This document shows, piece by piece, positions 1 through 64,000 of a stretch of 64,000 bases of DNA (position 1 is its first letter; each line of letters starts with the position of its first letter). The notes beneath the pieces were generated by a model. It did no database searches. It was not told the origin of the DNA and was given only the letters and a program-made list of their open reading frames with translations. Where the stretch lies: NCBI GenBank assembly GCA_944382965.1, contig CALWOA010000005.1, positions 53,491-117,490 on the forward strand, written 5' to 3'. The DNA is from an uncultured Oscillospiraceae bacterium (GTDB lineage: Bacteria; Bacillota; Clostridia; Oscillospirales; Oscillospiraceae). A program made the position numbers and the translations under genes.

Positions 1-607
1 TGATTGTGATATCGGAGTCCGGATCATTGCCATCCGACTTAATCCCGATGGCTCGAAAGCGGCCTGCCTTGGCTGCTCGGATGCCAGATTCGGCGTCTTC
101 AATTACAATGGCATTTTCTGGTGATACTCCCAACATGGAGGCTGCCAACAAGAATACTTCCGGATCCGGTTTGGATTTGGTAATCATTGTGCCGTCAGCA
201 ATAGCGTCAAAGAATTGGCCCAATCCCAGCTGAGTCAGAATTTGCTTGGTGTTCTTGCTGGACGAGCCGATTGCCAGAAGATAGCCGCGCTGGCGTAGGG
301 TATGGAGTGTCATCCGAACTTCTTTGGAAAGATCTCCAGGGGTTATGGAAGAGAGATAACTTTTGTATATTTCATTTTTCTCAGCGGCCAGGGCCATTTT
401 CTCTTCTGCAGAATAATCGGAACTGTGCCTGCCTAAAACGATCTCCAGGCTTTCCATCCGGCTAACGCCCCGAAGCTGTCTGTTTATTTCCTCATCAAAG
501 TATATCCCCAGACGATCTGCCAGAGATTTCCAGGCCAGATAATGATACCAGTCAGTGCTGCAAATTACACCGTCCAGATCAAAGATAATTGCGTAAATGT
601 TATTCAT
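1..607 (-). CDS. pgmB: beta-phosphoglucomutase, HAD family (3' end outside window)
   Basis: Converts beta-glucose-1-phosphate to glucose-6-phosphate in the cytoplasm. The visible 202 residues start with the HAD nucleophile motif DLDGVI (about residues 10-15). A cap region with RGVSRMESLEIVL follows, typical of beta-phosphoglucomutases, then motif II (GSSSKN), the lysine motif (KSKPDPEVF) and motif III (VIEDAESGI). The gene runs off the left edge, so the C-terminus is unseen. The start ATG overlaps the stop of the upstream GH31 gene (ATGA), which argues for translational coupling. In context it would salvage the sugar phosphate released by the GH65 enzyme of the divergent operon. Another HAD sugar phosphatase is possible but the cap motif favours this call. 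Confidence 0.88.
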   Translation of the reverse strand, partial: MNNIYAIIFDLDGVICSTDWYHYLAWKSLADRLGIYFDEEINRQLRGVSRMESLEIVLGRHSSDYSAEEKMALAAEKNEIYKSYLSSITPGDLSKEVRMTLHTLRQRGYLLAIGSSSKNTKQILTQLGLGQFFDAIADGTMITKSKPDPEVFLLAASMLGVSPENAIVIEDAESGIRAAKAGRFRAIGIKSDGNDPDSDITI

Positions 608-2367
608 AATTCCAACTCAAATCCGTTCCTTGCAAACACCGGCAGTTTGCCATGCTTTCCGGCAATGATTCTCTGCCCGCCAGCGTACTGTGTTCCGTCA
701 AAGAAGTCGTTCCATGTGCCTTCGGGGAGATATACTTCCCGAGTGGACGCATTCTCCTGGAGCAATGGGGCAACCAACAGATCATCTCCCAGCAGATACT
801 CATCCTCACAGTTGATGGCATTTACATCGTTCGGCCATTCATAAACCAGCGGTCGCATAAATGGTTTGCTGTTCCGGACGCATGCCTGAGCTGTCTTCCA
901 AAGGTAAGGCCGCAGCTTCTCGTGAAGCTTATGCCAATACCGCATCTCTGTCATAAAGCCAGGAGCAGAATAACTTTCCTCCATGTTCCATGGACTGCGT
1001 TCATTGTTGCCCTCGGCACCTGGCATCAGTTCTCGGAACTGCCCACCGTCAGGCTCGGAATGCCACTGCATCATTGGGCAGAAGCACGCCATTTGTGTTG
1101 CTCTTCGGTATAAATCCAGGCTGGGCAGGGGACCAGCAAAGCCAGCAAGATCAAATCCCCAGAAGATCATACCGGTGGCGGCGGCAGAAAGACCAGCTTT
1201 CAGAACATTTGCTAATTCCGGATTTTGGGACTGCTGATCGCCGGCCCAGTGACAGGGAACTGTGTGCTGGCCGGAAAAACCGGCGCGACTAAAGATTGCA
1301 CCATTGCTCCCGACAAAATTACGGTAACTTTCCGTGTAGTCTCTTGCATAGCGATTGATGCCCTCTTTGCCGGTAGTTCCATCATGAAACTGGGCATCGT
1401 CACTGTGAATAAATTCACCGCCGTCGGTCTTAAAGCCGTCAACACCAATATCCAGAAGATACTGCCGCTTTCCAAACCAGCTTTGGAGCGTCTGAGGATT
1501 GGTGAAGTCTGGTACCATAGACTCCGGGAACCAGTTGCCTTTGGGAATGGTGTAGGGGATTCCGTCAGGCGTGGTAACGCAGAGTTTCCGAAGGGTGGCA
1601 TCCTTTCGATCCAGGTCATTTTGTGCGTTCTGAATTTCCTCGTCACCCTGTTTTTTGTAAACCGGAACCTGCCACAGAAGAAGTTTCAGTCCGTCATCAT
1701 GGATCTTCCGGACCATTTGGGCCGGATCCGGCCATGGAGTTCCGGAGAAATCAAAATCCTCGTACTTCAGGGCCTTTCCGTTGGGGACAGGTGTGTATGT
1801 CGCGCCGTTCCAAATATAGAAAGTAGCCTCATCGCTCCATGCTTCCAAAACCAAAACATCGGCCGGGAAGTCATACTTTTTAAGCTTGGCCAGGGTTTCT
1901 TCCACATCCTTCTGGCAGTTCCACCGGTTGGCGGAGATCCAGATGCCCATGGTCCATTCAGGAGGGAGCACTGGCGGACCGAACAGAGCCATATATTCAC
2001 GGATTATTTTTTCCGGTGTGCCGGAAAAGATAACAACATCCGCAGTTTCGGGCAGCGTGACCTGGATGCAGTTGTCAAGAAATTGAAAGGTTGTGACTGC
2101 ACAAGTATCAACATATAGTCCGAAACCAGTATCTGTCCAGAAAAAAGGAGCTGCACAATAGGTTTTGTCACCTTGAAAGCAGAACTTCTCTCTTACCTGG
2201 TTGATTACGGTCTTGCCCTTTTGATTGAGACTATCGTATTTCTCGCCCATGCCGTAGGCACCGGAATAGGGGAGTGCAATCGTCAGAGTTTGCCCATTGC
2301 GACGCAGGTTTGCATTTTCAAAAGACAGTTCTTTGATGTTGTACGATATTCGTTTCATTATATTCAC
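604..2367 (-). CDS. GH31 alpha-glycosidase (alpha-glucosidase/alpha-xylosidase type)
   Basis: A 587-residue retaining alpha-glycosidase. The TIM-barrel domain carries the GH31 nucleophile region GVDGFKTDGGEF, with the nucleophile near Asp315, and the acid/base region HWAGDQQS near Asp377. It has no signal peptide, so it should act on imported oligosaccharides. It is shorter than many GH31 enzymes (650-800 residues) because the N-terminal beta-sandwich is abbreviated. It sits fifth in the leftward operon and overlaps both neighbours by 4 bases. Substrate cannot be read from sequence; alpha-glucosides are likely given the GH65 and pgmB partners, alpha-xylosides are the main alternative. Confidence 0.87.
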   Translation of the reverse strand: MNIMKRISYNIKELSFENANLRRNGQTLTIALPYSGAYGMGEKYDSLNQKGKTVINQVREKFCFQGDKTYCAAPFFWTDTGFGLYVDTCAVTTFQFLDNCIQVTLPETADVVIFSGTPEKIIREYMALFGPPVLPPEWTMGIWISANRWNCQKDVEETLAKLKKYDFPADVLVLEAWSDEATFYIWNGATYTPVPNGKALKYEDFDFSGTPWPDPAQMVRKIHDDGLKLLLWQVPVYKKQGDEEIQNAQNDLDRKDATLRKLCVTTPDGIPYTIPKGNWFPESMVPDFTNPQTLQSWFGKRQYLLDIGVDGFKTDGGEFIHSDDAQFHDGTTGKEGINRYARDYTESYRNFVGSNGAIFSRAGFSGQHTVPCHWAGDQQSQNPELANVLKAGLSAAATGMIFWGFDLAGFAGPLPSLDLYRRATQMACFCPMMQWHSEPDGGQFRELMPGAEGNNERSPWNMEESYSAPGFMTEMRYWHKLHEKLRPYLWKTAQACVRNSKPFMRPLVYEWPNDVNAINCEDEYLLGDDLLVAPLLQENASTREVYLPEGTWNDFFDGTQYAGGQRIIAGKHGKLPVFARNGFELEL

Positions 2368-3191
2368 CCTTTGATGCCGCCTGCCATCATGCCATACTTA
2401 AACTGCTTTTGGGCAATCACATAAATGATGATGATGGGAATCATGGAAATCAAGCTGCCGGCCATTAAAACATTGTACTCGGTTGCGTATTGTCCATTCA
2501 GCGTAGAAAGTGCGATGGGTAAGGTCATTTTATTCTTATCGCTGAGCATTAGCAGCGGCCACAGATAATCATTCCAAGACTCCATGAAGGTAGTTATGAA
2601 GAGCGTCGCAAGGCTGGGAATGCACAACGGAAGGGCAACACGCATAAATACCTGGAATACATTTGCTCCATCTATTCGTGCGGCATCCAAAAAATCATTG
2701 GGAATGGTCCGCATTTGCTGCACCAGCATAAAGACTGCGAAGGGACGGAAAATCGAGGGCATGATGACGCTGGCGTAGGTATCCGAGAGACCAAGCCGAT
2801 TCATTACCACGAACAACGGAATCATGGTGACTTGCGTTGGAATCATCATGGTTGCAAGGTATCCGCCCAGCAGAAGTTGATTGCCGGGAAACTGTAGTTT
2901 TGCAAATGCAAAGGCTGCCATGGAAGAGGAAAGCAATGTAATGAGCGTATAGCTGACAGAAATAAACAAAGAGTTTCCGATGGTCTTGGCGAAAGGAAAT
3001 TTGGAGAAAACTTTGATGTAAGCATCCCAAGTTGGATTCTCCGGAATCCATTGGATGGGAATAGACATCAATGCACCCCGGCTTTTGAAGGAAGTGGAAA
3101 CCATCCACAGGAAGGGGATCAATGCAATAACAGCCAGCAGGATGGCTACCACATAAAAGCTAAGGGTTCCGAGCTTTTTCTTAGTCGTCAT
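2364..3191 (-). CDS. sugar ABC transporter permease, MalG family
   Basis: Inner-membrane permease of 275 residues, the MalG-like half of a carbohydrate ABC importer of the CUT1 type. It has about six hydrophobic segments and the coupling-helix (EAA) region around DAARIDGANVFQVFMRV, which contacts the ATPase. It overlaps the MalF-like gene upstream by 11 bases and the GH31 gene downstream by 4, so the three are translated together. No ATPase gene is present in the operon. Such importers in Firmicutes commonly share an MsmK-type ATPase encoded elsewhere, which is the likely situation here. Confidence 0.93.
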   Translation of the reverse strand: MTTKKKLGTLSFYVVAILLAVIALIPFLWMVSTSFKSRGALMSIPIQWIPENPTWDAYIKVFSKFPFAKTIGNSLFISVSYTLITLLSSSMAAFAFAKLQFPGNQLLLGGYLATMMIPTQVTMIPLFVVMNRLGLSDTYASVIMPSIFRPFAVFMLVQQMRTIPNDFLDAARIDGANVFQVFMRVALPLCIPSLATLFITTFMESWNDYLWPLLMLSDKNKMTLPIALSTLNGQYATEYNVLMAGSLISMIPIIIIYVIAQKQFKYGMMAGGIKG

Positions 3192-4107
3192 AGTGCACCC
3201 ACCTTTTCTGTCCCTTCATCTGAATTGCGGTAAAGACCATAATAATGGCAAACAGAATCCAGGAAAATGCCGCTGCATAGCCCATGCGGAAATAACGGAA
3301 GCCGTACTGGTAAATTCGCTCCACCATCACCTGGGTTGCGCCGTTGGGCCCGCCTCCGGTCATGATCATGATCTGGGGGAACAGCTGGAAGCTGTTGATC
3401 ATGGCAACAATCACAACATAGAAAATAGATGGCGTCAACAGGGGTAACGTAATTCTGGTGAATTTTATCCTTCCATTGGCACCGTCGATGTCTGCCGCCT
3501 CATAATAGGTTCTGTTGATGCCAATAATACCAGACAACAAGATCAATCCAAAGAAGCCCATATCCTTCCAAACGGAAACCAGCACGATTGCAGGCATGGC
3601 CCATTTTTCATCCAACAGCCAGCCAGGACCTTCAATGCCAAAGATCTCCAGGATACCATTGAGTGCACCGTATTGGGGTGCAAGAACAGATTTCCAGATC
3701 AAGGATGCAGCAACCCAACTGGTCAGTACAGGAATGTAATATACAATACGGAACATGCCGATCGCCTTACGGGGTCTGCTCAGTAAAGAAGCGACAAGCA
3801 GGGAAGCGGCCAACATAAGGGGAATATACAGCACAATATACTCCGCAGTGTTGCCCAGTGTTCTCCAGAATTCCGGGGTGGTCAGTATGGTTTTGTAGTT
3901 ACCAAGGCCGATGAAATGATCCTGGAAGAACCCCGGCTGCATCAGCTGATCCAAACCATTCCAGTCGGTCAAACTGATAAAACCGGAAATGATCAGAGGG
4001 ATCAGGCTGAAGACCATCAAACCAATCAAACTCGGCAGCAGAAATGGAGAGGCTACCAATACACCATGGCCCTGCTGTTTGGCCTTTTCTGTTTTGGATT
4101 TTCTCAT
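3181..4107 (-). CDS. sugar ABC transporter permease, MalF family
   Basis: A 308-residue inner-membrane permease, partner of the MalG-like protein. It has a short basic cytoplasmic N-terminus, about six membrane segments and the EAA loop EAADIDGANGRIKFTRI about 80 residues from the C-terminus. The gene follows the binding-protein gene after 62 bases that contain a strong hairpin, and it overlaps malG by 11 bases. The arrangement of binding protein, MalF, MalG and glycosidase is standard for CUT1 oligosaccharide importers. Confidence 0.93.
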   Translation of the reverse strand: MRKSKTEKAKQQGHGVLVASPFLLPSLIGLMVFSLIPLIISGFISLTDWNGLDQLMQPGFFQDHFIGLGNYKTILTTPEFWRTLGNTAEYIVLYIPLMLAASLLVASLLSRPRKAIGMFRIVYYIPVLTSWVAASLIWKSVLAPQYGALNGILEIFGIEGPGWLLDEKWAMPAIVLVSVWKDMGFFGLILLSGIIGINRTYYEAADIDGANGRIKFTRITLPLLTPSIFYVVIVAMINSFQLFPQIMIMTGGGPNGATQVMVERIYQYGFRYFRMGYAAAFSWILFAIIMVFTAIQMKGQKRWVHYDD

Positions 4108-4130
4108 TTTGCACCTCCGGGGATAAAAAT

Positions 4131-4157
4131 GGGGCCGCTGCGTTATCGCAACGGCCC
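4131..4157 (-). promoter_or_regulatory. intercistronic hairpin between binding-protein and permease genes
   Basis: An 11-base stem with one G-T wobble and a loop of about 5 bases (arms GGGCCGTTGCG and CGCAGCGGCCC on the minus strand). There is no T-run, so it is probably an mRNA-stabilising or processing structure. Such hairpins often keep binding-protein mRNA more abundant than permease mRNA. Confidence 0.6.
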
Positions 4158-4169
4158 ACTACTGGAAAG

Positions 4170-5489
4170 TTAGTCAAGCGTGATCTGAGCTTCGCACTCA
4201 GCTTGAGCCTGATCCAACGCTTCCTGGACGCTGATGGTCCCATCGGCAGCTGCGGCCAGCTTCTGACTGATGATATCGCTCATCAGAGCGTAATCTTCAA
4301 TAACGGGAGGCATGACCAGGTAGTCCAGGCTCTCAAAGACAGCTTCGCGATTATCGGGGGGCGTGATGTCCAGATAGGAGGACAGTGCATTCAGATCCTT
4401 CAGAGCGGGCAGGTCCCAGCCGGCCTCCAGACGGATATCTGCGGCAGTGGTGGAGGATGCCAGCCATGCCAGCCAGGTGGCAACTTCAGTGGGGTGCTTG
4501 GTCTCGGGACTCATAACGACACAGTTGGAGAAGAAGTGTGTTGCCTTCTGGGTACTGCCGGGCTCGACAACGATGTCCCATTCAAAATCACAACCATCGG
4601 TGAAGGTTTGGAATGCCCAGATGCCGGTGGGAATCATGCCCAGTCTTCCGCTCATGAACATATCCCAGTCACCCATGCCGCCCTGCTGAACAGCGTTGGG
4701 CTGGACGTTGGAGACCAGAACGCGGTCAACCAAAGCCGTGGCGGCTGCCAGGTTCTCGGGAGAATTGATGGTAAATTCAGTCTTATCTTCGTTCAGCAGG
4801 GCGCCGCCATACTGTGCAACGACTTTGAAGAATTCGTTGTAGGTGATGGGCTGCCAGATGCCGAAGATATCATCGCCCAGAGCACGGATTTTTTCTGCAG
4901 CAGCCTGCAGATCGTCCTGGGTCCAGTCGTTGGTAGGATAAGCGACACCGGCCTGGTCAAACAGATCCTTGTTGTAGATCAAGACCACGTTGGAAAAACT
5001 CTCGGGCAGACCGTACTGTTTGCCGTCAACGTTGAAGGCTCCCAGAGCAGTTTCGTTCAGGCCGCTGACATCCACGCCGGTAATTTCGGCGAGAATACCT
5101 TTGTTTGCGTAAGCGGCGAAGTTCTCGATGTTCAGTTCGTAGCAGTCAGGGGCAGTGCCGCCGGCTACACGGGTCTGCATCTGAGTGAAGTAGTCATCAT
5201 AGCCAATCGTCTCGACTTCAACTTTGATGTTCGGATGCTCTTCTTCAAATGCGGCTACCATTTTGGCGAGGGTTTCTTCGTTGCCGCCTGAGGAGTTGAA
5301 GTTGCAGTAAGTAATGGTTACGGGCTCTGCAGAAGAGGTGTCTTCATTGACAGCAGCGGTCTCAACAGAGCCGGTAGACTTACTTCCGGTGGCGGTGGTC
5401 TGTGTGGTTGCTGCGCTGCCGCAAGCTGTAAATACCATAAGAACTGCCAGTGTCATGGCAATCAGCGAAAAAAGCCTGGTTTTTTTCAT
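4170..5489 (-). CDS. extracellular sugar-binding lipoprotein of the ABC importer (MalE-like)
   Basis: A 439-residue solute-binding protein of the SBP_bac_1 type. A lipoprotein signal peptide ends in the lipobox TAC near residue 23, followed by a Ser/Thr-rich linker of about 30 residues that holds it above the membrane. The mature part includes the typical NIKVEVETIGYDDYFTQM strand-helix region. It is the first transporter gene of the leftward operon and has a good AGGAGG-type ribosome site. Candidate promoter and operator elements lie at 5529-5563. Ligand is unknown; an alpha-gluco-oligosaccharide is inferred from the neighbouring enzymes. Confidence 0.93.
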   Translation of the reverse strand: MKKTRLFSLIAMTLAVLMVFTACGSAATTQTTATGSKSTGSVETAAVNEDTSSAEPVTITYCNFNSSGGNEETLAKMVAAFEEEHPNIKVEVETIGYDDYFTQMQTRVAGGTAPDCYELNIENFAAYANKGILAEITGVDVSGLNETALGAFNVDGKQYGLPESFSNVVLIYNKDLFDQAGVAYPTNDWTQDDLQAAAEKIRALGDDIFGIWQPITYNEFFKVVAQYGGALLNEDKTEFTINSPENLAAATALVDRVLVSNVQPNAVQQGGMGDWDMFMSGRLGMIPTGIWAFQTFTDGCDFEWDIVVEPGSTQKATHFFSNCVVMSPETKHPTEVATWLAWLASSTTAADIRLEAGWDLPALKDLNALSSYLDITPPDNREAVFESLDYLVMPPVIEDYALMSDIISQKLAAAADGTISVQEALDQAQAECEAQITLD

Positions 5490-5528
5490 TTTGTTTCCTC
5501 CTCAATGATTTTGTAATTGATTTTTTCG

Positions 5529-5563
5529 CTCTTTTCGCTTAAAATACAGTTTGGCGAAAAGAG
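5529..5563 (-). promoter_or_regulatory. inverted repeat with candidate LacI-type operator and -10 box before the transporter operon
   Basis: Perfect 10-base arms CTCTTTTCGC and GCGAAAAGAG flank a 15-base centre. Read leftward, the centre contains TGTATTTT (a possible extended -10 box at 5541-5546) followed by TTTAAGCGA. That is the first nine bases of the 14-base operator found twice at 6707-6720 and 6840-6853. No convincing -35 box is visible. I infer that the same LacI-type protein represses this operon by covering the -10 region. A hairpin role is possible. Confidence 0.45.
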
Positions 5564-5585
5564 TGGCATACTCGTTCTTTTCCCT

Positions 5586-5623
5586 GCGGTTTGCATGAAC
5601 TTTGGCGAGGGCGTGCAAACCGC
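5586..5623. repeat. perfect 10-bp inverted repeat in the regulator-to-transporter gap
   Basis: Arms GCGGTTTGCA and TGCAAACCGC are separated by 18 bases, just downstream of the regulator stop codon. Read leftward there is no T-run after the stem, so it is not a standard terminator for the regulator gene. It could be a second regulatory protein site or an mRNA structure. Confidence 0.5.
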
Positions 5624-5659
5624 TTATTTTACACCTCCTCCTTTATGATACAGGGGATG

Positions 5660-6679
5660 TTAATTGCGTTTTCTGACCGATCCCCTTGCCACAAGTTGGA
5701 GTGGGAGAATCTCTTCCTGCTTGGGAAGGCTGGGATCTTCGATATGCTTCAGCAGTAATTCAACTGCTTTCTGCCCTTTCAGGGAGATTTGCTGACGGAT
5801 GGTGGTCAGACCCGGTGTCATGAATTGGGCAATTTCCACATCGTCAAAACCAATGATGGAGTAATCATCCGGTACTCGTTTGCCGCCCTCATAGAAACCT
5901 TTTATTGCACCGATGGCCAGGATATCAGCGGCAGCCACAATACCAGTTACCGGAAGATCGGATGCCATCAGCTGATTCGCAAGCTGGATGCCGCTATTGT
6001 AGTCAATCTGTCCTTCGTAAACGTATTGCGTGCGATAGGGAACATTGAATTCGCTAAGCGCTTGCTGGTAACCCAGCAGGCGTTTTTTCATAACGCCATT
6101 TTCTTTCATCTGTCCAGCAAAGAATGCAATATGCTCGTGGCCATTCTCCAGTATATACCGGGTGGCGAGATAACTGCCGTAAGCGTCATCAATCCGGATG
6201 TTATGGTAGTAGTGGTCATTGCAGTAGCTGTCAATCAGCACGATGGGAATCTGTGTTTTCTTCATCTGCTGGTAAAAGTCATCCGGATACATGCCGATGA
6301 CAATGATGCCGTCAAGATTCCGCTTCTTTGCAAGGGTCAGGTAGCTTTCGTTGGCGTCGGTTGCGGAAATCAGAATATGGTACCCTTGTTGTCGGGCGTA
6401 ATATTCGATGCTGCCTAGGACTTCGCTGTAAAAGCTGTTCTGAAACATCAGTCGATCTCCGGGCTCCGTCTGGGGGACTACTACGCCAATCAGCTTGGAA
6501 TCGCGCATGCTCAGACTGCGGGCATTCAGGTTAGGCACATAATCCAGTTCCTGAATCGCTTCCATGACTCTGCGCTTCGTTTCTTCGGAGATGGGTCTCT
6601 TGCCACTGATTGCGTAGGAAACGGTGGCGGTTGTGACACCAGCTCTCTGCGCAACATCTTTGAGCGTTGCTCTTGCCAC
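5660..6679 (-). CDS. LacI-family transcriptional regulator of the alpha-glucoside genes
   Basis: A 339-residue repressor. Residues 3-50 form the LacI helix-turn-helix (TLKDVAQRAGVTTATVSYA), followed by the hinge around PNLNARSLS and a periplasmic-binding-protein-like sugar domain with GIIVIGMYP and ending SIIGFDDVEIAQFMTPGLTT. The start is GTG, with AGGAGG 8 bases upstream. It is transcribed leftward from its own strong promoter (6737-6765), and one operator copy lies in its own leader, so it probably represses itself as well as the divergent glycosidase genes. Effector is unknown, presumably the imported sugar. Confidence 0.93.
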   Translation of the reverse strand: MARATLKDVAQRAGVTTATVSYAISGKRPISEETKRRVMEAIQELDYVPNLNARSLSMRDSKLIGVVVPQTEPGDRLMFQNSFYSEVLGSIEYYARQQGYHILISATDANESYLTLAKKRNLDGIIVIGMYPDDFYQQMKKTQIPIVLIDSYCNDHYYHNIRIDDAYGSYLATRYILENGHEHIAFFAGQMKENGVMKKRLLGYQQALSEFNVPYRTQYVYEGQIDYNSGIQLANQLMASDLPVTGIVAAADILAIGAIKGFYEGGKRVPDDYSIIGFDDVEIAQFMTPGLTTIRQQISLKGQKAVELLLKHIEDPSLPKQEEILPLQLVARGSVRKRN

Positions 6680-6706
6680 GATACCTGCCTCCTTTTGTAA
6701 AGATAA

Positions 6707-6720
6707 TTTAATCGCTTAAA
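6707..6720. promoter_or_regulatory. LacI-type operator, copy 1
   Basis: TTTAATCGCTTAAA is a 14-base near-palindrome with a central CG, the usual LacI-family form. It is the exact reverse complement of the copy at 6840-6853. It lies about 10-24 bases after the predicted start of lacI-type mRNA, a roadblock position. Confidence 0.75.
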
Positions 6721-6736
6721 CTGATTTTCTGTGTTT

Positions 6737-6765
6737 ATGATACTGTTTTGCGCTTAGTTTGTCAA
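6737..6765 (-). promoter_or_regulatory. promoter of the LacI-type regulator gene
   Basis: Read leftward: TTGACA, 17 bases, TATCAT. Spacing and boxes are near consensus for the housekeeping sigma factor. The transcript would start near 6730. Confidence 0.75.
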
Positions 6766-6795
6766 TAGGTTTTTGTCATATTGTTAAAAAATATG

Positions 6796-6823
6796 TTGAC
6801 AAGGAGTTTAATTTTGTTATACT
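6796..6823 (+). promoter_or_regulatory. promoter of the rightward glycosidase operon
   Basis: TTGACA, 16 bases, TATACT. The transcript would start near 6830, ten bases before operator copy 2. The promoter position excludes upstream in-frame start codons for the first gene and supports the ATG at 6876. Confidence 0.78.
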
Positions 6824-6839
6824 TGAATCAAGGATATGG

Positions 6840-6853
6840 TTTAAGCGATTAAA
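6840..6853. promoter_or_regulatory. LacI-type operator, copy 2
   Basis: TTTAAGCGATTAAA, reverse complement of copy 1, sits immediately downstream of the rightward promoter. The two copies are 133 bases apart and placed symmetrically, which would allow one dimer-of-dimers or two dimers to block both promoters. Confidence 0.75.
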
Positions 6854-6875
6854 TTCTAAACGAAGGGGTGCTTCT

Positions 6876-8666
6876 ATGGAACGCTATATTCCTACCGGTA
6901 ATGAGATGATTTCCTTACCCAAAATAAACGAAGTTACTGCTGGAATTGAGGACTTCACCTACCTGTCCATGCAGCATAAAGGATTGATTGAGGTTCGAGG
7001 CGGCCGGGAAGTGCCTCTGATTGTACCGTTTGTTCGGATAGATGATTGCGATGTTCCGCTTTCAAACATGGTCTGGAACCGGGAACATTACTGGATTCCC
7101 ACGCTTTCTGCCAAGGTGGGAGTGTTTGATTTTACGATGACGATCCTTACTCCCATCAAAGAGAGAGGTTTTGCCGTAAAGCTTTCTCTTACGGGATCGG
7201 ATAGTGAAGAAGTCATGTGGGGTCTCAAGGGCTGTTGGGACAGTAGCTGGCACTGCATCAACGAAGACAAGGAATTGGATGGAAAGGCACACTGCTATGA
7301 AAGTGGTTGGAATGACAGTGTGATTTTCGATTTCCGGTGCGGTGTCTCCATGTTTGCGTTTGCACCTATGTGTGACAAAAAGATCCATGCGGAATTTGAT
7401 GTGTCGAATAACAGTGTTACATATTCACTTTCCAGAACAGAGCGAATCTCAAAAAACGAAACCAAAAAGTTGGTATTTTTCTGGGGCCTTGGTTACGAAG
7501 AAGTGGCTGCGGCTACCAGTGCAAAGGAGATGCTTCGCCGCGGGTGGGATTGGGAATATCATCGAACCGCTGTGTGGTTGGACCAGCGGGTATGTCCAAT
7601 GCATACGCCCAAGCTGACAGAAATCTACAACACCAATCTGTTCTTCTGCATTTTCTACTCCACCGGTGTGACCCTGGACACGGAGGAGTTGGTCTGCGCC
7701 ACCAGCAGGGGGACGCGGTATTATGTAAGTGCTGCTTACTGGGACCGAGATACGCTGCTGTGGGCTTTTCCTGGAATTCTGGATGCGGATCAGGAACTGG
7801 CGGGAGAAATCCTCCATTACATTTTTGGACGCCAAAGAAAGAATCTGGGCGTTCATTCCCGGTACATTGATGGGACGGTTCTGGAACCTGGCTTTGAACT
7901 GGATGAACTGATGTCTCCGATTATCGCCTTGGAAAGCTACGTAACGAAAACCGGCGATACAGGGATGCTGGAGGATGCCAATGTACAAAACGGAATCCGT
8001 CAGATTCTCAGAACACTGGATTCCATGCGCCATCCGCACACTGCGCTGTATGAAACCTTCTTGCAGCCTACTGACGATGAAATTGTGTATCCGTATTTGA
8101 CTTATAACAATGTTCTGGTATGGAAGAGTCTGAATGCGCTGGCCAGGTTGTATCCGCAGAAATACCAATATCTTTCGGATGCTGCCGAAAAAGTCAAAGC
8201 GGCGATTTACAAGCACTGTGTGTTCTATAAAAATGGAAAACCCTATTTCGGCTGGTCCATTGATCTGAAAGGCAACCACAACGTCTATGATGAACCTCCC
8301 GGGAGTCTTCAGCTCCTTCCTTACTATGGCTTCTGCGATTGCATGGATGAAATCTGGCAGAATACAGTATCCATGATTCGATCTCCTGATTACGAGTACA
8401 GCTTTGCAAATTCACCCATTGCTGAAATCGGATGCACCCATGCTCCATACCCCTGGATTCTCAGTCTGTGCAACAGTCTTCTCTGCGGACATGCAGCCCA
8501 GGCATTCCGGGAGTTGGAGATTTTGGAAATGGACAATGGCATTGCCTGCGAAAGTGTAGATCCTGTAACAGGAACTTGCACAACAGGCGCTGCTTTTGCA
8601 ACTTGTGCCGGATTCCTTTGCCACAGCATAAAAACCGTAGACAAGGAGGGATTTTATGCGGAATGA
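6876..8666 (+). CDS. glycosidase of the six-hairpin (alpha/alpha)6-barrel superfamily, family uncertain
   Basis: A 596-residue cytoplasmic protein, with no signal peptide. The N-terminal third looks like a beta-sandwich. The C-terminal two thirds look like an (alpha/alpha)6 barrel with the stretch YYVSAAYWDRDTLLWAFP and then SRYIDGTVLEPGFELDELMSP, both acid-rich and probably lining the active site. The fold resembles amylo-alpha-1,6-glucosidase and GH125-like proteins, but I cannot fix the family. The ATG at 6876 is chosen because the promoter and operator lie upstream and GAAGGGG precedes it. It overlaps the GH65 gene by 11 bases. It probably acts on the imported alpha-glycoside. Confidence 0.62.
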   Translation: MERYIPTGNEMISLPKINEVTAGIEDFTYLSMQHKGLIEVRGGREVPLIVPFVRIDDCDVPLSNMVWNREHYWIPTLSAKVGVFDFTMTILTPIKERGFAVKLSLTGSDSEEVMWGLKGCWDSSWHCINEDKELDGKAHCYESGWNDSVIFDFRCGVSMFAFAPMCDKKIHAEFDVSNNSVTYSLSRTERISKNETKKLVFFWGLGYEEVAAATSAKEMLRRGWDWEYHRTAVWLDQRVCPMHTPKLTEIYNTNLFFCIFYSTGVTLDTEELVCATSRGTRYYVSAAYWDRDTLLWAFPGILDADQELAGEILHYIFGRQRKNLGVHSRYIDGTVLEPGFELDELMSPIIALESYVTKTGDTGMLEDANVQNGIRQILRTLDSMRHPHTALYETFLQPTDDEIVYPYLTYNNVLVWKSLNALARLYPQKYQYLSDAAEKVKAAIYKHCVFYKNGKPYFGWSIDLKGNHNVYDEPPGSLQLLPYYGFCDCMDEIWQNTVSMIRSPDYEYSFANSPIAEIGCTHAPYPWILSLCNSLLCGHAAQAFRELEILEMDNGIACESVDPVTGTCTTGAAFATCAGFLCHSIKTVDKEGFYAE

Positions 8667-10665
8667 TTTACACTTAACCCCGTGGACTATTTCCTGCAAA
8701 GGTTCGGAATGGGCTGATGACTTCTATGAGAGCATCTTCTTCCTAGGAAATGGACGTTTGGGGATTCGCGGATATGTTTCCTCTGACACCACCTACCGTC
8801 CGATTCAAAAGGGGATTTACTTAGCCGGCATTTTTGGGGAAATCAAGCCAGGAATTACCGATTTTGTGAATCTTCCGACACCGGTGCATGAGAGCATCTG
8901 CATTGATGGTGAGAAAGCAGAACTGGCATCCGAAATTGAACGGGTTCTCGATTTGAAAACAGCTACACTGACCATGGCATATACCCTGCGCAGTGGCAAA
9001 AAGATGCTGGATGTGAAATATCAACGTTTTCTTCCCAAAGAGCACCCAGCCTTGATTATGCAGCGGCTTGTGTTTATGCCAAAATCGAACATGGAGTTAT
9101 CCGTAACCAGCGGTATTTTCCTGGATAGCTGCAACAGTCCCATTCCGGATGACCAGACTAAAGCCAATACAGAAACCATTCAGCTCTCCCGGCTGATCCA
9201 TACAGCTGTTTCCGAAGAGGGGGTCTGCTGTTCCTTCGATATTTTGGGCTCCCATCTTACAGTCAATCTGGATGTCCAGTTCCGTTGCCCTGATTTCCGC
9301 TACCATCACAGCAGCGGAAGTGAAGTGACATATACTGCTGCCGCTGAGGTTGGGCAGGAACTGCGCTTTGACAAAGCAGCCTGCATTCTGACATCTAGAG
9401 ATGTAGATCTCCGTATCGCAAAGATCCCTCAGGATTGGGACTTTGACACACTGCTGGAAGAACACAAACAGTGTTGGAAAAGCACTTGGGAGAAATGTGA
9501 TTTGATTATTCCTGACTTGGATGAGGAAGTGCAGACCGGTCTGCGGTACTCCATATTTCACCTGATGGGCAGCTGCAGTGCAAAAGATCCGACTGTCAGT
9601 ATTGGCGCAAGAGGACTGAGCCACGGACGATATAAGGGGTGCTATTTTTGGGATACGGATATGTTCATGCTCCCGTTCTTTTTGGAGTATGACCTGGAAG
9701 CGGCCAGGAATCTATGTGAGTATCGTGTGCGTTCCCTGCCTGCAGCCAAGAAGCATTCGAAAGATATGAATACACTGGGGGCACGCTATCCATGGATGGC
9801 GGCACTGGACGGAAGCGAACAGTGCGAAACCTGGGATATTGGATGCAGTGAATTGCATATTACGGCCGATGTGGCTTATGCATTGGACGCATATTGCAAA
9901 AAATCCGGGGATGAGGCGTTTTATCTGGACCGGGCAGCGGAGGTGTTTGTGGAAACCGCTCGCTTCTGGGTCAGCAGATATACTTACCGCCCAGAAACGG
10001 GAGAAGCGGATTTGCTGTTCTGCAAAGGTCCAGATGAATACTGTGGTATCACCAATAACAACCTGTTTACCAATGTGATGGTGCAGCACAATCTGGATTT
10101 GGCTATTCAGGCTGCAGAGGACCTGAAGATGAAGCGGCCGGAACGTTATCAGACGCTTGGTATTACCCAGGAAGAAATGGATCACATGGCAGTAATCCGT
10201 AATGCAATTAAATGGCCCCGCGATCCCGTCACAGGAAGACTCCGCCAAGATGAAACACTGCATTTGTTGGAGCCGGTGGATATGGAGAAAGTGAAACTCG
10301 ACGAAAGCGCAAGCTATCACTATATTTGTTTTGATCGGCTCCAACGTTATCAGGTTATCAAGCAGGCAGATGTTTTACTCCTGATGAGTCGGATGCCTGA
10401 GTTGTTCACACAGAAGCAGAAGCAAGAAGCGTGGGAGGATTTTGAGCCAATTTGCCTGCATGACTCTACGTTGAGCTTTGCCAGCCATGCTCTGTTCGCA
10501 CTTCAGAATGGGTTTGACCAGAAAGGCTGGGAATACTTACGCAAGGCGATTCTATTGGACTTGCGGAATATCATGGGCAACACCGGGCATGAAGGGTTGC
10601 ACCTTGCCTGCATGGGTGAAAGCTGGCAAGCGGCTTTTGCACTTGTGAAGGGATTAAAGACATAG
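8656..10665 (+). CDS. GH65-family glycoside phosphorylase/hydrolase, C-terminally truncated
   Basis: A 669-residue GH65 protein. The N-terminal super-beta-sandwich (about 1-260) is followed by the (alpha/alpha)6 barrel with YFWDTDMFMLPFF and the catalytic acid motif GPDEY (Glu near 461). The barrel ends with the substrate or phosphate loop region HEGLHLACMGESWQA. GH65 enzymes usually continue for about 70-100 residues into a small C-terminal beta domain. Here the frame stops seven residues after the barrel, exactly where unrelated coding sequence begins. A phosphorylase giving beta-glucose-1-phosphate fits the pgmB partner. Whether the truncated protein is active is doubtful. Confidence 0.85.
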   Translation: MRNDLHLTPWTISCKGSEWADDFYESIFFLGNGRLGIRGYVSSDTTYRPIQKGIYLAGIFGEIKPGITDFVNLPTPVHESICIDGEKAELASEIERVLDLKTATLTMAYTLRSGKKMLDVKYQRFLPKEHPALIMQRLVFMPKSNMELSVTSGIFLDSCNSPIPDDQTKANTETIQLSRLIHTAVSEEGVCCSFDILGSHLTVNLDVQFRCPDFRYHHSSGSEVTYTAAAEVGQELRFDKAACILTSRDVDLRIAKIPQDWDFDTLLEEHKQCWKSTWEKCDLIIPDLDEEVQTGLRYSIFHLMGSCSAKDPTVSIGARGLSHGRYKGCYFWDTDMFMLPFFLEYDLEAARNLCEYRVRSLPAAKKHSKDMNTLGARYPWMAALDGSEQCETWDIGCSELHITADVAYALDAYCKKSGDEAFYLDRAAEVFVETARFWVSRYTYRPETGEADLLFCKGPDEYCGITNNNLFTNVMVQHNLDLAIQAAEDLKMKRPERYQTLGITQEEMDHMAVIRNAIKWPRDPVTGRLRQDETLHLLEPVDMEKVKLDESASYHYICFDRLQRYQVIKQADVLLLMSRMPELFTQKQKQEAWEDFEPICLHDSTLSFASHALFALQNGFDQKGWEYLRKAILLDLRNIMGNTGHEGLHLACMGESWQAAFALVKGLKT

Positions 10666-11105
10666 CAAAAGATGTACAGCAAGCAGATAATATTGAACTG
10701 TATATGAAGTTGCTGGATTTAAGTGCACAGGCACAGGGCTTGTAAGAAGAAAATGTAAAATTGAGGGAAGAGATTACATCTCTTAGGAAGCGTCAAGGTA
10801 TCTATGAAAATCTTGTTCGATATAATGAGTCATTTTTAACACTAGAGAAAGACCAGAAGGAACTGCGATATTGTACGCACTGCTTGGATTCTTCGGAAAT
10901 GCTGGAGCAGTATTCGTGCGAAAGTCAAAGAGATATGGCGAACGATAATGGAAAGCATCCGATTTCTAAAACTGAAGGAATTATTGGATATGCAAACGCT
11001 GAAATATGTGGAGTTGGTATAATAAATGTCGGCAGTATGGGAATCATTAACGGCCCTATTCCAATCTCCCCTTCCCATGTCTATGCTTTTATCCGGAATT
11101 CATAA
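10653..11105 (+). pseudogene. remnant of a coiled-coil/zinc-ribbon-like hypothetical protein
   Basis: Beginning inside the last codons of the GH65 gene, but in another frame, the sequence reads IKDIAKDVQQADNIELYMKLLDL, then an in-frame TAA, then EENVKLREEITSLRKRQ and a Cys-x-x-Cys stretch (YCTHC). This resembles small hypothetical proteins of Clostridia with a helical N-terminus and a Cys-rich C-terminus. The TAA probably replaced a Gln codon. The 5' end is missing because it is fused to the GH65 gene, so this is a broken, transferred fragment. Confidence 0.6.
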
Positions 11106-11192
11106 TGAGTAAGAGAGTGACCGGAATTATCGTTACATCATATATCCCAGATTGTCTTCATCTCTTTTATCCGGAGCACTTATTTAATAAAA

Positions 11193-11227
11193 ATTGACAG
11201 GCTTCGTGTGGAAGCCTGTCAATTTTT
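11193..11227 (+). terminator. rho-independent terminator
   Basis: A perfect 13-base stem (ATTGACAGGCTTC with its complement) and a GTGTG loop, ending in TTTT. It would end the rightward glycosidase transcript. Confidence 0.85.
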
Positions 11228-11271
11228 GCATATTTTACAACTAGACACCATAATGAGAGAGGAGGATATTT

Positions 11272-11527
11272 ATGATTTATACAATCGAGGAAATCAAAAG
11301 CCGTGTTCTGCCGGTGATTCAGAAATACAACATCCCTGCGATGTACTTGTTTGGCCCTATGCCAGAGGGGAAGGGACATGTGAAATCAATTAGGATTTGT
11401 TACCACAGGAACCAGATTGACATTGCTACTTTCCTAGGGAGAATTGTATTGTGACCTGGAAGAGATTTTTCAGAAAGAAATTGACTTGATTATGGTACGT
11501 CCAGTTATGAAGAAAGTCCAGACGTAA
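11272..11527 (+). pseudogene. degenerate MNT-type nucleotidyltransferase gene
   Basis: The frame starting MIYTIEEIKSRVLPVIQKYN and reaching YLFG matches the N-terminus of small MNT-domain nucleotidyltransferases, the partner of HEPN toxins. A frameshift then moves YARGEG into another frame. The Asp pair of the active site is lost, and a last piece DLEEIFQKEIDLI resumes before a stop. A good ribosome site (GAGGAGG) survives. It is dead by frameshift and deletion, and no intact HEPN partner is nearby. Confidence 0.65.
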
Positions 11528-11847
11528 AGTAACAGCAGTTTCCGGGAAGCTATTATGAAGGAAAGTGTGAGACTCAGTGATGTCGCCTGGTTTCCTGTGA
11601 GATTTGCTTGTTTTGCCGGAACTTGCCAACCATTTTTTGAACACGTCTTCCAAATTTTTTATAAAAGCGCGAAGAAAGCACGCAACATCTAAACTGTATA
11701 CTCGAGAAAAAAAGGTTTTGCCCTTAACTTATACGTACTTTGCGTACCGCTGCCTAGAGAGGTACAGGGCAATAATAAGGAAAGAAACTTCTGACCACTG
11801 CTTTTTTATTCACCTCAATTTTTCAAAGCAGCAAAGGAGCACATAAA
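11528..11847. other. no recognisable gene
   Basis: About 320 AT-rich bases between the dead nucleotidyltransferase and a small open frame. Short frames exist on both strands, but none has a credible start or recognisable content. It reads as decayed accessory DNA. Confidence 0.5.
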
Positions 11848-11976
11848 ATGGACAAGTTGGTTTCCTCTAAGTTTTGTATTGACACTGCTCTTGTCGGGCT
11901 ACAGTACGCCAATGAAATAACAACGTCATTGAATGTATTTTTAAAGGTGTTACATGGAAAAGTATCAAAATTATGA
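11848..11976 (+). CDS. small hypothetical protein, 42 residues
   Basis: ATG at 11848 is preceded by AAAGGAGC at a good distance, and the frame ends with TGA at 11974-11976. The product is mildly hydrophobic with no recognised motif. It lies in decayed DNA and faces the convergent acyltransferase gene. It may be a remnant rather than a working gene. Confidence 0.3.
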   Translation: MDKLVSSKFCIDTALVGLQYANEITTSLNVFLKVLHGKVSKL

Positions 11977-11989
11977 GTATAATTTCTAC

Positions 11990-13039
11990 TCAATGCCTTT
12001 TTTGCATGGCTTCCTTGGCTTTATGAATGACCACGCAAAAAATAACCGTTGTAGCATACACAACCACTGGTGCAACGTATACATATATGTTTTGGATACT
12101 TAGTCTAGCAGCTAAAACTTGAATGCAAGTTATAAAAATTGGATGCAAAATATAAATCCAAGTGGAGTATTTTCGCCCAATTGTTGTAAACAGATGATTG
12201 GTTTTGTGTTTTCTGATTCGATTACTATCTATTTGCTTAGAATTAATTTCTTCGTCACATTTAAGCGCGAAAAGAAAACATGCCACAGCAAAAAAAGTTG
12301 TACTAATATAGTGGTCTCTTGTCGCATTTGCGTTAATATTAACCAATATTATGCGTTCTAGTAAAGATGAGCAGGAAAATAGAAGAATCATTCCCCCTAA
12401 AGTTTTTTTACTTAACCTTTTACCAAGTCCATCTTTAACCCAGATACCAATGATGAAGTAAGGAACCCCCACAAATAAAAAATTTCTGACAAGTATATAT
12501 GCAAACTCTTTATCCCATATAACTATTGAATATTTCCCTAATATAAGATCGCCAATCAAAAGTATCGGTGTTAGCCAATACAGAATTTTCCTGAGATTGA
12601 GCTTATCAGCAATTTGTACTATAATCAAAACATACAGAATTGCACCTAAGTACCAGAGATGGCCATTAAAAGGCGATTCATTGAAAATTAGAAACTTGAG
12701 CAACTTAGTTGAAGTAAATGTCTCCTGAAAAAAGGTTTCATTGTGACTTACTATTGATAGAAAAAGTTTCCATAAAAAATAAATTAGATTCGCTTCTACA
12801 AGAAGTGCAAAAATCTTCTTTATCTGCTTTATCTCTCGATTTTTGGCAGTAGTGTCAGAATAAAAGTATCCTGTTATCATAAAAAAAATCGGAACGGCTA
12901 TTCTGCAAATCGCATTGAAATATTGGCCTGCAGTACCCGGAAAAGGAGCATGAATACAAATTACCAAAAAGGCGCAAACAGCTTTTAAAGCATCAACACT
13001 ATCGTCTCTGGCTGTTATTCTTACCTTATTTTCCCGCAT
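11990..13039 (-). CDS. acyltransferase family 3 membrane protein
   Basis: A 349-residue multi-pass membrane protein of the acyltransferase-3 (OafA/WecH-like) family. About ten hydrophobic segments are visible. The family N-terminal pattern is present: VDALKAVCAFLVICIHAPF, with the catalytic-type His in the first membrane helix, and VPIFFMITGYFY after it. Such proteins O-acetylate surface sugars or peptidoglycan. It is clearly richer in A and T than the flanking sugar operons and is surrounded by broken genes and IS remnants, so it was probably acquired. No partner gene is adjacent. Confidence 0.85.
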   Translation of the reverse strand: MRENKVRITARDDSVDALKAVCAFLVICIHAPFPGTAGQYFNAICRIAVPIFFMITGYFYSDTTAKNREIKQIKKIFALLVEANLIYFLWKLFLSIVSHNETFFQETFTSTKLLKFLIFNESPFNGHLWYLGAILYVLIIVQIADKLNLRKILYWLTPILLIGDLILGKYSIVIWDKEFAYILVRNFLFVGVPYFIIGIWVKDGLGKRLSKKTLGGMILLFSCSSLLERIILVNINANATRDHYISTTFFAVACFLFALKCDEEINSKQIDSNRIRKHKTNHLFTTIGRKYSTWIYILHPIFITCIQVLAARLSIQNIYVYVAPVVVYATTVIFCVVIHKAKEAMQKRH

Positions 13040-13170
13040 TTAAATCCCTCACATTTAATTTAAGAAACTAGCTTCAAATAGATCATCGTAATTGTATGAT
13101 GCCGTCTATTTTTAATAGAATTTACCCTTTTGGTTAGTGTGTGCATCACCTAAATCTGCATTCTTAGCTA

Positions 13171-13320
13171 TTATTGCTCTACCTTTTCCTTTAGACATTC
13201 TTTCAGCTATTCACGCAGAAGGGCAGAATCTGTCATGTTTTTTCCAGGGTAATCTGTTTGACCGCTTTGTGTTTTATCCTTGTCATTGATTTCCTGATTT
13301 ACTACGTTTCTTTCTGCCAT
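13171..13320 (-). pseudogene. small hydrophilic open frame interrupted by an amber codon
   Basis: Read leftward from ATG at 13320 with AAAGG upstream: MAERNVVNQEINDKDKTQSG and 17 more residues to TAG, then 11 further in-frame residues (LKECLKEKVEQ) before TAA. It resembles small charged proteins of mobile elements, but I do not recognise a family. The short distance between the two stops suggests a decayed 49-residue protein. Confidence 0.35.
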
Positions 13321-13399
13321 AATTATTGACCTTTCATGTACATGTTATTGTGTACTTGTGTAATAGCGTCAAGCGTTATACACAAAATGCTTTGGTCAT

Positions 13400-14050
13400 G
13401 GCAGAAATTTATTGTAGCGGGCGGCTTACTGCCCCTTGGTTTCCTTCCTGAGGCAGGTTGAAAGTATCAAGGGCTGCGGTACACCGCCCGTCTGGCCCTG
13501 TGTGTTTGTGCTTTTCTGCAAGTAAAATTGTTTCTTTTCATAATAGTAGGCTACTTTTGGCGATTTTAAGATTTTTTAGCAATACCGGCAGTGGATATTT
13601 CGTGTTTAGGGTAACAGCAGTCACTGTTTTCTCGCCGTTGCTAACGGAGGTTTGCTGATGCCTAGGCTTTTTTAGCAAATCAATTGTTTGCTTGAGAATA
13701 TCGATTTCCAGCTGCATATGTTGGATTTTGCTTTTATTTCATCGAGCTCCTATGAAGATGCAGCTTTTCCTTCTGTCAGTTTTCCGCTGCCTCGCTCTTT
13801 GGATGGATTTATTCACGCTACAGCACCTTGCTGGAAATATTTACGCCGCCTGGCATAGATACTCGCCGTGCTATATCCAACTTCATTCGATACTGATTAT
13901 ACATCTTCTTCTACCTTAAAGCAACGATTAAGTATCAGAAATTTTTGTTCTAGTGAGGGATGCCGGAGATGATCCTCTGCGTTATATCCCCGAAAGTCAG
14001 ACCTTCCCTTCGGCAAAATTCTCTTCCAATGGATCAGTTATACAGAGCGT
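13400..14050 (-). pseudogene. degenerate IS3-family transposase (orfA plus start of orfB)
   Basis: Read leftward, fragments in several frames line up with an IS3-type element. They are SLEQKFLILNRCF, an ochre stop, VGYSTASIYARRRKYF (the orfA helix-turn-helix), MQLEIDILKQTIDLLKKP (end of orfA) and KYPLPVLLKNLKIAKSSLLL (start of orfB). The catalytic DDE region is missing. Terminal repeats are not obvious. It marks an old insertion in this scar. Confidence 0.65.
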
Positions 14051-14610
14051 GCCTGCGTGCTGGATGCACTAAAATCTACTGATTTTGGTTCCCCATAAAC
14101 CTCGAGAGCTTTTCAATATTGCTCCTCTGAATGTATCTGTCTATCTCCTTTTTAAGTGTATTCCGCCCAACTTTTTATCCGCGCTCCTGTCACTTGATGC
14201 TTGGATTTGTCGTAATTTTTCTAAAAGGGAAACAGTTTGCACCACGAAAATTTGATGGGTGACATACTTATGAAAGACGACATCCGCAATCTTACTGAAG
14301 GACCATTGGAAAAGCATTACAGGAAATTATAGCTTTGCTCAACTTAACGGTATCAATAGCTGTTTGGGGCCAGAGATAAGAGTAAAAGTAAGAATTTATA
14401 CGTATTTCGGTTTTGTATCGATTCAACAATAAAATTGGTTGTAATATCATATTTCATTATAACGCTTACATTTACGGTTGGATCCCTTAGAATCTTTTTT
14501 CAAAGAGTCAAGATAGGATAATACAAGCTCTACGGAAAGTTAGAATATGTTAAAATAAACAAATTTCATGCGCATAAACTTATAAATATAACAAAAATGA
14601 CAATAACACC
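14051..14610. other. AT-rich intergenic region without a recognisable gene
   Basis: About 560 bases between the transposase remnant and the promoter of the FadR-type regulator. Only short frames occur. The last 150 bases are very AT-rich, as expected upstream of a strong promoter. Confidence 0.5.
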
Positions 14611-14639
14611 TTGACAATAATATGGAGGTGCTTTATACT
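14611..14639 (+). promoter_or_regulatory. promoter of the FadR-type regulator gene
   Basis: TTGACA, 17 bases, TATACT: a full consensus promoter. The predicted start near 14646 falls inside the operator candidate at 14644-14661. Confidence 0.8.
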
Positions 14640-14643
14640 TTGA

Positions 14644-14661
14644 AACGTAGGATGTGTGATG
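14644..14661 (+). promoter_or_regulatory. candidate FadR-type operator, copy 1
   Basis: AACGTAGGATGTGTGATG shares 13 of 18 positions with the copy at 15453-15470 (common core AACGTAGGA, then GT, then ATG). It covers the predicted transcription start, so autoregulation is inferred. Confidence 0.5.
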
Positions 14662-14682
14662 TTAAAGGGGAGATTGAAGACA

Positions 14683-15402
14683 ATGGCGATTACAACGGAG
14701 CGAATGCAACCCGCTAGCAATGGTACAGTTGTGGACAACATAATATGTCAAATTCGCAATGCGATTTCTTCAGGCCGTTTTCGCAGCGGAGATCGGTTGC
14801 CTAGCGAATTTGAACTGATGGAAGAACTGAATGTGAGTCGCAATTCCCTGCGCGAGGCTATGAAAATTCTTTCGGCCATAGGTATTGTGGAAATTCGACG
14901 TGGAGATGGCACCTATATTTGCAACCAGGTAAAGTATAGCTTTATTGATAGTGTTGCTTACAGTGTGTTGTTGGAAAATAGTACTTCTGAAGAACTGATT
15001 GAATTCCGCAGAACGTTAGATGAAGATGTTTTAATGTTGGCGGTCAAAAAGGCAACAAAGGAAGATGTGGAGAATCTTCAGGAGATTATTAACGAAATGC
15101 GTTTGAAATTTTCCAATGGAGAAATCGGTGCAGCTGCAAAGCTGGACTATCGTTTCCATCAGTACTTAGCCAGCTGTACAAAGAATAATTTCATGGAACG
15201 AATGGTGCTGGGAGTATATGCGCTTTTTGAACGTTCCATTGAAAAGAATATACGGACAGAAGAGCTGTTCGCAATGGCGGATCAGCACCATCAAGATATG
15301 CTGAATTGTATCCAGGAACGGGATACCAGCAAAGTTCCGGATGTGATTGCGAGAAGTTTGTCCTCTTGGTGTAAGGATGTAAAAGCAAAAATTGCAGATT
15401 GA
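14683..15402 (+). CDS. GntR-family regulator, FadR/FCD subfamily
   Basis: A 239-residue regulator. The N-terminal winged helix (about residues 10-80) contains RLPSEFELMEELNVSRNSLREAMKIL and the wing GIVEIRRGDGTYI. The C-terminal FCD effector domain includes the metal-type residues of EFRRTLDEDVLMLA and DYRFHQYLA. FCD regulators commonly sense small acids such as hydroxy or keto acids. The start at 14683 is preferred over an in-frame GTG at 14656 because AAAGGGGAG lies 10 bases before it and the GTG is only about 10 bases from the mRNA start. It heads the Liv/transketolase operon and probably controls it. Confidence 0.9.
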   Translation: MAITTERMQPASNGTVVDNIICQIRNAISSGRFRSGDRLPSEFELMEELNVSRNSLREAMKILSAIGIVEIRRGDGTYICNQVKYSFIDSVAYSVLLENSTSEELIEFRRTLDEDVLMLAVKKATKEDVENLQEIINEMRLKFSNGEIGAAAKLDYRFHQYLASCTKNNFMERMVLGVYALFERSIEKNIRTEELFAMADQHHQDMLNCIQERDTSKVPDVIARSLSSWCKDVKAKIAD

Positions 15403-15452
15403 AAGATTGGAATTTTGTCTCTGTGAGATAGGCAACATTCCTTTCGCCATAA

Positions 15453-15470
15453 AACGTAGGACGTCCTATG
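15453..15470 (+). promoter_or_regulatory. candidate FadR-type operator, copy 2
   Basis: AACGTAGGACGTCCTATG contains the perfect 12-base palindrome TAGGACGTCCTA (15457-15468). It lies 200 bases before the first enzyme gene of the operon. The resemblance to 14644-14661 suggests that the regulator binds both. A promoter for the operon is likely here, but its boxes are weak. Confidence 0.55.
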
Positions 15471-15671
15471 AAAAGTATGATTCAATATTTTTGCTACTTG
15501 ACGCAATAGAAAATAGGCGAAATAGGATATCCGGATACAGCATCCAAAGTATTGGCAATTTCACAATTCATTTGCCGCAGAAGATTTTCTTAGGTGTCAT
15601 TCGGGCTCTTAATAGCCTGGATATAAAATCTACCCGTTAAATACAGTTTTTGCTTTAATAAGGAGAAAGAA

Positions 15672-16961
15672 ATGAGTAAAACCAAATATGAAATTCAGGG
15701 CCAAGATTTTTTGATTAATGGTAAGCTGACCTACACGGAGATTCCAAACAGCAATCCTGCCTGTCACGGGCTGCTGTTCAATGCGCGTTTTATCCAGGGA
15801 TTGTTTCAGGATGTTAACCCTGACAACTGGTCTCATTACCAGCGATTCGGCAAAAGCTTTGACCCAGAGAGAAATACCGATGAACTGGTTGCAGCGCTTC
15901 CGCAATGGTATGATGCCGGCCTGCGGGCTATTACGGTAGGTTTGATGGGTGGCGGCCCTTGCATGAGCTATAAAGACTGGGGAACGTTAAAGTTTGGAAG
16001 TTTTTCCCAAGATGGGAAGATGATGGACCCAGGCGTTCGGGCGAGATTGGAAAGAGTGCTTAAAGCGGCCGATGAGCTGGGAATGCTTGTCATTGTCAGT
16101 TTCCTCTACCATGGTCAATTCCGGTATTTTGACGGAGACGAGGCTATTGAAGAGGTTTGTAAGACATCTGTAAAAACATTGTGTGAGTTGGATTACGACA
16201 ACGTCATTATTGAAGTGGCCAACGAGTATGACGTAATTGAGCAAATGGTTCCTACATCCCAGATAGGAACGCCGGAAAAAATGGCGGAGCTGATCAATCT
16301 GTGTCGGGAATGGTGTGCGGGAAGATTTGCTGTAGGAGCTAGTACTACTTTCGTTGATGAACGGCAAGAACTGGTGATGAAAGCAAGTGATATTTGCCTG
16401 TTCCATGGTAATGACAAACGTCGTCAGGAGCTTCATAACAAGTATACGCTGATTCGCAAATGGTGTCCGGGTAAACCCATTGTGGTAAATGAAGACTCTG
16501 CAATCTTTACCCACATTGATGTTGCTGTAGAAGACCATTTCTCCTGGGGTTATTACAATAACTGGACCAAGCAGGAACCCCCTTGTGATTGGGGAATTGG
16601 TCATAGTGAGGACATGCGCTTTGCGGCCAAGGTATGTGATGTCGTTGGTATCCCTGTGCAGCATGAAAATGGCGATCCGGAGTTATTGGGATTTGAGCCG
16701 CACAATTGTTTGCCAAATGGAGAACGGTTTATCCGTGTAACAACAGCCAGACCGGACAAAATTCAAAAAGTTGTGTTTTACGAGGATGGCATGAAGCTGG
16801 ATGCTGCTTTTGCGGAGCCATTTTATCTCTATCCTTTGTCCACATGGCATCAGGCAGCCTACTGCCGGAAGCCGGGGGCCAAAGTATTTTGCGCAGAAGT
16901 CTTTTTCTATGATGGGCAAGTGCTTCGCCTGGAACAGCATTTGGATGAGCTGACAGACTAA
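15672..16961 (+). CDS. clan GH-A-like glycoside hydrolase (TIM barrel), cytoplasmic
   Basis: A 429-residue protein without signal peptide. The first 330 residues fit a (beta/alpha)8 barrel of clan GH-A. The stretch VIIEVANEYD ends strand 4 with the acid/base Asn-Glu pair, and KPIVVNEDSA carries the nucleophile-type Glu on strand 7. A small C-terminal beta domain follows. The usual GH family is not obvious; GH5-like or a related uncharacterised group is most likely. AAGGAG precedes the ATG. As first gene of a Liv-type import operon, it may release an acid-containing aglycone or sugar from an imported glycoside. That role is inference. Confidence 0.65.
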   Translation: MSKTKYEIQGQDFLINGKLTYTEIPNSNPACHGLLFNARFIQGLFQDVNPDNWSHYQRFGKSFDPERNTDELVAALPQWYDAGLRAITVGLMGGGPCMSYKDWGTLKFGSFSQDGKMMDPGVRARLERVLKAADELGMLVIVSFLYHGQFRYFDGDEAIEEVCKTSVKTLCELDYDNVIIEVANEYDVIEQMVPTSQIGTPEKMAELINLCREWCAGRFAVGASTTFVDERQELVMKASDICLFHGNDKRRQELHNKYTLIRKWCPGKPIVVNEDSAIFTHIDVAVEDHFSWGYYNNWTKQEPPCDWGIGHSEDMRFAAKVCDVVGIPVQHENGDPELLGFEPHNCLPNGERFIRVTTARPDKIQKVVFYEDGMKLDAAFAEPFYLYPLSTWHQAAYCRKPGAKVFCAEVFFYDGQVLRLEQHLDELTD

Positions 16962-17021
16962 GTTTTTTACAACGGGTGGGTATCTGTTGTGAAATAGAAT
17001 AATAAAAAAGGAGTAAAGATT

Positions 17022-18254
17022 ATGAAAAAGAATGTACGCATGGTATTGTCTCTGTTGGTAGCCGCTGTGCTCATCCTCGGCCTGGTGGGGTGTGGTACAT
17101 CTGAGCCTACTGCTTCCACTGCTTCTGCTCCGGCTACTGAATCTGGCTCTGAAAACGCTTTGGAGCCCTATGTCATTGGTGCATATATGCCTATCACCGG
17201 TACGAACTCTACCTGGTCCTTCATCTTAGAGAGAGGCCAGGATCTGGCTATCGAAGAAATCAATGCCAATGGCGGCTTCAACGGACACCCTGTTGAGATT
17301 ATCCGTTATGACACCACTTCTTCCAACGAGGAAGCCGCAAAGATCGCTGTTCGCCTGGTGGAAGTTGACAAAGTAGATGCTTGTCTACCCTCTCCTATGT
17401 CTAACGAAATCAAGGCATCTGCCAACACGCTGAATAATGCACACATTCCCACGATTGTTGTGGGCACCTCCGCGACTCTGCTGAGTGATGCAAACTGGGA
17501 CTATGTTTGGAGAACTGCTCTGAATACGGATTTTACAATGTCTGCTTGGGAGAGTGCTTTTGATGAGATGGGCGTCAAGACTGTTGCAATCATTAATTCC
17601 CAGGAAGATGTATGTGTTGCCGTAACACAGGCCATGGAAGAACTGTGTGCCGAAAAGGGTATTGAAATTGTTGCCAAAGAATCTATTGATAGCGCCGATA
17701 CCGATTTTACAGCACCTCTTGCCAACATTGTCTCTGCAAAACCTGACTTGGTATGCAGCTATGCTTTGGAGCCGGGTAATGTTACTGTTCAGCTCAGACG
17801 GCTGGGTTATGATGGCCTGATCATTCAAAGAGAACTGCCTGCTGCCAATGACTTTGAAATTGCTGGTGATGATTCTCGCGGCTGGGCATTCCCCTCTCTG
17901 TACGTGACTTATACCGACATTAACGACTGTGATATTCCGTATATGCGCAGCTTCCTAGAGAAGTATCAGGCTGCTTATGGCGAACTGCCCGAGTACGAGT
18001 GGGTATACCGTGGATATGATGCAGTTATGGCGCTGTGGGAGGCATCCAAGATTGCCGGTTCCAATGACAAGGAAGCAATCAACGAGGCTCTGAGCCAGGT
18101 TGTGTGCGATGGTCTGGGTGGAACAATTGACTTTACCAAGTCTCACGAGGGCTATGAGTCTTTCGGTTCCTTCGTTTACGAAGATGGAAAGTTTAAGGAA
18201 TTCAACACTTGGCTGTCCGCCGGCGGATATGATGCCTATAAGCAGAACGACTAA
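17022..18254 (+). CDS. Liv-type ABC substrate-binding lipoprotein
   Basis: A 410-residue binding protein of the Peripla_BP_6 (LivJ/LivK) type. The signal peptide ends in the lipobox VGC near residue 25, and a Ser/Thr/Ala-rich linker follows. The mature start YVIGAYMPITGTNSTWSF is the usual first strand and ligand loop of this family, and the signature GHPVEIIRYDTTSSNEEAAK is also present. Family ligands include branched-chain amino acids, urea, amides and aromatic or hydroxy acids, so the name Liv describes architecture only. It is followed by both permeases and both ATPases. Confidence 0.9.
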   Translation: MKKNVRMVLSLLVAAVLILGLVGCGTSEPTASTASAPATESGSENALEPYVIGAYMPITGTNSTWSFILERGQDLAIEEINANGGFNGHPVEIIRYDTTSSNEEAAKIAVRLVEVDKVDACLPSPMSNEIKASANTLNNAHIPTIVVGTSATLLSDANWDYVWRTALNTDFTMSAWESAFDEMGVKTVAIINSQEDVCVAVTQAMEELCAEKGIEIVAKESIDSADTDFTAPLANIVSAKPDLVCSYALEPGNVTVQLRRLGYDGLIIQRELPAANDFEIAGDDSRGWAFPSLYVTYTDINDCDIPYMRSFLEKYQAAYGELPEYEWVYRGYDAVMALWEASKIAGSNDKEAINEALSQVVCDGLGGTIDFTKSHEGYESFGSFVYEDGKFKEFNTWLSAGGYDAYKQND

Positions 18255-18368
18255 ACGGTTAGTCTAATTTACAATTGTCAATTTACAGCTCGTTACAGAA
18301 AAACGCCTTGCCTTCTAGAATGCATTGACGGTAAATTGATGAAAAGTTTGTTTCGCAATATCCGAATG

Positions 18369-18397
18369 GATCCCCTCCCTGTGTAAGGGAGGTGATC
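18369..18397 (+). promoter_or_regulatory. hairpin that buries an extended Shine-Dalgarno sequence
   Basis: A 12-base stem with one mismatch and a GTGTA loop. Its 3' arm contains GGAGGTGATC (18388-18397), a ten-base complement of the usual 16S rRNA 3' end. The next credible start (ATG 18416) is 23 bases after GGAGG and has its own AAGAGG. Control of permease translation or mRNA processing is inferred. Confidence 0.5.
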
Positions 18398-18415
18398 ATA
18401 GGAAAAGAGGTTTAC

Positions 18416-19297
18416 ATGCTGAAATTTGTTACATTATTTATATCTGCAACCATTCTAGGATGTACATATGGCCTGATTTCTCTTAGTTACAGCTTGATCT
18501 ACAAGTCTTCCGGAATGATGGCATTTGTGAATCCTGACCTGATGACCTGGGGCGCTTTTCTGGGGTTTACCTTTTATACACTTATGGGGCTGCCTTACCC
18601 CATCGCAGTACTGTTGACCTGTGTGGTTATGTTCTGCATGGGTTTTGCGATTCAGAAGGGTGTTGTCCGGAATCTGATTAAACGCAATGTCACACCCATG
18701 TATATAACCCTGACTATGTTTGCAATGGGATATATACTGCAAAATCTTAGTCAGTTGATATTTGGCAGTGTTCCACGGAAATTCGATTCTATTATACCGG
18801 GGCTGAAGATTCAGCTTGCTGGAATTCAGGTGCAGCCGGAAGCAATTATTTGTGTAGGCGTGTCTCTGTTAATTATGGCGTTACTGCAGTTCTTTATGAA
18901 CAAGACAAAACTGGGAACCGCTATGCGTGCAGCATCCATGGATCCCATGGCTGCTGAATCAGTAGGCGTAGATGTATCGTTGATTTCTGGCCTTTCTTGG
19001 GGGCTATCCACCACTGTCATTGCAGCAGCTGGTATTCTGTGTGGCCCGATTTACTCTGTCAGTATGGTATTGGGTGCGAACCTCGGCGCAAAGGCGTTTG
19101 CTGGCGCCGTTTTGGGTGGTTACGGAAATATGATCGGCGCTATCATCGGCGGATTGGCAATGGGCTTTATTGAAACCTTTGTCAGTGGGTATATTTCTTC
19201 GGACTACAAAAGTTTGATTGCTTATATCGTTCTGATCCTGTTCTTGTTCGTTAAACCGACAGGTATTATGAACGAGCGGGCGATTCAGGATGTTTAA
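18416..19297 (+). CDS. Liv-type ABC permease, LivH family
   Basis: A 293-residue inner-membrane permease with about eight hydrophobic segments. It has the family pattern GLISLSYSLIYKSSGMMAFVNP near the N-terminus and the coupling region TAMRAASMDPMAAESVGVDV. It ends VKPTGIMNERAIQDV, like other LivH proteins. The ATG at 18416 is chosen over an in-frame GTG at 18392, because that GTG lies inside the Shine-Dalgarno hairpin. It is separated from the binding-protein gene by 160 bases with a strong hairpin. Confidence 0.9.
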   Translation: MLKFVTLFISATILGCTYGLISLSYSLIYKSSGMMAFVNPDLMTWGAFLGFTFYTLMGLPYPIAVLLTCVVMFCMGFAIQKGVVRNLIKRNVTPMYITLTMFAMGYILQNLSQLIFGSVPRKFDSIIPGLKIQLAGIQVQPEAIICVGVSLLIMALLQFFMNKTKLGTAMRAASMDPMAAESVGVDVSLISGLSWGLSTTVIAAAGILCGPIYSVSMVLGANLGAKAFAGAVLGGYGNMIGAIIGGLAMGFIETFVSGYISSDYKSLIAYIVLILFLFVKPTGIMNERAIQDV

Positions 19298-19314
19298 TAG
19301 AAAGGAGATATCAT

Positions 19315-20301
19315 ATGCTTCAGCGGAAAAAGAATTATCTCCTACCAGCAGCTGGTGCAACTGTTCTTGTTTTGGCATTCCCTTTTTTAGCCAATGCTTT
19401 TGGGTATACATATGCAATTACCCTGGCTTGCTACGTTCAACTTTATTTCATTGCAGTTTCCGGCTATGATGTCTTGTTTGGCTACTGTGGACAGATCAAT
19501 ATGGGACTTGCTGGCTTTTATGCAATTGGTGCTTATGGTTCTGCGATTCTGAATGAGTACTGCAATATTCCGATTATCCTTTCGATGATAATTGCTTCTG
19601 TGGCATCCTGTGTGGTTGGCGCTATTTTGGCTTACCCCTGTGGTAAACTCCAGTTCCATTTCCTTACTCTGGCTACAATTGCTTTTGGCAATATCATTAA
19701 CCAGATCCTTTCTCATTCCCCTGGCGGAATTACCGGCAATTTCAACGGCATGTATACACAGCGCCCTTCGTTGTTCGGATTTGACATGACATCCACAACT
19801 TCCTACTATTTCTTTGGACTGGTTTGTGTAATCATCTTTGCAGTAATTAAGTATCATGTCGTCCATTCTAAACTGGGCCGTGCTTTCTCTGCAATTCGTG
19901 ATAACGTGAAAGCGGCCGACGGCATGGGAATCAATGTCCGTCTGTACAAAGTAATTGCATTTGCAATCTGTGCATTGTTCACCGGATTTGCCGGTAGCAT
20001 GTATGCACATCTGGTGGGATTTATCAGCCCGGATACATTTACCCAGAAACAGTCCGTATTGTTCCTTACCATGCTTATTTTTGGCGGTACAACCAGTTTT
20101 GGCGGATCGCTGATCGGTGTTGTCGCTTTGATGTTGGTTACAGAATCTATTCGTACGCTGACCGGATACCAGACATTGATTTACGGTGTCATCATTATTT
20201 TGGTCGTTATTCTGCTGCCCAAAGGTGTATTTGGCGAGCTGATTGGGCTGAAGAACCGATTCGCGAAGAAAAATAGAAAGCACAGTGGAGAGGTGGTATA
20301 G
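19315..20301 (+). CDS. Liv-type ABC permease, LivM family
   Basis: A 328-residue permease, partner of the LivH-like protein. The typical SGYDVLFGYCGQINMGLAGF region and the coupling loop AFSAIRDNVKAADGMGINV are clear. It ends with a basic cytoplasmic tail. AAAGGAG precedes the ATG, and only 2 bases separate it from the ATPase gene. Confidence 0.92.
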   Translation: MLQRKKNYLLPAAGATVLVLAFPFLANAFGYTYAITLACYVQLYFIAVSGYDVLFGYCGQINMGLAGFYAIGAYGSAILNEYCNIPIILSMIIASVASCVVGAILAYPCGKLQFHFLTLATIAFGNIINQILSHSPGGITGNFNGMYTQRPSLFGFDMTSTTSYYFFGLVCVIIFAVIKYHVVHSKLGRAFSAIRDNVKAADGMGINVRLYKVIAFAICALFTGFAGSMYAHLVGFISPDTFTQKQSVLFLTMLIFGGTTSFGGSLIGVVALMLVTESIRTLTGYQTLIYGVIIILVVILLPKGVFGELIGLKNRFAKKNRKHSGEVV

Positions 20302-20303
20302 AT

Positions 20304-21065
20304 ATGGCATTGCTGGAAGCGAATAATATCACCATTCGATTCGGCGGCATTACGGCAGTAAATAATGCTAGCCTTAAGGTTGAAAAAGGTTCCATCACGA
20401 GCCTGATTGGACCAAATGGTGCAGGTAAAACCACCATGTTCAACTGTATTTCCGGTGTCTATACGCCAAATGAAGGTGAAATCCTCTTCAATGGAAAGCG
20501 CATTGATGGTAAACGGTGCTTCCAAATTTGTGCAGGTGGTATTTCCCGTACATACCAGATTATCAATCTGTTTTGGAAAATGACAGCCCTGGAAAATGTT
20601 ATGGTTGGATTTCACCCTCGAATCAAGAGCAGTATTCTGCACTCCCTGCTGGGAACACGCAAGCAGGTCCAGGAGGAAATCGAACTGAGGCAGCGGGCTA
20701 TGGAATATCTGAAGTTTGTGGGAATCGAAGATACCTGGAACATGATTTCCAAGAATCTGTCCTATGGCCAGCAGCGTCTTCTGGAAATTGCCCGGGGACT
20801 GGCGTCTGAGCCGGAAATTATCCTGCTGGATGAGCCTGTGGCCGGCATGAATACAGCTGAAAAAGCTGAGTTCAACAAACTGCTTCGCAGAATTGTGGAC
20901 AAAGGTGTTACGGTGCTGATGATTGAACACGATATGAACGTGATTATGGGCGTTTCGGACTATGTCTACGTTCTGGAAAATGGCGTAATGATCGCCAATG
21001 GTAAGCCAGAAGATGTTCAGAAGGATCCTGCCGTTATCAAAGCTTATCTGGGAGGTGACGAATAA
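20304..21065 (+). CDS. Liv-type ABC ATPase, LivG family
   Basis: A 253-residue ATP-binding subunit. Walker A is GPNGAGKTT near residues 35-43, the signature is LSYGQQRLLEIARGL, and Walker B is EIILLDEPVAGM. The C-terminal helical extension is typical of LivG. Signature position two is Tyr, as is common in LivG proteins. Its stop overlaps the LivF-like start (TAATG). Confidence 0.92.
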   Translation: MALLEANNITIRFGGITAVNNASLKVEKGSITSLIGPNGAGKTTMFNCISGVYTPNEGEILFNGKRIDGKRCFQICAGGISRTYQIINLFWKMTALENVMVGFHPRIKSSILHSLLGTRKQVQEEIELRQRAMEYLKFVGIEDTWNMISKNLSYGQQRLLEIARGLASEPEIILLDEPVAGMNTAEKAEFNKLLRRIVDKGVTVLMIEHDMNVIMGVSDYVYVLENGVMIANGKPEDVQKDPAVIKAYLGGDE

Positions 21066-21787
21066 TGTCTGCAATGCTAGAACTTGAAGATTTCCGGTAT
21101 AGCTATGGCGGCGTACATGCTGTAAAAGGCATTAGTCTGCAAATTAATGAAGGTGAAATTGTAACACTGATTGGAGCCAACGGTGCAGGAAAATCTACCA
21201 CCATGCGTACCATCTGCGGTCTTACCGAGCCTCAAGGTGTGCAGGGAAAGATAGTCTACAAAGGGAAAGAAATCCAAAAACTGAGTGGACATAAGATTAC
21301 AGCTATGGGGCTTTCCCACGTAATCGAAGGCCGTCACATTTTCAGTAAGCTCACGGTGGATGAGAATCTGGAGATGGGCGCCTATCTTCGGAAAGACACC
21401 AAAAATATTAAAGCCGATAAAGAGGAAATGTACCGCTTATTTCCTAGATTGCTGGAGAGAAAAACTTCATTGGGCAGCAACCTGTCCGGCGGTGAGCAGC
21501 AGATGCTGGCTATTGCACGGGCAATGATGAATCATCCGAAAATGATTTTGTTGGATGAGCCGTCACTGGGACTTGCACCGATTATTGTGACAGAAGTATT
21601 TAAGGCAATTAAACGCCTGAATGAGCAAGAAGGCATTACGATTTTCTTTGTGGAACAAAACTCGAAGATTGCTCTCAATTCCGCACAGAGAGGTTATGTT
21701 ATGCAGACAGGTGAAATCGTAATTAGTGGCAGTTGCACTGATTTGAGCAATAATGAAGCTGTCCGCAAGGCGTATTTGGGAGAATGA
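21065..21787 (+). CDS. Liv-type ABC ATPase, LivF family
   Basis: A 240-residue ATP-binding subunit. Walker A is GANGAGKSTT, the signature is LSGGEQQMLAIARAM, and Walker B is MILLDEPSLGLAP, the characteristic LivF form. It completes a five-gene importer and is coupled to the LivG-like gene through a TAATG overlap. About 160 bases without a terminator separate it from the racemase homologue. Confidence 0.93.
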   Translation: MSAMLELEDFRYSYGGVHAVKGISLQINEGEIVTLIGANGAGKSTTMRTICGLTEPQGVQGKIVYKGKEIQKLSGHKITAMGLSHVIEGRHIFSKLTVDENLEMGAYLRKDTKNIKADKEEMYRLFPRLLERKTSLGSNLSGGEQQMLAIARAMMNHPKMILLDEPSLGLAPIIVTEVFKAIKRLNEQEGITIFFVEQNSKIALNSAQRGYVMQTGEIVISGSCTDLSNNEAVRKAYLGE

Positions 21788-21948
21788 GTTAACGTTGTAA
21801 GAACCAATATGCCTGATAGGGCAGCATGAAAAATAATATCTTACCCTAGCCGGCTGAGGAGAATAGTCCTATTTTAGATATCTGTGCAGTGTCCATACAA
21901 AAAACAGGGAAGATCAACCGCAGCAGGTGTAATTTTGGAGGAAGAATT

Positions 21949-22614
21949 ATGGTAAAGACTTTGTATACCATTAATACAATCAACAATTTTATGGATATCA
22001 TTTATAATCCCTTTGGCAAGCCCTTTGCGCAGGCAAATCCTGATATCCAAGTGTACAATATCATGGATGACAGTTTGCTGCTGGATACCAGAAAATACGG
22101 GGGGATGACGCCCACCATCGCAAGCCGCATGCTGAATTATGCAAAGGCAGCGGAAAATTCTGGTGCGGATGGTGTGATTGTAACTTGTACGTCTGTAAAT
22201 CATGCAACCAAAATGATTCGCCCGCTGCTAAATATCCCGGTGATTAACATTGAGGAGCCCGTGGCGGAAATGGCAGCTGCCAGTGGTAAGCGGATTGGGG
22301 TTTTGGGTACCATTCCCACCAGCCCGGGTGCGATTTCCTGGGAGATTGAGGAAAGTGCCGCTAGGCTAGGTAAGGAAATTGAGATTGTCCCTGTTGTGGT
22401 GGATGGTGCCTTTGATGTTCTGCAATCCGGTGATAGAGACAAGCATGACGAAATGGTTTGTGAAGCGCTTTACAAGCTGGCGAAGGAAGTGGACTGTGTT
22501 GTATTTGCCCAGATCTCCATGAGCCTGTTGAAGCACGAAGCCGTAGAGGTACCTGTGCTGAAAATCGGAACATCGGGATTCGAAAAGATCAAAGCATTGA
22601 TGGAGCAGCACTAA
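21949..22614 (+). CDS. Asp/Glu/hydantoin racemase superfamily protein with a single active-site cysteine
   Basis: A 221-residue protein of the two-domain Asp/Glu racemase fold. The first catalytic position is present in VTCTSVNHA (Cys near 66). At the second position, where racemases have GCTH or a similar Cys motif, this protein reads VFAQISMS, with no Cys. Single-Cys members include arylmalonate decarboxylase, and relatives with an FAQ-type motif are annotated only loosely. ATG 21949 is chosen because GGAGGAAG precedes it. Its place between the importer and the transketolase suggests a racemisation or decarboxylation step on an imported acid, which is inference. Confidence 0.75.
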   Translation: MVKTLYTINTINNFMDIIYNPFGKPFAQANPDIQVYNIMDDSLLLDTRKYGGMTPTIASRMLNYAKAAENSGADGVIVTCTSVNHATKMIRPLLNIPVINIEEPVAEMAAASGKRIGVLGTIPTSPGAISWEIEESAARLGKEIEIVPVVVDGAFDVLQSGDRDKHDEMVCEALYKLAKEVDCVVFAQISMSLLKHEAVEVPVLKIGTSGFEKIKALMEQH

Positions 22615-22627
22615 GGAGGAAATACCT

Positions 22628-23461
22628 ATGGCTGAAGCGGAAAAAGTAATGCGTCTGAAGGAGCAGGCAAAGGTTGTCCGCAAGGAGATCCTGACCATGA
22701 TTCACGAAGCAAAGTCTGGCCATCCAGGCGGCTCTCTGTCTGCTGCTGATATGATGACTGCGCTGTATTTTGACGAATTGAATATTGATCCGGAAAATCC
22801 AAAGTGGGAAGACCGAGACCGTTTCGTTTTGTCTAAGGGACACGTTTGCCCTGTATTGTATACCTGCTTGGCGCTGCGGGGCTATTTCCCCAAGGAGGTA
22901 TTGGGCACTCTGCGGAAAGAAGGATCCATTTTGCAGGGGCATCCTGATATGAAGCGGTGTCCTGGCGTGGACATTTCCACTGGTTCCCTGGGACAGGGAT
23001 TGAGTGTTGCCGTGGGGATGGCCTTGAGTGCAAAGCGTGATCACAAGAGCTATCGCGTATTTTGCATGGTGGGCGATGGCGAAAGCAATGAAGGACAAAT
23101 TTGGGAAGCCGTTCAGACGGCGGCAAAGTATAACCTGGACAATCTAGTGATTCTACTGGATCGGAACCGTTTGCAGAACGACGGTATCTGTGAAGAGGTT
23201 ATGCCCAATGGCAATCTGGTAGACAAGTTTACCACCTTTGGCTGTCAATCCTGGGAAATCGACGGCCATGATATGGCGCAGATTCTGGACACCCTGGAGG
23301 CCATTAAAGCAGATCAATCCGGTAAGCCTAAGTGTATCGTAGCACATACAGTGAAAGGAAAAGGCGTTTCCTTTATGGAGAATGTTGTGCAGTGGCATGG
23401 CATGGCCCCCAATGACGAGCAGTATGCAATTGCGATGCAGAACATTGAGGAGGGATTTTGA
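22628..23461 (+). CDS. transketolase, N-terminal (thiamine-diphosphate-binding) subunit
   Basis: A 277-residue subunit matching the N-terminal half of transketolase. The substrate-binding start SGHPGGSLSAADMM and the thiamine diphosphate/metal motif GDGESNEGQIWEA are clear. Alone it is inactive; the active site forms with the C-terminal subunit encoded next, with a TGATG overlap. AAGGAGG precedes the start. Split transketolases in catabolic operons often serve a special ketol transfer rather than the pentose phosphate cycle. Confidence 0.93.
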   Translation: MAEAEKVMRLKEQAKVVRKEILTMIHEAKSGHPGGSLSAADMMTALYFDELNIDPENPKWEDRDRFVLSKGHVCPVLYTCLALRGYFPKEVLGTLRKEGSILQGHPDMKRCPGVDISTGSLGQGLSVAVGMALSAKRDHKSYRVFCMVGDGESNEGQIWEAVQTAAKYNLDNLVILLDRNRLQNDGICEEVMPNGNLVDKFTTFGCQSWEIDGHDMAQILDTLEAIKADQSGKPKCIVAHTVKGKGVSFMENVVQWHGMAPNDEQYAIAMQNIEEGF

Positions 23462-24402
23462 TGGTGACGATTAAGAGTACCAGACATCCGACCCGTGATG
23501 CCTACGGCGAAGAGATTTTGGCCTTGGGCAAGGAAAATAAAAATATTTATGTCGTAGACTGTGATATTGGAAAATCCTGCAAAACCATTCCCTTCGCAAA
23601 AGAATTACCACAGCAGCATGTGAATGTGGGAATTGCAGAGCAAAATGCCTGCGGTGTGGCAGCCGGTCTTGCAACTTGCGGGAAAATACCCTTTGTAACG
23701 ACCTATGCTGTATTTGGAAGTATGCGTATGTCGGAGCAGATCCGCCAGGAAGTCTGTTACCCGAAGCTAAACGTGAAGATTGCTTGCTCTCATGGTGGCC
23801 TTACCCCTGCCAACGATGGCGCAAGTCATCAGGGAATTGAGGATATGGGTATCCTGCGTACCATTCCGAATATGACAGTGATTATGGGCTGTGACTATGC
23901 TTCCACCAAGAAATTGATTCGTGCAGCAGCTGAGTATTACGGGCCTGTTTATCTGCGTTTTACTCGTGACGCAGTACCGGATATTTATGATGAAGATGAA
24001 GAGTTTGTAATCGGAAAAGCCAAGGAACTGCGCAGTGGAAAGGATGTGGCCATAATTGCCAATGGTGAGATTATGTCGTTGGCATTGATGGCTGCCGATC
24101 AGCTGGAGCAGGAAGGAATTCATGCAACTGTGTTGGATATGCACACCATTAAACCCTTGGACAATGCAGCAGTTGAAAAAGTACTGAAAGAATGCAAGGG
24201 TGTTGTTACGGTAGAAGACCACAACATTATTAACGGCCTGGGAAGTGCTGTCTGCGAAGTTGCAGCGGAACTGGGCATCGGTAAAGTTAAACGTATTGGC
24301 ATTCGTGACAACTTTGGTGAATCAGCACCTTATGAGCGGCTGCTGGAAAAGAATGGTATTACCATTGAAGCGATTGTTGAAGCCTGTAAGTCCATGATGT
24401 AA
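23461..24402 (+). CDS. transketolase, C-terminal (pyrimidine-binding) subunit
   Basis: A 313-residue partner of the preceding subunit. It contains the pyrimidine-binding domain with the catalytic-type Glu in HVNVGIAEQNACGVAAGL and the C-terminal transketolase domain. The ATG at 23461 shares its A with the TGA stop of the upstream gene, so the two subunits should be made in equal amounts. It is part of the FadR-controlled operon. Confidence 0.93.
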   Translation: MVTIKSTRHPTRDAYGEEILALGKENKNIYVVDCDIGKSCKTIPFAKELPQQHVNVGIAEQNACGVAAGLATCGKIPFVTTYAVFGSMRMSEQIRQEVCYPKLNVKIACSHGGLTPANDGASHQGIEDMGILRTIPNMTVIMGCDYASTKKLIRAAAEYYGPVYLRFTRDAVPDIYDEDEEFVIGKAKELRSGKDVAIIANGEIMSLALMAADQLEQEGIHATVLDMHTIKPLDNAAVEKVLKECKGVVTVEDHNIINGLGSAVCEVAAELGIGKVKRIGIRDNFGESAPYERLLEKNGITIEAIVEACKSMM

Positions 24403-24447
24403 CAAATTTGAGGGTGCGCCCTCTACTCCAACATGAGGTAATTCGTT

Positions 24448-25413
24448 ATGAAAATTGTTGTTTTGGATGGTTACACTGAAAATCCTGGGGATTTAAGTTG
24501 GGATGAACTGAAAAAACTGGGTGAAGTTACTGTTTATGACAGAACTTCCTATGTTGAGGATCCAATTATTGCGCAACGGATTGGGGATGCGGAAATTGTC
24601 ATTACAAACAAAACCCCGATCTCTCGGGAAACAATTGATCAATGCCCCAATCTGAAATTGATTGCATTTCTAGCCACTGGCTACAATGTAGCTGACTATA
24701 CTTATGCAAAAGAAAAGGGCATTCCTGTTGTCAATGTACCCACTTATGGCACCCAAATTGTTGGGCAATACGCAGTGGGCTTATTGATGGAAATCTGCTC
24801 CCATTATGGTCATCATGATCAAACAGTCAAGGAAGGCAAATGGGAAAAGAACGAAGATTGGTGCTATTGGGATTATCCCATGATCGAACTTTATGGAAAA
24901 ACTGCTGGTATTATTGGCCTTGGGCGTATTGGTCAAGCCACTGCCAAGATTTTGAATGCGCTTGATATGAAGGTATTGGCATTCGATACATTTGAGAGCG
25001 AAGCTGGGAAAAAATTGGCCCAATATGTGAATCTGGATACCTTGCTGGCTGAGTCGGATGTAATTTTCCTGCATTGTCCCTTGTTCCCTGCTACAGAAGG
25101 CATTATCAACAAGGATAACATTGCTAAGATGAAAGATGGTGTCATCATCATCAATAATAGTCGTGGACAATTGGTGGTTGAACAGGATTTGGCAGATGCC
25201 CTTAACAGCGGAAAAGTTTATGCAGCTGGTTTGGATGTGGTATCTACCGAGCCAATCAGAGGAGATAATCCTCTGCTGAAGGCCAAGAATTGCTTGATTA
25301 CACCCCACATTTCTTGGGCTGCACAAGCATCTCGTCAGCGAATTATGGATATTACCGTTGCAAATGTCAAATCCTTCCTGGATGGGAATCCAGTCAATGT
25401 TGTAAATAAATAA
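24448..25413 (+). CDS. D-2-hydroxyacid dehydrogenase, hydroxypyruvate-reductase/glycerate-dehydrogenase type
   Basis: A 321-residue NAD(P)-dependent dehydrogenase. The Rossmann motif is GLGRIGQATAKIL. The catalytic Arg lies in NNSRGQLV, the Glu in STEPI and the His in ITPHISWA. The DYPMIELYGKT segment before the Rossmann fold resembles glycerate dehydrogenases. The usual SRGP is SRGQ here, a small oddity. It ends the operon. Reduction of hydroxypyruvate, which is also a transketolase donor, would tie it to the two previous genes. Confidence 0.88.
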   Translation: MKIVVLDGYTENPGDLSWDELKKLGEVTVYDRTSYVEDPIIAQRIGDAEIVITNKTPISRETIDQCPNLKLIAFLATGYNVADYTYAKEKGIPVVNVPTYGTQIVGQYAVGLLMEICSHYGHHDQTVKEGKWEKNEDWCYWDYPMIELYGKTAGIIGLGRIGQATAKILNALDMKVLAFDTFESEAGKKLAQYVNLDTLLAESDVIFLHCPLFPATEGIINKDNIAKMKDGVIIINNSRGQLVVEQDLADALNSGKVYAAGLDVVSTEPIRGDNPLLKAKNCLITPHISWAAQASRQRIMDITVANVKSFLDGNPVNVVNK

Positions 25414-25462
25414 AATATGTATTGCTGGCTACTCCCGCTATATCAGGAGATGGGCCATCATC

Positions 25463-25499
25463 AGCAGCCTGCCGACATGTGTGCCGACAGGCTGCTTTT
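25463..25499 (+). terminator. terminator of the Liv/transketolase operon
   Basis: A stem AGCAGCCTG with its complement CAGGCTGCT and a 16-base loop, ending TTTT, 50 bases after the dehydrogenase stop. Confidence 0.75.
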
Positions 25500-25730
25500 C
25501 GTCTGCCAGTTCAGCCGGAGGCCGAACTGGCGTTGCAGGTGGCAGCGCCCTATTGCCGACTCAGTTCTGACTTAGAAGATCAGCTGAATAGTTTTGCTGC
25601 CAAAACCACCCACTACCATAATCACCCCGGGAATTCCACTGGGAATCTGGACTTTCTCAACGGGCAGGGAAGATTGTGTAAACAGAACATTTCCCCACAA
25701 CAAGAACAAATGGATATTCAGATGTAATGA

Positions 25731-25770
25731 GGCGGTTATGGAATCCAGAAGGAAACCATAGCCGCCCTTA
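25731..25770 (+). terminator. second hairpin before the ECF operon, weak terminator
   Basis: Arms GGCGGTTATGG and CCATAGCCGCC (one G-T wobble) with a 14-base loop. The following CTTATGTGTTTT is a poor T-run. The 230 bases between the two hairpins contain no credible gene. Confidence 0.4.
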
Positions 25771-25882
25771 TGTGTTTTCTGTTAACTGTTTCAAAGAGAG
25801 CTGTGGCCTAGGCTGGCGGAGATACTGCCATATCAATAGGAATCTCTATGGCCGGAAAGTAAAAGAAAATTTAATTACATTT

Positions 25883-25924
25883 TACCGATGCAAGTAAGAA
25901 GAACTTACATGATATCGGTATACT
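25883..25924 (+). promoter_or_regulatory. inverted repeat overlapping a TATACT box before the ECF operon
   Basis: Arms TACCGAT and ATCGGTA with an inner GTAAG/CTTAC pair form a nested dyad at 25883-25920. Its right arm runs into TATACT at 25919-25924, a possible -10 box without a clear -35. This fits a repressor site, perhaps for the RpiR protein at the end of the operon. Confidence 0.4.
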
Positions 25925-25970
25925 GTGGTTGTGTGAAGAAACCAGAGGACACAAATAGGAGGATTTCCAT

Positions 25971-26810
25971 ATGAATGCAATGCAAAAAAACACCATCACA
26001 CAATCCCAGAAACTGATGATTTTTGTTCTGACCATGTCCTTGTATGGTCTGGCAACCCTGTTTACCGAGCTGATCCCCAAATTCCAGGTGGGATTGGTAG
26101 AGTTCTCGATAGAGTACTTTCTGTTTATCCCGTTGACTTTGGGTATGCTGTTTGATCCTTTGTCTGCCGCACTGGGCGCCGCTACCGGCGAACTGGTATT
26201 CAGTGAAATCATGCTGGGTCAGTTTGGCGGCCTGGGTGAACTGGAGAAGTTCCTGACCGTCACCATCGGCGTATATATCGCCGGCCGTTTGGTGAAGGAC
26301 CCCAAAAACCGGGTTATGGTTGGCATTGCCGCCATTACCGGAACGGCTGCGCAGCTGCTGATGGGCACAATTGTAGATATTGCCAAGGTGCAGTTTGCTG
26401 TGGAGGACTTCGAGGCGGTAGCGGGCCTGCCTGAGAGCGTCTTTGCTACCGAAGGTTTTGCCTTCCTCAATGACCTGCTCTTCTCCGGAATTTTCTTCTG
26501 TCTGCTGCCGACGCTCTACCTGGTACCCAAGCTTTATGGCAAAATTGAACCCCTGCTGGGTATGGCGCCCCGTACCGCCCAGAGCGCTGTGGCTGGCCTG
26601 AATCCCAAGTCCGTTGTGCTGTGCCTCATTGGCTTTCTGTGTGCGGTGACTGCCGAGATGGCCGCTACCGCCGGCATGTCCCTGATCGATTGGGAGGCCG
26701 AATGGGCAGAAAGCGGTACCGCAATGGCCATGGGCATGGTTGCTGCCGCTGCTGTAGCCGTAATTGCCATCCTGGTTATCAAGAAAAATGCCGAAAGGAA
26801 AGTAGCGTAA
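25971..26810 (+). CDS. ECF transporter substrate-binding (S) component-like membrane protein
   Basis: A 279-residue membrane protein with about seven hydrophobic segments. It comes first in an operon with a fused ECF ATPase and an EcfT protein, the usual place of the S component that captures the substrate. It is longer than most S components (170-220 residues), with an extra C-terminal pair of hydrophobic segments. Specificity cannot be read. AGGAGG precedes the start. Three bases separate it from the ATPase gene. Confidence 0.72.
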   Translation: MNAMQKNTITQSQKLMIFVLTMSLYGLATLFTELIPKFQVGLVEFSIEYFLFIPLTLGMLFDPLSAALGAATGELVFSEIMLGQFGGLGELEKFLTVTIGVYIAGRLVKDPKNRVMVGIAAITGTAAQLLMGTIVDIAKVQFAVEDFEAVAGLPESVFATEGFAFLNDLLFSGIFFCLLPTLYLVPKLYGKIEPLLGMAPRTAQSAVAGLNPKSVVLCLIGFLCAVTAEMAATAGMSLIDWEAEWAESGTAMAMGMVAAAAVAVIAILVIKKNAERKVA

Positions 26811-26813
26811 AAA

Positions 26814-28520
26814 ATGAATGCGGTTGAGATGAAAGGCCTGACCTATACCTACCCAGGTGCTTCTCAGCCTATCCTAAAAGACATCACGCTTGAAATTACA
26901 AAAGGAGACTTCCTGGCAGTGGTTGGAAACAACGGCTGCGGGAAGTCTACCTTGTGTAAAGTTCTCAATGGCTTGATTCCTCATTTTATCACCGGGGACT
27001 TTCAGGGAGAGGCACGGGTAGAGGGCTTGAATACGCTGGAAAATGACGTAAGTGCCCTGGCACAGAAGGTAGGCTATGTCTACCAGGATTTTGAAAATCA
27101 GATTGTCCGTCCCACGGTGCTGGACGATGCGTCCTATGCCTGCCTGAATTACGCTTTCCCCGACTACCTGGAGCGGGGGCGGGAGGCTCTCCGGCAGTGC
27201 GGTCTGGAAGGGCGGGACAATGCATATATATGGCAGTTATCCGGCGGACAGACCCATTTGCTGGCGCTGGCAGGTGCTGTCTGCCTGCGCCCTGATGTAC
27301 TGATTCTGGACGAGCCCATTGCGCAGCTGGATCCCATGCATGCCGATCGGATATACGATGTACTGCGGGAACTGAACGAGAAGCAAGGCAAAACCATCAT
27401 TGTAATCGAACATCATACCGAGTACATTGCGGATTACTGCCGTCATGTACTGCTGATGAAAGATGGCCGGGTCCAGTGGCTGCTTCCTACCCGGGAGGCG
27501 CTTCAGCGGGTGGAGGAACTGGAAGAATGCAATATTTTTCCGCCCCAGGTAACACAGGCGGCGCACCGGCTGAAAAAAGCCGGCGTACTGCCACAGGATG
27601 TCCCGCTGCCTACCACGGTAGAGGAAGGAAAGAAGACCTTTTCCTCTCTGACATTCCGCCCGGCAGAAAGTGTCAAACCTGCTGCTTCGGTTGGGGAAAA
27701 CGCCATTTCGTTCCGGAATATCTCCCTGTCTTACCGCTCGGTAAAAGGGGAGCCCCGCATGATCTTTGATGGACTGAATCTGGACATACGAAAAGGAGAG
27801 AAAGTTGCCCTCATTGGCTCCAACGGAGCGGGAAAATCCACCCTGATGAAGCTGATGGTAGGACTGCTCAAGCCCCAGAGCGGGAGCATCTGCTTATTCG
27901 GGGAGCCTGTTACCCAGAAAAAAGCAGAGGACTTTTCACGGCAGATTTCTCTTGTCTACCAGAATCCGGAGGAGATGTTCATCAAGGATTCCATCGCAGG
28001 GGATATTTCCTACGCCATGCGGGTGTGGGGGGTAAAAGACTGGCAGGAGCGTACCGATGCACTGCTCGAGCGGTTCCGATTACAGGATCTGCGGGACCGG
28101 GACGGGCGACTGATGTCCGGCGGACAGATGCGGCGGGCAAGTCTGGCCATCGGCGTGGCCCTGGAGCCGAAAGTTCTGCTGCTGGACGAGCCTACTGCCA
28201 ATTTGGACATTGCCACCCGCCGGGAGATCATGGGCGTACTGGAAGACATGAAAGACATCATTCAGACTGCGGTGATTGCCACCCACGATATGCAGCTGGT
28301 ATGCCAGTGGGCGGAGCGGATTATCGTCCTCTCGGGAGGCAACGTGGTGGCAGACGGAAGTCGGGATGAGATCTTTTCCCGGGCGGACCTGAGCAAGCTG
28401 GTGGGCATCCGTCCTCCGGAAATTTTCACCATGGCCCAGGCGCTTAACCCACAGGCATTGTGCTATACCATCGAGGAATTTACCCGTCAGTTTCAGGAGG
28501 CAGCTGCATGGAAAAGCTGA
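26814..28520 (+). CDS. ECF transporter ATPase with two fused ABC domains
   Basis: A 568-residue protein containing two complete ABC domains, equivalent to a fused EcfA-EcfA' pair. Domain 1 has Walker A GNNGCGKST near residue 40, the signature LSGGQ and Walker B ILDEPIAQLDP. Domain 2, after a linker of about 60 residues, has GSNGAGKST, MSGGQ and LLDEPTANLD. Fused ATPases are usual in dedicated (group I) ECF transporters, where S, A and T lie together. It overlaps the EcfT gene by 13 bases. Confidence 0.93.
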   Translation: MNAVEMKGLTYTYPGASQPILKDITLEITKGDFLAVVGNNGCGKSTLCKVLNGLIPHFITGDFQGEARVEGLNTLENDVSALAQKVGYVYQDFENQIVRPTVLDDASYACLNYAFPDYLERGREALRQCGLEGRDNAYIWQLSGGQTHLLALAGAVCLRPDVLILDEPIAQLDPMHADRIYDVLRELNEKQGKTIIVIEHHTEYIADYCRHVLLMKDGRVQWLLPTREALQRVEELEECNIFPPQVTQAAHRLKKAGVLPQDVPLPTTVEEGKKTFSSLTFRPAESVKPAASVGENAISFRNISLSYRSVKGEPRMIFDGLNLDIRKGEKVALIGSNGAGKSTLMKLMVGLLKPQSGSICLFGEPVTQKKAEDFSRQISLVYQNPEEMFIKDSIAGDISYAMRVWGVKDWQERTDALLERFRLQDLRDRDGRLMSGGQMRRASLAIGVALEPKVLLLDEPTANLDIATRREIMGVLEDMKDIIQTAVIATHDMQLVCQWAERIIVLSGGNVVADGSRDEIFSRADLSKLVGIRPPEIFTMAQALNPQALCYTIEEFTRQFQEAAAWKS

Positions 28521-29344
28521 TGAATCAATTATCCGAAAACATTCTGGACAAGTTTTCTATGGATTATCTTCGCAACCAGGTTCTGAAAAATGCCTACGGC
28601 AATGATGATACCGTGATTGCGGGCCTTGATCCCCGGATTCTCATTGCCTGGTATCTGTTCTTTGGCCTGGTACCCTGGTTTGTCAATGACCTTTCCTTCC
28701 TGCTGGGCAGTTTTCTGCTGGTGATGATTACGACTCTGCTGGCCCGGGTGGCAGGTCTGGTATTGTTTCTCTTTGGGCTGGGCGTTTTCTCCCAGACAGG
28801 TTATCTCTTTCTGGTTACCCTGCTTTTTGGCGGCGATGCTTCCGCTGTTGCTCCGCTGCTGATTCTAACGCTGAAAGTGGCAACCATCTCTCTGGCCTCC
28901 GTGACCGTGTTCTCCGGACTGGACCCGGACAAATTGTCCAACGGGCTGATGTGGTATGGCTGCCCGGAGCGGCTGTCTTTCTCCATCTCCTATGCCTACC
29001 GGATGCTTCCGATGCTCATGGAGGAATTTCAGAATGTACTTCTGTCCTATCGTCTCCGGGGCAATCCCCCTGCTCACGATACATTTTCAGGAAAAGTGCG
29101 GTATCTGATTTATCAGGTGAAGATCATCATGGAATCCTTCTACCCGCTGATGCTCAATACCGCAAAACGTTCCCGTACCACTGTGGAGGCCCTGGAACTG
29201 CGGGGTTATCGGTATGCCGCCGTAAACAAGACGGTGAAGAAAATTCGGCTCTCCGCTCTGAAGGTGACTTACAACGACCTGCTGTTTTTGGCAATATCCG
29301 TTCTTTGGGTGGCGCTTTGCCTACTATGCTCCACCCTGTTTTAA
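28508..29344 (+). CDS. ECF transporter transmembrane (T) component
   Basis: A 278-residue membrane protein of the CbiQ/EcfT family. Hydrophobic segments in the first two thirds are followed by the two coupling-helix motifs, here SYRLRG and ALELRGY, which dock to the ATPase domains. The ATG at 28508 is chosen because AGGAGG lies 6 bases upstream, inside the end of the ATPase gene. It completes the S-A-T set. Confidence 0.9.
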   Translation: MEKLMNQLSENILDKFSMDYLRNQVLKNAYGNDDTVIAGLDPRILIAWYLFFGLVPWFVNDLSFLLGSFLLVMITTLLARVAGLVLFLFGLGVFSQTGYLFLVTLLFGGDASAVAPLLILTLKVATISLASVTVFSGLDPDKLSNGLMWYGCPERLSFSISYAYRMLPMLMEEFQNVLLSYRLRGNPPAHDTFSGKVRYLIYQVKIIMESFYPLMLNTAKRSRTTVEALELRGYRYAAVNKTVKKIRLSALKVTYNDLLFLAISVLWVALCLLCSTLF

Positions 29345-29361
29345 AGAAAGAAGGTTTCTAC

Positions 29362-30159
29362 TTGCGATTTGACTTTCATACCCACGGCAAGCTGGCAAAA
29401 CGGCTGCCTTTTTCCACGGCTTATACCGACTGGCTGTTTGGGGAAGCACGACAGGCAGGGCTGGATGCCCTGTGCTTAACGGAACATTTCAATACATTGC
29501 AGTTTGAGGATCTGTACGCCTATTTGTCCTCGGTGTCCCGTCCAACAGGGGATGCGCTGGAGCTGGAAAATGGCCTGCGGATTTTCCCGGGCATGGAAAC
29601 CGACGTAGCCGAAGGCGGTCACATTCTGTCCATTGGCCCCATGGAGGCTATTTTGGAGATGAACCGTCAGCTGCAGCCTCACAAGGAGAAAGGGCACTTC
29701 CTGCCCTTTGCCCAGCTGATGGATTTGTTTGAGGAATACCCCGTGCTGGTGGGCTGTGGTCACCCCTATCGGGCACCGGGACATGTGCCGGAACTGCCCA
29801 AAGAGCAGTTGCAGCGCCTTTCCTTCCTCGACCTCAACGGGAAGGATTTGGCCCTGGACCGTGTCCGTACGGAAGAAAAGACCTATTCCCTGGGCAGACA
29901 ATTGGGCATCCCGGTGGTGTCCGGCAGCGACACCCATCAGGCGGTGCAGTACGGCTGTGTCGCTACCGTATTTGAAAATTCCGTCACCTCTGTTTCTGAT
30001 TTGAAATCGGAAATGGAAGCTGGGCGGTACGAAATTCAGTTGTCTGACAACGCCGCCTTCCAAGTGCGAACCGCCAGCCTGCTGAAGCGTTCGTTAAAGG
30101 AGATTCATGCTCTAGGAGGCAATTACGTGTCAATCCTTACGCAGGAGGGGATCGCATGA
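29362..30159 (+). CDS. PHP-domain metal-dependent phosphoesterase
   Basis: A 265-residue protein of the PHP superfamily. The N-terminal metal motif FHTH is at about residues 5-8, LTEHFN near 38, a Glu in GMETDV, CGHPYR near 130 and SGSDTHQ near 195. These are the metal ligands of PHP phosphoesterases such as histidinol phosphatase and polyphosphate-type enzymes. The start is TTG with GAAAGAAGG before it; longer in-frame starts would run through the EcfT gene and are rejected. It overlaps the phosphatase gene (ATGA). It probably dephosphorylates or opens the substrate brought in by the ECF transporter. Confidence 0.82.
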   Translation: MRFDFHTHGKLAKRLPFSTAYTDWLFGEARQAGLDALCLTEHFNTLQFEDLYAYLSSVSRPTGDALELENGLRIFPGMETDVAEGGHILSIGPMEAILEMNRQLQPHKEKGHFLPFAQLMDLFEEYPVLVGCGHPYRAPGHVPELPKEQLQRLSFLDLNGKDLALDRVRTEEKTYSLGRQLGIPVVSGSDTHQAVQYGCVATVFENSVTSVSDLKSEMEAGRYEIQLSDNAAFQVRTASLLKRSLKEIHALGGNYVSILTQEGIA

Positions 30160-30941
30160 GCCAGCGGGCATCCGTTTTGGAGGCGCAGATCGTGCAGATG
30201 GTGCGCAAAGCGGGGGCTCTGCTGGCAGACCCCAACGCCGTGCGCACCGTTGCTGCAAAAAGTCAGACAGATTATGTCACCAACGTGGACACCGCCGTGC
30301 AGAATCTTCTTCGTGATCAGCTTTATGCCCTGGATCCTGAAGTTCAGTTTCTGGGGGAGGAAGGCAGCAAGGATGCAATTGATCCCAAACGCCCTTTCTG
30401 GATTTTGGACCCGGTGGACGGAACGACCAATCTGATCCACCGGTTTCGTCATAGTGCCATATCTCTGGCGCTGGCAGAAGACGGAGAAGTGACTTTCGGT
30501 CTTGTTTACCAGCCCTACACCGGGGAATGTTTTACCGCACGAAGGGGCGCTGGCGCGTTTTGCAATGGTCAGCCCATTTCCGTCAGCAAAGCTGGCACCT
30601 TAGGGGACAGCCTTCTGTCCGCCGGAACCGTTCCCGGGCGGCGGGAACTGGCAGATGCCGCTTTCCGTCAAATGCGAACGCTCTATAATCGCTGCCAGGA
30701 TGTTCGCCGGACCGGCTGCGCCTCACTGGACCTGTGCTGGGTGGCTTGCGGACGGCTGGAGGGCTATGTGGAGCTGGCACTGCAGCCATGGGATTATGCA
30801 GCAGGTCTGCTGTTGGTAGAGGAAGCCGGAGGGCGGGTTACGGCCCCCGATGGGAGCCGGTTGTCTTTGACACAGGGCAGCGGCGTGCTTGCTTCCAACG
30901 GAATCCTGCATTCCGAGCTGATAACCCTTTTGCATCAATAA
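30156..30941 (+). CDS. inositol monophosphatase-family phosphatase
   Basis: A 261-residue Mg-dependent phosphatase. The three family signatures are present: GEEGS (about residue 68), WILDPVDGTTN (about 84-94) and LQPWDYAAGLLLVEEAGG near 208-226. Members act on inositol phosphates, fructose-1,6-bisphosphate, histidinol phosphate or 3'-phosphoadenosine phosphates, so the substrate is open. It is coupled to the PHP gene by an ATGA overlap and followed after 10 bases by the regulator. Confidence 0.9.
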   Translation: MSQRASVLEAQIVQMVRKAGALLADPNAVRTVAAKSQTDYVTNVDTAVQNLLRDQLYALDPEVQFLGEEGSKDAIDPKRPFWILDPVDGTTNLIHRFRHSAISLALAEDGEVTFGLVYQPYTGECFTARRGAGAFCNGQPISVSKAGTLGDSLLSAGTVPGRRELADAAFRQMRTLYNRCQDVRRTGCASLDLCWVACGRLEGYVELALQPWDYAAGLLLVEEAGGRVTAPDGSRLSLTQGSGVLASNGILHSELITLLHQ

Positions 30942-30951
30942 GGAGTTGCCA

Positions 30952-31776
30952 ATGGAATTATGTTTGTCTGTTTCTCCCGGAGATTTGACCCGGGCGGAAC
31001 AGAAAATTCTGGACTATATCAACACCAATCCGGATTCATTTTTGTTTTCCTCCATCGGGCAATTGGCCCAGCGTCTGGAACTGTCTGATGCTACCGTGTC
31101 CCGTTTTGCGCGTCACGCCGGATGTACGGACTTCAAGGATCTGAAAAATCTGGTGATGGAGCAGGCATCCGGACCGGCGGCAAAAGTCGCTGCTACACTG
31201 TCCCGGGACGATGCCTTTTCTCCGGCGGCTTGGCTGGAACTGCAGCAGCTGTACCTGCAAAAAACTGCCAGGAATTTGAATATAACGGAATTTGACCGGG
31301 CGGTGGAGGCATTGACCTGCGCCAAACGGATATTTCTCCACGGTAAAAACGCCTCGTCGTCCCTGGCGCAGATGCTGGCCTTTCGTCTGCGGCGGCTTGG
31401 GCTTCCGGTTTCGCTGCTGCCGTCGGCAGGTTCTGAGCTGCTGGAAGGCCTGGTTCAGGCAAGAGCCCAGGATCTGGTGGTCATGTTCAGCTTCTCCAAG
31501 CTGTCCCGGGAAGGAAGAATTATTCTGGACTACAGCAAGGATGCCGGCTACCAGACCTTGGCCTTTGTCAGCCGTACCTGCATCCCAGCGGAAGAGCAGG
31601 CAGATATTCGTCTATTTGCCTATCGTGGTGAAGAAACAGAGTACCACTCTATGGCCGCTCCATCCGCTCTGTTAGACGCTTTGGTGGTGGCTGTAGCCCA
31701 GCGATTGGGCCGTCAAGGTACCGGTGCTTTGGAAGAACTGTACCAGATGAAGAAAAAATATTTTTCCGGGGTATAA
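30952..31776 (+). CDS. RpiR/MurR-family transcriptional regulator
   Basis: A 274-residue regulator. The N-terminal helix-turn-helix (about 1-75) contains SIGQLAQRLELSDATVSRFARHAG. The C-terminal SIS domain (about 115-250) has RIFLHGKNASSSLAQMLAFR and MFSFSKLSREG, a phosphosugar-binding pocket. RpiR proteins sense sugar or polyol phosphates, so the operon substrate is probably a phosphorylated sugar or polyol, or becomes one. AAGGAG before ATG 30952 sets the start. Confidence 0.92.
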   Translation: MELCLSVSPGDLTRAEQKILDYINTNPDSFLFSSIGQLAQRLELSDATVSRFARHAGCTDFKDLKNLVMEQASGPAAKVAATLSRDDAFSPAAWLELQQLYLQKTARNLNITEFDRAVEALTCAKRIFLHGKNASSSLAQMLAFRLRRLGLPVSLLPSAGSELLEGLVQARAQDLVVMFSFSKLSREGRIILDYSKDAGYQTLAFVSRTCIPAEEQADIRLFAYRGEETEYHSMAAPSALLDALVVAVAQRLGRQGTGALEELYQMKKKYFSGV

Positions 31777-32049
31777 AGCAAGTTAAAAATCCTCACCTAA
31801 CTCATCTATGCTGTAATGGAGGTTGGAGGTCTTGATGAAAATGTGCGGATTCACGAGTGCAAGAAGCATTCGAATAATGCTGGAGGGCCCCACCGCTGAT
31901 TTTTCACATTTCATAGATATGTTCCTATGTCCAGATGATTTGACATGAGGTTACTTGAAGTAAGGTCCAGTTTGGTAGGAGCAGGCTGCACCCTTTTGAG
32001 ATTTTTACGGAAACGTCTAAAAGGGAGCTTCCTTTGATTCAGAAAAATA
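31777..32049. other. intergenic region without a supported gene
   Basis: No convincing gene. A 37-codon frame at 31835-31948 has a GGAGGT before it, but no recognisable content. No terminator is seen directly after the regulator. Confidence 0.5.
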
Positions 32050-32096
32050 AGCCGGAATATTTTGGAGCGGTATGCTCTGAAATATTCCGGCTTTTT
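32050..32096. terminator. strong bidirectional terminator-like hairpin
   Basis: A 13-base perfect stem (AGCCGGAATATTT with its complement), with T-rich sequence on both sides when read either way. It could end rightward transcripts from the ECF operon and leftward transcripts from the decayed efflux locus. Confidence 0.75.
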
Positions 32097-32216
32097 CAAA
32101 CGTGGTGCGGGCAACGGATACCAGGGAAAGAATGTGATTTGATGTCTGGGGAAACAGAAGAGAAATAAAAGAAGACGGTATTTTCAACAGGAGCAGCACA
32201 ATCAAATTTTAAATTT

Positions 32217-32432
32217 TCAAGCATTTGTCAACAAGATAAAATACCATCTTTCAAAGTCAATTTCCGATTTGGAAAACTGTTTCGCAGCCTCTTTCTCGCC
32301 GCCTTTGCCAATGGCAATTACAAGGATAATGGTGATGGTGCCGACGATGATACCCAGGGTGGTCAGTAGGAGGCGGAATTTATTTTCGATCATATTGATT
32401 GTGACAATATGAAAGATCTCACGCAATCTCAT
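32217..32432 (-). pseudogene. 5' fragment of a MacB-type ABC permease gene
   Basis: The 71-residue frame begins like MacB/FtsX permeases: MRLREIFHIVTINMIENKFR, then the first membrane helix TTLGIIVGTITIILVIAIGKG and EKEAAKQFSK. After that the family pattern ends and a short unrelated tail leads to a stop. The other 300 or more residues are missing, so this is a deletion remnant. It lies 3 bases after the adaptor gene. Confidence 0.75.
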
Positions 32433-32435
32433 ACC

Positions 32436-33296
32436 TTACTCCTGCACAAAGACGACTTCATTTTCCGTAAGTCCATCCAGGATTTCACTGATACGTCCAT
32501 CAGAAAATCCCGTGACGACCTGTTTGCGTACCAGCTCTCCGGTTTCATCCTGTACCAGTACATATTGCTGGCCGTTTTCCAGGGTAATTGCCTTGTTGGA
32601 CAGGGTCAGTACATCGATTTTTTCTTTCAGGATGATGGTGACGTATGCTTTCATACCGGGAAGGAGCATCTGTTCGCCGAGTTCAATAGAGATGGTGACA
32701 GGATAATCCCCGTTGTCATTTGCTACCAAAAACCGTTCCGTTACCGTGCCGGTAAACTTTTGCTCGGCATAAGCGTCCATATAAATATCCACTTTTTGTC
32801 CCGGGCTGACGCTGCCGATATCGGCGGCGCTGACGGGAACCGTCAGTGTAATGTCCTGAAGCTCGCCCAGGATGCACAGGGGCTTGCCGTTGGAGATGGT
32901 ATCTCCGACCTGGCAGTTCAAAGCGGTTACCACGCCATCCAGCAGGGCATAAAGAACCGGATTTTCTGCCAGCTGTTCCAATCGATTTAATTTTTCCTGA
33001 GCCAGCTGTACATTGCGGCTGGCTTTGGATATGGTTTCATTCAGCGGCGCAACTTCATTGTTGGTGCGATAATCGGAAAATTCATTGTCTTCGCTCTGAT
33101 TCTCCAGTGCCTGCTGATACGCAGCTTCGGTCTGATCCATCTGTTCCAGCGTGGCAGAAAGCTGGTCGTAGGCTGTTTGCAGCTGCTGTGCAAAGGTATC
33201 TCGTTGGGCTATATAGGACTCCAGATTGGCAATGGCAGGGTCGGCTCGGTAGCCATCCAGTTTTTGATGCAGGGCAATGTTTTCATTTTCCAACAT
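32436..33296 (-). pseudogene. HlyD-type efflux adaptor, N-terminus deleted
   Basis: 286 codons remain, covering the coiled-coil hairpin (about 1-110), the second half of the lipoyl domain (ALLDGVVTALNCQVGDTISNG) and the beta-barrel and membrane-proximal regions. The N-terminal membrane anchor and first lipoyl half are missing. The frame starts with no ribosome site exactly at the junction with a rightward ATPase fragment. The adaptor would have linked a MacB-type pump to the cell surface. It is probably not expressed in a working form. Confidence 0.75.
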
Positions 33297-33298
33297 CA

Positions 33299-33622
33299 GA
33301 AGCCTATCTGGAAGAAATCATTGGCATTCTGAATCTGGACCAGCGCAAAGGACATTTGCCCTCTCAGCTTTCCGGCGGTCAGCAGCAGCGGGTGTCCATT
33401 GGACGGGCGCTGATCAATAAGCCCAGTATCGTTCTGGCGGACGAGCCTACCGGCAATCTGGATTCCAAGAATACCCGAGAAGTCATTGATTTGCTGAAAT
33501 TCACAGCCAAAAAACTGCACCAGACCCTGATCCTGATTACCCACGATCCTGCCATTGCGGCCATGGCCGAACGGGTGATCACCATTGAGGATGGTCAGAT
33601 CATCGCAGATACCAAATCCTGA
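33299..33622 (+). pseudogene. 3' fragment of a MacB/LolD-type ABC ATPase gene
   Basis: The recognisable part starts at EAYLEEIIGILNL and continues through the signature LSGGQQQRVSIGRAL, Walker B IVLADEPTGNLDS and the switch His (ITHDP). The Walker A half, about 120 residues, is absent. The same frame is open further upstream to about 33107, but that part is antisense of the adaptor gene and matches nothing. It would have been the ATPase of the FtsX-type permease that follows after 12 bases. Confidence 0.82.
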
Positions 33623-33634
33623 GGAGGGTAGCCC

Positions 33635-36061
33635 TTGCTGTCCAATTACAAAGAATTAAGCGGTCGCTATATTCGCTATAACAAAAAGCGTACCATTCTG
33701 ACCCATCTGGGAATTGTCCTGTCTCTGGCTCTGATTTCCACCATTGGATTGTTCCTGAAAAGCGGCGAAAGCTCCCAGCTGGATCAGGCCAAACGCTCGG
33801 AAGGCACCAGCGCCCACCTTTCCTTTCTGCATGTTACAGAGGATGTGGTGACCAAAGTTTCCAACAATCCCAATGTGGCACGCTACGGTTTTTACACGGA
33901 AATGGCTGAGCAGCCCTACCAGGATATCACCTTTCAGATGACGGCGGTGGATGAACAGACTGCCCAGATGATGGCATACAGCCTGAAAGAAGGCCGCATG
34001 CCCCAAACGGAAAACGAACTGTGCATTGAGCAATGGATCAATGCGTATATTACCCCCAGCATTTCCCTGGGAGACAGTGTGGAGCTGGGTGGGGTTTCCT
34101 ATCAGGTTGTGGGTTTCCTCAATTCCCGCCCCACCGCCCAGGATACCGGATACAGCCGGGCCATTACCTATGCGCCTCGACAGGAAGATACTAACCTTAT
34201 GGTGGAAATCCGGCAGGGGAAAGGCTTTGCGCAGACTTTGAAAACCCTGCGCAATCTGGCCCCCCAGGATGCCAGATCGGAAAATACGGAGCTGATTCAC
34301 ACCCAGCAGCTGGGAACTGACCGAACCCTGAAGGCAGCGGCCTGGATTGTCATCGGCATCGTCATCGCTTCCACCATCATTGTCATTTACAACGCATTCC
34401 AGATCAGCCTGGTTGATCGGCTGAAGCAATTTGGTCTGCTGCGCAGCATTGGCGCGACCAAGAAGCAAATTCGCAGCCTGGTATTCCGGGAAGCGACCTT
34501 GTTGTGGTTGATGGCCACCCCTCTTGGCCTGGGGCTGAGCATCGGCGCTATTTATGGGCTGCAATGGTTTTTGAATGTGCTGATGGACGGGGCTTCGACA
34601 TTGTCGATTGTGGAGATTGACTGTGGCGTTCTGGCAGTGAGTACGCTGCTGATGATTGTGACGGTGTATGCCTCCAGCTTCCTGCCGGCCTATTATGTGG
34701 GCAAGCTTTCCCCCTTGGCGGCAATCAGCAGTCAGACCATCCTGCGCAAAGAAAACATTACCCACCGAAAGAGCAAGATCCTGCCGAAAATTCTCAATTT
34801 CAAAATGCGGCTGACCTTAAAAAATGTCTGGCGCAATCCCAAACGGTGTATGGTGATGATTCTCTCCATCGTGGTCAGTGCCACCTTGTTCATCACCTTT
34901 TCCACGCTGATGCAGGAGGTAATCATGCTCCGGGGAACCGAAGCGGCGTATCAGAACATTGATCTGGAAATCTCTCTGGATGAATCCGTGTTCGATGATT
35001 CCCAAAGGCAGCCGCTTCTGGAGGAAGTGAGCAGCCTGGAAAACGTAGAGCGGGTCTATCTGGAATACCCCAGCCTGTGGGGCAGCGCCGCCATTACCGA
35101 GGATAAAAAAGTGAAGGCTGCGGGAAATATCTATACCCCCAAACTGGTGGACGGCACTTTGCAGGATACGCTGTTCGTTCAGCTGGATTTCTTCAATGAA
35201 GCCGCCCTGGATGCTGCCAAACAGTATCTCACCAGCGGAAACATCGACCCGGAAGCCATGGCAGAAGAAAACGGTGTCATTCTGATTTCCCATGGTACAA
35301 CCCGGGATCAGGAGAACAACAGACGCTATACCGGACGCATGACAGCCTATCAGGTCGGCGATGAGATTGTAATTGTGGATTCGGATGGAAAAGAATACAC
35401 GGTAAAGGTATGCGGCATCGTAGAGCAGAATCTGTTTCACAGGGAAGAAACGTCCAACACCCTGCTGCTGTTTTCTACCAACGAAGTCAGAGAGAACCTG
35501 ACCCAGACAAAGTCGGAATTTCTCCAAATTGGTCTGGATCTGAAAGACAGCAAGCAGCACATGACCACCAACCAGGATGTGGCGGATTTGCTGCGGTCCT
35601 ATCCCGGCAGCAGCGTGGTTAACTTTGTGGATGTAAACAATATGCAGCACGATTCTATTTTGCTGATTCAGGTGCTGGTGTACGGATTCCTGTTTGTGAT
35701 TACGCTGATCAGCAGCCTGAATATTGTCAACACGGTAACCATGAATATTACCCTGAGAAGAAGAGAGCTGTCGGTGCTCAAATCCATCGGCATGTCCCAG
35801 CGGGATCTGAAATCTATGATTCTCTACGAAGGCATTTTCTACTGCCTCATCGGAGGAGCCATTGGGGCCGTGGCAGGATGCGGCTTTACCTATGCCATTT
35901 ATGATGTACTGGAAGAGATTGTGGGCCTGGAGTGGAAAGCACCTCTGGGACTCAGTGTCGTTACCATTGCAGTGGCGGTTGCAATCAGCCTTCTGTCCGC
36001 TCTGCTGCCGCTGAAGAAAATCGAAAAAGATAATATTATTGACGCCATTCGGGAAGAATAG
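33635..36061 (+). CDS. FtsX/MacB-type ABC permease with two FtsX domains
   Basis: An 808-residue membrane protein. The first helix is followed by an extracellular domain of about 200 residues, an FtsX domain near 240-370, a further helix near 405, a second large extracellular domain, and a C-terminal FtsX domain near 680-800 with NIVNTVTMNITLRRRELSVLKSIGMS. This layout matches permeases of antimicrobial-peptide or lipoprotein export systems. TTG start with GAGGAGGG before it. Its ATPase gene is truncated and the shared promoter is gone, so it may be an orphan unless another ATPase and transcript serve it. Confidence 0.88.
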   Translation: MLSNYKELSGRYIRYNKKRTILTHLGIVLSLALISTIGLFLKSGESSQLDQAKRSEGTSAHLSFLHVTEDVVTKVSNNPNVARYGFYTEMAEQPYQDITFQMTAVDEQTAQMMAYSLKEGRMPQTENELCIEQWINAYITPSISLGDSVELGGVSYQVVGFLNSRPTAQDTGYSRAITYAPRQEDTNLMVEIRQGKGFAQTLKTLRNLAPQDARSENTELIHTQQLGTDRTLKAAAWIVIGIVIASTIIVIYNAFQISLVDRLKQFGLLRSIGATKKQIRSLVFREATLLWLMATPLGLGLSIGAIYGLQWFLNVLMDGASTLSIVEIDCGVLAVSTLLMIVTVYASSFLPAYYVGKLSPLAAISSQTILRKENITHRKSKILPKILNFKMRLTLKNVWRNPKRCMVMILSIVVSATLFITFSTLMQEVIMLRGTEAAYQNIDLEISLDESVFDDSQRQPLLEEVSSLENVERVYLEYPSLWGSAAITEDKKVKAAGNIYTPKLVDGTLQDTLFVQLDFFNEAALDAAKQYLTSGNIDPEAMAEENGVILISHGTTRDQENNRRYTGRMTAYQVGDEIVIVDSDGKEYTVKVCGIVEQNLFHREETSNTLLLFSTNEVRENLTQTKSEFLQIGLDLKDSKQHMTTNQDVADLLRSYPGSSVVNFVDVNNMQHDSILLIQVLVYGFLFVITLISSLNIVNTVTMNITLRRRELSVLKSIGMSQRDLKSMILYEGIFYCLIGGAIGAVAGCGFTYAIYDVLEEIVGLEWKAPLGLSVVTIAVAVAISLLSALLPLKKIEKDNIIDAIREE

Positions 36062-36074
36062 TGTCCAAAAAGGA

Positions 36075-36114
36075 CTCCCCCAATCTTACAAAACCGTAAG
36101 ATTGGGGGATTTTT
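36075..36114 (+). terminator. rho-independent terminator after the permease gene
   Basis: A stem of about 14 bases (CCCCCAATCTTAC with its complement), a short A-rich loop and TTTTTG at the end. Confidence 0.9.
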
Positions 36115-36186
36115 GTAAGGATTTTGTCATAGTGTTTCCTGCGCTTATTCCTTATAATGTTAAAACGAAAACAAGGAGGAACCCAT

Positions 36187-36738
36187 ATGCAAGACCGTGA
36201 CATTCTGCAATTATATCAGAACCGTGACCGCCAGGCTCTGGTGGAAACCCATCAAAAATATGGTAGCTACTGCCTTGCCCTGGCCAGCGCAATCTTGTGC
36301 AAGAAGCAGGATGCGCAAAATACCGTCCGGGATGCGTACTTAGAAGCATGGCAGGCCATTCCACCCACCCGTCCGGGCAGCCTGAAGATTTTCCTGGCAA
36401 AAATCACCCGAAAATTGGCCTTTTCCCAGTGGCTTCACTATGACGCACAACAGCAGGCGGTGGGGGAGATGGAAGCAGTACTGGAGGAATTGGAAAGCTG
36501 CATTCCGGCAGAAACCGTGCAGCAGGATGACAGGGAGTTGACTGCCACCATCCGTAGTTTCCTCAACAGTCTGACGGAACGGGATCGTTCCATTTTTTTA
36601 CGGCGGTATTTCTTTGTTGAGGAAAGCACCGCCATTGCTGCGCGCTATGGAATGAAGCCCGCTGCTGTACTGCGCAGCCTTGCCCGCGCACGAAAAAGAC
36701 TGGAAACCGTTCTGGAACAGGAGGGATATGCGCTATGA
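36187..36738 (+). CDS. ECF-type sigma-70 family factor
   Basis: A 183-residue sigma factor. Region 2 spans about residues 15-85 (DAQNTVRDAYLEAWQAIPP and an FLAKITRKLAF stretch). Region 4 lies near 120-178 (LTERDRSIFLRRYFFVEESTAIAARYGM with a helix-turn-helix). ATG 36187 is chosen because AAGGAGGA precedes it; an in-frame ATG 30 bases earlier has no ribosome site. A TATAAT box lies at 36153-36158, but the -35 is weak, which could mean autoactivation. It overlaps the membrane-partner gene by ATGA. Confidence 0.85.
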   Translation: MQDRDILQLYQNRDRQALVETHQKYGSYCLALASAILCKKQDAQNTVRDAYLEAWQAIPPTRPGSLKIFLAKITRKLAFSQWLHYDAQQQAVGEMEAVLEELESCIPAETVQQDDRELTATIRSFLNSLTERDRSIFLRRYFFVEESTAIAARYGMKPAAVLRSLARARKRLETVLEQEGYAL

Positions 36739-37913
36739 ATCGAGAAGAATTGTTTCATGCCATAGGTAAGGCTGATGGACGGCAGCTGATGAAAAGTGAA
36801 CAAAGATGCCCTTCTGAGGAACATCCCGGAAAGCGAAATCGCCGCCCTGCCTTTCCCAGATGGACGGGAATTGCTTTGACGGTGCTGGTTCTGGCAGCTG
36901 CCCTGGGAACCGCTGGCTTTTTTCTGCTGAGACGTTCCCAAGATGATCTACCGTCCCTGTCCGGGGCAGGAGAGAATCATGGGCAAAGTGACAGTGCCGT
37001 GTCCACGCAAGGTTCTGCATCTTCTGATAACCTGCCAGTCTATCTGCGGATGGAGCAGCCGGATGTGGCGGAGTGGGTGACGAATCCGGCGCAGTCCATT
37101 CAATGGAAGGGGTACACCTTGACCGCAGAAAAGCAGCTGCACGATAGTACCACTGGCTCCGGTGTCTTGATATACTCTCTGGAAAATACCGATGGTATTC
37201 CCAAATATGAAACCAACGATCAGGGGGAAGTCTGGTTTCCTGACGGAGATTTGGTAGATATCAGCCACTTTCACAAAAATTACATCGTAAAAGAGCAGAC
37301 AACCAAGACGAAACTGACAGTGGCCTGCTTTTACCGCCAGATGGAAATGAACGAGCCACTGGAGCAGCTGCATGACCCGAACCTGGAATTGACGCTGAGT
37401 GAGTATGCGGCCTGCTCCTTAAAGGAAATGGAAAAAATGGCACAAAAACTCACTACAGATGCAGAATTTGACCAGTGGGCGCAAACCCTGATCTGTCCGG
37501 AAACGATTTCCATTTCGCTGGATAAACTGGGAAATCTCGGGACGGTAAAAGCAGAGAATGGGGCAATTGTACTTTCTCCCATTTCTCTTTTCATTGACGC
37601 AGCCAACATGGATTCCCTTATCACACCCACTGGCATCAACGTTCAAAGTCTTGCCCTTCGTTTCCAGGACGGGACGCAGTACGTTGTCAAGAACGGGGAT
37701 TCTGTCAACTGTGCTTATGAAGTCCTGGAGCCGAGGCTGGACTCGCAAAATCCCTATCGGGTCATCCCACCGGAACAGGACCCGGAGGGAATCGGATACA
37801 AAGAATATAATTGGGTTCCTCAGATGGCTGTAACCTATCTGTTGGATTTCATGGTGGACATCGAGAAAGCAGAAGCTGTTATCATCAACGGTACAGAATT
37901 TGCGCTTTCCTGA
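36735..37913 (+). CDS. membrane-anchored anti-sigma-like protein (DUF4179-type)
   Basis: A 392-residue protein with a cytoplasmic N-terminus of about 45 basic residues, one membrane helix (GIALTVLVLAAALGTAGFFLL, about 48-68) and a large extracellular domain. The extracellular part resembles DUF4179 proteins that accompany ECF sigma factors in Clostridia. The ATGA overlap with the sigma gene supports a sigma/anti-sigma pair. The first 45 residues would hold the sigma factor at the membrane. The signal is unknown. Confidence 0.75.
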   Translation: MNREELFHAIGKADGRQLMKSEQRCPSEEHPGKRNRRPAFPRWTGIALTVLVLAAALGTAGFFLLRRSQDDLPSLSGAGENHGQSDSAVSTQGSASSDNLPVYLRMEQPDVAEWVTNPAQSIQWKGYTLTAEKQLHDSTTGSGVLIYSLENTDGIPKYETNDQGEVWFPDGDLVDISHFHKNYIVKEQTTKTKLTVACFYRQMEMNEPLEQLHDPNLELTLSEYAACSLKEMEKMAQKLTTDAEFDQWAQTLICPETISISLDKLGNLGTVKAENGAIVLSPISLFIDAANMDSLITPTGINVQSLALRFQDGTQYVVKNGDSVNCAYEVLEPRLDSQNPYRVIPPEQDPEGIGYKEYNWVPQMAVTYLLDFMVDIEKAEAVIINGTEFALS

Positions 37914-37924
37914 AAAACGGCATC

Positions 37925-37947
37925 CCCTTGCACAGAAAATGCAAGGG
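37925..37947 (+). terminator. short hairpin after the anti-sigma-like gene
   Basis: CCCTTGCA and TGCAAGGG with a 7-base loop, 12 bases after the stop codon. There is no T-run, so termination would be weak. Confidence 0.4.
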
Positions 37948-38303
37948 AATGTAATGGAAATCAGGAACTTATTCTTTCCGGTGGGAGCGTCATTACCAAA
38001 TAAGTTCCAAGCACCTGGCAGGTGCCTGCACAAATACTTCCATGATAAAGTTCAGTAGGTGTCCTGTGCTGGGGAAAATCCTGGATCCGCTCTGGTTGAA
38101 TGCTGTTTCCTGGTATGGTACCCGGAGTGGACTATACTAGGAGTGCGATGCTGCGCTCTCATACCAACTCCGCCAGAGTATCGGTCGTTTGGTCTGTTCT
38201 TCCAGAAGTTCTCCGGCTTGTGGTGTGTGGCGTAACCGTTTTTAATGCGATTAGAGAATGGTCAGCGGAGTTCGTAGACGGAATACCACAGGCGAAAATA
38301 CCA
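37948..38303. other. intergenic region without a recognisable gene
   Basis: About 356 bases between the sigma locus and the end of the convergent lipid operon. No open frame has a credible start or family resemblance, and no clear terminator of the leftward operon is visible. Confidence 0.5.
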
Positions 38304-40034
38304 TCATTCATGTACAGAGCCAGCTGCTGCAGCGAGCTTTTTCTGCTCTTCTTCCTCCAATACCCGGTAGGCAACTTTTCCAACGAGGGTTTTCGGCATT
38401 TCGTCCTTAAATTCAATGTCATAGGGCATGGCGTACTTGGCAACATGCTTACGGCAATATGCCAGAATGGTCTGCTTGGTGGCGTCGTTGGCTTCCACGC
38501 CAGGCACCAGCTTGATGAACGCTTTGACCTTCTGCATCTTGTAAGAATCCGGCACGCCGATGACACAGCTCATCTGTACCAGTTCATGGGCATCCAAAAT
38601 GTTCTCGATCTGTGCTGGATAGACATTGTAGCCGGAAGTGACGATCATTCGCTTGGCACGCCCTTTGAAGTAGACGAAGCCCTGATCATCCATGCATCCC
38701 AAATCTCCGGTATACACCCAGGTCAGACCGTCAGCATGTTGCCGCAGAGTCTGGGCAGTTTCCTCAGGATGATGCATATATTCCTGCATCACGGTGGGGC
38801 CGGCTAACAGAATCTCACCTTCCTCACCATAGGGAAGCTCCTTGTCTGTGCCGGGTTCCACAATCTTAATGTAGGTATCCGGGAAGGGCAGACCGATAGA
38901 GCCTTCTTTGTACATATGGCTGGGTGTCAGGCAGCAGGCGGTGACGGTTTCTGTGGTGCCATAACCTTCCCGAACCTGAATGGTGGCCTTATGATCGTAA
39001 AGAAACTTGTCGAACTTCTTTTTCAGCTCGATGGACAGGCTGTCGCCGCCGGAGAATACACCCTTCAGGCAGCTGAGGTCCGCACCTTCCATATCCGGCA
39101 GACGCAGCAGTGCTTCATACAATGTAGGAACGCCCGCAATAAAGTTGCAGCGATTTTTGACCAGATCCTTTGCGTATGTCTTGGGTGTAAATCGGGGCAC
39201 CAGGATACACCGACCGCCTTGGGTCAGCATGGTATGGATGCACACGCCCAAACCGAAACCGTGGAAGATAGGCATAGCAGCCAGCATTTTGTCTCCGGGC
39301 CGGAACATGGGATTGGCGGCAATCACCTGCTGACCCAGGGCGTTGAAGTTTTTGTTGGTCAGCAAGATGCCTTTGGTGGTGCCGGTGGTGCCACCGGAGT
39401 AGAGGATGACCGCAGGATCGTCCCCGGTGCGCTGCACCTTATAATTGTAGAAGCAGCAGCGACTCAGACGCATGAAGTCCTTCCAGCGGATCACCGGAGC
39501 ATCCTCTGGAATTTTCCGGATTTTCCGCCCTTCTGTCAGCATATAGCCGGACCGGATGGGTTCGGCAAGAGCATCCCGAATGCTGGCAATGATAATGTTG
39601 ACGATTTTCGTATTTTTCCGGATTGCTTCAAACTTGTGATAGAACTGATCCAGAGTAATGGCCGTGATGCTCTCGGATTCGTTGAGATAGAACTCAATCT
39701 CCTTTTCCGCGGACAGTGGGTGAACCATGTTTGCAATGCCGCCTACTAAGTTCACCGCATAAAACAGGTAAATGGCCTGGGGGCAGTTAGGCATGGCAAT
39801 GGTGATCTTATCGCCTTCCCGGATGCCAATGGTTTTTAGTGCCTTGGCACAGTTTTCAATATTTTCCACCAATTCTTTATAGGTGGTGGACTTGCCCATG
39901 AAGTCAAAAGCGACATTCTTGGGATATTTCTTGGCAATAGCCTCCACAGCCTCAAACATGGAGCCTTCAAAGTAATCCAGATGCATGGGTACATCGCCCA
40001 TGTAGTTTTTCCAAGGCGTTTTTGCGGTAATCAT
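38304..40034 (-). CDS. AMP-forming acyl-CoA ligase (long-chain fatty acid type)
   Basis: A 576-residue adenylate-forming enzyme. The ATP-binding loop is YSGGTTGTTKGILLTN near residue 220, a second motif is GYGTTETVTACC, the hinge region is YTGDLGCMDDQGFVYFKGRAKRMI, and the C-terminal catalytic Lys region is KTLVGKVAYRVLEEEE. It would activate a fatty acid to acyl-AMP and then acyl-CoA. It is the last gene of a four-gene operon; its ATG overlaps the previous stop (TAATG). Together with the acyltransferase homologues it probably feeds acyl groups into a membrane lipid. Confidence 0.9.
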   Translation of the reverse strand: MITAKTPWKNYMGDVPMHLDYFEGSMFEAVEAIAKKYPKNVAFDFMGKSTTYKELVENIENCAKALKTIGIREGDKITIAMPNCPQAIYLFYAVNLVGGIANMVHPLSAEKEIEFYLNESESITAITLDQFYHKFEAIRKNTKIVNIIIASIRDALAEPIRSGYMLTEGRKIRKIPEDAPVIRWKDFMRLSRCCFYNYKVQRTGDDPAVILYSGGTTGTTKGILLTNKNFNALGQQVIAANPMFRPGDKMLAAMPIFHGFGLGVCIHTMLTQGGRCILVPRFTPKTYAKDLVKNRCNFIAGVPTLYEALLRLPDMEGADLSCLKGVFSGGDSLSIELKKKFDKFLYDHKATIQVREGYGTTETVTACCLTPSHMYKEGSIGLPFPDTYIKIVEPGTDKELPYGEEGEILLAGPTVMQEYMHHPEETAQTLRQHADGLTWVYTGDLGCMDDQGFVYFKGRAKRMIVTSGYNVYPAQIENILDAHELVQMSCVIGVPDSYKMQKVKAFIKLVPGVEANDATKQTILAYCRKHVAKYAMPYDIEFKDEMPKTLVGKVAYRVLEEEEQKKLAAAAGSVHE

Positions 40035-40897
40035 TAGTAATCAACCTCCTGGTTCAAAGGAAGATCCAGCAGTTCCGGATTTTCTAATAGTTTTTCCAGC
40101 AAGGAGACAGTGCGGGAATAGTAATATCCATCGGCCAGACGTTCGTCAATGGTCAGACCAATATCCACGCTGTCTTTCATATGTACCGTGCCGTCATCGT
40201 CAAAGAAGGGACGCTTTTTGGCTTCCCCAATGGCACAGAATACGGAGCAGGTTCCCCAGTTGGTCAGATGATGGTAGCCGGCGTGGAGCTTGATCGAGCC
40301 AAGATTGCTCAGCACCGCAGAGCAGTAATAGGGATCGCCGGCAATGACGCTTTGCGGCATCCAACCGTGCCGATCCAGCCACCGGGCTGTCCAGCCGACG
40401 AACCGAGCCAGGGGGCCGGGAATTTTCGCTACGGCGTTGAGACTCTGGGTGCCTGCATCTACTTTGTCGCTGCGGCAGAGGGAGATTTGCCGGAAAATCT
40501 CATTGTGGATATCGTCAATGGTTTCACTGCCGGTGGTACGGATCTGGGCAAGGGCTTCTGCGCCATCATCAGAGAAAATCTTCTTTACCGTAAAGGCAGC
40601 GGAGACTTCATTGCGCAGATACATGGTGTTGTTGGCAATAAAGCGGTTCATCTTAGGCCGCAGGGTTATCACTTTTAAAATTGCCGTTACCATTACTTGA
40701 AACAGGTTATAGGCATATTCCGGGTTTTCTGCGTTTTTCTTTTCCAGATAGGCATTGACATTGGTCAGGTCGATTCGCTCCGAAATAAACGCCTCGTTGT
40801 CACACCGGTTGGGGTACATTAAGGGCATGACAAAGTGCATGGCGTGGATATTTTTCAGCTTCACGCCATCTTTTCTATCTCCAATTTTTCGCTTCAT
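40034..40897 (-). CDS. chloramphenicol acetyltransferase/2-oxoacid dehydrogenase E2-fold protein without the catalytic His
   Basis: A 287-residue protein resembling the catalytic domain of E2 acyltransferases and chloramphenicol acetyltransferases. The C-terminal signature, normally DHRxxDG, reads DERLADG here, so Glu replaces the catalytic His. There are no lipoyl or peripheral-subunit domains. ATG 40897 is chosen because AAAGGAAAG precedes it; an in-frame extension upstream runs through the PAP2 gene. It overlaps that gene by 23 bases. It may transfer acyl groups by another mechanism or only bind acyl-CoA. Confidence 0.7.
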   Translation of the reverse strand: MKRKIGDRKDGVKLKNIHAMHFVMPLMYPNRCDNEAFISERIDLTNVNAYLEKKNAENPEYAYNLFQVMVTAILKVITLRPKMNRFIANNTMYLRNEVSAAFTVKKIFSDDGAEALAQIRTTGSETIDDIHNEIFRQISLCRSDKVDAGTQSLNAVAKIPGPLARFVGWTARWLDRHGWMPQSVIAGDPYYCSAVLSNLGSIKLHAGYHHLTNWGTCSVFCAIGEAKKRPFFDDDGTVHMKDSVDIGLTIDERLADGYYYSRTVSLLEKLLENPELLDLPLNQEVDY

Positions 40898-41558
40898 CTT
40901 TTTTTCTTTCCTTTCTAAAAAATACCAGATACTCTGCCAGCAGGCAGACAGGAAGTGCGGCAAAGAAATCCACCGCGGAGTGCTGCTTGATAAACATGGT
41001 GGACAGGCAGACAAGAATTACGAACAGCACAATAAATGCTTTTGTGCCATATCCAGCCGTTTTTTCCCGCATCCATGTGGAAGCGATACCCAGAGAATAA
41101 GCCACATGCAGGCTGGGACATACCCCGGTGTTGGTATCCACAGAATAAAGAAAACTGATTAAGCTTGTCAGAAGGTTCTCCCGGGGAAATACCGCCGGCC
41201 GGAGATCCTGCCGGCTGGGAAACACAACGTAAACCACCACTGCGCAGATTTGAGTAATGATAATATACTGCATCATTCTGCGGAAATTTTCCGGATTGTA
41301 CAGCATGAAATATAACAGAGAACCGACAATCAGTAAGTACCAACCAAAATACGGGATTACAAACAGCTCGCAGAAGGGAATGATGTCGTCAAGAGGACAC
41401 CAGATAACATGGCAGCTTTCTGGCGGGATCAGATTTTCGGTCAGGAAAAAGGCTATGAAGTAAATCGGCCAGCCAAGCAGCAGCTTTAAATGGGAAAACT
41501 CCGGTTCGTTGATTTTGGACAAACGGAAATTACGGTAATCAATGACAGGCTGTTTCAT
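40875..41558 (-). CDS. PAP2-family membrane phosphatase/phosphotransferase
   Basis: A 227-residue membrane protein with about six hydrophobic segments. PAP2 motifs are visible as CPSLHVAYS (phosphatase motif 2, residues near 145) and STMFIKQHSAVDF (motif 3, near 185). Motif 1 is hard to see (perhaps FPSRQDLRP). This form resembles the Aur1/Ipt1-like group that transfers or removes phosphoinositol-type or lipid head groups. It overlaps both neighbours by about 20 bases and would act on the product of the PlsC-like enzyme. Confidence 0.8.
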   Translation of the reverse strand: MKQPVIDYRNFRLSKINEPEFSHLKLLLGWPIYFIAFFLTENLIPPESCHVIWCPLDDIIPFCELFVIPYFGWYLLIVGSLLYFMLYNPENFRRMMQYIIITQICAVVVYVVFPSRQDLRPAVFPRENLLTSLISFLYSVDTNTGVCPSLHVAYSLGIASTWMREKTAGYGTKAFIVLFVILVCLSTMFIKQHSAVDFFAALPVCLLAEYLVFFRKERKKDEAKNWR

Positions 41559-42324
41559 GGGATTGTGACACCTCGTTTGAAATGTTGCGTGGATATTGGC
41601 TCTTGGGCAGATTCAGATAGGGGACAACGGTATGGGCAGGTGCAGACAGTGCCGTTGCGGTAATCTGCTGCATTAACGCATCTTTAATGCGTTTTCGCTC
41701 TTCTGCCGGATTTCCCTCCGGGCAATAACGGATTGGGGAACCTAAGTACATGGTTTTTAAGGAAGGTGCGTTGTACAGCGGCACAAATGCCAAACACTTG
41801 CCTGTCCGCTTGTAATACTGTTTGGCAATATCAATAAAGCGATCCTGGAAATCATATAGAATGTGATTATAGGGCTGGTTATGCTCCGGGAAGATCACAA
41901 CATTTTTCCCATTTTCCAAAGCTGTCAGGGTTAGCTTAAAGGTTTTTACAATTCGGGTATCCCGATAGACTGGAATGGTGCGGGCGTTGTTGAAAATACA
42001 AACAGAAAACGGGGCAATCACATAGGATAATCCCCGGTAAAACCAGCGAATATAGCTTGGCTTGCTGCTCCAGAAATCCGAAAAAGAATAGGCAGGGACT
42101 TCTTTTAGTTCCATCATTTGACCAGCGCACCATGTGTCATGCTCTCCGGGCAGATACAGTTCGGCTGTGATTGGTCCGTGCATCTGGGCATGATTGCCTA
42201 CGATGATGCAGGGATCCTCCGGCAGATTTTCTGCGCCGACTACATTTGTTTTGGGATAGAATAGCCAGACGAACCATCGTATGATGCGGTAACAGCGATA
42301 GGAAAAGCGCTTTTTATTGTCCAT
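41539..42324 (-). CDS. PlsC-like lysophosphatidic acid acyltransferase homologue with altered motifs
   Basis: A 261-residue protein, first of the leftward operon. The acyltransferase block is IVGNHAQMHGP: the His is kept but the Asp of the NHX4D motif is Gly. The glycerol-phosphate site normally written FPEGTR reads FPEHNQP. Membrane attachment by a hydrophobic N-terminal segment is likely. These changes are distributed through otherwise conserved sequence, so it looks like a distinct subfamily rather than a broken gene. It may acylate a different hydroxyl acceptor. Confidence 0.78.
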   Translation of the reverse strand: MDNKKRFSYRCYRIIRWFVWLFYPKTNVVGAENLPEDPCIIVGNHAQMHGPITAELYLPGEHDTWCAGQMMELKEVPAYSFSDFWSSKPSYIRWFYRGLSYVIAPFSVCIFNNARTIPVYRDTRIVKTFKLTLTALENGKNVVIFPEHNQPYNHILYDFQDRFIDIAKQYYKRTGKCLAFVPLYNAPSLKTMYLGSPIRYCPEGNPAEERKRIKDALMQQITATALSAPAHTVVPYLNLPKSQYPRNISNEVSQSHETACH

Positions 42325-42524
42325 ACAGTAACGGTCCTTTCATTGGGCATAATACCTAATGATACTATTATCGGGACGCAGATGCAATGGACAAAGAGGA
42401 CTGTTTGTCCCAATATGTGGTTAAGATCGCACAATTACTGACGTGGGGAGAATGAGGGAGAGAAGAAATCAAATCAGAAAGGCCAAATAACCTGCCGGAG
42501 CATAGTTTACTATGGGGTGATAAT

Positions 42525-42965
42525 ATGAAATGCGCTGGATGCCCCGATGCCATTGCACGGATGCATGGGGACATGGACCATCCAAAATTATGCGGCACTG
42601 TGAAATTTTTTCAGCGGTGTGACGGTGTCTTAGTGGAGGCCCAAGTGTGTGGCCTGCCAGAGACAGAAACTGGTATTTTTGCGCTTCACATTCACGAGGG
42701 TGGCAGTTGTTCCGAAGATGTTTTTTCCGGCAGCGGAGGTCACTTTCATCCCGGCAAAACCCGGCATCCAAACCATGCAGGGGATTTACCTCCGTTGATG
42801 GGAAACAACGGAAAAGCCTATATGAAGGTGCTGACTGGACGATTCCGGTTGGCAGAGATCATTGGCAGAACAGTTATTTTGCATGGAGAACCGGATGACT
42901 TTCGTACCCAGCCTTCGGGAAATGCGGGCAAAAAGATTGCCTGCGGTGTAATTCAGCGGGTATAG
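42525..42965 (+). CDS. sodC: Cu/Zn superoxide dismutase-like protein without signal peptide
   Basis: A 146-residue protein of the SodC fold. Copper-type ligands are in FALHIHEGGSC, bridging and zinc ligands in GGHFHPGKTRHPNHAGDLPPL, and the last His in VILHGEPDD. The Cys of GGSC and a late Cys in KIACGVI could form the conserved disulfide. Bacterial SodC is normally exported, but the first 20 residues here are charged and contain a CxxC pair (MKCAGCPD), so this form should be cytoplasmic. It is monocistronic and ends before a bidirectional terminator. Confidence 0.85.
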   Translation: MKCAGCPDAIARMHGDMDHPKLCGTVKFFQRCDGVLVEAQVCGLPETETGIFALHIHEGGSCSEDVFSGSGGHFHPGKTRHPNHAGDLPPLMGNNGKAYMKVLTGRFRLAEIIGRTVILHGEPDDFRTQPSGNAGKKIACGVIQRV

Positions 42966-43130
42966 GCAGCAGGAGCGCCGGCATTCTGAAACCAGCGCTC
43001 CATTTCTTTTCCTCATTGGTGCGAAACGGGGGAGTGGGAAAATTCCCGTAACATGTTTTCTAATCTATCACTGAGAGCGTGATCATTGCTCAGCGTCTCA
43101 TTCGACGAAAACATCCGTATTCTAAAAACA

Positions 43131-43160
43131 GGGACTCCCGCAAAAGGAGTCCCGATTTTT
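43131..43160. terminator. bidirectional terminator between sodC-like and TetR genes
   Basis: A stem of about 9 bases, GGGACTCC with its complement and a short loop, with T-runs on both sides. It serves the two convergent genes. The 170 bases before it hold no gene. Confidence 0.8.
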
Positions 43161-43272
43161 GGAAAACGTAATTGCAATGAAACAACGCATGCTATGCTTC
43201 CATGGAACGGGGAGACCGAAACGGGAATCTGGAAGGCAAAATCGCTGCATAACCCTGCTCAGAGGCGTGATG

Positions 43273-43878
43273 CTAAAGCGCATTTGCTCCATCTTTGGGG
43301 GACAGTCCACGGATCCAATAGTGCAAATCACGCTCTGCCCGGGGCCACAAGGCTCCCGTACATCCACACAGGCACCAATCGAATAAAAGCCCGCGCAGGT
43401 ACTGGGAGAATAAGTCAACCAGTTCATCTGCAGTATAGTCCTTGGTCAACAAGCCGGCATCCTGACAGCGCATACAATGAAAGCGCATGGCTCGTAAAAA
43501 AGGGCGTTGGGGATTCCGATATTCCCGGGACTCACCTTTCAGAAGGACGCGATAATAAGAGGGCATTGCACGTCCAACCTGGTCCTGAATGTATTCCAGA
43601 TAATTACGGAACATAAAATACAGGGATTCCATCGGAAGCATGGATTCGCATTGACTTACCAAATCAGGAGTGACAGCCCGGTCAAAGTCAAGAAAAGCCT
43701 GCAATACCAGCTGGTCTTTATTGGCATAATGGTGATAAAAAGCTCCGTTGGACACACCGGCCTGACGACAGATTTGCCTTACCGTTACCGAATCATACTC
43801 CTGATCACGGCTGAGTTGAATGACTGCCTCCAGCAGCGCCGAACGGGTTGCGTCAGAACAAGAGTACTGCTTACTCAT
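43273..43878 (-). CDS. TetR-family transcriptional regulator
   Basis: A 201-residue regulator. The N-terminal helix-turn-helix (about 10-55) contains SVTVRQICRQAGVSNGAFYHHYANKD. The ligand domain is Cys- and Trp-rich near its end. ATG 43878 is chosen because AAAGGAG precedes it. It is divergent from the DegV gene with about 150 bases between, so it may control that gene or itself. Confidence 0.9.
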   Translation of the reverse strand: MSKQYSCSDATRSALLEAVIQLSRDQEYDSVTVRQICRQAGVSNGAFYHHYANKDQLVLQAFLDFDRAVTPDLVSQCESMLPMESLYFMFRNYLEYIQDQVGRAMPSYYRVLLKGESREYRNPQRPFLRAMRFHCMRCQDAGLLTKDYTADELVDLFSQYLRGLLFDWCLCGCTGALWPRAERDLHYWIRGLSPKDGANAL

Positions 43879-44025
43879 ACAGGGAAACTCCTTTGACTTG
43901 CATATCTTGTTTCCATTGTAACACAAGCTGACTTGACAAACAAGCCCTGGTCATGTATCATCTAATCTATAATTTAGAGCGACGCTCTGTTTTGGCTAAT
44001 TCATTGGAAAAGGAGACGAAAGAGG

Positions 44026-44877
44026 ATGCGTATCGCAGTGGCCACCGACACCAATAGTGGGATTTTAACCGACGAAGCCAAGCAACTGGGTATTGGACTA
44101 GTCAATATGCCATTTACCATTGATGGTAAATTGTATTATGAAGGAGTGAACTTGACGCCTAGTCAGTTTTATGAGGCGCAGGAAGCCGGATGTGACATCA
44201 CAACTTCCCAGCCATCACCCGGCGATGTGATAGACTTGTGGGAGCGGCTATTGGAAGACCACGATGCTGTGATTTATATTCCGATGTCCAGCGGCCTGAG
44301 CAATTCTTGTGCTACAGCGCAAATGCTGGCTGCGGAATATGATGGCAGAGTGCAGGTCGCGGATGTTCGGAGAATTTCTGTGACGCAGCGTCAGGCAGTG
44401 CTGGATGCACGAAGACTGATCGAACGTGGATTGTCTCCCGATGAAATACGAGCCCGGTTGGAAGAAAACGCCCTGTGCAGCAGCATTTATGTTACGGTTG
44501 ACACCCTGAAATATTTGAAAAAGGGTGGACGCATTACGCCATCTGCTGCGGCAATCGGCAGTGTTTTGAATATCAAACCAGTATTGCAGATACAAGGCGG
44601 GAAATTGGATGCCTATGCCAAGGTTCGCGGCATGAAGCAGGCAGCTGCCAAAATGCTGGAAGCACTCCACAATGATTTAAACGGACGTTTTGCCGGGAGA
44701 AAGGTAAAAATCATGGCTGCTTATGCAGGAGACGAGGAACTGGGTGAGCGCTGGTTAAGCTGGATGCAGGAACAATTTCCCGATCAGGAAATCTGTTCTG
44801 CCCCACTTACGCTCAGTATTGCCTGCCATACCGGCCCTGGCGCGATTGGCCTAGGATGCAGTGAATATGAGGAATGA
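44026..44877 (+). CDS. DegV-family fatty-acid-binding protein
   Basis: A 283-residue two-domain protein. It has the DegV N-terminus (ATDTNSGILTDEAKQLGI), the TSQPSPGD loop and IYIPMSSGLSNSCATAQML, which line the fatty-acid pocket. The C-terminal domain carries KPVLQIQGGKL. DegV proteins act as FakB subunits that present fatty acids to the FakA kinase, making acyl phosphate for PlsX/PlsY lipid synthesis. AAAGGAG precedes the start. Its closeness to the four-gene lipid operon may be meaningful. Confidence 0.92.
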   Translation: MRIAVATDTNSGILTDEAKQLGIGLVNMPFTIDGKLYYEGVNLTPSQFYEAQEAGCDITTSQPSPGDVIDLWERLLEDHDAVIYIPMSSGLSNSCATAQMLAAEYDGRVQVADVRRISVTQRQAVLDARRLIERGLSPDEIRARLEENALCSSIYVTVDTLKYLKKGGRITPSAAAIGSVLNIKPVLQIQGGKLDAYAKVRGMKQAAAKMLEALHNDLNGRFAGRKVKIMAAYAGDEELGERWLSWMQEQFPDQEICSAPLTLSIACHTGPGAIGLGCSEYEE

Positions 44878-45082
44878 TGACGTTTCCTTTCAAAGAAGAT
44901 TTTTTGTTTTTAGGCATGAACGCTTACAGAATCAGTAAAAAAGTTTGAAAACCAGAGAATCCAGACAAATACTGCAGATAGAAACCCTAATAGACTTGCG
45001 AGGGAAAGAAAACGGCTCCGCACTAGACCGATTGGATACTCGAACATGGAAATTCCAAATGTCCGAGATGGAAAGAATCATT

Positions 45083-45125
45083 ACCCTGCGGCAAACGCTA
45101 CAATAGCGTATGCTGCAGGTTTTTT
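45083..45125 (+). terminator. strong rho-independent terminator
   Basis: A stem of about 16 bases with two mismatches (CCTGCGGCAAACGCTA against TAGCGTATGCTGCAGG), a CAA loop and six Ts. It lies 200 bases after the DegV stop. The intervening sequence has no credible gene. Confidence 0.88.
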
Positions 45126-45617
45126 AATTTGTTAAGGATAGCAAGAAAACTCTATTATTTCATTGCATGTTATGGCTTACACAATGACCAGGCCAGAATA
45201 AGAGTAGAGCATTGGTATTTGTATGAGTAAGTATGGAAGCGGTACACCGCTATGGGTGTGGATTTTCTGAAGTTTGCTATAGAAATGTACCGAGGCCACC
45301 AGACCTGGACCTGTTAGGGGTTAAGAAAAGACCAATATATTTTTAAGACCATAGGATCTCTAGAATAGAACAGTATGGTGGGCGAATATCAATGCATTGT
45401 CAAAGTTGATCAGTATTTACATGGTCCTGTTCATATCCTTATCCGCTGATGTTTTCTCTTGGAATTACATATTACGACTTCCATGGAATCAATATATTTA
45501 GCCCCCTTGTCTAAACATTGGCTGCGAAAACACAACTTTGTTCTTCTTTGATTGAAAGACAAGAAATAACCATAATAATAGGGAGAGTTTGGAAAAATAA
45601 ATGCAGTTCCATTTGCC
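45126..45617. other. intergenic region before the exopolysaccharide cluster
   Basis: About 490 bases with no supported gene on either strand. It becomes AT-rich toward the promoter at 45618. Confidence 0.5.
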
Positions 45618-45646
45618 TTGACACAAAATATAACTTGGTATAAAAT
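45618..45646 (+). promoter_or_regulatory. promoter of the exopolysaccharide cluster
   Basis: TTGACA, 17 bases, TAAAAT, about 36 bases before the priming transferase start codon. Confidence 0.7.
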
Positions 45647-45681
45647 GACAATGATTACATATATAGAGAGGAAGTAAGCAA

Positions 45682-47142
45682 ATGTATCGTCAACGTTCCA
45701 GTGGGTGGATGAAACACTGGGATTTTATTTTATTGGATTTAATTGCTCTGCAGCTAGGCTTTGTCATTGCTTATTGCGTACGTCATGGTGTGTCAAGCCC
45801 ATACGTGCAGAATGCATACCTAACGATTAGCTTGGTATTACTTTCGGCTGACTTGGTGATTTTGTTTTTTACGGAATCTCTTTCTGGTATACTCTACCGG
45901 GGATACTGGAAGGAAATAGAAAATTGTATTCAAAGTGCAGTATTGATTACGTTGGTGACCACATTGTACCTGTTTTCAGTAAAAGCAGGGGAAGAATATT
46001 CCCGGTTGGTCTGCTATATGACCTGTGGATTTTATCTGGTACTCAACTACATATTTCGCATTTCGTGGAAACATGTTATCAAAAAAAGAGGGGTGTCTCG
46101 CCCCGGAACGGTGATGCTGGTTGCTGGAGAGCGGGACTGCGTAGCCTCCATCTTGGAAAACTTGGATCAGAATCGTTTTGGACTATCTCAAATCATTGGA
46201 GTTGTACTGTTGGATGCCATACCTGAGGGCGAAAAAAACATAGGGAAATATCCCATCGTGGCTGACATAGAGACCATGGAGGATTTTGTGTGCCGGAATT
46301 GGGTGGACGAGCTTCTGATTGCCAAGCGCGATACCACGTGGATTCCGGAACTGCGAGGCATGGTAGATCGGATTGCGGCGTCTGGTGTTGCGGTGCACAG
46401 TGTCTTGGACTTTGAAGAAGATGATGCTGGTCTTGAGCGAATTGTGGAGCGGGTTGGCAGCTATCCTGTTTTGACAAGTGTTATCAAGAGTGCGACTTTC
46501 CGGCAGGCATTTCTAAAACGGGCATTGGATATTGTGGGCGGATTTGTAGGAAGTGTCGTAGCTTTGCTGGTGCTGTTGGTGGTTGGACCGATTATTTATG
46601 TTCAATCTCCAGGGCCTATTTTGTTTCAGCAGAAGCGAGTTGGCAGAAACGGAAAGCAATTTACCATGTACAAAATTCGCAGCATGGTTTTGGACGCGGA
46701 TGCTCAGAAACAGCAATTGATGAAGCAAAATCGAGTGTCTGATGGTATGATGTTTAAGCTGGATTTTGATCCCCGAATTATCGGTGCGAAGCAATTTCCG
46801 GACGGAACGATTAAAAAAGGAATAGGCAATTTCATTCGGGACTGGAGTATTGACGAATTTCCGCAGTTTTGGAATGTGTTGAAAGGAGATATGTCCTTGG
46901 TGGGAACAAGACCGCCAACACTGGACGAGTGGAACAAATATGAGCTGCATCACCGGGCTCGGATGGCGTTTCGGCCAGGAATTACCGGTATGTGGCAGGT
47001 CAGCGGCAGAAGTAAGATTACGGATTTTGAGGAGGTTGTGCGGTTGGATATGAAGTATATTACCAACTGGACAATTGGGTTAGATTTTCGGATTTTACTT
47101 CAGACAATTTACGTTGTCCTGAGAAAAAAAGGGGCAATGTGA
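45682..47142 (+). CDS. priming polyprenyl-phosphate sugar phosphotransferase
   Basis: A 486-residue enzyme that starts repeat-unit synthesis by moving a sugar-1-phosphate onto undecaprenyl phosphate. Four N-terminal membrane helices are followed by a nucleotide-fold domain (about 150-255), then the catalytic bacterial sugar transferase domain from the helix near 275. Typical blocks are SPGPILFQQKRVGRNGKQFTMYKIRSM, DEFPQFWNVLKGDMSLVGTRPP and RPGITGMWQVSGRS. The sugar (Glc, Gal or a deoxyamino sugar) is not decidable. Confidence 0.92.
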   Translation: MYRQRSSGWMKHWDFILLDLIALQLGFVIAYCVRHGVSSPYVQNAYLTISLVLLSADLVILFFTESLSGILYRGYWKEIENCIQSAVLITLVTTLYLFSVKAGEEYSRLVCYMTCGFYLVLNYIFRISWKHVIKKRGVSRPGTVMLVAGERDCVASILENLDQNRFGLSQIIGVVLLDAIPEGEKNIGKYPIVADIETMEDFVCRNWVDELLIAKRDTTWIPELRGMVDRIAASGVAVHSVLDFEEDDAGLERIVERVGSYPVLTSVIKSATFRQAFLKRALDIVGGFVGSVVALLVLLVVGPIIYVQSPGPILFQQKRVGRNGKQFTMYKIRSMVLDADAQKQQLMKQNRVSDGMMFKLDFDPRIIGAKQFPDGTIKKGIGNFIRDWSIDEFPQFWNVLKGDMSLVGTRPPTLDEWNKYELHHRARMAFRPGITGMWQVSGRSKITDFEEVVRLDMKYITNWTIGLDFRILLQTIYVVLRKKGAM

Positions 47143-47227
47143 CGTTTGCAAAGTAGTCTAAAAATGTGGCTACATCAATGCATTTTTTAGGTATAAAGTA
47201 AAATCACATGAGTTCTGGCAAAATGGG

Positions 47228-47256
47228 TTGAAATGAATGGATAAATATGGTATTAT
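47228..47256 (+). promoter_or_regulatory. second promoter inside the exopolysaccharide cluster
   Basis: TTGAAA, 17 bases, TATTAT, 42 bases before the Wzz-type gene. An AT-only hairpin near 47157-47191 may partly end the transcript from the priming gene. Confidence 0.6.
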
Positions 47257-47298
47257 TCGCAGGAGAATGGGAAATATCTGGAAGAGGAACGAATAAGT

Positions 47299-48051
47299 AT
47301 GAATGATAATGATGAAGAAATGATTGACCTGTTGCAAATTGCGCAGGCTTTGTGGCGCAGGGCGTGGGCGATTATTTTAGCTTCTCTAATATGTGCAGGC
47401 TGTGCCCTGGGGTTTACCGCCATCTTTGTAACGCCCCTTTACAAAGCGGAAGCACTTATGTATGTCAACAGCAACGACATATCCGTAGGAAGCACAAAGT
47501 TAAGCATCAGTGCAGCCGAGCTGAGTGCTGCCCAGAGCCTGGTAGAAACCTATATCGTTATTTTAAATACCAGAACTACGTTGAATGATGTGATTGAGCA
47601 GACTGGTGTGCCGTATGATTATGAGGAACTGAAAGAGATGATTTCCGCAACGTCTGTAAACGGAACGGAAGTTTTCTCCATCACGGTTACCAGCCCGAAT
47701 CCGAAAGAAGCGGAAACTTTGGCAAATGCTGTTGCACAAGTGCTGCCGGAAAAGATTGCCTCCATTGTAGAGGGGAGTTCTGCACGGATTGTGGACTATG
47801 CGGTAGAGCCAGATAAAAAGGCATCTCCCAGCTTGACAAAGAATACGATAATTGGGTTTGCTCTGGGATTTGTGCTGAGCTGCGGTTTGATTATTGCTTT
47901 GGAATTGATGGATGATCTGATTCATGACTCGGACTATTTGGTACAGACTTATGAAATTCCTGTTTTGGCGGTTATTCCGGATTTGCTGTCTAATCACTCA
48001 TCCAATGAGTACTACAGAAGTGCGGAGCAGCGGGCCAAAAAGGCGAGGTAA
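47299..48051 (+). CDS. Wzz-domain chain-length/kinase-activator membrane protein (CpsC/CapA type)
   Basis: A 250-residue membrane protein. The N-terminal Wzz block has IDLLQIAQALWRRAWAIILASL with the first helix, then an extracellular part, and a second helix near 190-210 preceded by the conserved Pro-rich PDKKASPSLTKN. The short cytoplasmic tail activates the partner tyrosine kinase encoded next. It controls chain length in exopolysaccharide export. Confidence 0.92.
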   Translation: MNDNDEEMIDLLQIAQALWRRAWAIILASLICAGCALGFTAIFVTPLYKAEALMYVNSNDISVGSTKLSISAAELSAAQSLVETYIVILNTRTTLNDVIEQTGVPYDYEELKEMISATSVNGTEVFSITVTSPNPKEAETLANAVAQVLPEKIASIVEGSSARIVDYAVEPDKKASPSLTKNTIIGFALGFVLSCGLIIALELMDDLIHDSDYLVQTYEIPVLAVIPDLLSNHSSNEYYRSAEQRAKKAR

Positions 48052-48057
48052 CAAACA

Positions 48058-48807
48058 ATGAAGAATAAGAATAAGTACCGGGATAATTTGACTCCTGAGG
48101 AATCCAGAAAGACGTTAGGAAATAATCTGAGCTTTGCAGCGGCGGAGGCGTACAAGCTGCTTCGTACCAACCTGGATTTCAGTTTACCAGCGGATTCTGG
48201 CTGCCGGGTGATTGGTGTTACTAGTTCCCTAAAGGGGGAAGGAAAAAGCACTACGTCCGTTAATATTGCATACACCATGGCGCAAACCGGAGGTAAAGTG
48301 CTGCTGATTGAAGCAGACATGCGTCTTCCTACGTTGGCAAAGAGACTCCATGTAAAACCCAAACCTGGTGTTTCTAACTTGCTGGTTGGCCAATGCAGTG
48401 GTAATGATATACTGCAGAGAACGGAACTGATCCCTAATCTATGGGTGGCAACGGCGGGAGATATTCCGCCAAATCCTTCGGAATTGTTGGGCTCCGGCAA
48501 CATGAAGGCGACCATCGATGCCATGAAAAATGTTTTTAATGTCATTGTTGTAGATTTGCCTCCCGTTTCTGCGGTAACAGATGCCGCACTGGTGTCTAAA
48601 TTGGTAGATGGCATGATACTTGTTGTGCGCCAGAACTACTGTGATCGGGGCGTACTGGAGGAATCCATCCGGCAGTTGCGTTTTGTAGAAGCCAAGATTT
48701 TGGGCTTTGTTATGACCGGCGCGGATACTCAGAAAAAAGGGTATAAACGCTATGGAAAATCCTACGGTGATTACAAACAGCAAGCTCCCAATGGTGCCGG
48801 AACATGA
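48058..48807 (+). CDS. CpsD/CapB-type bacterial tyrosine kinase
   Basis: A 249-residue BY-kinase. Walker A is SLKGEGKSTTSVN near residue 55, Walker A' is LLIEADMRLPT, and Walker B is VIVVDLPPVS. The C-terminal tail has a tyrosine cluster (four Tyr within KGYKRYGKSYGDYKQ) that is the autophosphorylation site. It works with the Wzz protein and the CpsB-type phosphatase. It overlaps the phosphatase gene by 4 bases. Confidence 0.93.
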   Translation: MKNKNKYRDNLTPEESRKTLGNNLSFAAAEAYKLLRTNLDFSLPADSGCRVIGVTSSLKGEGKSTTSVNIAYTMAQTGGKVLLIEADMRLPTLAKRLHVKPKPGVSNLLVGQCSGNDILQRTELIPNLWVATAGDIPPNPSELLGSGNMKATIDAMKNVFNVIVVDLPPVSAVTDAALVSKLVDGMILVVRQNYCDRGVLEESIRQLRFVEAKILGFVMTGADTQKKGYKRYGKSYGDYKQQAPNGAGT

Positions 48808-49508
48808 TTGATTTTCACACCCACATCCTGCCTGGTATGGATGACGGAAGCAAAAGTGTAGAGGAAAGCATTTGGCTTTTACAGGAGGAAGTCCGCCAAG
48901 GGGTGGATGCGGTGATGCTGACCCCGCACTTTTACGCCGAGGAAAATAGCCCGGTTGATTTTTTGCGACGGCGCTATGCCTCCTGGAAGCGTTTATCAGA
49001 AGTTTGGTGCCATGAATATCTGAGCATTCGGTTGGGCGCTGAGGTACAGTATTTTGAGGGGATTTGTGCAATTGAGGATATCCGCCATTTGCGAATCGTG
49101 GGGACAAATTTCCTGCTCCTGGAGATGCCGTTCTGTCGATGGACGGATCGAATGATTGGTGATATTCTGGAGTTAAATGACCAGTGGCAGCTGCAAGTCG
49201 TGTTGGCTCATATTGAACGCTACATGGCTGTGCAGACGCCGGATCTTTGGGAAAAGCTGCGTGCTTATGGTATTTTGATGCAGAGCAATGTGTCGTTTTT
49301 CAGTAATTGGAAAACCAAAGGTAAGGCCATGCATATGCTTGCCAATGGAGGAATCCAGTTCCTTGGGACAGATTGCCATAACAGTCAAACAAGAAAACCA
49401 AATTGGGACTTGTTGCCGGATCGTGCCAAAGGTTTGCTTTCCACGAGCGGGGTGAATACCCACCTGCGGCGGCTGGACACAGATGGTGTCCATTTGGAAT
49501 TTGTGTAA
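48804..49508 (+). CDS. CpsB/YwqE-type PHP tyrosine phosphatase
   Basis: A 234-residue Mn-dependent phosphatase of the PHP fold. The metal-binding start is IDFHTHILPGMDDG, then MLTPHFYAEE, LAHIERY and GTDCHNSQTRKPN. It removes phosphate from the CpsD-type kinase tail and so sets the cycle of polymer export. ATGA overlap with the kinase gene. Confidence 0.93.
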   Translation: MIDFHTHILPGMDDGSKSVEESIWLLQEEVRQGVDAVMLTPHFYAEENSPVDFLRRRYASWKRLSEVWCHEYLSIRLGAEVQYFEGICAIEDIRHLRIVGTNFLLLEMPFCRWTDRMIGDILELNDQWQLQVVLAHIERYMAVQTPDLWEKLRAYGILMQSNVSFFSNWKTKGKAMHMLANGGIQFLGTDCHNSQTRKPNWDLLPDRAKGLLSTSGVNTHLRRLDTDGVHLEFV

Positions 49509-49580
49509 TTACCGCTGTAGCTCTATCAGAATTGCAGAGTTTATAGCGTAATTAATTTTAATAAAAAGCGAGGTATACAC

Positions 49581-50111
49581 ATGAAAAAAGCAATTCAACT
49601 GATTTGCGTTCTTCTGGTTGTTGCCATGCTGGCTGTACCTGTCAGCGCAGCAGGCTTCACTCCCAGTGTGGAGCAGAAGGGCGCACCCACCGTTAAGGAA
49701 GCCGGCGTGACCGTTACTGCCCTGGCTGACCTGAGCAAGGCTCCTGCGGAAGTCAAGAAAATCGTGGAAGAGGCTGCTAAGGTTATTACTGACGCCAAGA
49801 GCCTGGAAGAGGCTGTCCCCACCCTGGCTGATACCCTGAAGGCTATGAACACCACTGTCAAAGCATCTGATCTGGTTGTCAGAGATCTGTTCTATGTGGC
49901 TCTGGATAAAGAGCTGGCTGAAGGTGAAGAGAAGACTCTGACTTTCAAGGCAGAGGGCATTTCTGCTGATGATTTCCTGATGGTCATGGTGTACGTAGAC
50001 GGTGAGTGGGTTATCGTTGATGCCGAGAAGGTAGAAGTGAATGCCCAGGGCGAAGTTAAGGTTACTTTTGATGTGGTTGGCCCCATCGCGTTTGTTACTG
50101 AGAACAAATAA
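49581..50111 (+). CDS. small secreted protein of unknown function
   Basis: A 176-residue protein with a clear signal peptide (KKAIQLICVLLVVAMLAVPVSA, cleaved near residue 23). The mature protein has an acidic, Ala-rich helical first half and a beta-rich second half ending GPIAFVTENK. There is no lipobox, sortase motif or membrane anchor, so it should be released or held by the polymer. Its codons are richer in G and C than those of the neighbours, suggesting strong expression. I do not recognise a family. It sits between the regulatory kinase set and the LCP gene. Confidence 0.8.
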   Translation: MKKAIQLICVLLVVAMLAVPVSAAGFTPSVEQKGAPTVKEAGVTVTALADLSKAPAEVKKIVEEAAKVITDAKSLEEAVPTLADTLKAMNTTVKASDLVVRDLFYVALDKELAEGEEKTLTFKAEGISADDFLMVMVYVDGEWVIVDAEKVEVNAQGEVKVTFDVVGPIAFVTENK

Positions 50112-50139
50112 GCGAATCGCCCATTTCAACTTGTAATTT

Positions 50140-51168
50140 ATGAAACAACATAACTTACAGAAAAACTTGCTCAGGGCGGCAATGCTTGCCCTGAGCATTT
50201 TTTCTTCAATATTTAGTTTGACCGCCTGCGGTTCTCAAACGGAAAACGTTCCGGACACAATACCTGCTGTTGCAGCGACGCTGCCCACTCAGCAGACGCA
50301 GCCCACGCTGCCGGAAGATGCAGAGGAATACGAAGGAAATGTGTATGTCCCAAAGGAAAACCTGAAAACGGTTCTGATTATGGGACTGGATAAGTTTGAG
50401 CGGGAAGAGCAAACCCTGGCATATACAAACACGATGCAGTCTGACTTCTTGCTGTTGGTTGTGATTGACGAAGATGCCCAAACCTGCGATTTGCTGCATT
50501 TGAATCGGGACACCATGGTGGAGATTCCTAGACTGGGCTTCGGCGGCTCGAACACGGGAAGTTTTGTGGGACAACTGGCTCTGGCACATACTTATGGCAG
50601 CGGTGGATCGGACAGTTGTTTAAATGCTGTCAAGGCTGTCTCCAATTTTCTGGGCGGAGTGAAGATCGATCATTACATGACGCTGACAATGGATGCTGTT
50701 GGAAAAATCAACGATTTGGTAGGGGGCGTAACTGTTACCATACTGGATGATTTTACTGACTTGGATCCGGAGATGGAAAAGGGAAAAGAGGTTACCTTGA
50801 AAGGTGACCAAGCACTGCTCTATGTTCGAACCCGGAGAGAATTGGAAGACAGCAGTAACTTACATCGGATGGAGCGTCAGCGCCAGTATCTGAACGCGTT
50901 TTATGAAAAATTAATGGAAGCGAACCGGAAGGTCAGCGGTTTTCTCAGTTCTACTCTGTTAAAGGTGAATGATGATTTTGAATCCGATTGTAGCGTGAAC
51001 CAATTAGAGGAATTGAGCAATCTTTTGGAAGTCTGTTCTGTTGCACCGATTCGTGCGATAGAGGGTGAAGCGGTTCAGGGAGAGGAATACATTGAGTTCT
51101 ATGCGGATGAAGAATCCGTGAGGGAAACAGTTCTTGCGTTGTTCTACGAAAGAAAAGTTTTGGACTGA
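50140..51168 (+). CDS. LytR-CpsA-Psr (LCP) family protein with a lipoprotein-type N-terminus
   Basis: A 342-residue LCP protein that would attach the finished polysaccharide to peptidoglycan. Family blocks are LIMGLDK, LLHLNRDTMVEIP, the GLALAHTYG-like AHTYGSGG and KGDQALLYVRTRRELEDSSNLHRMERQRQYL, with the Arg residues that hold polyprenyl pyrophosphate. LCP proteins normally have an N-terminal membrane helix; here the hydrophobic start ends in LTACGS, a lipobox, near residue 30. A Pro/Thr-rich linker follows. A strong terminator comes after it. Confidence 0.9.
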   Translation: MKQHNLQKNLLRAAMLALSIFSSIFSLTACGSQTENVPDTIPAVAATLPTQQTQPTLPEDAEEYEGNVYVPKENLKTVLIMGLDKFEREEQTLAYTNTMQSDFLLLVVIDEDAQTCDLLHLNRDTMVEIPRLGFGGSNTGSFVGQLALAHTYGSGGSDSCLNAVKAVSNFLGGVKIDHYMTLTMDAVGKINDLVGGVTVTILDDFTDLDPEMEKGKEVTLKGDQALLYVRTRRELEDSSNLHRMERQRQYLNAFYEKLMEANRKVSGFLSSTLLKVNDDFESDCSVNQLEELSNLLEVCSVAPIRAIEGEAVQGEEYIEFYADEESVRETVLALFYERKVLD

Positions 51169-51177
51169 TGGGTACAT

Positions 51178-51244
51178 GGAAAAAGAGAGGGAGAAATTCT
51201 GCAAAGTTCTAAGCGGAGAATTTACTCCCTGCTCTTTTCCTTTT
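51178..51244 (+). terminator. long terminator after the LCP gene
   Basis: An interrupted stem (AAAAGAG, GGGAG, AGAAATTCT with matching complements) closes a loop of about 18 bases and is followed by TTTT. It separates the regulatory half of the cluster from the assembly half. Confidence 0.75.
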
Positions 51245-51381
51245 ATAAATTGAGAATCGTTTGCTCTGCGGAAGAACATTATGCAGAGATTTATATAGAG
51301 TAGTTATCGTCCGGAAACAGCAAAGAAAGCACAATTTAGGGCCTTGACTATATGGGTATTAAACATAAGGAGGCGGGCATC

Positions 51382-52515
51382 GTGGTAAATGAGAAAAAAC
51401 TTCACATCGCTATGCTGGGACATAAAAGGGTTCCATCCCGGGAAGGTGGCGTAGAAATTGTAGTGGAGGAACTAGGTACCAGAATGGTACGCCAAGGACA
51501 TGATGTAACCTGCTATAATCGAAGCGGCCATCACGTCAGCGGTAAAGAATTTGATGGCAAAGAAATGAAAACTTACCAGGGCGTTCGGTTAAAGTCGGTG
51601 ATTACCATTGACCGAAAAGGATTGGCTGCCATGTCATCGAGCTTTTTTGCCGCCATAAGGGCAGCGTTTGGCAGATTTGATGTGGTGCATTTTCATGCGG
51701 AAGGCCCCTGTGCAATGCTGTGGATTCCAAAATTGTTTCGAAAACGGTGCATTGCAACGATTCATGGCCTTGACTGGCAGCGTGCCAAATGGGGTGGTTT
51801 TGCCAGTAAATATATAAAATTTGGAGAAAAAATGGCGGTTAAATATGCCGATGAAATCATAGTGCTTTCAGAAGGTGTGCAAAGGTACTTTAGCAGCACC
51901 TACGGCAGAAAAACTGTGTTTATACCCAATGGTGTTAACAGACCAGTTGTCCGTGGTCCGCAGTTGATTAAGGAGCAGTTTGGTCTTGAACGAGATGGCT
52001 ATATTCTCTTCCTTGGCCGGCTGGTACCGGAAAAAGGAATTTCATATTTAATTGAAGCGTTTAGACAGGTTCAGACAGATAAGAAGCTTGTGATCGCAGG
52101 TGGTAGCTCAGATACCGATGCATTCTCGCAAGAGCTGAAAGAACTGGCAAAAGGAGATGACAGAGTCATCTTTACAGGCTTTGTTCAGGGGAAGCTTCTG
52201 GAGGAGTTGTATAGCAATGCTTATGTGTATGTCTTGCCGTCAGATCTGGAAGGAATGCCCCTGAGTTTGCTTGAGGCGATGAGTTATGGGAATTGCTGTG
52301 TGGTCAGCGATATCGCTGAATGTGCTGAAGTGGTTGAAGACAAGGCTGTTGTGTTTCAGAAGGGTAATGTCGGGCGATTAAAGGAAAAAGTGCAGTATTT
52401 GTGTGATCATCCAGAACAAGTAGAATATTATAAAAATATAGCTTCGGACTTTATTTGCAAAAAATATAACTGGGACGATGTTGTAGACAGAACATTGGGG
52501 GTGTACCGGACATGA
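51382..52515 (+). CDS. glycosyltransferase family 4
   Basis: A 377-residue GT-B enzyme. The N-terminal domain starts HIAMLGHKRVPSREGGVEI, typical of rhamnosyl/glycosyl transferases of this family. The C-terminal domain has LFLGRLVPEKGISYLIEAF and the nucleotide-sugar Glu motif in LPSDLEGMPLSLLEAMSYG. GTG 51382 is chosen because AAGGAGG lies 9 bases upstream; an in-frame ATG 30 bases earlier has no ribosome site. It adds a sugar to the lipid-linked repeat unit. Confidence 0.9.
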   Translation: MVNEKKLHIAMLGHKRVPSREGGVEIVVEELGTRMVRQGHDVTCYNRSGHHVSGKEFDGKEMKTYQGVRLKSVITIDRKGLAAMSSSFFAAIRAAFGRFDVVHFHAEGPCAMLWIPKLFRKRCIATIHGLDWQRAKWGGFASKYIKFGEKMAVKYADEIIVLSEGVQRYFSSTYGRKTVFIPNGVNRPVVRGPQLIKEQFGLERDGYILFLGRLVPEKGISYLIEAFRQVQTDKKLVIAGGSSDTDAFSQELKELAKGDDRVIFTGFVQGKLLEELYSNAYVYVLPSDLEGMPLSLLEAMSYGNCCVVSDIAECAEVVEDKAVVFQKGNVGRLKEKVQYLCDHPEQVEYYKNIASDFICKKYNWDDVVDRTLGVYRT

Positions 52516-52528
52516 GAGGTGTGGAGAT

Positions 52529-53545
52529 ATGGGAAAAGAGCATTATGGAGCCATAGACGGACTTCGTTCGATAGCTTGTATCGGAATCCTGCTGGTGCAC
52601 GTGGCGGCAAACAACTCCTATGACATCACGGGATCCCTTTATAACACTGTTATACCATCACTTAGCAATTTTGTATTTCTTTTTATGGTCGTATCTGCTT
52701 TTGGAATGTGCTGTGGATACTACAATCAAATTTTGCGCAATACGGTCTCATTTAGTGATTTTTATGGAAAGCGATTCAAGAAGACACTGCCGTTTTTCGG
52801 GCTGCTTGTTGTACTGGATGTGGTTATGTCCCCATCTAAGGATGCACTTTATGAGGCATTTGCGGATCTGACACTTCTATTTGGATTCTTACCCAACGCG
52901 GGGAATATCAATGTTATAGGAGTTGGCTGGTTTTTAGGACTTATATTTGTATTTTACATTTGTTTTCCCTTTTTCTGTGTACTACTGCAAAACAAGCGCA
53001 GAGCGTGGATGGCCTTTGCGGTAAGTCTGATCTATAACGTTGTATGTTCATCATATTTTGGTATTGGAAGAAGCAATATTCTATACAGTGGATGCTATTT
53101 TTTGGCTGGTGGCTTGGTTTATCTGTATCGTTATGAGCTTATAAAATTGAAACAATGGTTGGGATTAACGGCAGCTATAGCTTCTGTTGGCCTTTACTAT
53201 GTTTTGAGAGGAAACACGGTGGGATGCTTGAGTGTTTCTATTTCTTGGCTTTCCTACGCCGTATTGTGTTCTGCAGAGAGTGTTATGCATCGAAGTTACT
53301 TGCTTGAAAACAAGGCTACAAAGTTTATCAGCGATATCAGTATGGAAGTTTATCTTTCCCATATGGCTATTTTGCGTATTGTTGAAAAATTTGGGCTTGA
53401 TCGGATTGTCGGAAATGGCTGGTTACAGTATTTTGTTACAACTGGGATTGTGCTATGCGGGGCAATATTGCTGGCAGTGGTGATTCGGAAATTGTTTGCT
53501 ATTATCGAGAAGAAAATTGCCCAGATGGGAGAGCAGGCAAGATAA
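52529..53545 (+). CDS. acyltransferase family 3 membrane protein
   Basis: A 338-residue multi-pass protein, first helix pattern IDGLRSIACIGILLVHVAAN with the family His. The segment VIGVGWFLGLIFVFYICFPF is typical. It probably O-acetylates the exopolysaccharide. Thirteen bases after the glycosyltransferase. Confidence 0.87.
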   Translation: MGKEHYGAIDGLRSIACIGILLVHVAANNSYDITGSLYNTVIPSLSNFVFLFMVVSAFGMCCGYYNQILRNTVSFSDFYGKRFKKTLPFFGLLVVLDVVMSPSKDALYEAFADLTLLFGFLPNAGNINVIGVGWFLGLIFVFYICFPFFCVLLQNKRRAWMAFAVSLIYNVVCSSYFGIGRSNILYSGCYFLAGGLVYLYRYELIKLKQWLGLTAAIASVGLYYVLRGNTVGCLSVSISWLSYAVLCSAESVMHRSYLLENKATKFISDISMEVYLSHMAILRIVEKFGLDRIVGNGWLQYFVTTGIVLCGAILLAVVIRKLFAIIEKKIAQMGEQAR

Positions 53546-53577
53546 CAGTAAATAGATATAGAAATGAGGATGGCTGC

Positions 53578-54615
53578 GTGGAAAATGCTGCATATAGAGT
53601 AAAAGAGACGAAAGATCAAAGAGAAATTTGGGTTGACAATGTTAAAGCCATTGCCTGTATACTGGTTGTTCTAGGACATTTCTTTCAGAGTTTGACAAAG
53701 GCAGATATACTGCCGACAAACGACCTATACCAGTGGTTTGAACAGACAATTTATTATTTCCATGTGCCGCTGTTTTTTATTTGTTCCGGTTTTCTGTATC
53801 AGAAGCTGAGTATAGTAAATAATGTCCACAATTGGGGGAAAAATGTTCTGAAAAAGTTGCTGGTACTAGGTGTACCTTACTTTACTTTTTCCTTTCTTAC
53901 TTGGGTTTTGAAAACTGTATTTTCCTCATCGGTCAATGAGATGATTGGAGGATTAGCCGATACATTGTTTTTCGATCCGATTTCCCCATATTGGTATTTA
54001 TATGCTTTGTTTTTCCTATTTTTGGTTACGCGAACATTAAAAAACAAAAATATGGCTGTGAAGGGATTAATTATTGCACTGGTGTTCAAAGCTCTTGGAA
54101 TCTTCGGAGTGGGGAACGGGGTGCGACCTATCTCATATATATTCTCAAACGAAATTTGGTTTGTTATCGGAATGTGCCTGTACGTGTTTGAATTTAAGAA
54201 ACACATGGCAAAAAGAAGCTTAATTATACCAATAGTTATGGGAGTAATATTTCTACTTCTAAGTACATGGGTTTATATAACACATATTGAGCACAATGTC
54301 ATCAGCTTTCTGCTAGGATTACTCGCTTGTTATTCGGTAGTAATGGCAATAGAAAAAATATATGAGAAGGGAAAACAGTCAGATATATTTGGCGTTTTAG
54401 CAAAATACACGATGCCGATTTTTTTGATGCACACACTGTTTGCTGCGTCGTTGAGGACAGTACTGTTAAAGTTGGGAATTCAGAATGGTGTGATCCATGT
54501 GCTTTTGGGAATTGTAGTTAGTTTTGCAGGACCAATGTTAACAGCGGTTATTATGAAGAAAAGTAAGTGGCTGGAGTTTTTTCTCTATCCGAACGAATTC
54601 ATCAAGGTTAAATAA
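53578..54615 (+). CDS. acyltransferase family protein, OafA/fucose O-acetylase-like
   Basis: A 345-residue membrane protein with about ten hydrophobic segments. It starts WVDNVKAIACILVVLGHFFQSL (catalytic-type His) and continues FHVPLFFICSGFLYQ, typical of the acyltransferase-3 subgroup acting on sugar hydroxyls. GTG 53578 is chosen because GAGGA precedes it by 7 bases; earlier in-frame starts lie in the previous gene. This is the second acetyltransferase in a row, so the polymer may carry two acetyl groups. Confidence 0.85.
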   Translation: MENAAYRVKETKDQREIWVDNVKAIACILVVLGHFFQSLTKADILPTNDLYQWFEQTIYYFHVPLFFICSGFLYQKLSIVNNVHNWGKNVLKKLLVLGVPYFTFSFLTWVLKTVFSSSVNEMIGGLADTLFFDPISPYWYLYALFFLFLVTRTLKNKNMAVKGLIIALVFKALGIFGVGNGVRPISYIFSNEIWFVIGMCLYVFEFKKHMAKRSLIIPIVMGVIFLLLSTWVYITHIEHNVISFLLGLLACYSVVMAIEKIYEKGKQSDIFGVLAKYTMPIFLMHTLFAASLRTVLLKLGIQNGVIHVLLGIVVSFAGPMLTAVIMKKSKWLEFFLYPNEFIKVK

Positions 54616-54627
54616 ATGAGGTTTCTT

Positions 54628-55839
54628 ATGAGGATATTAATGATCAACAAGTTTCTCTATCCCAATGGCGGAAGTGAAACGTACATATTTAAACTGGGCG
54701 ATTATCTGAAAAGCCAGGGGCATGAAGTTCAGTATTTTGGCATGGAGCATGCGGGGCGTTGCGTAGGGAACGCTGTTAATGCATACACATCTGACATGGA
54801 TTTCCATGGCGGCTCGAAACTGGCCAAACTAACGTATCCTCTAAAGACCATTTATTCTTCCGAAGCTCGGAAAAAACTGCGCCTTGTACTGGATAATTTC
54901 AGACCAGATGTTTGCCATTTGAATAATTTCAATTATCAGTTGACCCCCAGTATCCTTTTGGAAATCCAGAAGTGGCGAAAAGAGGGTAATAAATGCCGGA
55001 TTGTGTTTACTGCGCATGATTATCAACTGGTATGTCCCAACCATATGTGTAACAATCCCAATACAGGCGAAAACTGCGAAAAATGTTTGCAAGGACGTTT
55101 TTGGTATTGTACCAAGGGAAAATGCATTCATGGCAGCACAGCAAAGTCGGCTATCGGTACCATGGAAGCAACATTCTGGAAATGGAATGGAGCCTACGAT
55201 TTTATCGATACTATGGTATGCTGTTCTGAGTTTATGAAGACAAAAATGGACAGTAATCCGCTGTTTGCAAAAAAGACGGTGGCGATGCATAACTTTGTGG
55301 ACAGGGTGGAATGGAAAGACTTTGACAAAAAAGATTATGTCCTGTACTTTGGCCGGTTTTCCAAGGAGAAGGGTATCAATACACTCTTGAAGGTCTGCAA
55401 AGATCTTCCTGATGTGCGATTTGTTTTTGCCGGAACGGGGCCTCTGGAAGCTGAGATCAATGGTATCGCAAATATTCAAAATGTAGGGTTCCAAACGGGG
55501 AAAGCTCTTGAGACCTTGATCCGGGAAGCCAGATTCAGTATCTATCCGTCTGAGTGGTATGAAAACTGCCCGTTCTCTGTTATGGAAAGCCAGATGTATG
55601 GTACACCTGTTCTGGGGGCAAATATCGGGGGTATCCCTGAGTTGATTGAAGTTGGCAAGACTGGTGAACTGTTTGAAAGCGGTAATGTTAGAGAGCTGAA
55701 GAGCAAGATTCAGAAGCTCTGGAAGGATAATGCGTTAACAGACCAGTACAGCAAAAACTGCAAAGCAATTGCGTTCGATACAGTGGAACAATATGTGGAC
55801 AAACTGATGAAGATTTATCAGGGACTGTTGGTTGTGTGA
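54628..55839 (+). CDS. glycosyltransferase family 4
   Basis: A 403-residue GT-B enzyme. MINKFLYPNGGSETYIFKLGDYL opens the N-terminal domain. A Cys-rich insert with five or more Cys (CPNHMCNNPNTGENCEKCLQG) lies near 140, a feature of one GT4 subgroup. The nucleotide site is LYFGRFSKEKGINTLLKV and the Glu motif is ENCPFSVMESQMYGTPVLG. ATG 54628 has GAGG at good distance; 54616 is an alternative start adding four residues. Confidence 0.9.
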   Translation: MRILMINKFLYPNGGSETYIFKLGDYLKSQGHEVQYFGMEHAGRCVGNAVNAYTSDMDFHGGSKLAKLTYPLKTIYSSEARKKLRLVLDNFRPDVCHLNNFNYQLTPSILLEIQKWRKEGNKCRIVFTAHDYQLVCPNHMCNNPNTGENCEKCLQGRFWYCTKGKCIHGSTAKSAIGTMEATFWKWNGAYDFIDTMVCCSEFMKTKMDSNPLFAKKTVAMHNFVDRVEWKDFDKKDYVLYFGRFSKEKGINTLLKVCKDLPDVRFVFAGTGPLEAEINGIANIQNVGFQTGKALETLIREARFSIYPSEWYENCPFSVMESQMYGTPVLGANIGGIPELIEVGKTGELFESGNVRELKSKIQKLWKDNALTDQYSKNCKAIAFDTVEQYVDKLMKIYQGLLVV

Positions 55840-55854
55840 GAGGAGATTCGGATT

Positions 55855-57030
55855 ATGTCAGAAAAGAAACTGAATGGTACGGTTATTGTGACCTATCGCT
55901 GCAATGCACGTTGCTCGATGTGCAATCGTTATAAAGCTCCTTCCAAGCCGGAAGAAGAAATCAGCCTGGATACCATACGGAAACTTCCCCCTATGTATTT
56001 TACCAACATCACGGGTGGCGAGCCGTTTATTCGGACAGATTTAAAGGATATCGTCCGAGAGCTGTATAAGAAGTCTGATCGTATCGTAATTTCCACAAAT
56101 GGCTTTTTTACGGACCGGATTGTAGATCTGTGTAAAGAGTTCCCACAGATCGGTATCCGTATCTCCATTGAAGGATTGGAACAGACCAACAATGAGATTC
56201 GTGGCTTGGATGACGGTTATAATCGTGGATACACAACGCTGAAGAAACTGCGGGAAATGGGAATGCAGGACGTGGGATTTGGCATGACCGTCCAGGACAA
56301 AAACGCTCCGGATCTGGTTCCGCTGTATGAAATATCCAATCAGATGGGCATGGAGTTCGCTACGGCTTCCCTGCACAACAGTTTCTACTTTGTGGAAGCG
56401 AAGAACATCATCCACGACCGTCCGATGGTTGCCAAGAATTTTGAAAATTTGGTCAATGCGCTTCTTCGGAGCAACAGCCCGAAAAAATGGTTCCGGGCCT
56501 ACTTTAACCATGGCTTAATTAATTATATCTATAGTCAGAAACGGCTTCTGCCCTGCGATATGAGCTTCGATACTTTTTTCATCGATCCTTATGGCGATGT
56601 GATGCCTTGCAACGGTACCAAGGATAAAGAGGTCATGGGCAACCTGAACACACAGACTTGGGACGAGCTGTGGAACAGCCCTGAGGCAGAGAAGGTTCGT
56701 GCAAAGGTTCGTTGCTGCGACCGGAACTGCTGGATGATTGGCTCTGTTTCCCCTGCCATGCATAAATATATCTGGAAGCCCGCTGCCTGGGTTTTGCTTC
56801 ACAAGTTCAAGGCCCTGTTTTCTAAGCAACCGTACAGCATGTATGAACTGAAGATCTGCCGTGACTATCGTGATGGCAAAGTAACCAAAGAAGAACTGGA
56901 TAAGTGCAGTACCTGTGACTTTCACGCTGCGATTAATGACGGACTGAGTGAAGCATCGAAGGAGCAGCTGAAATATAAGACTGGTGAGGAAATTGTAGAT
57001 GCTGATATTGCGCAGCAGATGAAGAAGTAA
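55855..57030 (+). CDS. radical SAM protein with C-terminal SPASM-type cysteines
   Basis: A 391-residue radical SAM protein. The cluster motif CNARCSMC (Cys16, Cys20, Cys23) follows TVIVTYR. The GGEP motif binding S-adenosylmethionine is near residue 48. The C-terminal part has LLPCDMSF, VMPCNGTKDKEVMGNL, VRCCDRNC and CSTCDF, giving the Cys set expected for auxiliary iron-sulfur clusters. Radical SAM enzymes are unusual in exopolysaccharide clusters. It may modify a sugar or a peptide. AGGAG-type site before the ATG. Confidence 0.88.
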   Translation: MSEKKLNGTVIVTYRCNARCSMCNRYKAPSKPEEEISLDTIRKLPPMYFTNITGGEPFIRTDLKDIVRELYKKSDRIVISTNGFFTDRIVDLCKEFPQIGIRISIEGLEQTNNEIRGLDDGYNRGYTTLKKLREMGMQDVGFGMTVQDKNAPDLVPLYEISNQMGMEFATASLHNSFYFVEAKNIIHDRPMVAKNFENLVNALLRSNSPKKWFRAYFNHGLINYIYSQKRLLPCDMSFDTFFIDPYGDVMPCNGTKDKEVMGNLNTQTWDELWNSPEAEKVRAKVRCCDRNCWMIGSVSPAMHKYIWKPAAWVLLHKFKALFSKQPYSMYELKICRDYRDGKVTKEELDKCSTCDFHAAINDGLSEASKEQLKYKTGEEIVDADIAQQMKK

Positions 57031-57046
57031 ACAGGAGAAGATAAAA

Positions 57047-58150
57047 ATGAAAGTGGCTGTCATAACCAGACATGCGATAACAAATTATGGATCGTTGTTA
57101 CAGGCTTTTGCAACGCAGAAAGTAATAGAAAACCTTGGCCATACTTGTGAAATCATTGACTATATCCGCGATGACGAATCATATTCACAACGAGAGAAAA
57201 CACTTCTTGCACGAAAACCAAATTGGAATCACAATCCGATCAAGAAAGGGCTATACCTTGCTTTGCGGCAGCCGGAAAGTATCGCAGCAGGAAAAAAGTT
57301 TGAAAGAGAACAAGCTAAATATTTGCATCTTACAAAACGTTATACAAGCCCTGAACAACTAATAAAGGATAAGCCAATTGCAGATGTATATATGACGGGA
57401 AGTGATCAGGTTTGGGGCCCTGTTGAGAATGGGACGTATGATGCTTCCTACTGCCTTTCCTTTACAGATGACATTGATAAAAGGATTGCCTATGCAGCCA
57501 GTTTTGGTCGAACGGATATGTCACTGGAAACACAAGATTTTTTCAAAAAGTGGCTGGGACGATTTAAATGCATTGGTGTCCGGGAAGACAGTGCTGTGGA
57601 TATTTTGAAGAAGATGGGAATAGATGCAATCCAGGTATTAGATCCGACATTGTTACTTAATGAAGCGTTTTGGAAGCATTATTTGACGCCAATAAAGACA
57701 AAAGACTATATACTGGTTTATCAACTACACAACGATAAGAAGATTGGTACGTATGTCAAGAAAGTAGCTGAGGAGACAGGACTGCCACTTATCAGGATAT
57801 CATCATCATTTCATCAGATTTTCCGAGAGGGAAGGTTTGTGTGGTGCCCAGGGATGGGAGAATTTTTAAGTTATATAAAAAATGCAAAGTATCTGATTAC
57901 AGATTCTTTCCATGGAACGGCATTTGCAATTAATTTTAACATTCCTTTTGTTGAAATTCTGCCAAATAATACAACGGCAGCACGTAATTTAAGTATTTTA
58001 AAGTTAACTGGGTTAGAGGAAAGAATACTTAGCAATATTAATGATATTGATTTAATATATAGAGAAATTAATTATGAGCCAGTTAATTTGCTGCTGGAAA
58101 AAAGCAGAAAAAGTTCTCTAGAGGTACTAAAAAAACTCATTGAACAGTAA
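57047..58150 (+). CDS. polysaccharide pyruvyltransferase family protein (1)
   Basis: A 367-residue protein of the CsaB/WcaK fold. It starts VAVITRHAITNYGSLLQAFA, then MTGSDQVWG near 115, KCIGVREDSAVDILKKMG, VLDPTLLL and the C-terminal ITDSFHGTAFAINFNIPFV, all family hallmarks. It would add a pyruvate ketal from phosphoenolpyruvate to a sugar, making the polymer acidic. From here to 62.8 kb the DNA is strongly AT-rich. Confidence 0.88.
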   Translation: MKVAVITRHAITNYGSLLQAFATQKVIENLGHTCEIIDYIRDDESYSQREKTLLARKPNWNHNPIKKGLYLALRQPESIAAGKKFEREQAKYLHLTKRYTSPEQLIKDKPIADVYMTGSDQVWGPVENGTYDASYCLSFTDDIDKRIAYAASFGRTDMSLETQDFFKKWLGRFKCIGVREDSAVDILKKMGIDAIQVLDPTLLLNEAFWKHYLTPIKTKDYILVYQLHNDKKIGTYVKKVAEETGLPLIRISSSFHQIFREGRFVWCPGMGEFLSYIKNAKYLITDSFHGTAFAINFNIPFVEILPNNTTAARNLSILKLTGLEERILSNINDIDLIYREINYEPVNLLLEKSRKSSLEVLKKLIEQ

Positions 58151-58169
58151 AAACAGGAGATACTTTTTT

Positions 58170-59327
58170 ATGAAAAACGGATTGAAAATTAAAAAAAGGA
58201 CTTTACTGCTTTTCCCTGCGATATTTCTTATAGCAATTCAATTTTATGATGAAGTTGCTTTGTTACAACGTATTGATGCCACTGGGTTGAAACATATTTT
58301 AATTCTTTTATACATTATGATTGTAATCGCCAAAGGCAATTCTGAGAGAAGATTTTCATTTTTTCTCGGATATGAATTAAAAAGAGTATGTACCGTGACG
58401 AGTATTTTAGTGGCAATTTCATTTTTTTTTATGATACAAAATGGTTTTTCAACTGGTTGGATATCGGAAACGTACTTTTTTATCATTCCAATACTATTCG
58501 TTTATTGTATATTTCGCAATAACTGGACACGGACTGCTTTAGAAGAACTTACAGATATGATGATGATTCCTTCTGTTATCGGATTTGTAATGCTTATTTT
58601 ACAAAGATTAGCAGAGGGAACAGCAATAACGTTTTCATTTATTGAATCGAAATCACCATTTGAAATAGAAAGTGCACACTTATTTTTGCTGTTATATATA
58701 GCTTACACATATTTAGAAAAAAAGAAAAAAAGTATTGTATGTGCGATATGTTGTATCTTGGCGTGGAAGAGAATGACGCTTATATATTTAATTTTTGTTG
58801 CTCTTATCCACAAAAGGATTAAAAAGGATAAAAGCGTTCCAAAATGCTTTTATGTATTGTTGACTGGATTAATTTTGTTTGTTCCGTTGATATTTGAATT
58901 GCTATTAACCGATTCTTTTTCCGATTGGTTTACATCGACTTTTGGAATCAATTTACATAACTTTTTAATGTTCAGGTTTGAAACTATTGTCACAGCGTTC
59001 GAAAGTTCTATTCCGAATCAAGGACTTGGAACATTTCTGACTGTAAATGTTCCGTGGTATGGTCGTATTGTTAATGTTAGCATTCACAATGACATTGTCA
59101 GATTATATTTGGAAGTAACACCCGTTGGACTTGCTTGCTTTGCGTATGGGTATCTATCTTTGGCCCGAAATCAGTATTCATTTCTTGTTATTGCATTCAT
59201 GTTTATAGAAATGATTTTCTCTCATTTTTTAGGGAACGGTTCCTTGCCTTTCTGGATACTGGCATTTAGTATGATTTGCTGTTTTAATAGATTCCCTGAT
59301 AATATAGCTAAAACTGAATCTGTTTAA
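58170..59327 (+). CDS. O-antigen polymerase-like membrane protein (Wzy candidate)
   Basis: A 385-residue protein with about ten hydrophobic segments and little sequence conservation, as usual for Wzy polymerases. A larger extracellular loop near 255-310 holds NVSIHNDIVRLYLEVTPVG, the kind of His-Asn-Asp stretch seen in the catalytic loop of O-antigen ligases and polymerases. AGGAGA precedes ATG 58170. No other Wzy candidate exists in the cluster, which supports the call. Confidence 0.7.
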   Translation: MKNGLKIKKRTLLLFPAIFLIAIQFYDEVALLQRIDATGLKHILILLYIMIVIAKGNSERRFSFFLGYELKRVCTVTSILVAISFFFMIQNGFSTGWISETYFFIIPILFVYCIFRNNWTRTALEELTDMMMIPSVIGFVMLILQRLAEGTAITFSFIESKSPFEIESAHLFLLLYIAYTYLEKKKKSIVCAICCILAWKRMTLIYLIFVALIHKRIKKDKSVPKCFYVLLTGLILFVPLIFELLLTDSFSDWFTSTFGINLHNFLMFRFETIVTAFESSIPNQGLGTFLTVNVPWYGRIVNVSIHNDIVRLYLEVTPVGLACFAYGYLSLARNQYSFLVIAFMFIEMIFSHFLGNGSLPFWILAFSMICCFNRFPDNIAKTESV

Positions 59328-59340
59328 AAGGAGTGATCAG

Positions 59341-60387
59341 GTGAAGAAGATAGGAATTATAACTGTATATCATACAGAGAATACGGGAAGTGTGCTGCAA
59401 GCAACCGCATTAAAGGACTTTTTGACTCTATCAGGATATGATGTATATTTCGTCAATACAAGAAATAAATACTCGGCACACTCAAAATTTGCACTTTTGA
59501 AAAATATTTTGAAATCCATAAAAACGAAATCTGACTTTAGGCAGTGTATTTCTCGTTATAATTACTTTGAGAGATATATCAGGAACACTTTTTTGGTAGT
59601 GAATGCTGATCAGGTTGAGAGTTGCGGATTTGAAAAACTAGTTATTGGAAGTGATACTGTTTGGAATATTGATTCGCGGTATTTCAAAGCATCGGAAGAT
59701 TTGTTTTGGGGAATGCGATGGAAAAAAATACCCATTATTTCCTACGCAGTATCCATAGCCAATTCTAGTATTGAGAAGCTATCCCAGTTAACGTACCCTG
59801 AAAAAGCGGTAAAAAGCTTGGAAGCTATAGGGGTAAGAGATACTTATACGCAGGCTTTTGTAGAAACCGTGCTGAAGAAACAGGTGGCTTTGAACTGTGA
59901 TCCAACAATGTTGTTCGGTGTGGATTATTATCGAGAGAAATGCTTCCCAATTAAGGAAAGATTCATTCTGTTATACTTATTTGAGGAAATTCGTCCAGAG
60001 TTAATGGAAGAACTGAAGGAATTTGCCTTTAAACGTAATTTGAAAATAGTTTGCCTGGGAAAGTTCATAAAAGGCTGCGATATTTGGAAAATTTCCACGT
60101 TAGATAATTTCCTGTCATACTTTGATTCAGCGGATTACGTTATAACGAATACATTTCATGGCACTGCCTTTTCAATTATTTTTAATAAAAACTTTATCGT
60201 ATTGGATTATAACAAAATAAAGGTGAATGAAATTTTAGGAAAAGTCGAATTGAATTGTAGACTGACAAAGAATAACCTGGGACTTTTTGAGTGTGAAATT
60301 GATTATAAAAAGGTCAATAGCATACTTGATCAGTTTCGTGAGTCTTCAAAAAGGTATCTTTTGCAGGCGCTCAAACAAGGAAAATAA
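59341..60387 (+). CDS. polysaccharide pyruvyltransferase family protein (2)
   Basis: A 348-residue second member of the pyruvyltransferase fold. GIITVYHTENTGSVLQATAL, VIGSDTVWNID, AIGVRDTYTQAFV, NCDPTMLFG and ITNTFHGTAFSIIFNKNFI are in the same order as in the 57047 gene. Overall similarity to that protein is modest, so the two are not a recent duplication. GTG start after AGGAGTGATCAG. Two such genes suggest two modified sugars or a changed function for one. Confidence 0.87.
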   Translation: MKKIGIITVYHTENTGSVLQATALKDFLTLSGYDVYFVNTRNKYSAHSKFALLKNILKSIKTKSDFRQCISRYNYFERYIRNTFLVVNADQVESCGFEKLVIGSDTVWNIDSRYFKASEDLFWGMRWKKIPIISYAVSIANSSIEKLSQLTYPEKAVKSLEAIGVRDTYTQAFVETVLKKQVALNCDPTMLFGVDYYREKCFPIKERFILLYLFEEIRPELMEELKEFAFKRNLKIVCLGKFIKGCDIWKISTLDNFLSYFDSADYVITNTFHGTAFSIIFNKNFIVLDYNKIKVNEILGKVELNCRLTKNNLGLFECEIDYKKVNSILDQFRESSKRYLLQALKQGK

Positions 60388-60411
60388 AAGGGGGATATGG
60401 AGGAAATATTT

Positions 60412-61386
60412 ATGATGCTATTTGATATTTTAAAGAGGAATGATTCCCTTCGTTCAATTGTAAAGAAGGGAAAAATATATAGGGAGTACTTACATGATGC
60501 CAGACAGATGTCAAGATATTATTTGGGTGCATCTGAATCAAGGGGAAAAAAAGAATATAGAATAATGCTTTTGGTTCATAGCTTGGAAAAAGGAATGTGT
60601 ATGCCCAATCCTAGACCCTTTGGATATAAAAAAGTAGTGCATCTTGTGCATATTTTATCAGACTATAATGAGTTGAACAAAAAAGACTTTGAATATAAAC
60701 TGGGAATTGCCATTTTAAAAGCATGGTGCTCTTTTTGCGAAACACATGGATGGACTGAGCAAAAGGAATATAGGATCGCGTCTGAATATGCCCAAAAAAA
60801 TGGGATAGATGATATTGCTGCAGGCTCTCGCATAATGTCTGCGCCCCATATTACTGAGCTAAGTTCCTTTGATGATGTTGTATTTTCTAGACATTCTGTC
60901 CGGGATTTTGCCGATATTCCTCTTAAAGAAGATGATATTCAGTATGCATTAAAGTGTTTTCTCGAGGCACCTACTGCCTGTAATCGCCAGATGTGTAAAG
61001 TTTATTATATAACGAATCCAAACATGAAAAATACTTTGGACAATACAATAATGGGAGTCGCCGGATTTAATAAGAAGACAGTTAACTACTTTGTAATTAC
61101 TTATGATACAGCTTCACTTGACTATTATGGCGAGAGAAATCAGGGACATTTAAACACCGGTCTGGTGGCAATGAATTTTGTTAATGGTTTACACGCTCGT
61201 GGCATTGGAAGCTGTTTCATGCAATGGTCTAACAAATATTCTGAAGATTTACAGATCAGAAAATTGCTGAAACTGCCAGAAAGTGAGCGTATTGGTATAG
61301 TAATTGGCGCGGGGTATTATTTAAATGAATCAACGATTCCATGCTCATTTAGGAAAAGCATTGAGGATATTTATAGGGTGATATAG
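60412..61386 (+). CDS. nitroreductase-family flavoprotein
   Basis: A 324-residue protein. An N-terminal extension of about 160 residues precedes the nitroreductase core. The core has the FMN-binding start SRHSVRDF near 165, APTACNRQ near 192, and NQGHLNTGLVAMNFVNGLHARGIGSCFMQW with FMN and dimer contacts. The N-terminal extension has a run of basic residues and no known domain. ATG 60412 is preferred because GGAGG lies 8 bases before it. A redox step on a sugar or pyruvyl group is possible, but its role in an exopolysaccharide cluster is unclear. Confidence 0.82.
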   Translation: MMLFDILKRNDSLRSIVKKGKIYREYLHDARQMSRYYLGASESRGKKEYRIMLLVHSLEKGMCMPNPRPFGYKKVVHLVHILSDYNELNKKDFEYKLGIAILKAWCSFCETHGWTEQKEYRIASEYAQKNGIDDIAAGSRIMSAPHITELSSFDDVVFSRHSVRDFADIPLKEDDIQYALKCFLEAPTACNRQMCKVYYITNPNMKNTLDNTIMGVAGFNKKTVNYFVITYDTASLDYYGERNQGHLNTGLVAMNFVNGLHARGIGSCFMQWSNKYSEDLQIRKLLKLPESERIGIVIGAGYYLNESTIPCSFRKSIEDIYRVI

Positions 61387-61390
61387 TAAC

Positions 61391-62806
61391 ATGAGTAATG
61401 TACCGAAGAACTATATATATAATACAACATTTAATATTTTGAATGTTATTATTCCGCTGGTAACGGCCCCATATCTTGCGCGCATATTAGGAACTGCGGG
61501 CGTTGGCGTTTATTCATATTACTATTCTATTGCAACCTATTTCACACTATTTGCAAAATTAGGGCTTACCAATTACGGCACAAGACATCTTGCTTGCATT
61601 AGGGATGACAAGGATAAACTGGCAAAAGAGTTTTCCCGCTTATACATTATGCAGATTTCTATTACAGCCATTGTTCTTCTGATATATGTTGTGTTTGTAA
61701 TTATTTTTGCGGATAGTATTGCTTTGGCGGGAATTTTTGGGCTTTGGATTTTTTTTGTCGCATTTGATACCGATTGGGTTTTATTTGCCCTGGAAGAATT
61801 TAAATCGTGTGCGGTCCGTAACTGTGCAGTAAAAATGATTTCAACGTTATTTATTTTCATTCTTGTCAGAAACGCTGATGATATTTGGAAATATGCGTTA
61901 ATTACAAGTTTAAGTTACGGAATTGGATATTTTTTCCTGTGGACAAAATGTAGAAAATATATCAACTTCAAAGGAATTGTTGCCAAAGAAGTAAGTAGGC
62001 ATATCAAGCCATGCTTTATACTTATGATACCAGTCATATCATTGAGTATTTATAGAACAATGGATAAAGTTATGCTAGGCATGATGTGTAATATGAGTCA
62101 GACGGGGGTATATGATTATGCTGAGAAGCTGATATACTGCCTCACGTCGTTCATCTCTTCTTTGGGAACTGTTATGATGCCCAAAATGTCAAATTTATTT
62201 GCCAAAAATGATAGAAATGTTGTTGCTACTTATATGGAAAAATCAATGGTTTTTATCATTTTTTTAGCAGCTGGAATGTGTTTCGGAATTTCGGCAATAG
62301 CGGATAGTTTGATTCCCATTCTATATGGATCACAATTTGTGGAAAGCATACAGCTGCTTAGATTGCTTGCGGTTACCCTTATTTTTATTGCGTGGGGAAA
62401 TGTCGTGCGGACACAGTATGCAATTCCAAGTAAAAGGGATGACGTATATGTAGGTTCTACAGTAACTGGTGCATTGGTGAATTTGACCATTAACATTTTA
62501 CTAATTCCAAGATATCAGGCCGTTGGGGCATGTGTTGGCACGATATGTGCAGAATTCTCTGTTATTGTTGTTCAGGCAATTCTTCTTAGAAAAGAATTAC
62601 CTTATATGAAGTATATAAAAGATAGCATTCCGTTCATCCTGTTTGGTGGAATCATGTATGTGCTATGCTATTATGTTGAGCTTATTTTTTTCCCTGGAAT
62701 CGTTACTATGATCATTCAGATACTCCTGGGAATTGTAATTTACACCCTTCTTTCATATGTTTATGTTACTAAAGCATTAAAGATTAAACTCAGAAGAAGC
62801 TTTTGA
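61391..62806 (+). CDS. Wzx-type polysaccharide flippase
   Basis: A 471-residue membrane protein of the MOP/MATE superfamily with about 14 hydrophobic segments. The N-terminus NYIYNTTFNILNVIIPLVTAPYLARILGTAGVGVYSY is the standard Wzx/RfbX start. It moves the lipid-linked repeat unit across the membrane. It starts 5 bases after the nitroreductase stop and is the last gene of the cluster. Confidence 0.93.
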   Translation: MSNVPKNYIYNTTFNILNVIIPLVTAPYLARILGTAGVGVYSYYYSIATYFTLFAKLGLTNYGTRHLACIRDDKDKLAKEFSRLYIMQISITAIVLLIYVVFVIIFADSIALAGIFGLWIFFVAFDTDWVLFALEEFKSCAVRNCAVKMISTLFIFILVRNADDIWKYALITSLSYGIGYFFLWTKCRKYINFKGIVAKEVSRHIKPCFILMIPVISLSIYRTMDKVMLGMMCNMSQTGVYDYAEKLIYCLTSFISSLGTVMMPKMSNLFAKNDRNVVATYMEKSMVFIIFLAAGMCFGISAIADSLIPILYGSQFVESIQLLRLLAVTLIFIAWGNVVRTQYAIPSKRDDVYVGSTVTGALVNLTINILLIPRYQAVGACVGTICAEFSVIVVQAILLRKELPYMKYIKDSIPFILFGGIMYVLCYYVELIFFPGIVTMIIQILLGIVIYTLLSYVYVTKALKIKLRRSF

Positions 62807-63245
62807 ATGCAGTACTCCGAAAATCCTTAGTCGGCAATGGCGCAAGTTCCAATACCCCGTAGGCGAAAAGACCGTGAAGTGTAACAATATCGGAATGCAG
62901 GCTTACAATTGTCAAAACGCATTTTTTGTGGAAAGAAAGTCTGGCTTTTGAAATTTGACAGTGAAAAAATTGTGTGTTGGATTCTGGAATGCCCTTGTTC
63001 TTTTCCTCAAATTTCCTGGGACATTCGTCCACTTGGAAAAAGCAGAACATTTAAAAAGGCATAGGCACGATATTTTCTTTTTGAAGAAATTTCTGGCAAT
63101 CGGATATGTTGAGTACTGCGAACAGCAAGCACATAAGTTGTGCAGATGGTATCTGGTGTAATATACTTATCACGACTAAAGTTCTGGATTTCTCCCCCAA
63201 TGGCGGTGAAGTGATTTGGCTGTGTTTAAAGAAGGTGATAAGTGT
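62807..63245. other. intergenic region after the exopolysaccharide cluster
   Basis: About 440 bases with short frames on both strands, but none with a ribosome site and recognisable content. I see no clear terminator for the flippase gene. The base composition rises back toward that of the chromosome. Confidence 0.5.
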
Positions 63246-63863
63246 ATGAATTATATAACATCAAGAGAAGCGGCAAGTAAGTGGGGAATATCGGAACGCA
63301 GAGTGCAGACTTACTGCGCCCAAGGGCGGATTTTAGGCGCAAAGAAAATTGGTGCCTCCTGGGGAATTCCGGTCAATGCCAGCAAGCCTTTGGACCCGCG
63401 TAGGACGGAGCAAAAGAAAGCCGTCTGTATCGACAAAACAGATCTTTTTTCCTATTTTTTACCCTTGATGCAGGCGAATTTTCCGTTGAATCAGTGCTTG
63501 GCCTATATCGAAAGCCTGGAAAACCCAATTCAAAAAGAACTTGCTTATCTTGAATACTACTATTACACCGGAGAAACTGAAAAAGTAGCGGCTATCGCAC
63601 GGAATTTTGAAGATTGCCGGGATCTGCCTGTCATGCTTTCAGTATCCTTAATTTGCGTATTTTCGTATCTGTCTGCCGGAGAGGTAGAGATAGCCATGGA
63701 GACCTTAGAGCGAATTCGGGACGTTTGTAAAGATGCAGAGGATACATCTTCCCAGTTTAGAGCGCTTCAGGCTTTTTCTCTTTTGACGGTGGAAGTGTTG
63801 CTGCGGCTGTCTTTGCCGGAGAAAATGCTATCTGTGCAAAATGATATCCGATGCCTGCCGTAA
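63246..63863 (+). pseudogene. helix-turn-helix regulator, apparently truncated
   Basis: The 205-residue product starts with an excisionase/MerR-like helix-turn-helix (YITSREAASKWGISERRVQTYCAQGR, then the wing GASWGIP). It continues with helical repeats like those in the middle of large LuxR-type regulators of Clostridia, which reach about 450-500 residues and end in a second DNA-binding domain. Here the frame ends in the helical part (NDIRCLP). GAAGGTGATAA precedes ATG 63246. It might control the exopolysaccharide genes, or be inactive. Confidence 0.6.
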
Positions 63864-64000
63864 GTGCTCAATAACCACCCGCCTAGCATTTGACTTCGCG
63901 CTGTGAGATAATATCCCAAATTCGAAAAACTGACGGTGAGTTTTTCAAGAAAACAGATAGGGATGGTGTCAAATGGGAGACGTGCTAGCGGTGCGGGATG
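63864..64000 (+). other. end of window: small hairpin and possible gene start
   Basis: GAAAAACT and AGTTTTTC form an 8-base stem at 63924-63946. An ATG at 63973 opens a frame that leaves the window after nine codons (MGDVLAVRD), too short to identify. Confidence 0.3.

What the first reader, a model, noticed from the sequence alone, without database searches (positions are those of the whole stretch)
14683..25413. Possible undescribed catabolic system: Liv-type import, GH-A hydrolase, racemase homologue, split transketolase and hydroxypyruvate-type dehydrogenase
I know of no described pathway with this set. One consistent reading is that an acid, or a glycoside carrying one, enters through the Liv-type importer, is released by the hydrolase and converted to a hydroxypyruvate-like 2-keto acid, which then either donates a ketol group to the transketolase or is reduced to glycerate by the dehydrogenase. 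FCD regulators often sense such acids. The steps are inference from enzyme families only.
Basis: inference. Interest (0 to 1): 0.7.

Follow-up and report, generated by a model that had tools for sequence, protein, structure and literature searches.

The report
Acid-sugar operon using split transketolase
A bacterium carries a single self-regulated operon that probably imports a small sugar-like acid and uses a two-part transketolase to feed it into central metabolism; the core of this operon recurs in other bacteria.

Summary
The genes are as described: FCD regulator, glycosidase-like protein, Liv-type importer, PF01177 protein, split transketolase (TK), 2-hydroxyacid dehydrogenase. The set only partly holds together elsewhere. 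PF01177 + tkN + tkC recur in 11 other loci (10 genomes), with the dehydrogenase in 7, a tripartite tricarboxylate transporter in 8 and glycerate kinase in 4; the Liv importer recurs in 0 and the glycosidase in 1. A palindromic operator (GTAGGAYGTNYNAY) lies before the regulator and before the transport block; in the window's genome its only two matches are here, and relatives with another transporter have it at the same operon. The 'racemase homologue' is not an ordinary racemase: in 38 of 38 aligned rows, window included, the first catalytic Cys is kept and the second is Gln. Its relatives lie near TK, DUF1537, PdxA-like, BKACE or LarA genes, all acid-sugar or keto-acid chemistry. Best reading: a keto-acid pathway in which TK passes a C2 unit to glyceraldehyde 3-phosphate and the leftover oxo-acid is reduced to glycerate or glycolate, a carboxylate analogue of sulfo-TK. 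Substrate and step order are inferred.

The parts
14611..14639 (+). sigma-70-type promoter of the regulator gene (TTGACA-17-TATACT)
   Evidence: 11 of 12 consensus matches; the pattern scan alone is weak evidence (34 sites found, 20.7 expected)
14647..14660 (+). operator copy 1, GTAGGATGTGTGAT, just after the -10 of the regulator promoter
   Evidence: same place in L082 and L040
14683..15402 (+). GntR/FCD regulator (the longer GTG start at 14656 overlaps the operator, so ATG 14683 is preferred)
   Evidence: 78-79% identical to regulators in L082 and L040
15456..15469 (+). operator copy 2, with the perfect palindrome TAGGACGTCCTA, before the glycosidase and transport genes
   Evidence: matching site before tctC in L082 and L040
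15672..16961 (+). GH clan A-like protein without a signal peptide by eye, putative glycosidase (E185 and E274)
17022..18254 (+). lipoprotein-type solute-binding protein, HAAT/Liv type (Peripla_BP_6)
   Evidence: lipobox-like LGLVGC read by eye
18392..19297 (+). LivH-type permease (ATG at 18416 also possible)
19315..20301 (+). LivM-type permease
20304..21065 (+). LivG-type ATPase
   Evidence: 285 bits, cut-off 362
21065..21787 (+). LivF-type ATPase
   Evidence: Translation, motifs read by eye; not scanned against a library; 48-55% identical to ATPases of Liv-like systems in L124-L127
21949..22614 (+). PF01177 (Asp/Glu racemase superfamily) one-cysteine protein, proposed keto-acid isomerase or lyase; C80, Q188
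   Evidence: ATG seen
22628..23461 (+). split transketolase, N-terminal (ThDP-binding) subunit
23458..24402 (+). split transketolase, C-terminal subunit
24448..25413 (+). D-2-hydroxyacid dehydrogenase, hydroxypyruvate/glyoxylate-reductase-like (R239, E268, H287; their role is recalled)
25463..25499 (+). terminator-like hairpin (9-bp outer stem, 25463-25496) followed by TTT, possible operon end
   Evidence: z -1.35, 16 of 200 shuffles fold as well, so only suggestive; not among the sites

Best explanation
A single FCD-regulated operon imports a small hydroxy- or keto-acid (an acid sugar of four to six carbons) and breaks it down with transketolase. Shown: gene content, operator pattern, recurrence of the core, the one-cysteine PF01177 protein, kept TK phosphate-site residues. 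Inferred: the PF01177 protein shifts the keto group (a 2-oxo/3-oxo acid or aldehydo-acid isomerase, a stand-in for hydroxypyruvate isomerase or 2-oxo-tetronate isomerase); the split TK takes the HOCH2-CO- unit of the keto-acid and passes it to glyceraldehyde 3-phosphate, giving xylulose 5-phosphate; the oxo-acid left over (tartronate semialdehyde/hydroxypyruvate, or glyoxylate) is reduced by the dehydrogenase to D-glycerate (phosphorylated where glycerate kinase is present) or glycolate. In this genome a Liv-type importer takes the place of the tripartite carboxylate transporter of most relatives, and an accessory glycosidase may free the acid from a small glycoside.
For: Core gene trio in 11 other loci, dehydrogenase in 7, Tct genes in 8, glycerate kinase in 4. 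TK within 10 kb in 10 of 24 PF01177 loci, 0.85 expected. Operator pattern at regulator, transport or tkN promoters of window, L040, L082, L084, L089, L094, so close homologues of one regulator probably control Liv here and TctCBA there. PF01177 relatives lie near DUF1537 kinases, PdxA-like genes, class II aldolases, BKACE, LarA, tartronate semialdehyde reductase and IolO-like isomerases. C80 and Q188 in 38 of 38 rows. TK keeps R, S, F, H, R of the phosphate site in 12 of 12 clade rows by alignment. Sulfo-TK (PMC11659671, passages) is a precedent for a split TK cleaving an acid-bearing ketose.
Against: The dehydrogenase is not beside the trio in L040 (G331), L087 and L089, and PF02595 glycerate kinase is not found in the window's genome (two PF13660 class II glycerate kinases are), so no single end product fits all. 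No aldose isomerase, kinase or dehydratase family was found in the operon, so the imported compound must already be nearly a TK donor. TKs beside more distant PF01177 relatives have altered head-group residues (H lost in 5 of 8 other rows), so the systems need not share a substrate. Related PF01177 proteins may differ in chemistry. Nothing was assayed.
Confidence: 0.5

Rival explanations
1. Hydroxypyruvate node: the PF01177 protein is a decarboxylase or lyase that makes hydroxypyruvate from an imported C4 acid; hydroxypyruvate either gives its ketol unit to G3P with loss of CO2 or is reduced to D-glycerate.
For: A one-Cys PF01177 enzyme that decarboxylates is known (AMDase, which keeps the other Cys and also sits near TTT, TRAP and MR/MLE genes: PMC4996985, passages). 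Dehydrogenase followed by glycerate kinase in L082, L083, L084, L092. Hydroxypyruvate is a classical TK donor (recalled).
Against: In several PF01177 neighbourhoods the partner enzymes (DUF1537, BKACE) suit a 3-oxo acid rather than hydroxypyruvate. The retained Cys is at the opposite position from AMDase's.
Confidence: 0.25
2. Biosynthetic use: TK runs in the building direction and the operon makes a chain-extended sugar or keto-acid rather than degrading one.
For: TK is reversible; a glycosidase-like protein is present; other TK-like enzymes serve in biosynthesis (recalled; no call).
Against: Import systems, FCD regulator and, in 4 relatives, glycerate kinase are the neighbours; no transferase (other than TK) or export family appears among the 10 operon proteins scanned.
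Confidence: 0.08
3. An ordinary branched-chain amino acid importer lies by chance beside unrelated metabolic genes.
For: Liv architecture; a Glu aligned with 3td9 in the binding protein is kept (read by eye). One of six binding-protein relatives read (L129) lies beside a peptide-type ABC importer by eye.
Against: Operator copy 2 sits before the glycosidase-Liv block and matches the site before tctC in relatives; no NCBIfam Liv cut-off is reached (no control run, and the models may be tuned to other phyla); the nearest binding proteins in 384 genomes are only 26-33% identical, and five of six neighbourhoods read by eye hold Zn-dependent dehydrogenase-like (L124, L125, L126, L128) or kinase- and isomerase-like genes (L127) (two of the eight places were not fetched).
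Confidence: 0.05
4. A member of the sulfo-TK pathway for sulfoquinovose.
For: Split TK plus isomerase-like protein plus reductase.
Against: TK has R-S-F-H-R, not the reported R-A-F-D-R of sulfofructose TK; the Ser alone is not telling, since the genome's other split TK has Ala there; no GH31 and no sugar-isomerase family among the 10 operon proteins scanned.
Confidence: 0.03

Closest known systems
Sulfo-TK pathway (SqwGH, SqwI, SqwF; Clostridium sp. MSTE9, Faecalicatena)
   Same: A split transketolase, an isomerase and a reductase of the leftover C2 compound in one cluster of anaerobic Firmicutes (PMC11659671 and PMC12890257, passages)
   Different: Carboxylate-type importers in most relatives; PF01177 protein; D-2-hydroxyacid dehydrogenase; TK keeps His at the head-group site; no sulfoquinovose genes recognised. 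The family of SqwI was not established here (paper not held)
DUF1537 four-carbon acid-sugar pathways (LtnD/DenD, OtnI, OtnK, OtnC; DtnK, PdxA2)
   Same: Acid-sugar chemistry; some PF01177 relatives lie near DUF1537 and PdxA-like genes
   Different: No DUF1537 kinase in the window operon; TK in its place; pathway steps recalled; NCBIfam names, where kinase scores are below the curated cut-offs and only one PdxA-like protein of L114 passes one (TIGR00557)
Split transketolase of Carboxydothermus hydrogenoformans (6YAJ/6YAK)
   Same: Closest solved relatives of both subunits (E 1.3e-93 and 4.8e-89)
   Different: Clade signature SHGG(L/F)TP(A/G)NDG instead of THAGLTVGEDG; Asn in 12 of 12 clade rows where 6YAJ has Glu
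Arylmalonate decarboxylase
   Same: PF01177 enzyme with a single catalytic Cys, often near TTT or TRAP genes (PMC4996985, passages)
   Different: AMDase keeps Cys188 and has Gly74; here the first Cys is kept and Gln stands at the second position

Membership tests
PF01177 Asp/Glu racemases | Asp/Glu racemase fold | tested here: met
   Pfam 74.4 bits, cut-off 31; model pLDDT 95.3 matches hydantoin, Asp and Glu racemases
PF01177 Asp/Glu racemases | two catalytic cysteines | tested here: not met
   First Cys in 38 of 38 rows; the position aligned with the second Cys of 1jfl is Gln in 38 of 38
Transketolase (split type) | ThDP-binding subunit plus pyrimidine/C-terminal subunit | tested here: met
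Transketolase (split type) | phosphate-site residues R, S, F, H, R | tested here: met
   12 of 12 clade rows by alignment; motif from PMC11659671 passages, residue matching by alignment and recall
Sulfo-TK pathway | R-A-F-D-R head-group motif in TK | tested here: not met
Sulfo-TK pathway | sulfoquinovosidase (GH31) and SQ isomerase in the cluster | tested here: not met
   No GH31 or sugar-isomerase family among the 10 of 11 operon proteins scanned
Branched-chain amino acid importer (Liv) | HAAT binding protein, two permeases, two ATPases | tested here: met
   LivF by eye
Branched-chain amino acid importer (Liv) | equivalog score of LivH, LivG | tested here: not met
   LivH 96 against 379, LivG 285 against 362; no known Firmicutes Liv system was run as control
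Branched-chain amino acid importer (Liv) | binds Leu, Ile, Val | not testable with these tools
   needs a binding assay
GH clan A hydrolase | (beta/alpha)8 fold with two catalytic Glu | tested here: inconclusive
   Best 50 Foldseek hits, E 1.3e-7 to 6.1e-5, mostly GH5, GH2 and GH140, a few alpha-amylase-type; TM-scores only 0.25-0.37 by query length and pLDDT 56.5; E185 and E274 kept in L092
DUF1537 tetronate pathway | DUF1537 kinase in the operon | tested here: not met
   one DUF1537 gene elsewhere in the genome, contig C27
D-apiose transketolase pathway (AptAB) | apiose isomerase and apulose kinase | not tested
   recalled only; no such family among the proteins scanned

The most novel reading that the evidence does not exclude
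An undescribed transketolase route for carboxylate sugars, the carboxylate counterpart of sulfo-TK, with a new class of one-cysteine PF01177 keto-acid isomerase that stands in for Hyi/OtnI. Sister clusters that add a transaldolase-like gene and an AP_endonuc_2 isomerase would parallel the bifurcated sulfo-TK/sulfo-TAL pathway.
Probability: 0.35. Interest if true: 0.75.

Novelty: new variant of a known kind. Interest (0 to 1): 0.55.

Why it matters
If true, transketolase would be a general device for breaking down acid-tagged sugars (sulfonates already, carboxylates now), a clade of proteins named after Asp/Glu racemases would get a different function, and a small regulon with a predicted operator would make the unknown substrate findable by screening inducers.

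Tried and rejected
Rejected: sulfo-TK membership (head-group motif); two-cysteine racemase; the whole 11-gene set as a conserved unit (Liv 0 of 11, GH-A 1 of 11). Led nowhere: a genome-contig scan with the glycosidase alone (5 stretches matched, none a relative); classing the glycosidase (0 Pfam and NCBIfam families, low-confidence model); Rfam scan of 13000-26500 (0 matches); tRNA scan (0); repeats (nothing telling); paper searches for a described pathway, of which I saw listings only, and only part of them where many papers matched (20 of 681, 15 of 29, 10 of 15, 8 of 16).

Counting notes. The 24 PF01177 loci are those at E <= 1e-15 (8 besides own; 16 besides own and G078, counted once); weaker hits were left out (one search had 45 of 394 genomes at E <= 0.001). 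TK neighbours: 10 of 24, first by hand, then by script from the printed coordinates. P = 2.6e-9 treats loci as independent, which related genomes (G292/G078, G538/G702) are not. Of 19 loci, L100 (23% identity) was left out. L094 is the same genome as G544/L067, so it also counts among the 24; L083 and L084 are one MAG. Rows left out of the 38: L044, L067, L075 (gene split over two frames), L100, L113, L114. The tree has long branches that its output calls unsafe; I draw nothing from it beyond the residue counts. The operator pattern read backwards (control) gave as many genome-wide matches as the true one (2 and 2 in G000, 3 and 3 in G331); what speaks for it is that all 5 true matches lie at these operons. 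Gene calls in relatives come from a simple script (ORFs scored by amino-acid make-up, named by blastp or by family scans); an earlier version chose several antisense ORFs and was replaced. Some names rest on blastp or similarity alone: DUF1537 and aldolase in L071, L073 (and DUF1537 in L069, L079), LarA in L072 and L074, BKACE in L095, L096, L099, and, by eye, Dabb and cut glycerate kinase in L083.


Full report
What is there. The window holds, on the + strand, a GntR/FCD regulator (14683-15402), a 429-residue protein without a signal peptide by eye (15672-16961), a Liv/HAAT importer (17022-21787), a PF01177 protein (21949-22614), the two subunits of a split transketolase (22628-23461, 23458-24402) and a D-2-hydroxyacid dehydrogenase (24448-25413). 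Gaps after the regulator are short apart from 269 bases before the glycosidase gene, 137 before livH and about 160 before the PF01177 gene. A hairpin followed by TTT lies about 50 bases after the last gene; 16 of 200 shuffles fold as well.

The operon seems to have its own operator. A promoter-like TTGACA-17-TATACT precedes the regulator. Right after it lies GTAGGATGTGTGAT, and between regulator and glycosidase gene lies the palindrome-bearing GTAGGACGTCCTAT; the shared pattern GTAGGAYGTNYNAY has 2 matches in 64 kb against 0.00 in 100 shuffles. In the whole assembly (2.63 Mb) these are the only two matches; in G331, a genome of the same family, there are three, all at the homologous operon: before the regulator, before tctC, and before a divergent pair of Dabb and glyoxalase-type genes. 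The reversed pattern, a control, gives the same total numbers (2 and 3), so it is the placement that tells. The pattern also lies before the regulator and tctC in L082, before the regulator in L084, and before tkN in L089 and L094; 107 of the 114 loci then held have none.

What stays together. A scan of named genomes with the PF01177 protein gave 18 relatives of 38-87% identity, plus one doubtful one. TK genes adjoin 10 of the 18. Adding G331 (L040), 11 loci carry PF01177 + tkN + tkC: L040, L082-L087, L089, L090, L092, L094. Among these 11: Tct transporter genes in 8 (only TctA, cut, in L083; TctC in two pieces in L087), dehydrogenase in 7, regulator in 6, glycerate kinase in 4, Dabb in 4, the glycosidase-like gene in 1 (L092, between the PF01177 and dehydrogenase genes), Liv importer in 0. 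Several contigs end inside or near the operon (L083, L086, L090, L092), so some absences are unknown. The hosts are titled Oscillospiraceae, Epulopiscium, Sporomusaceae and other Clostridia; the record titled Calditrichales (L094) has the contig length of G544, which the search tool places in the window's own class.

The PF01177 protein. Its model is confident (pLDDT 95.3) and matches hydantoin, aspartate and glutamate racemases. Over 38 aligned rows, window included, the first catalytic Cys (C80 from the ATG at 21949; shown as 81) is invariant, and the position aligned with the second Cys of 1jfl is an invariant Gln. Arylmalonate decarboxylase is the opposite one-Cys case (PMC4996985, passages). 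So two-base racemisation is unlikely; a one-base isomerisation or a decarboxylation fits. Other PF01177 relatives lie near DUF1537 kinases and class II aldolases (L068, L069, L071, L073, L079), BKACE (L075, L093, L095, L096, L099), LarA (L070, L072, L074), PdxA-like dehydrogenases (L076, L114) and tartronate semialdehyde reductase (L045, L068, above the curated cut-off). Of the 18 named relatives, three (L088, L091, L098) have none of these or TK beside them in the stretch held, and L097 has only BKACE- and transaldolase-like genes some 5 kb away. L114 holds a 65% identical dehydrogenase, a split TK, TctA and TctC, two PdxA-like genes, a DUF1537 kinase and a 30% PF01177 protein in 18 kb.

The transketolase. 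The nearest solved relatives are the two subunits of the Carboxydothermus split TK. The phosphate-site set R, S, F, H, R is kept in 12 of 12 clade rows, whereas sulfofructose TK is reported with R, A, F, D, R (PMC11659671, passages). So the enzyme should use phosphorylated partners such as G3P. Against over-reading this: the genome's other split TK also has Ala at the Ser site, and TKs beside more distant PF01177 relatives have lost the His (Ser in G292, G078, G330; Asn in G760, G538), and two of them the last Arg, so those may take other donors. The clade itself differs from other split TKs by SHGG(L/F)TP(A/G)NDG. The genome's only other PF02779 match is the second split TK on contig C6.

The dehydrogenase scores best against 2-hydroxyacid dehydrogenase, phosphoglycerate dehydrogenase and glyoxylate reductase models but below every cut-off; the one in L067 (= L094) scores 408 of 455 for glyoxylate reductase. 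Glycerate kinase (TIGR00045, over cut-off) follows it in L082, L084 and L092, and by eye its start in L083. The window's genome has no PF02595 match but two PF13660 class II glycerate kinases elsewhere (90.8% complete assembly).

The importer and the glycosidase are the parts peculiar to this genome. The binding protein has a match at E <= 1e-30 in 7 of 384 genomes of the order, its own included; the others are 26-33% identical. Of six of these eight places read by eye, four have a Zn-dependent dehydrogenase-like gene, one kinase- and isomerase-like genes, one a peptide-type importer. The glycosidase-like family is rare: 7 of 394 genomes of the order at E <= 0.001 (one weak, one the window's own) and 5 of 391 of the class at E <= 1e-20, own included. 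Its neighbours elsewhere include AP_endonuc_2 isomerases (L048-L050) and, in L108, a GH88 protein, a sulfatase, a rhamnosidase and a LarA-like gene. Fold matches are mainly GH5, GH2 and GH140, from a low-confidence model.

How it most likely works. Shown: a recurrent operon with an acid-type importer in most relatives, a predicted operator, a one-Cys PF01177 protein, a split TK with the phosphate-site residues and, often, a 2-oxo-acid reductase, in four cases with glycerate kinase. Inferred: an imported acid sugar is brought by the PF01177 protein to a form with a terminal HOCH2-CO- group, or the aldehydo-acid left by TK is turned into its 2-oxo isomer; TK gives the C2 unit to G3P; the remaining oxo-acid is reduced. 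A C5 keto-acid would need exactly TK, isomerase, reductase and glycerate kinase; a C4 one would leave glyoxylate. The data do not choose between these, nor exclude hydroxypyruvate as the TK donor.

Novelty. Subscription papers are mostly not held, so this is not proof. I class it as a new variant of a known kind: acid-sugar catabolism with a split TK, close in logic to sulfo-TK.

Noticed in passing
L078, L080, L113: Clusters with PF01177 protein, AP_endonuc_2 isomerase, split TK, GntR and a transaldolase-like gene (64-70 bits, below cut-offs; TRAP-type DctP in L078): possibly a carboxylate counterpart of the bifurcated sulfo-TK/sulfo-TAL pathway.
   Followed up: partly
L114 (G522, 18 kb): One stretch holds split TK, IolO-like isomerase, 65% identical dehydrogenase, TctA and TctC, two PdxA-like genes, PF01177 protein, DUF1537 kinase and a sigma-54 activator.
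   Followed up: partly
L108 (G523): A relative of the glycosidase-like protein lies beside GH88, sulfatase, alpha-L-rhamnosidase and LarA-like genes, hinting at uronic or sulfated glycans.
   Followed up: partly
TK rows G292, G078, G330, G760, G538 (L045, L046, L047, L078, L080): Split TKs beside distant PF01177 relatives have Ser or Asn in place of the head-group His, which suggests non-phosphate donors.
   Followed up: partly
L091: A 51% PF01177 relative lies beside an MttB-type methyltransferase and an SMP-30-type lactonase-like gene, without TK in the 8 kb held.
   Followed up: no
window 1-10665: A separate sugar locus by eye: LacI-type regulator, ABC sugar importer, GH31-like and GH65-like proteins, HAD phosphatase-like gene.
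   Followed up: no
window 13040-14655: 1.6 kb without any ORF of 100 residues or more just upstream of the operon; the four same-genus genomes sampled have no match to the PF01177 protein, so recent gain of the operon is possible.
   Followed up: no
window 25971-29344: ECF-type transporter genes by eye (S-component-like, double ATPase, T-component-like) follow the operon.
   Followed up: no
G000 whole genome: Only two Transket_pyr matches, both split TKs, in a 90.8% complete assembly; no third, DXS-sized match.
   Followed up: no
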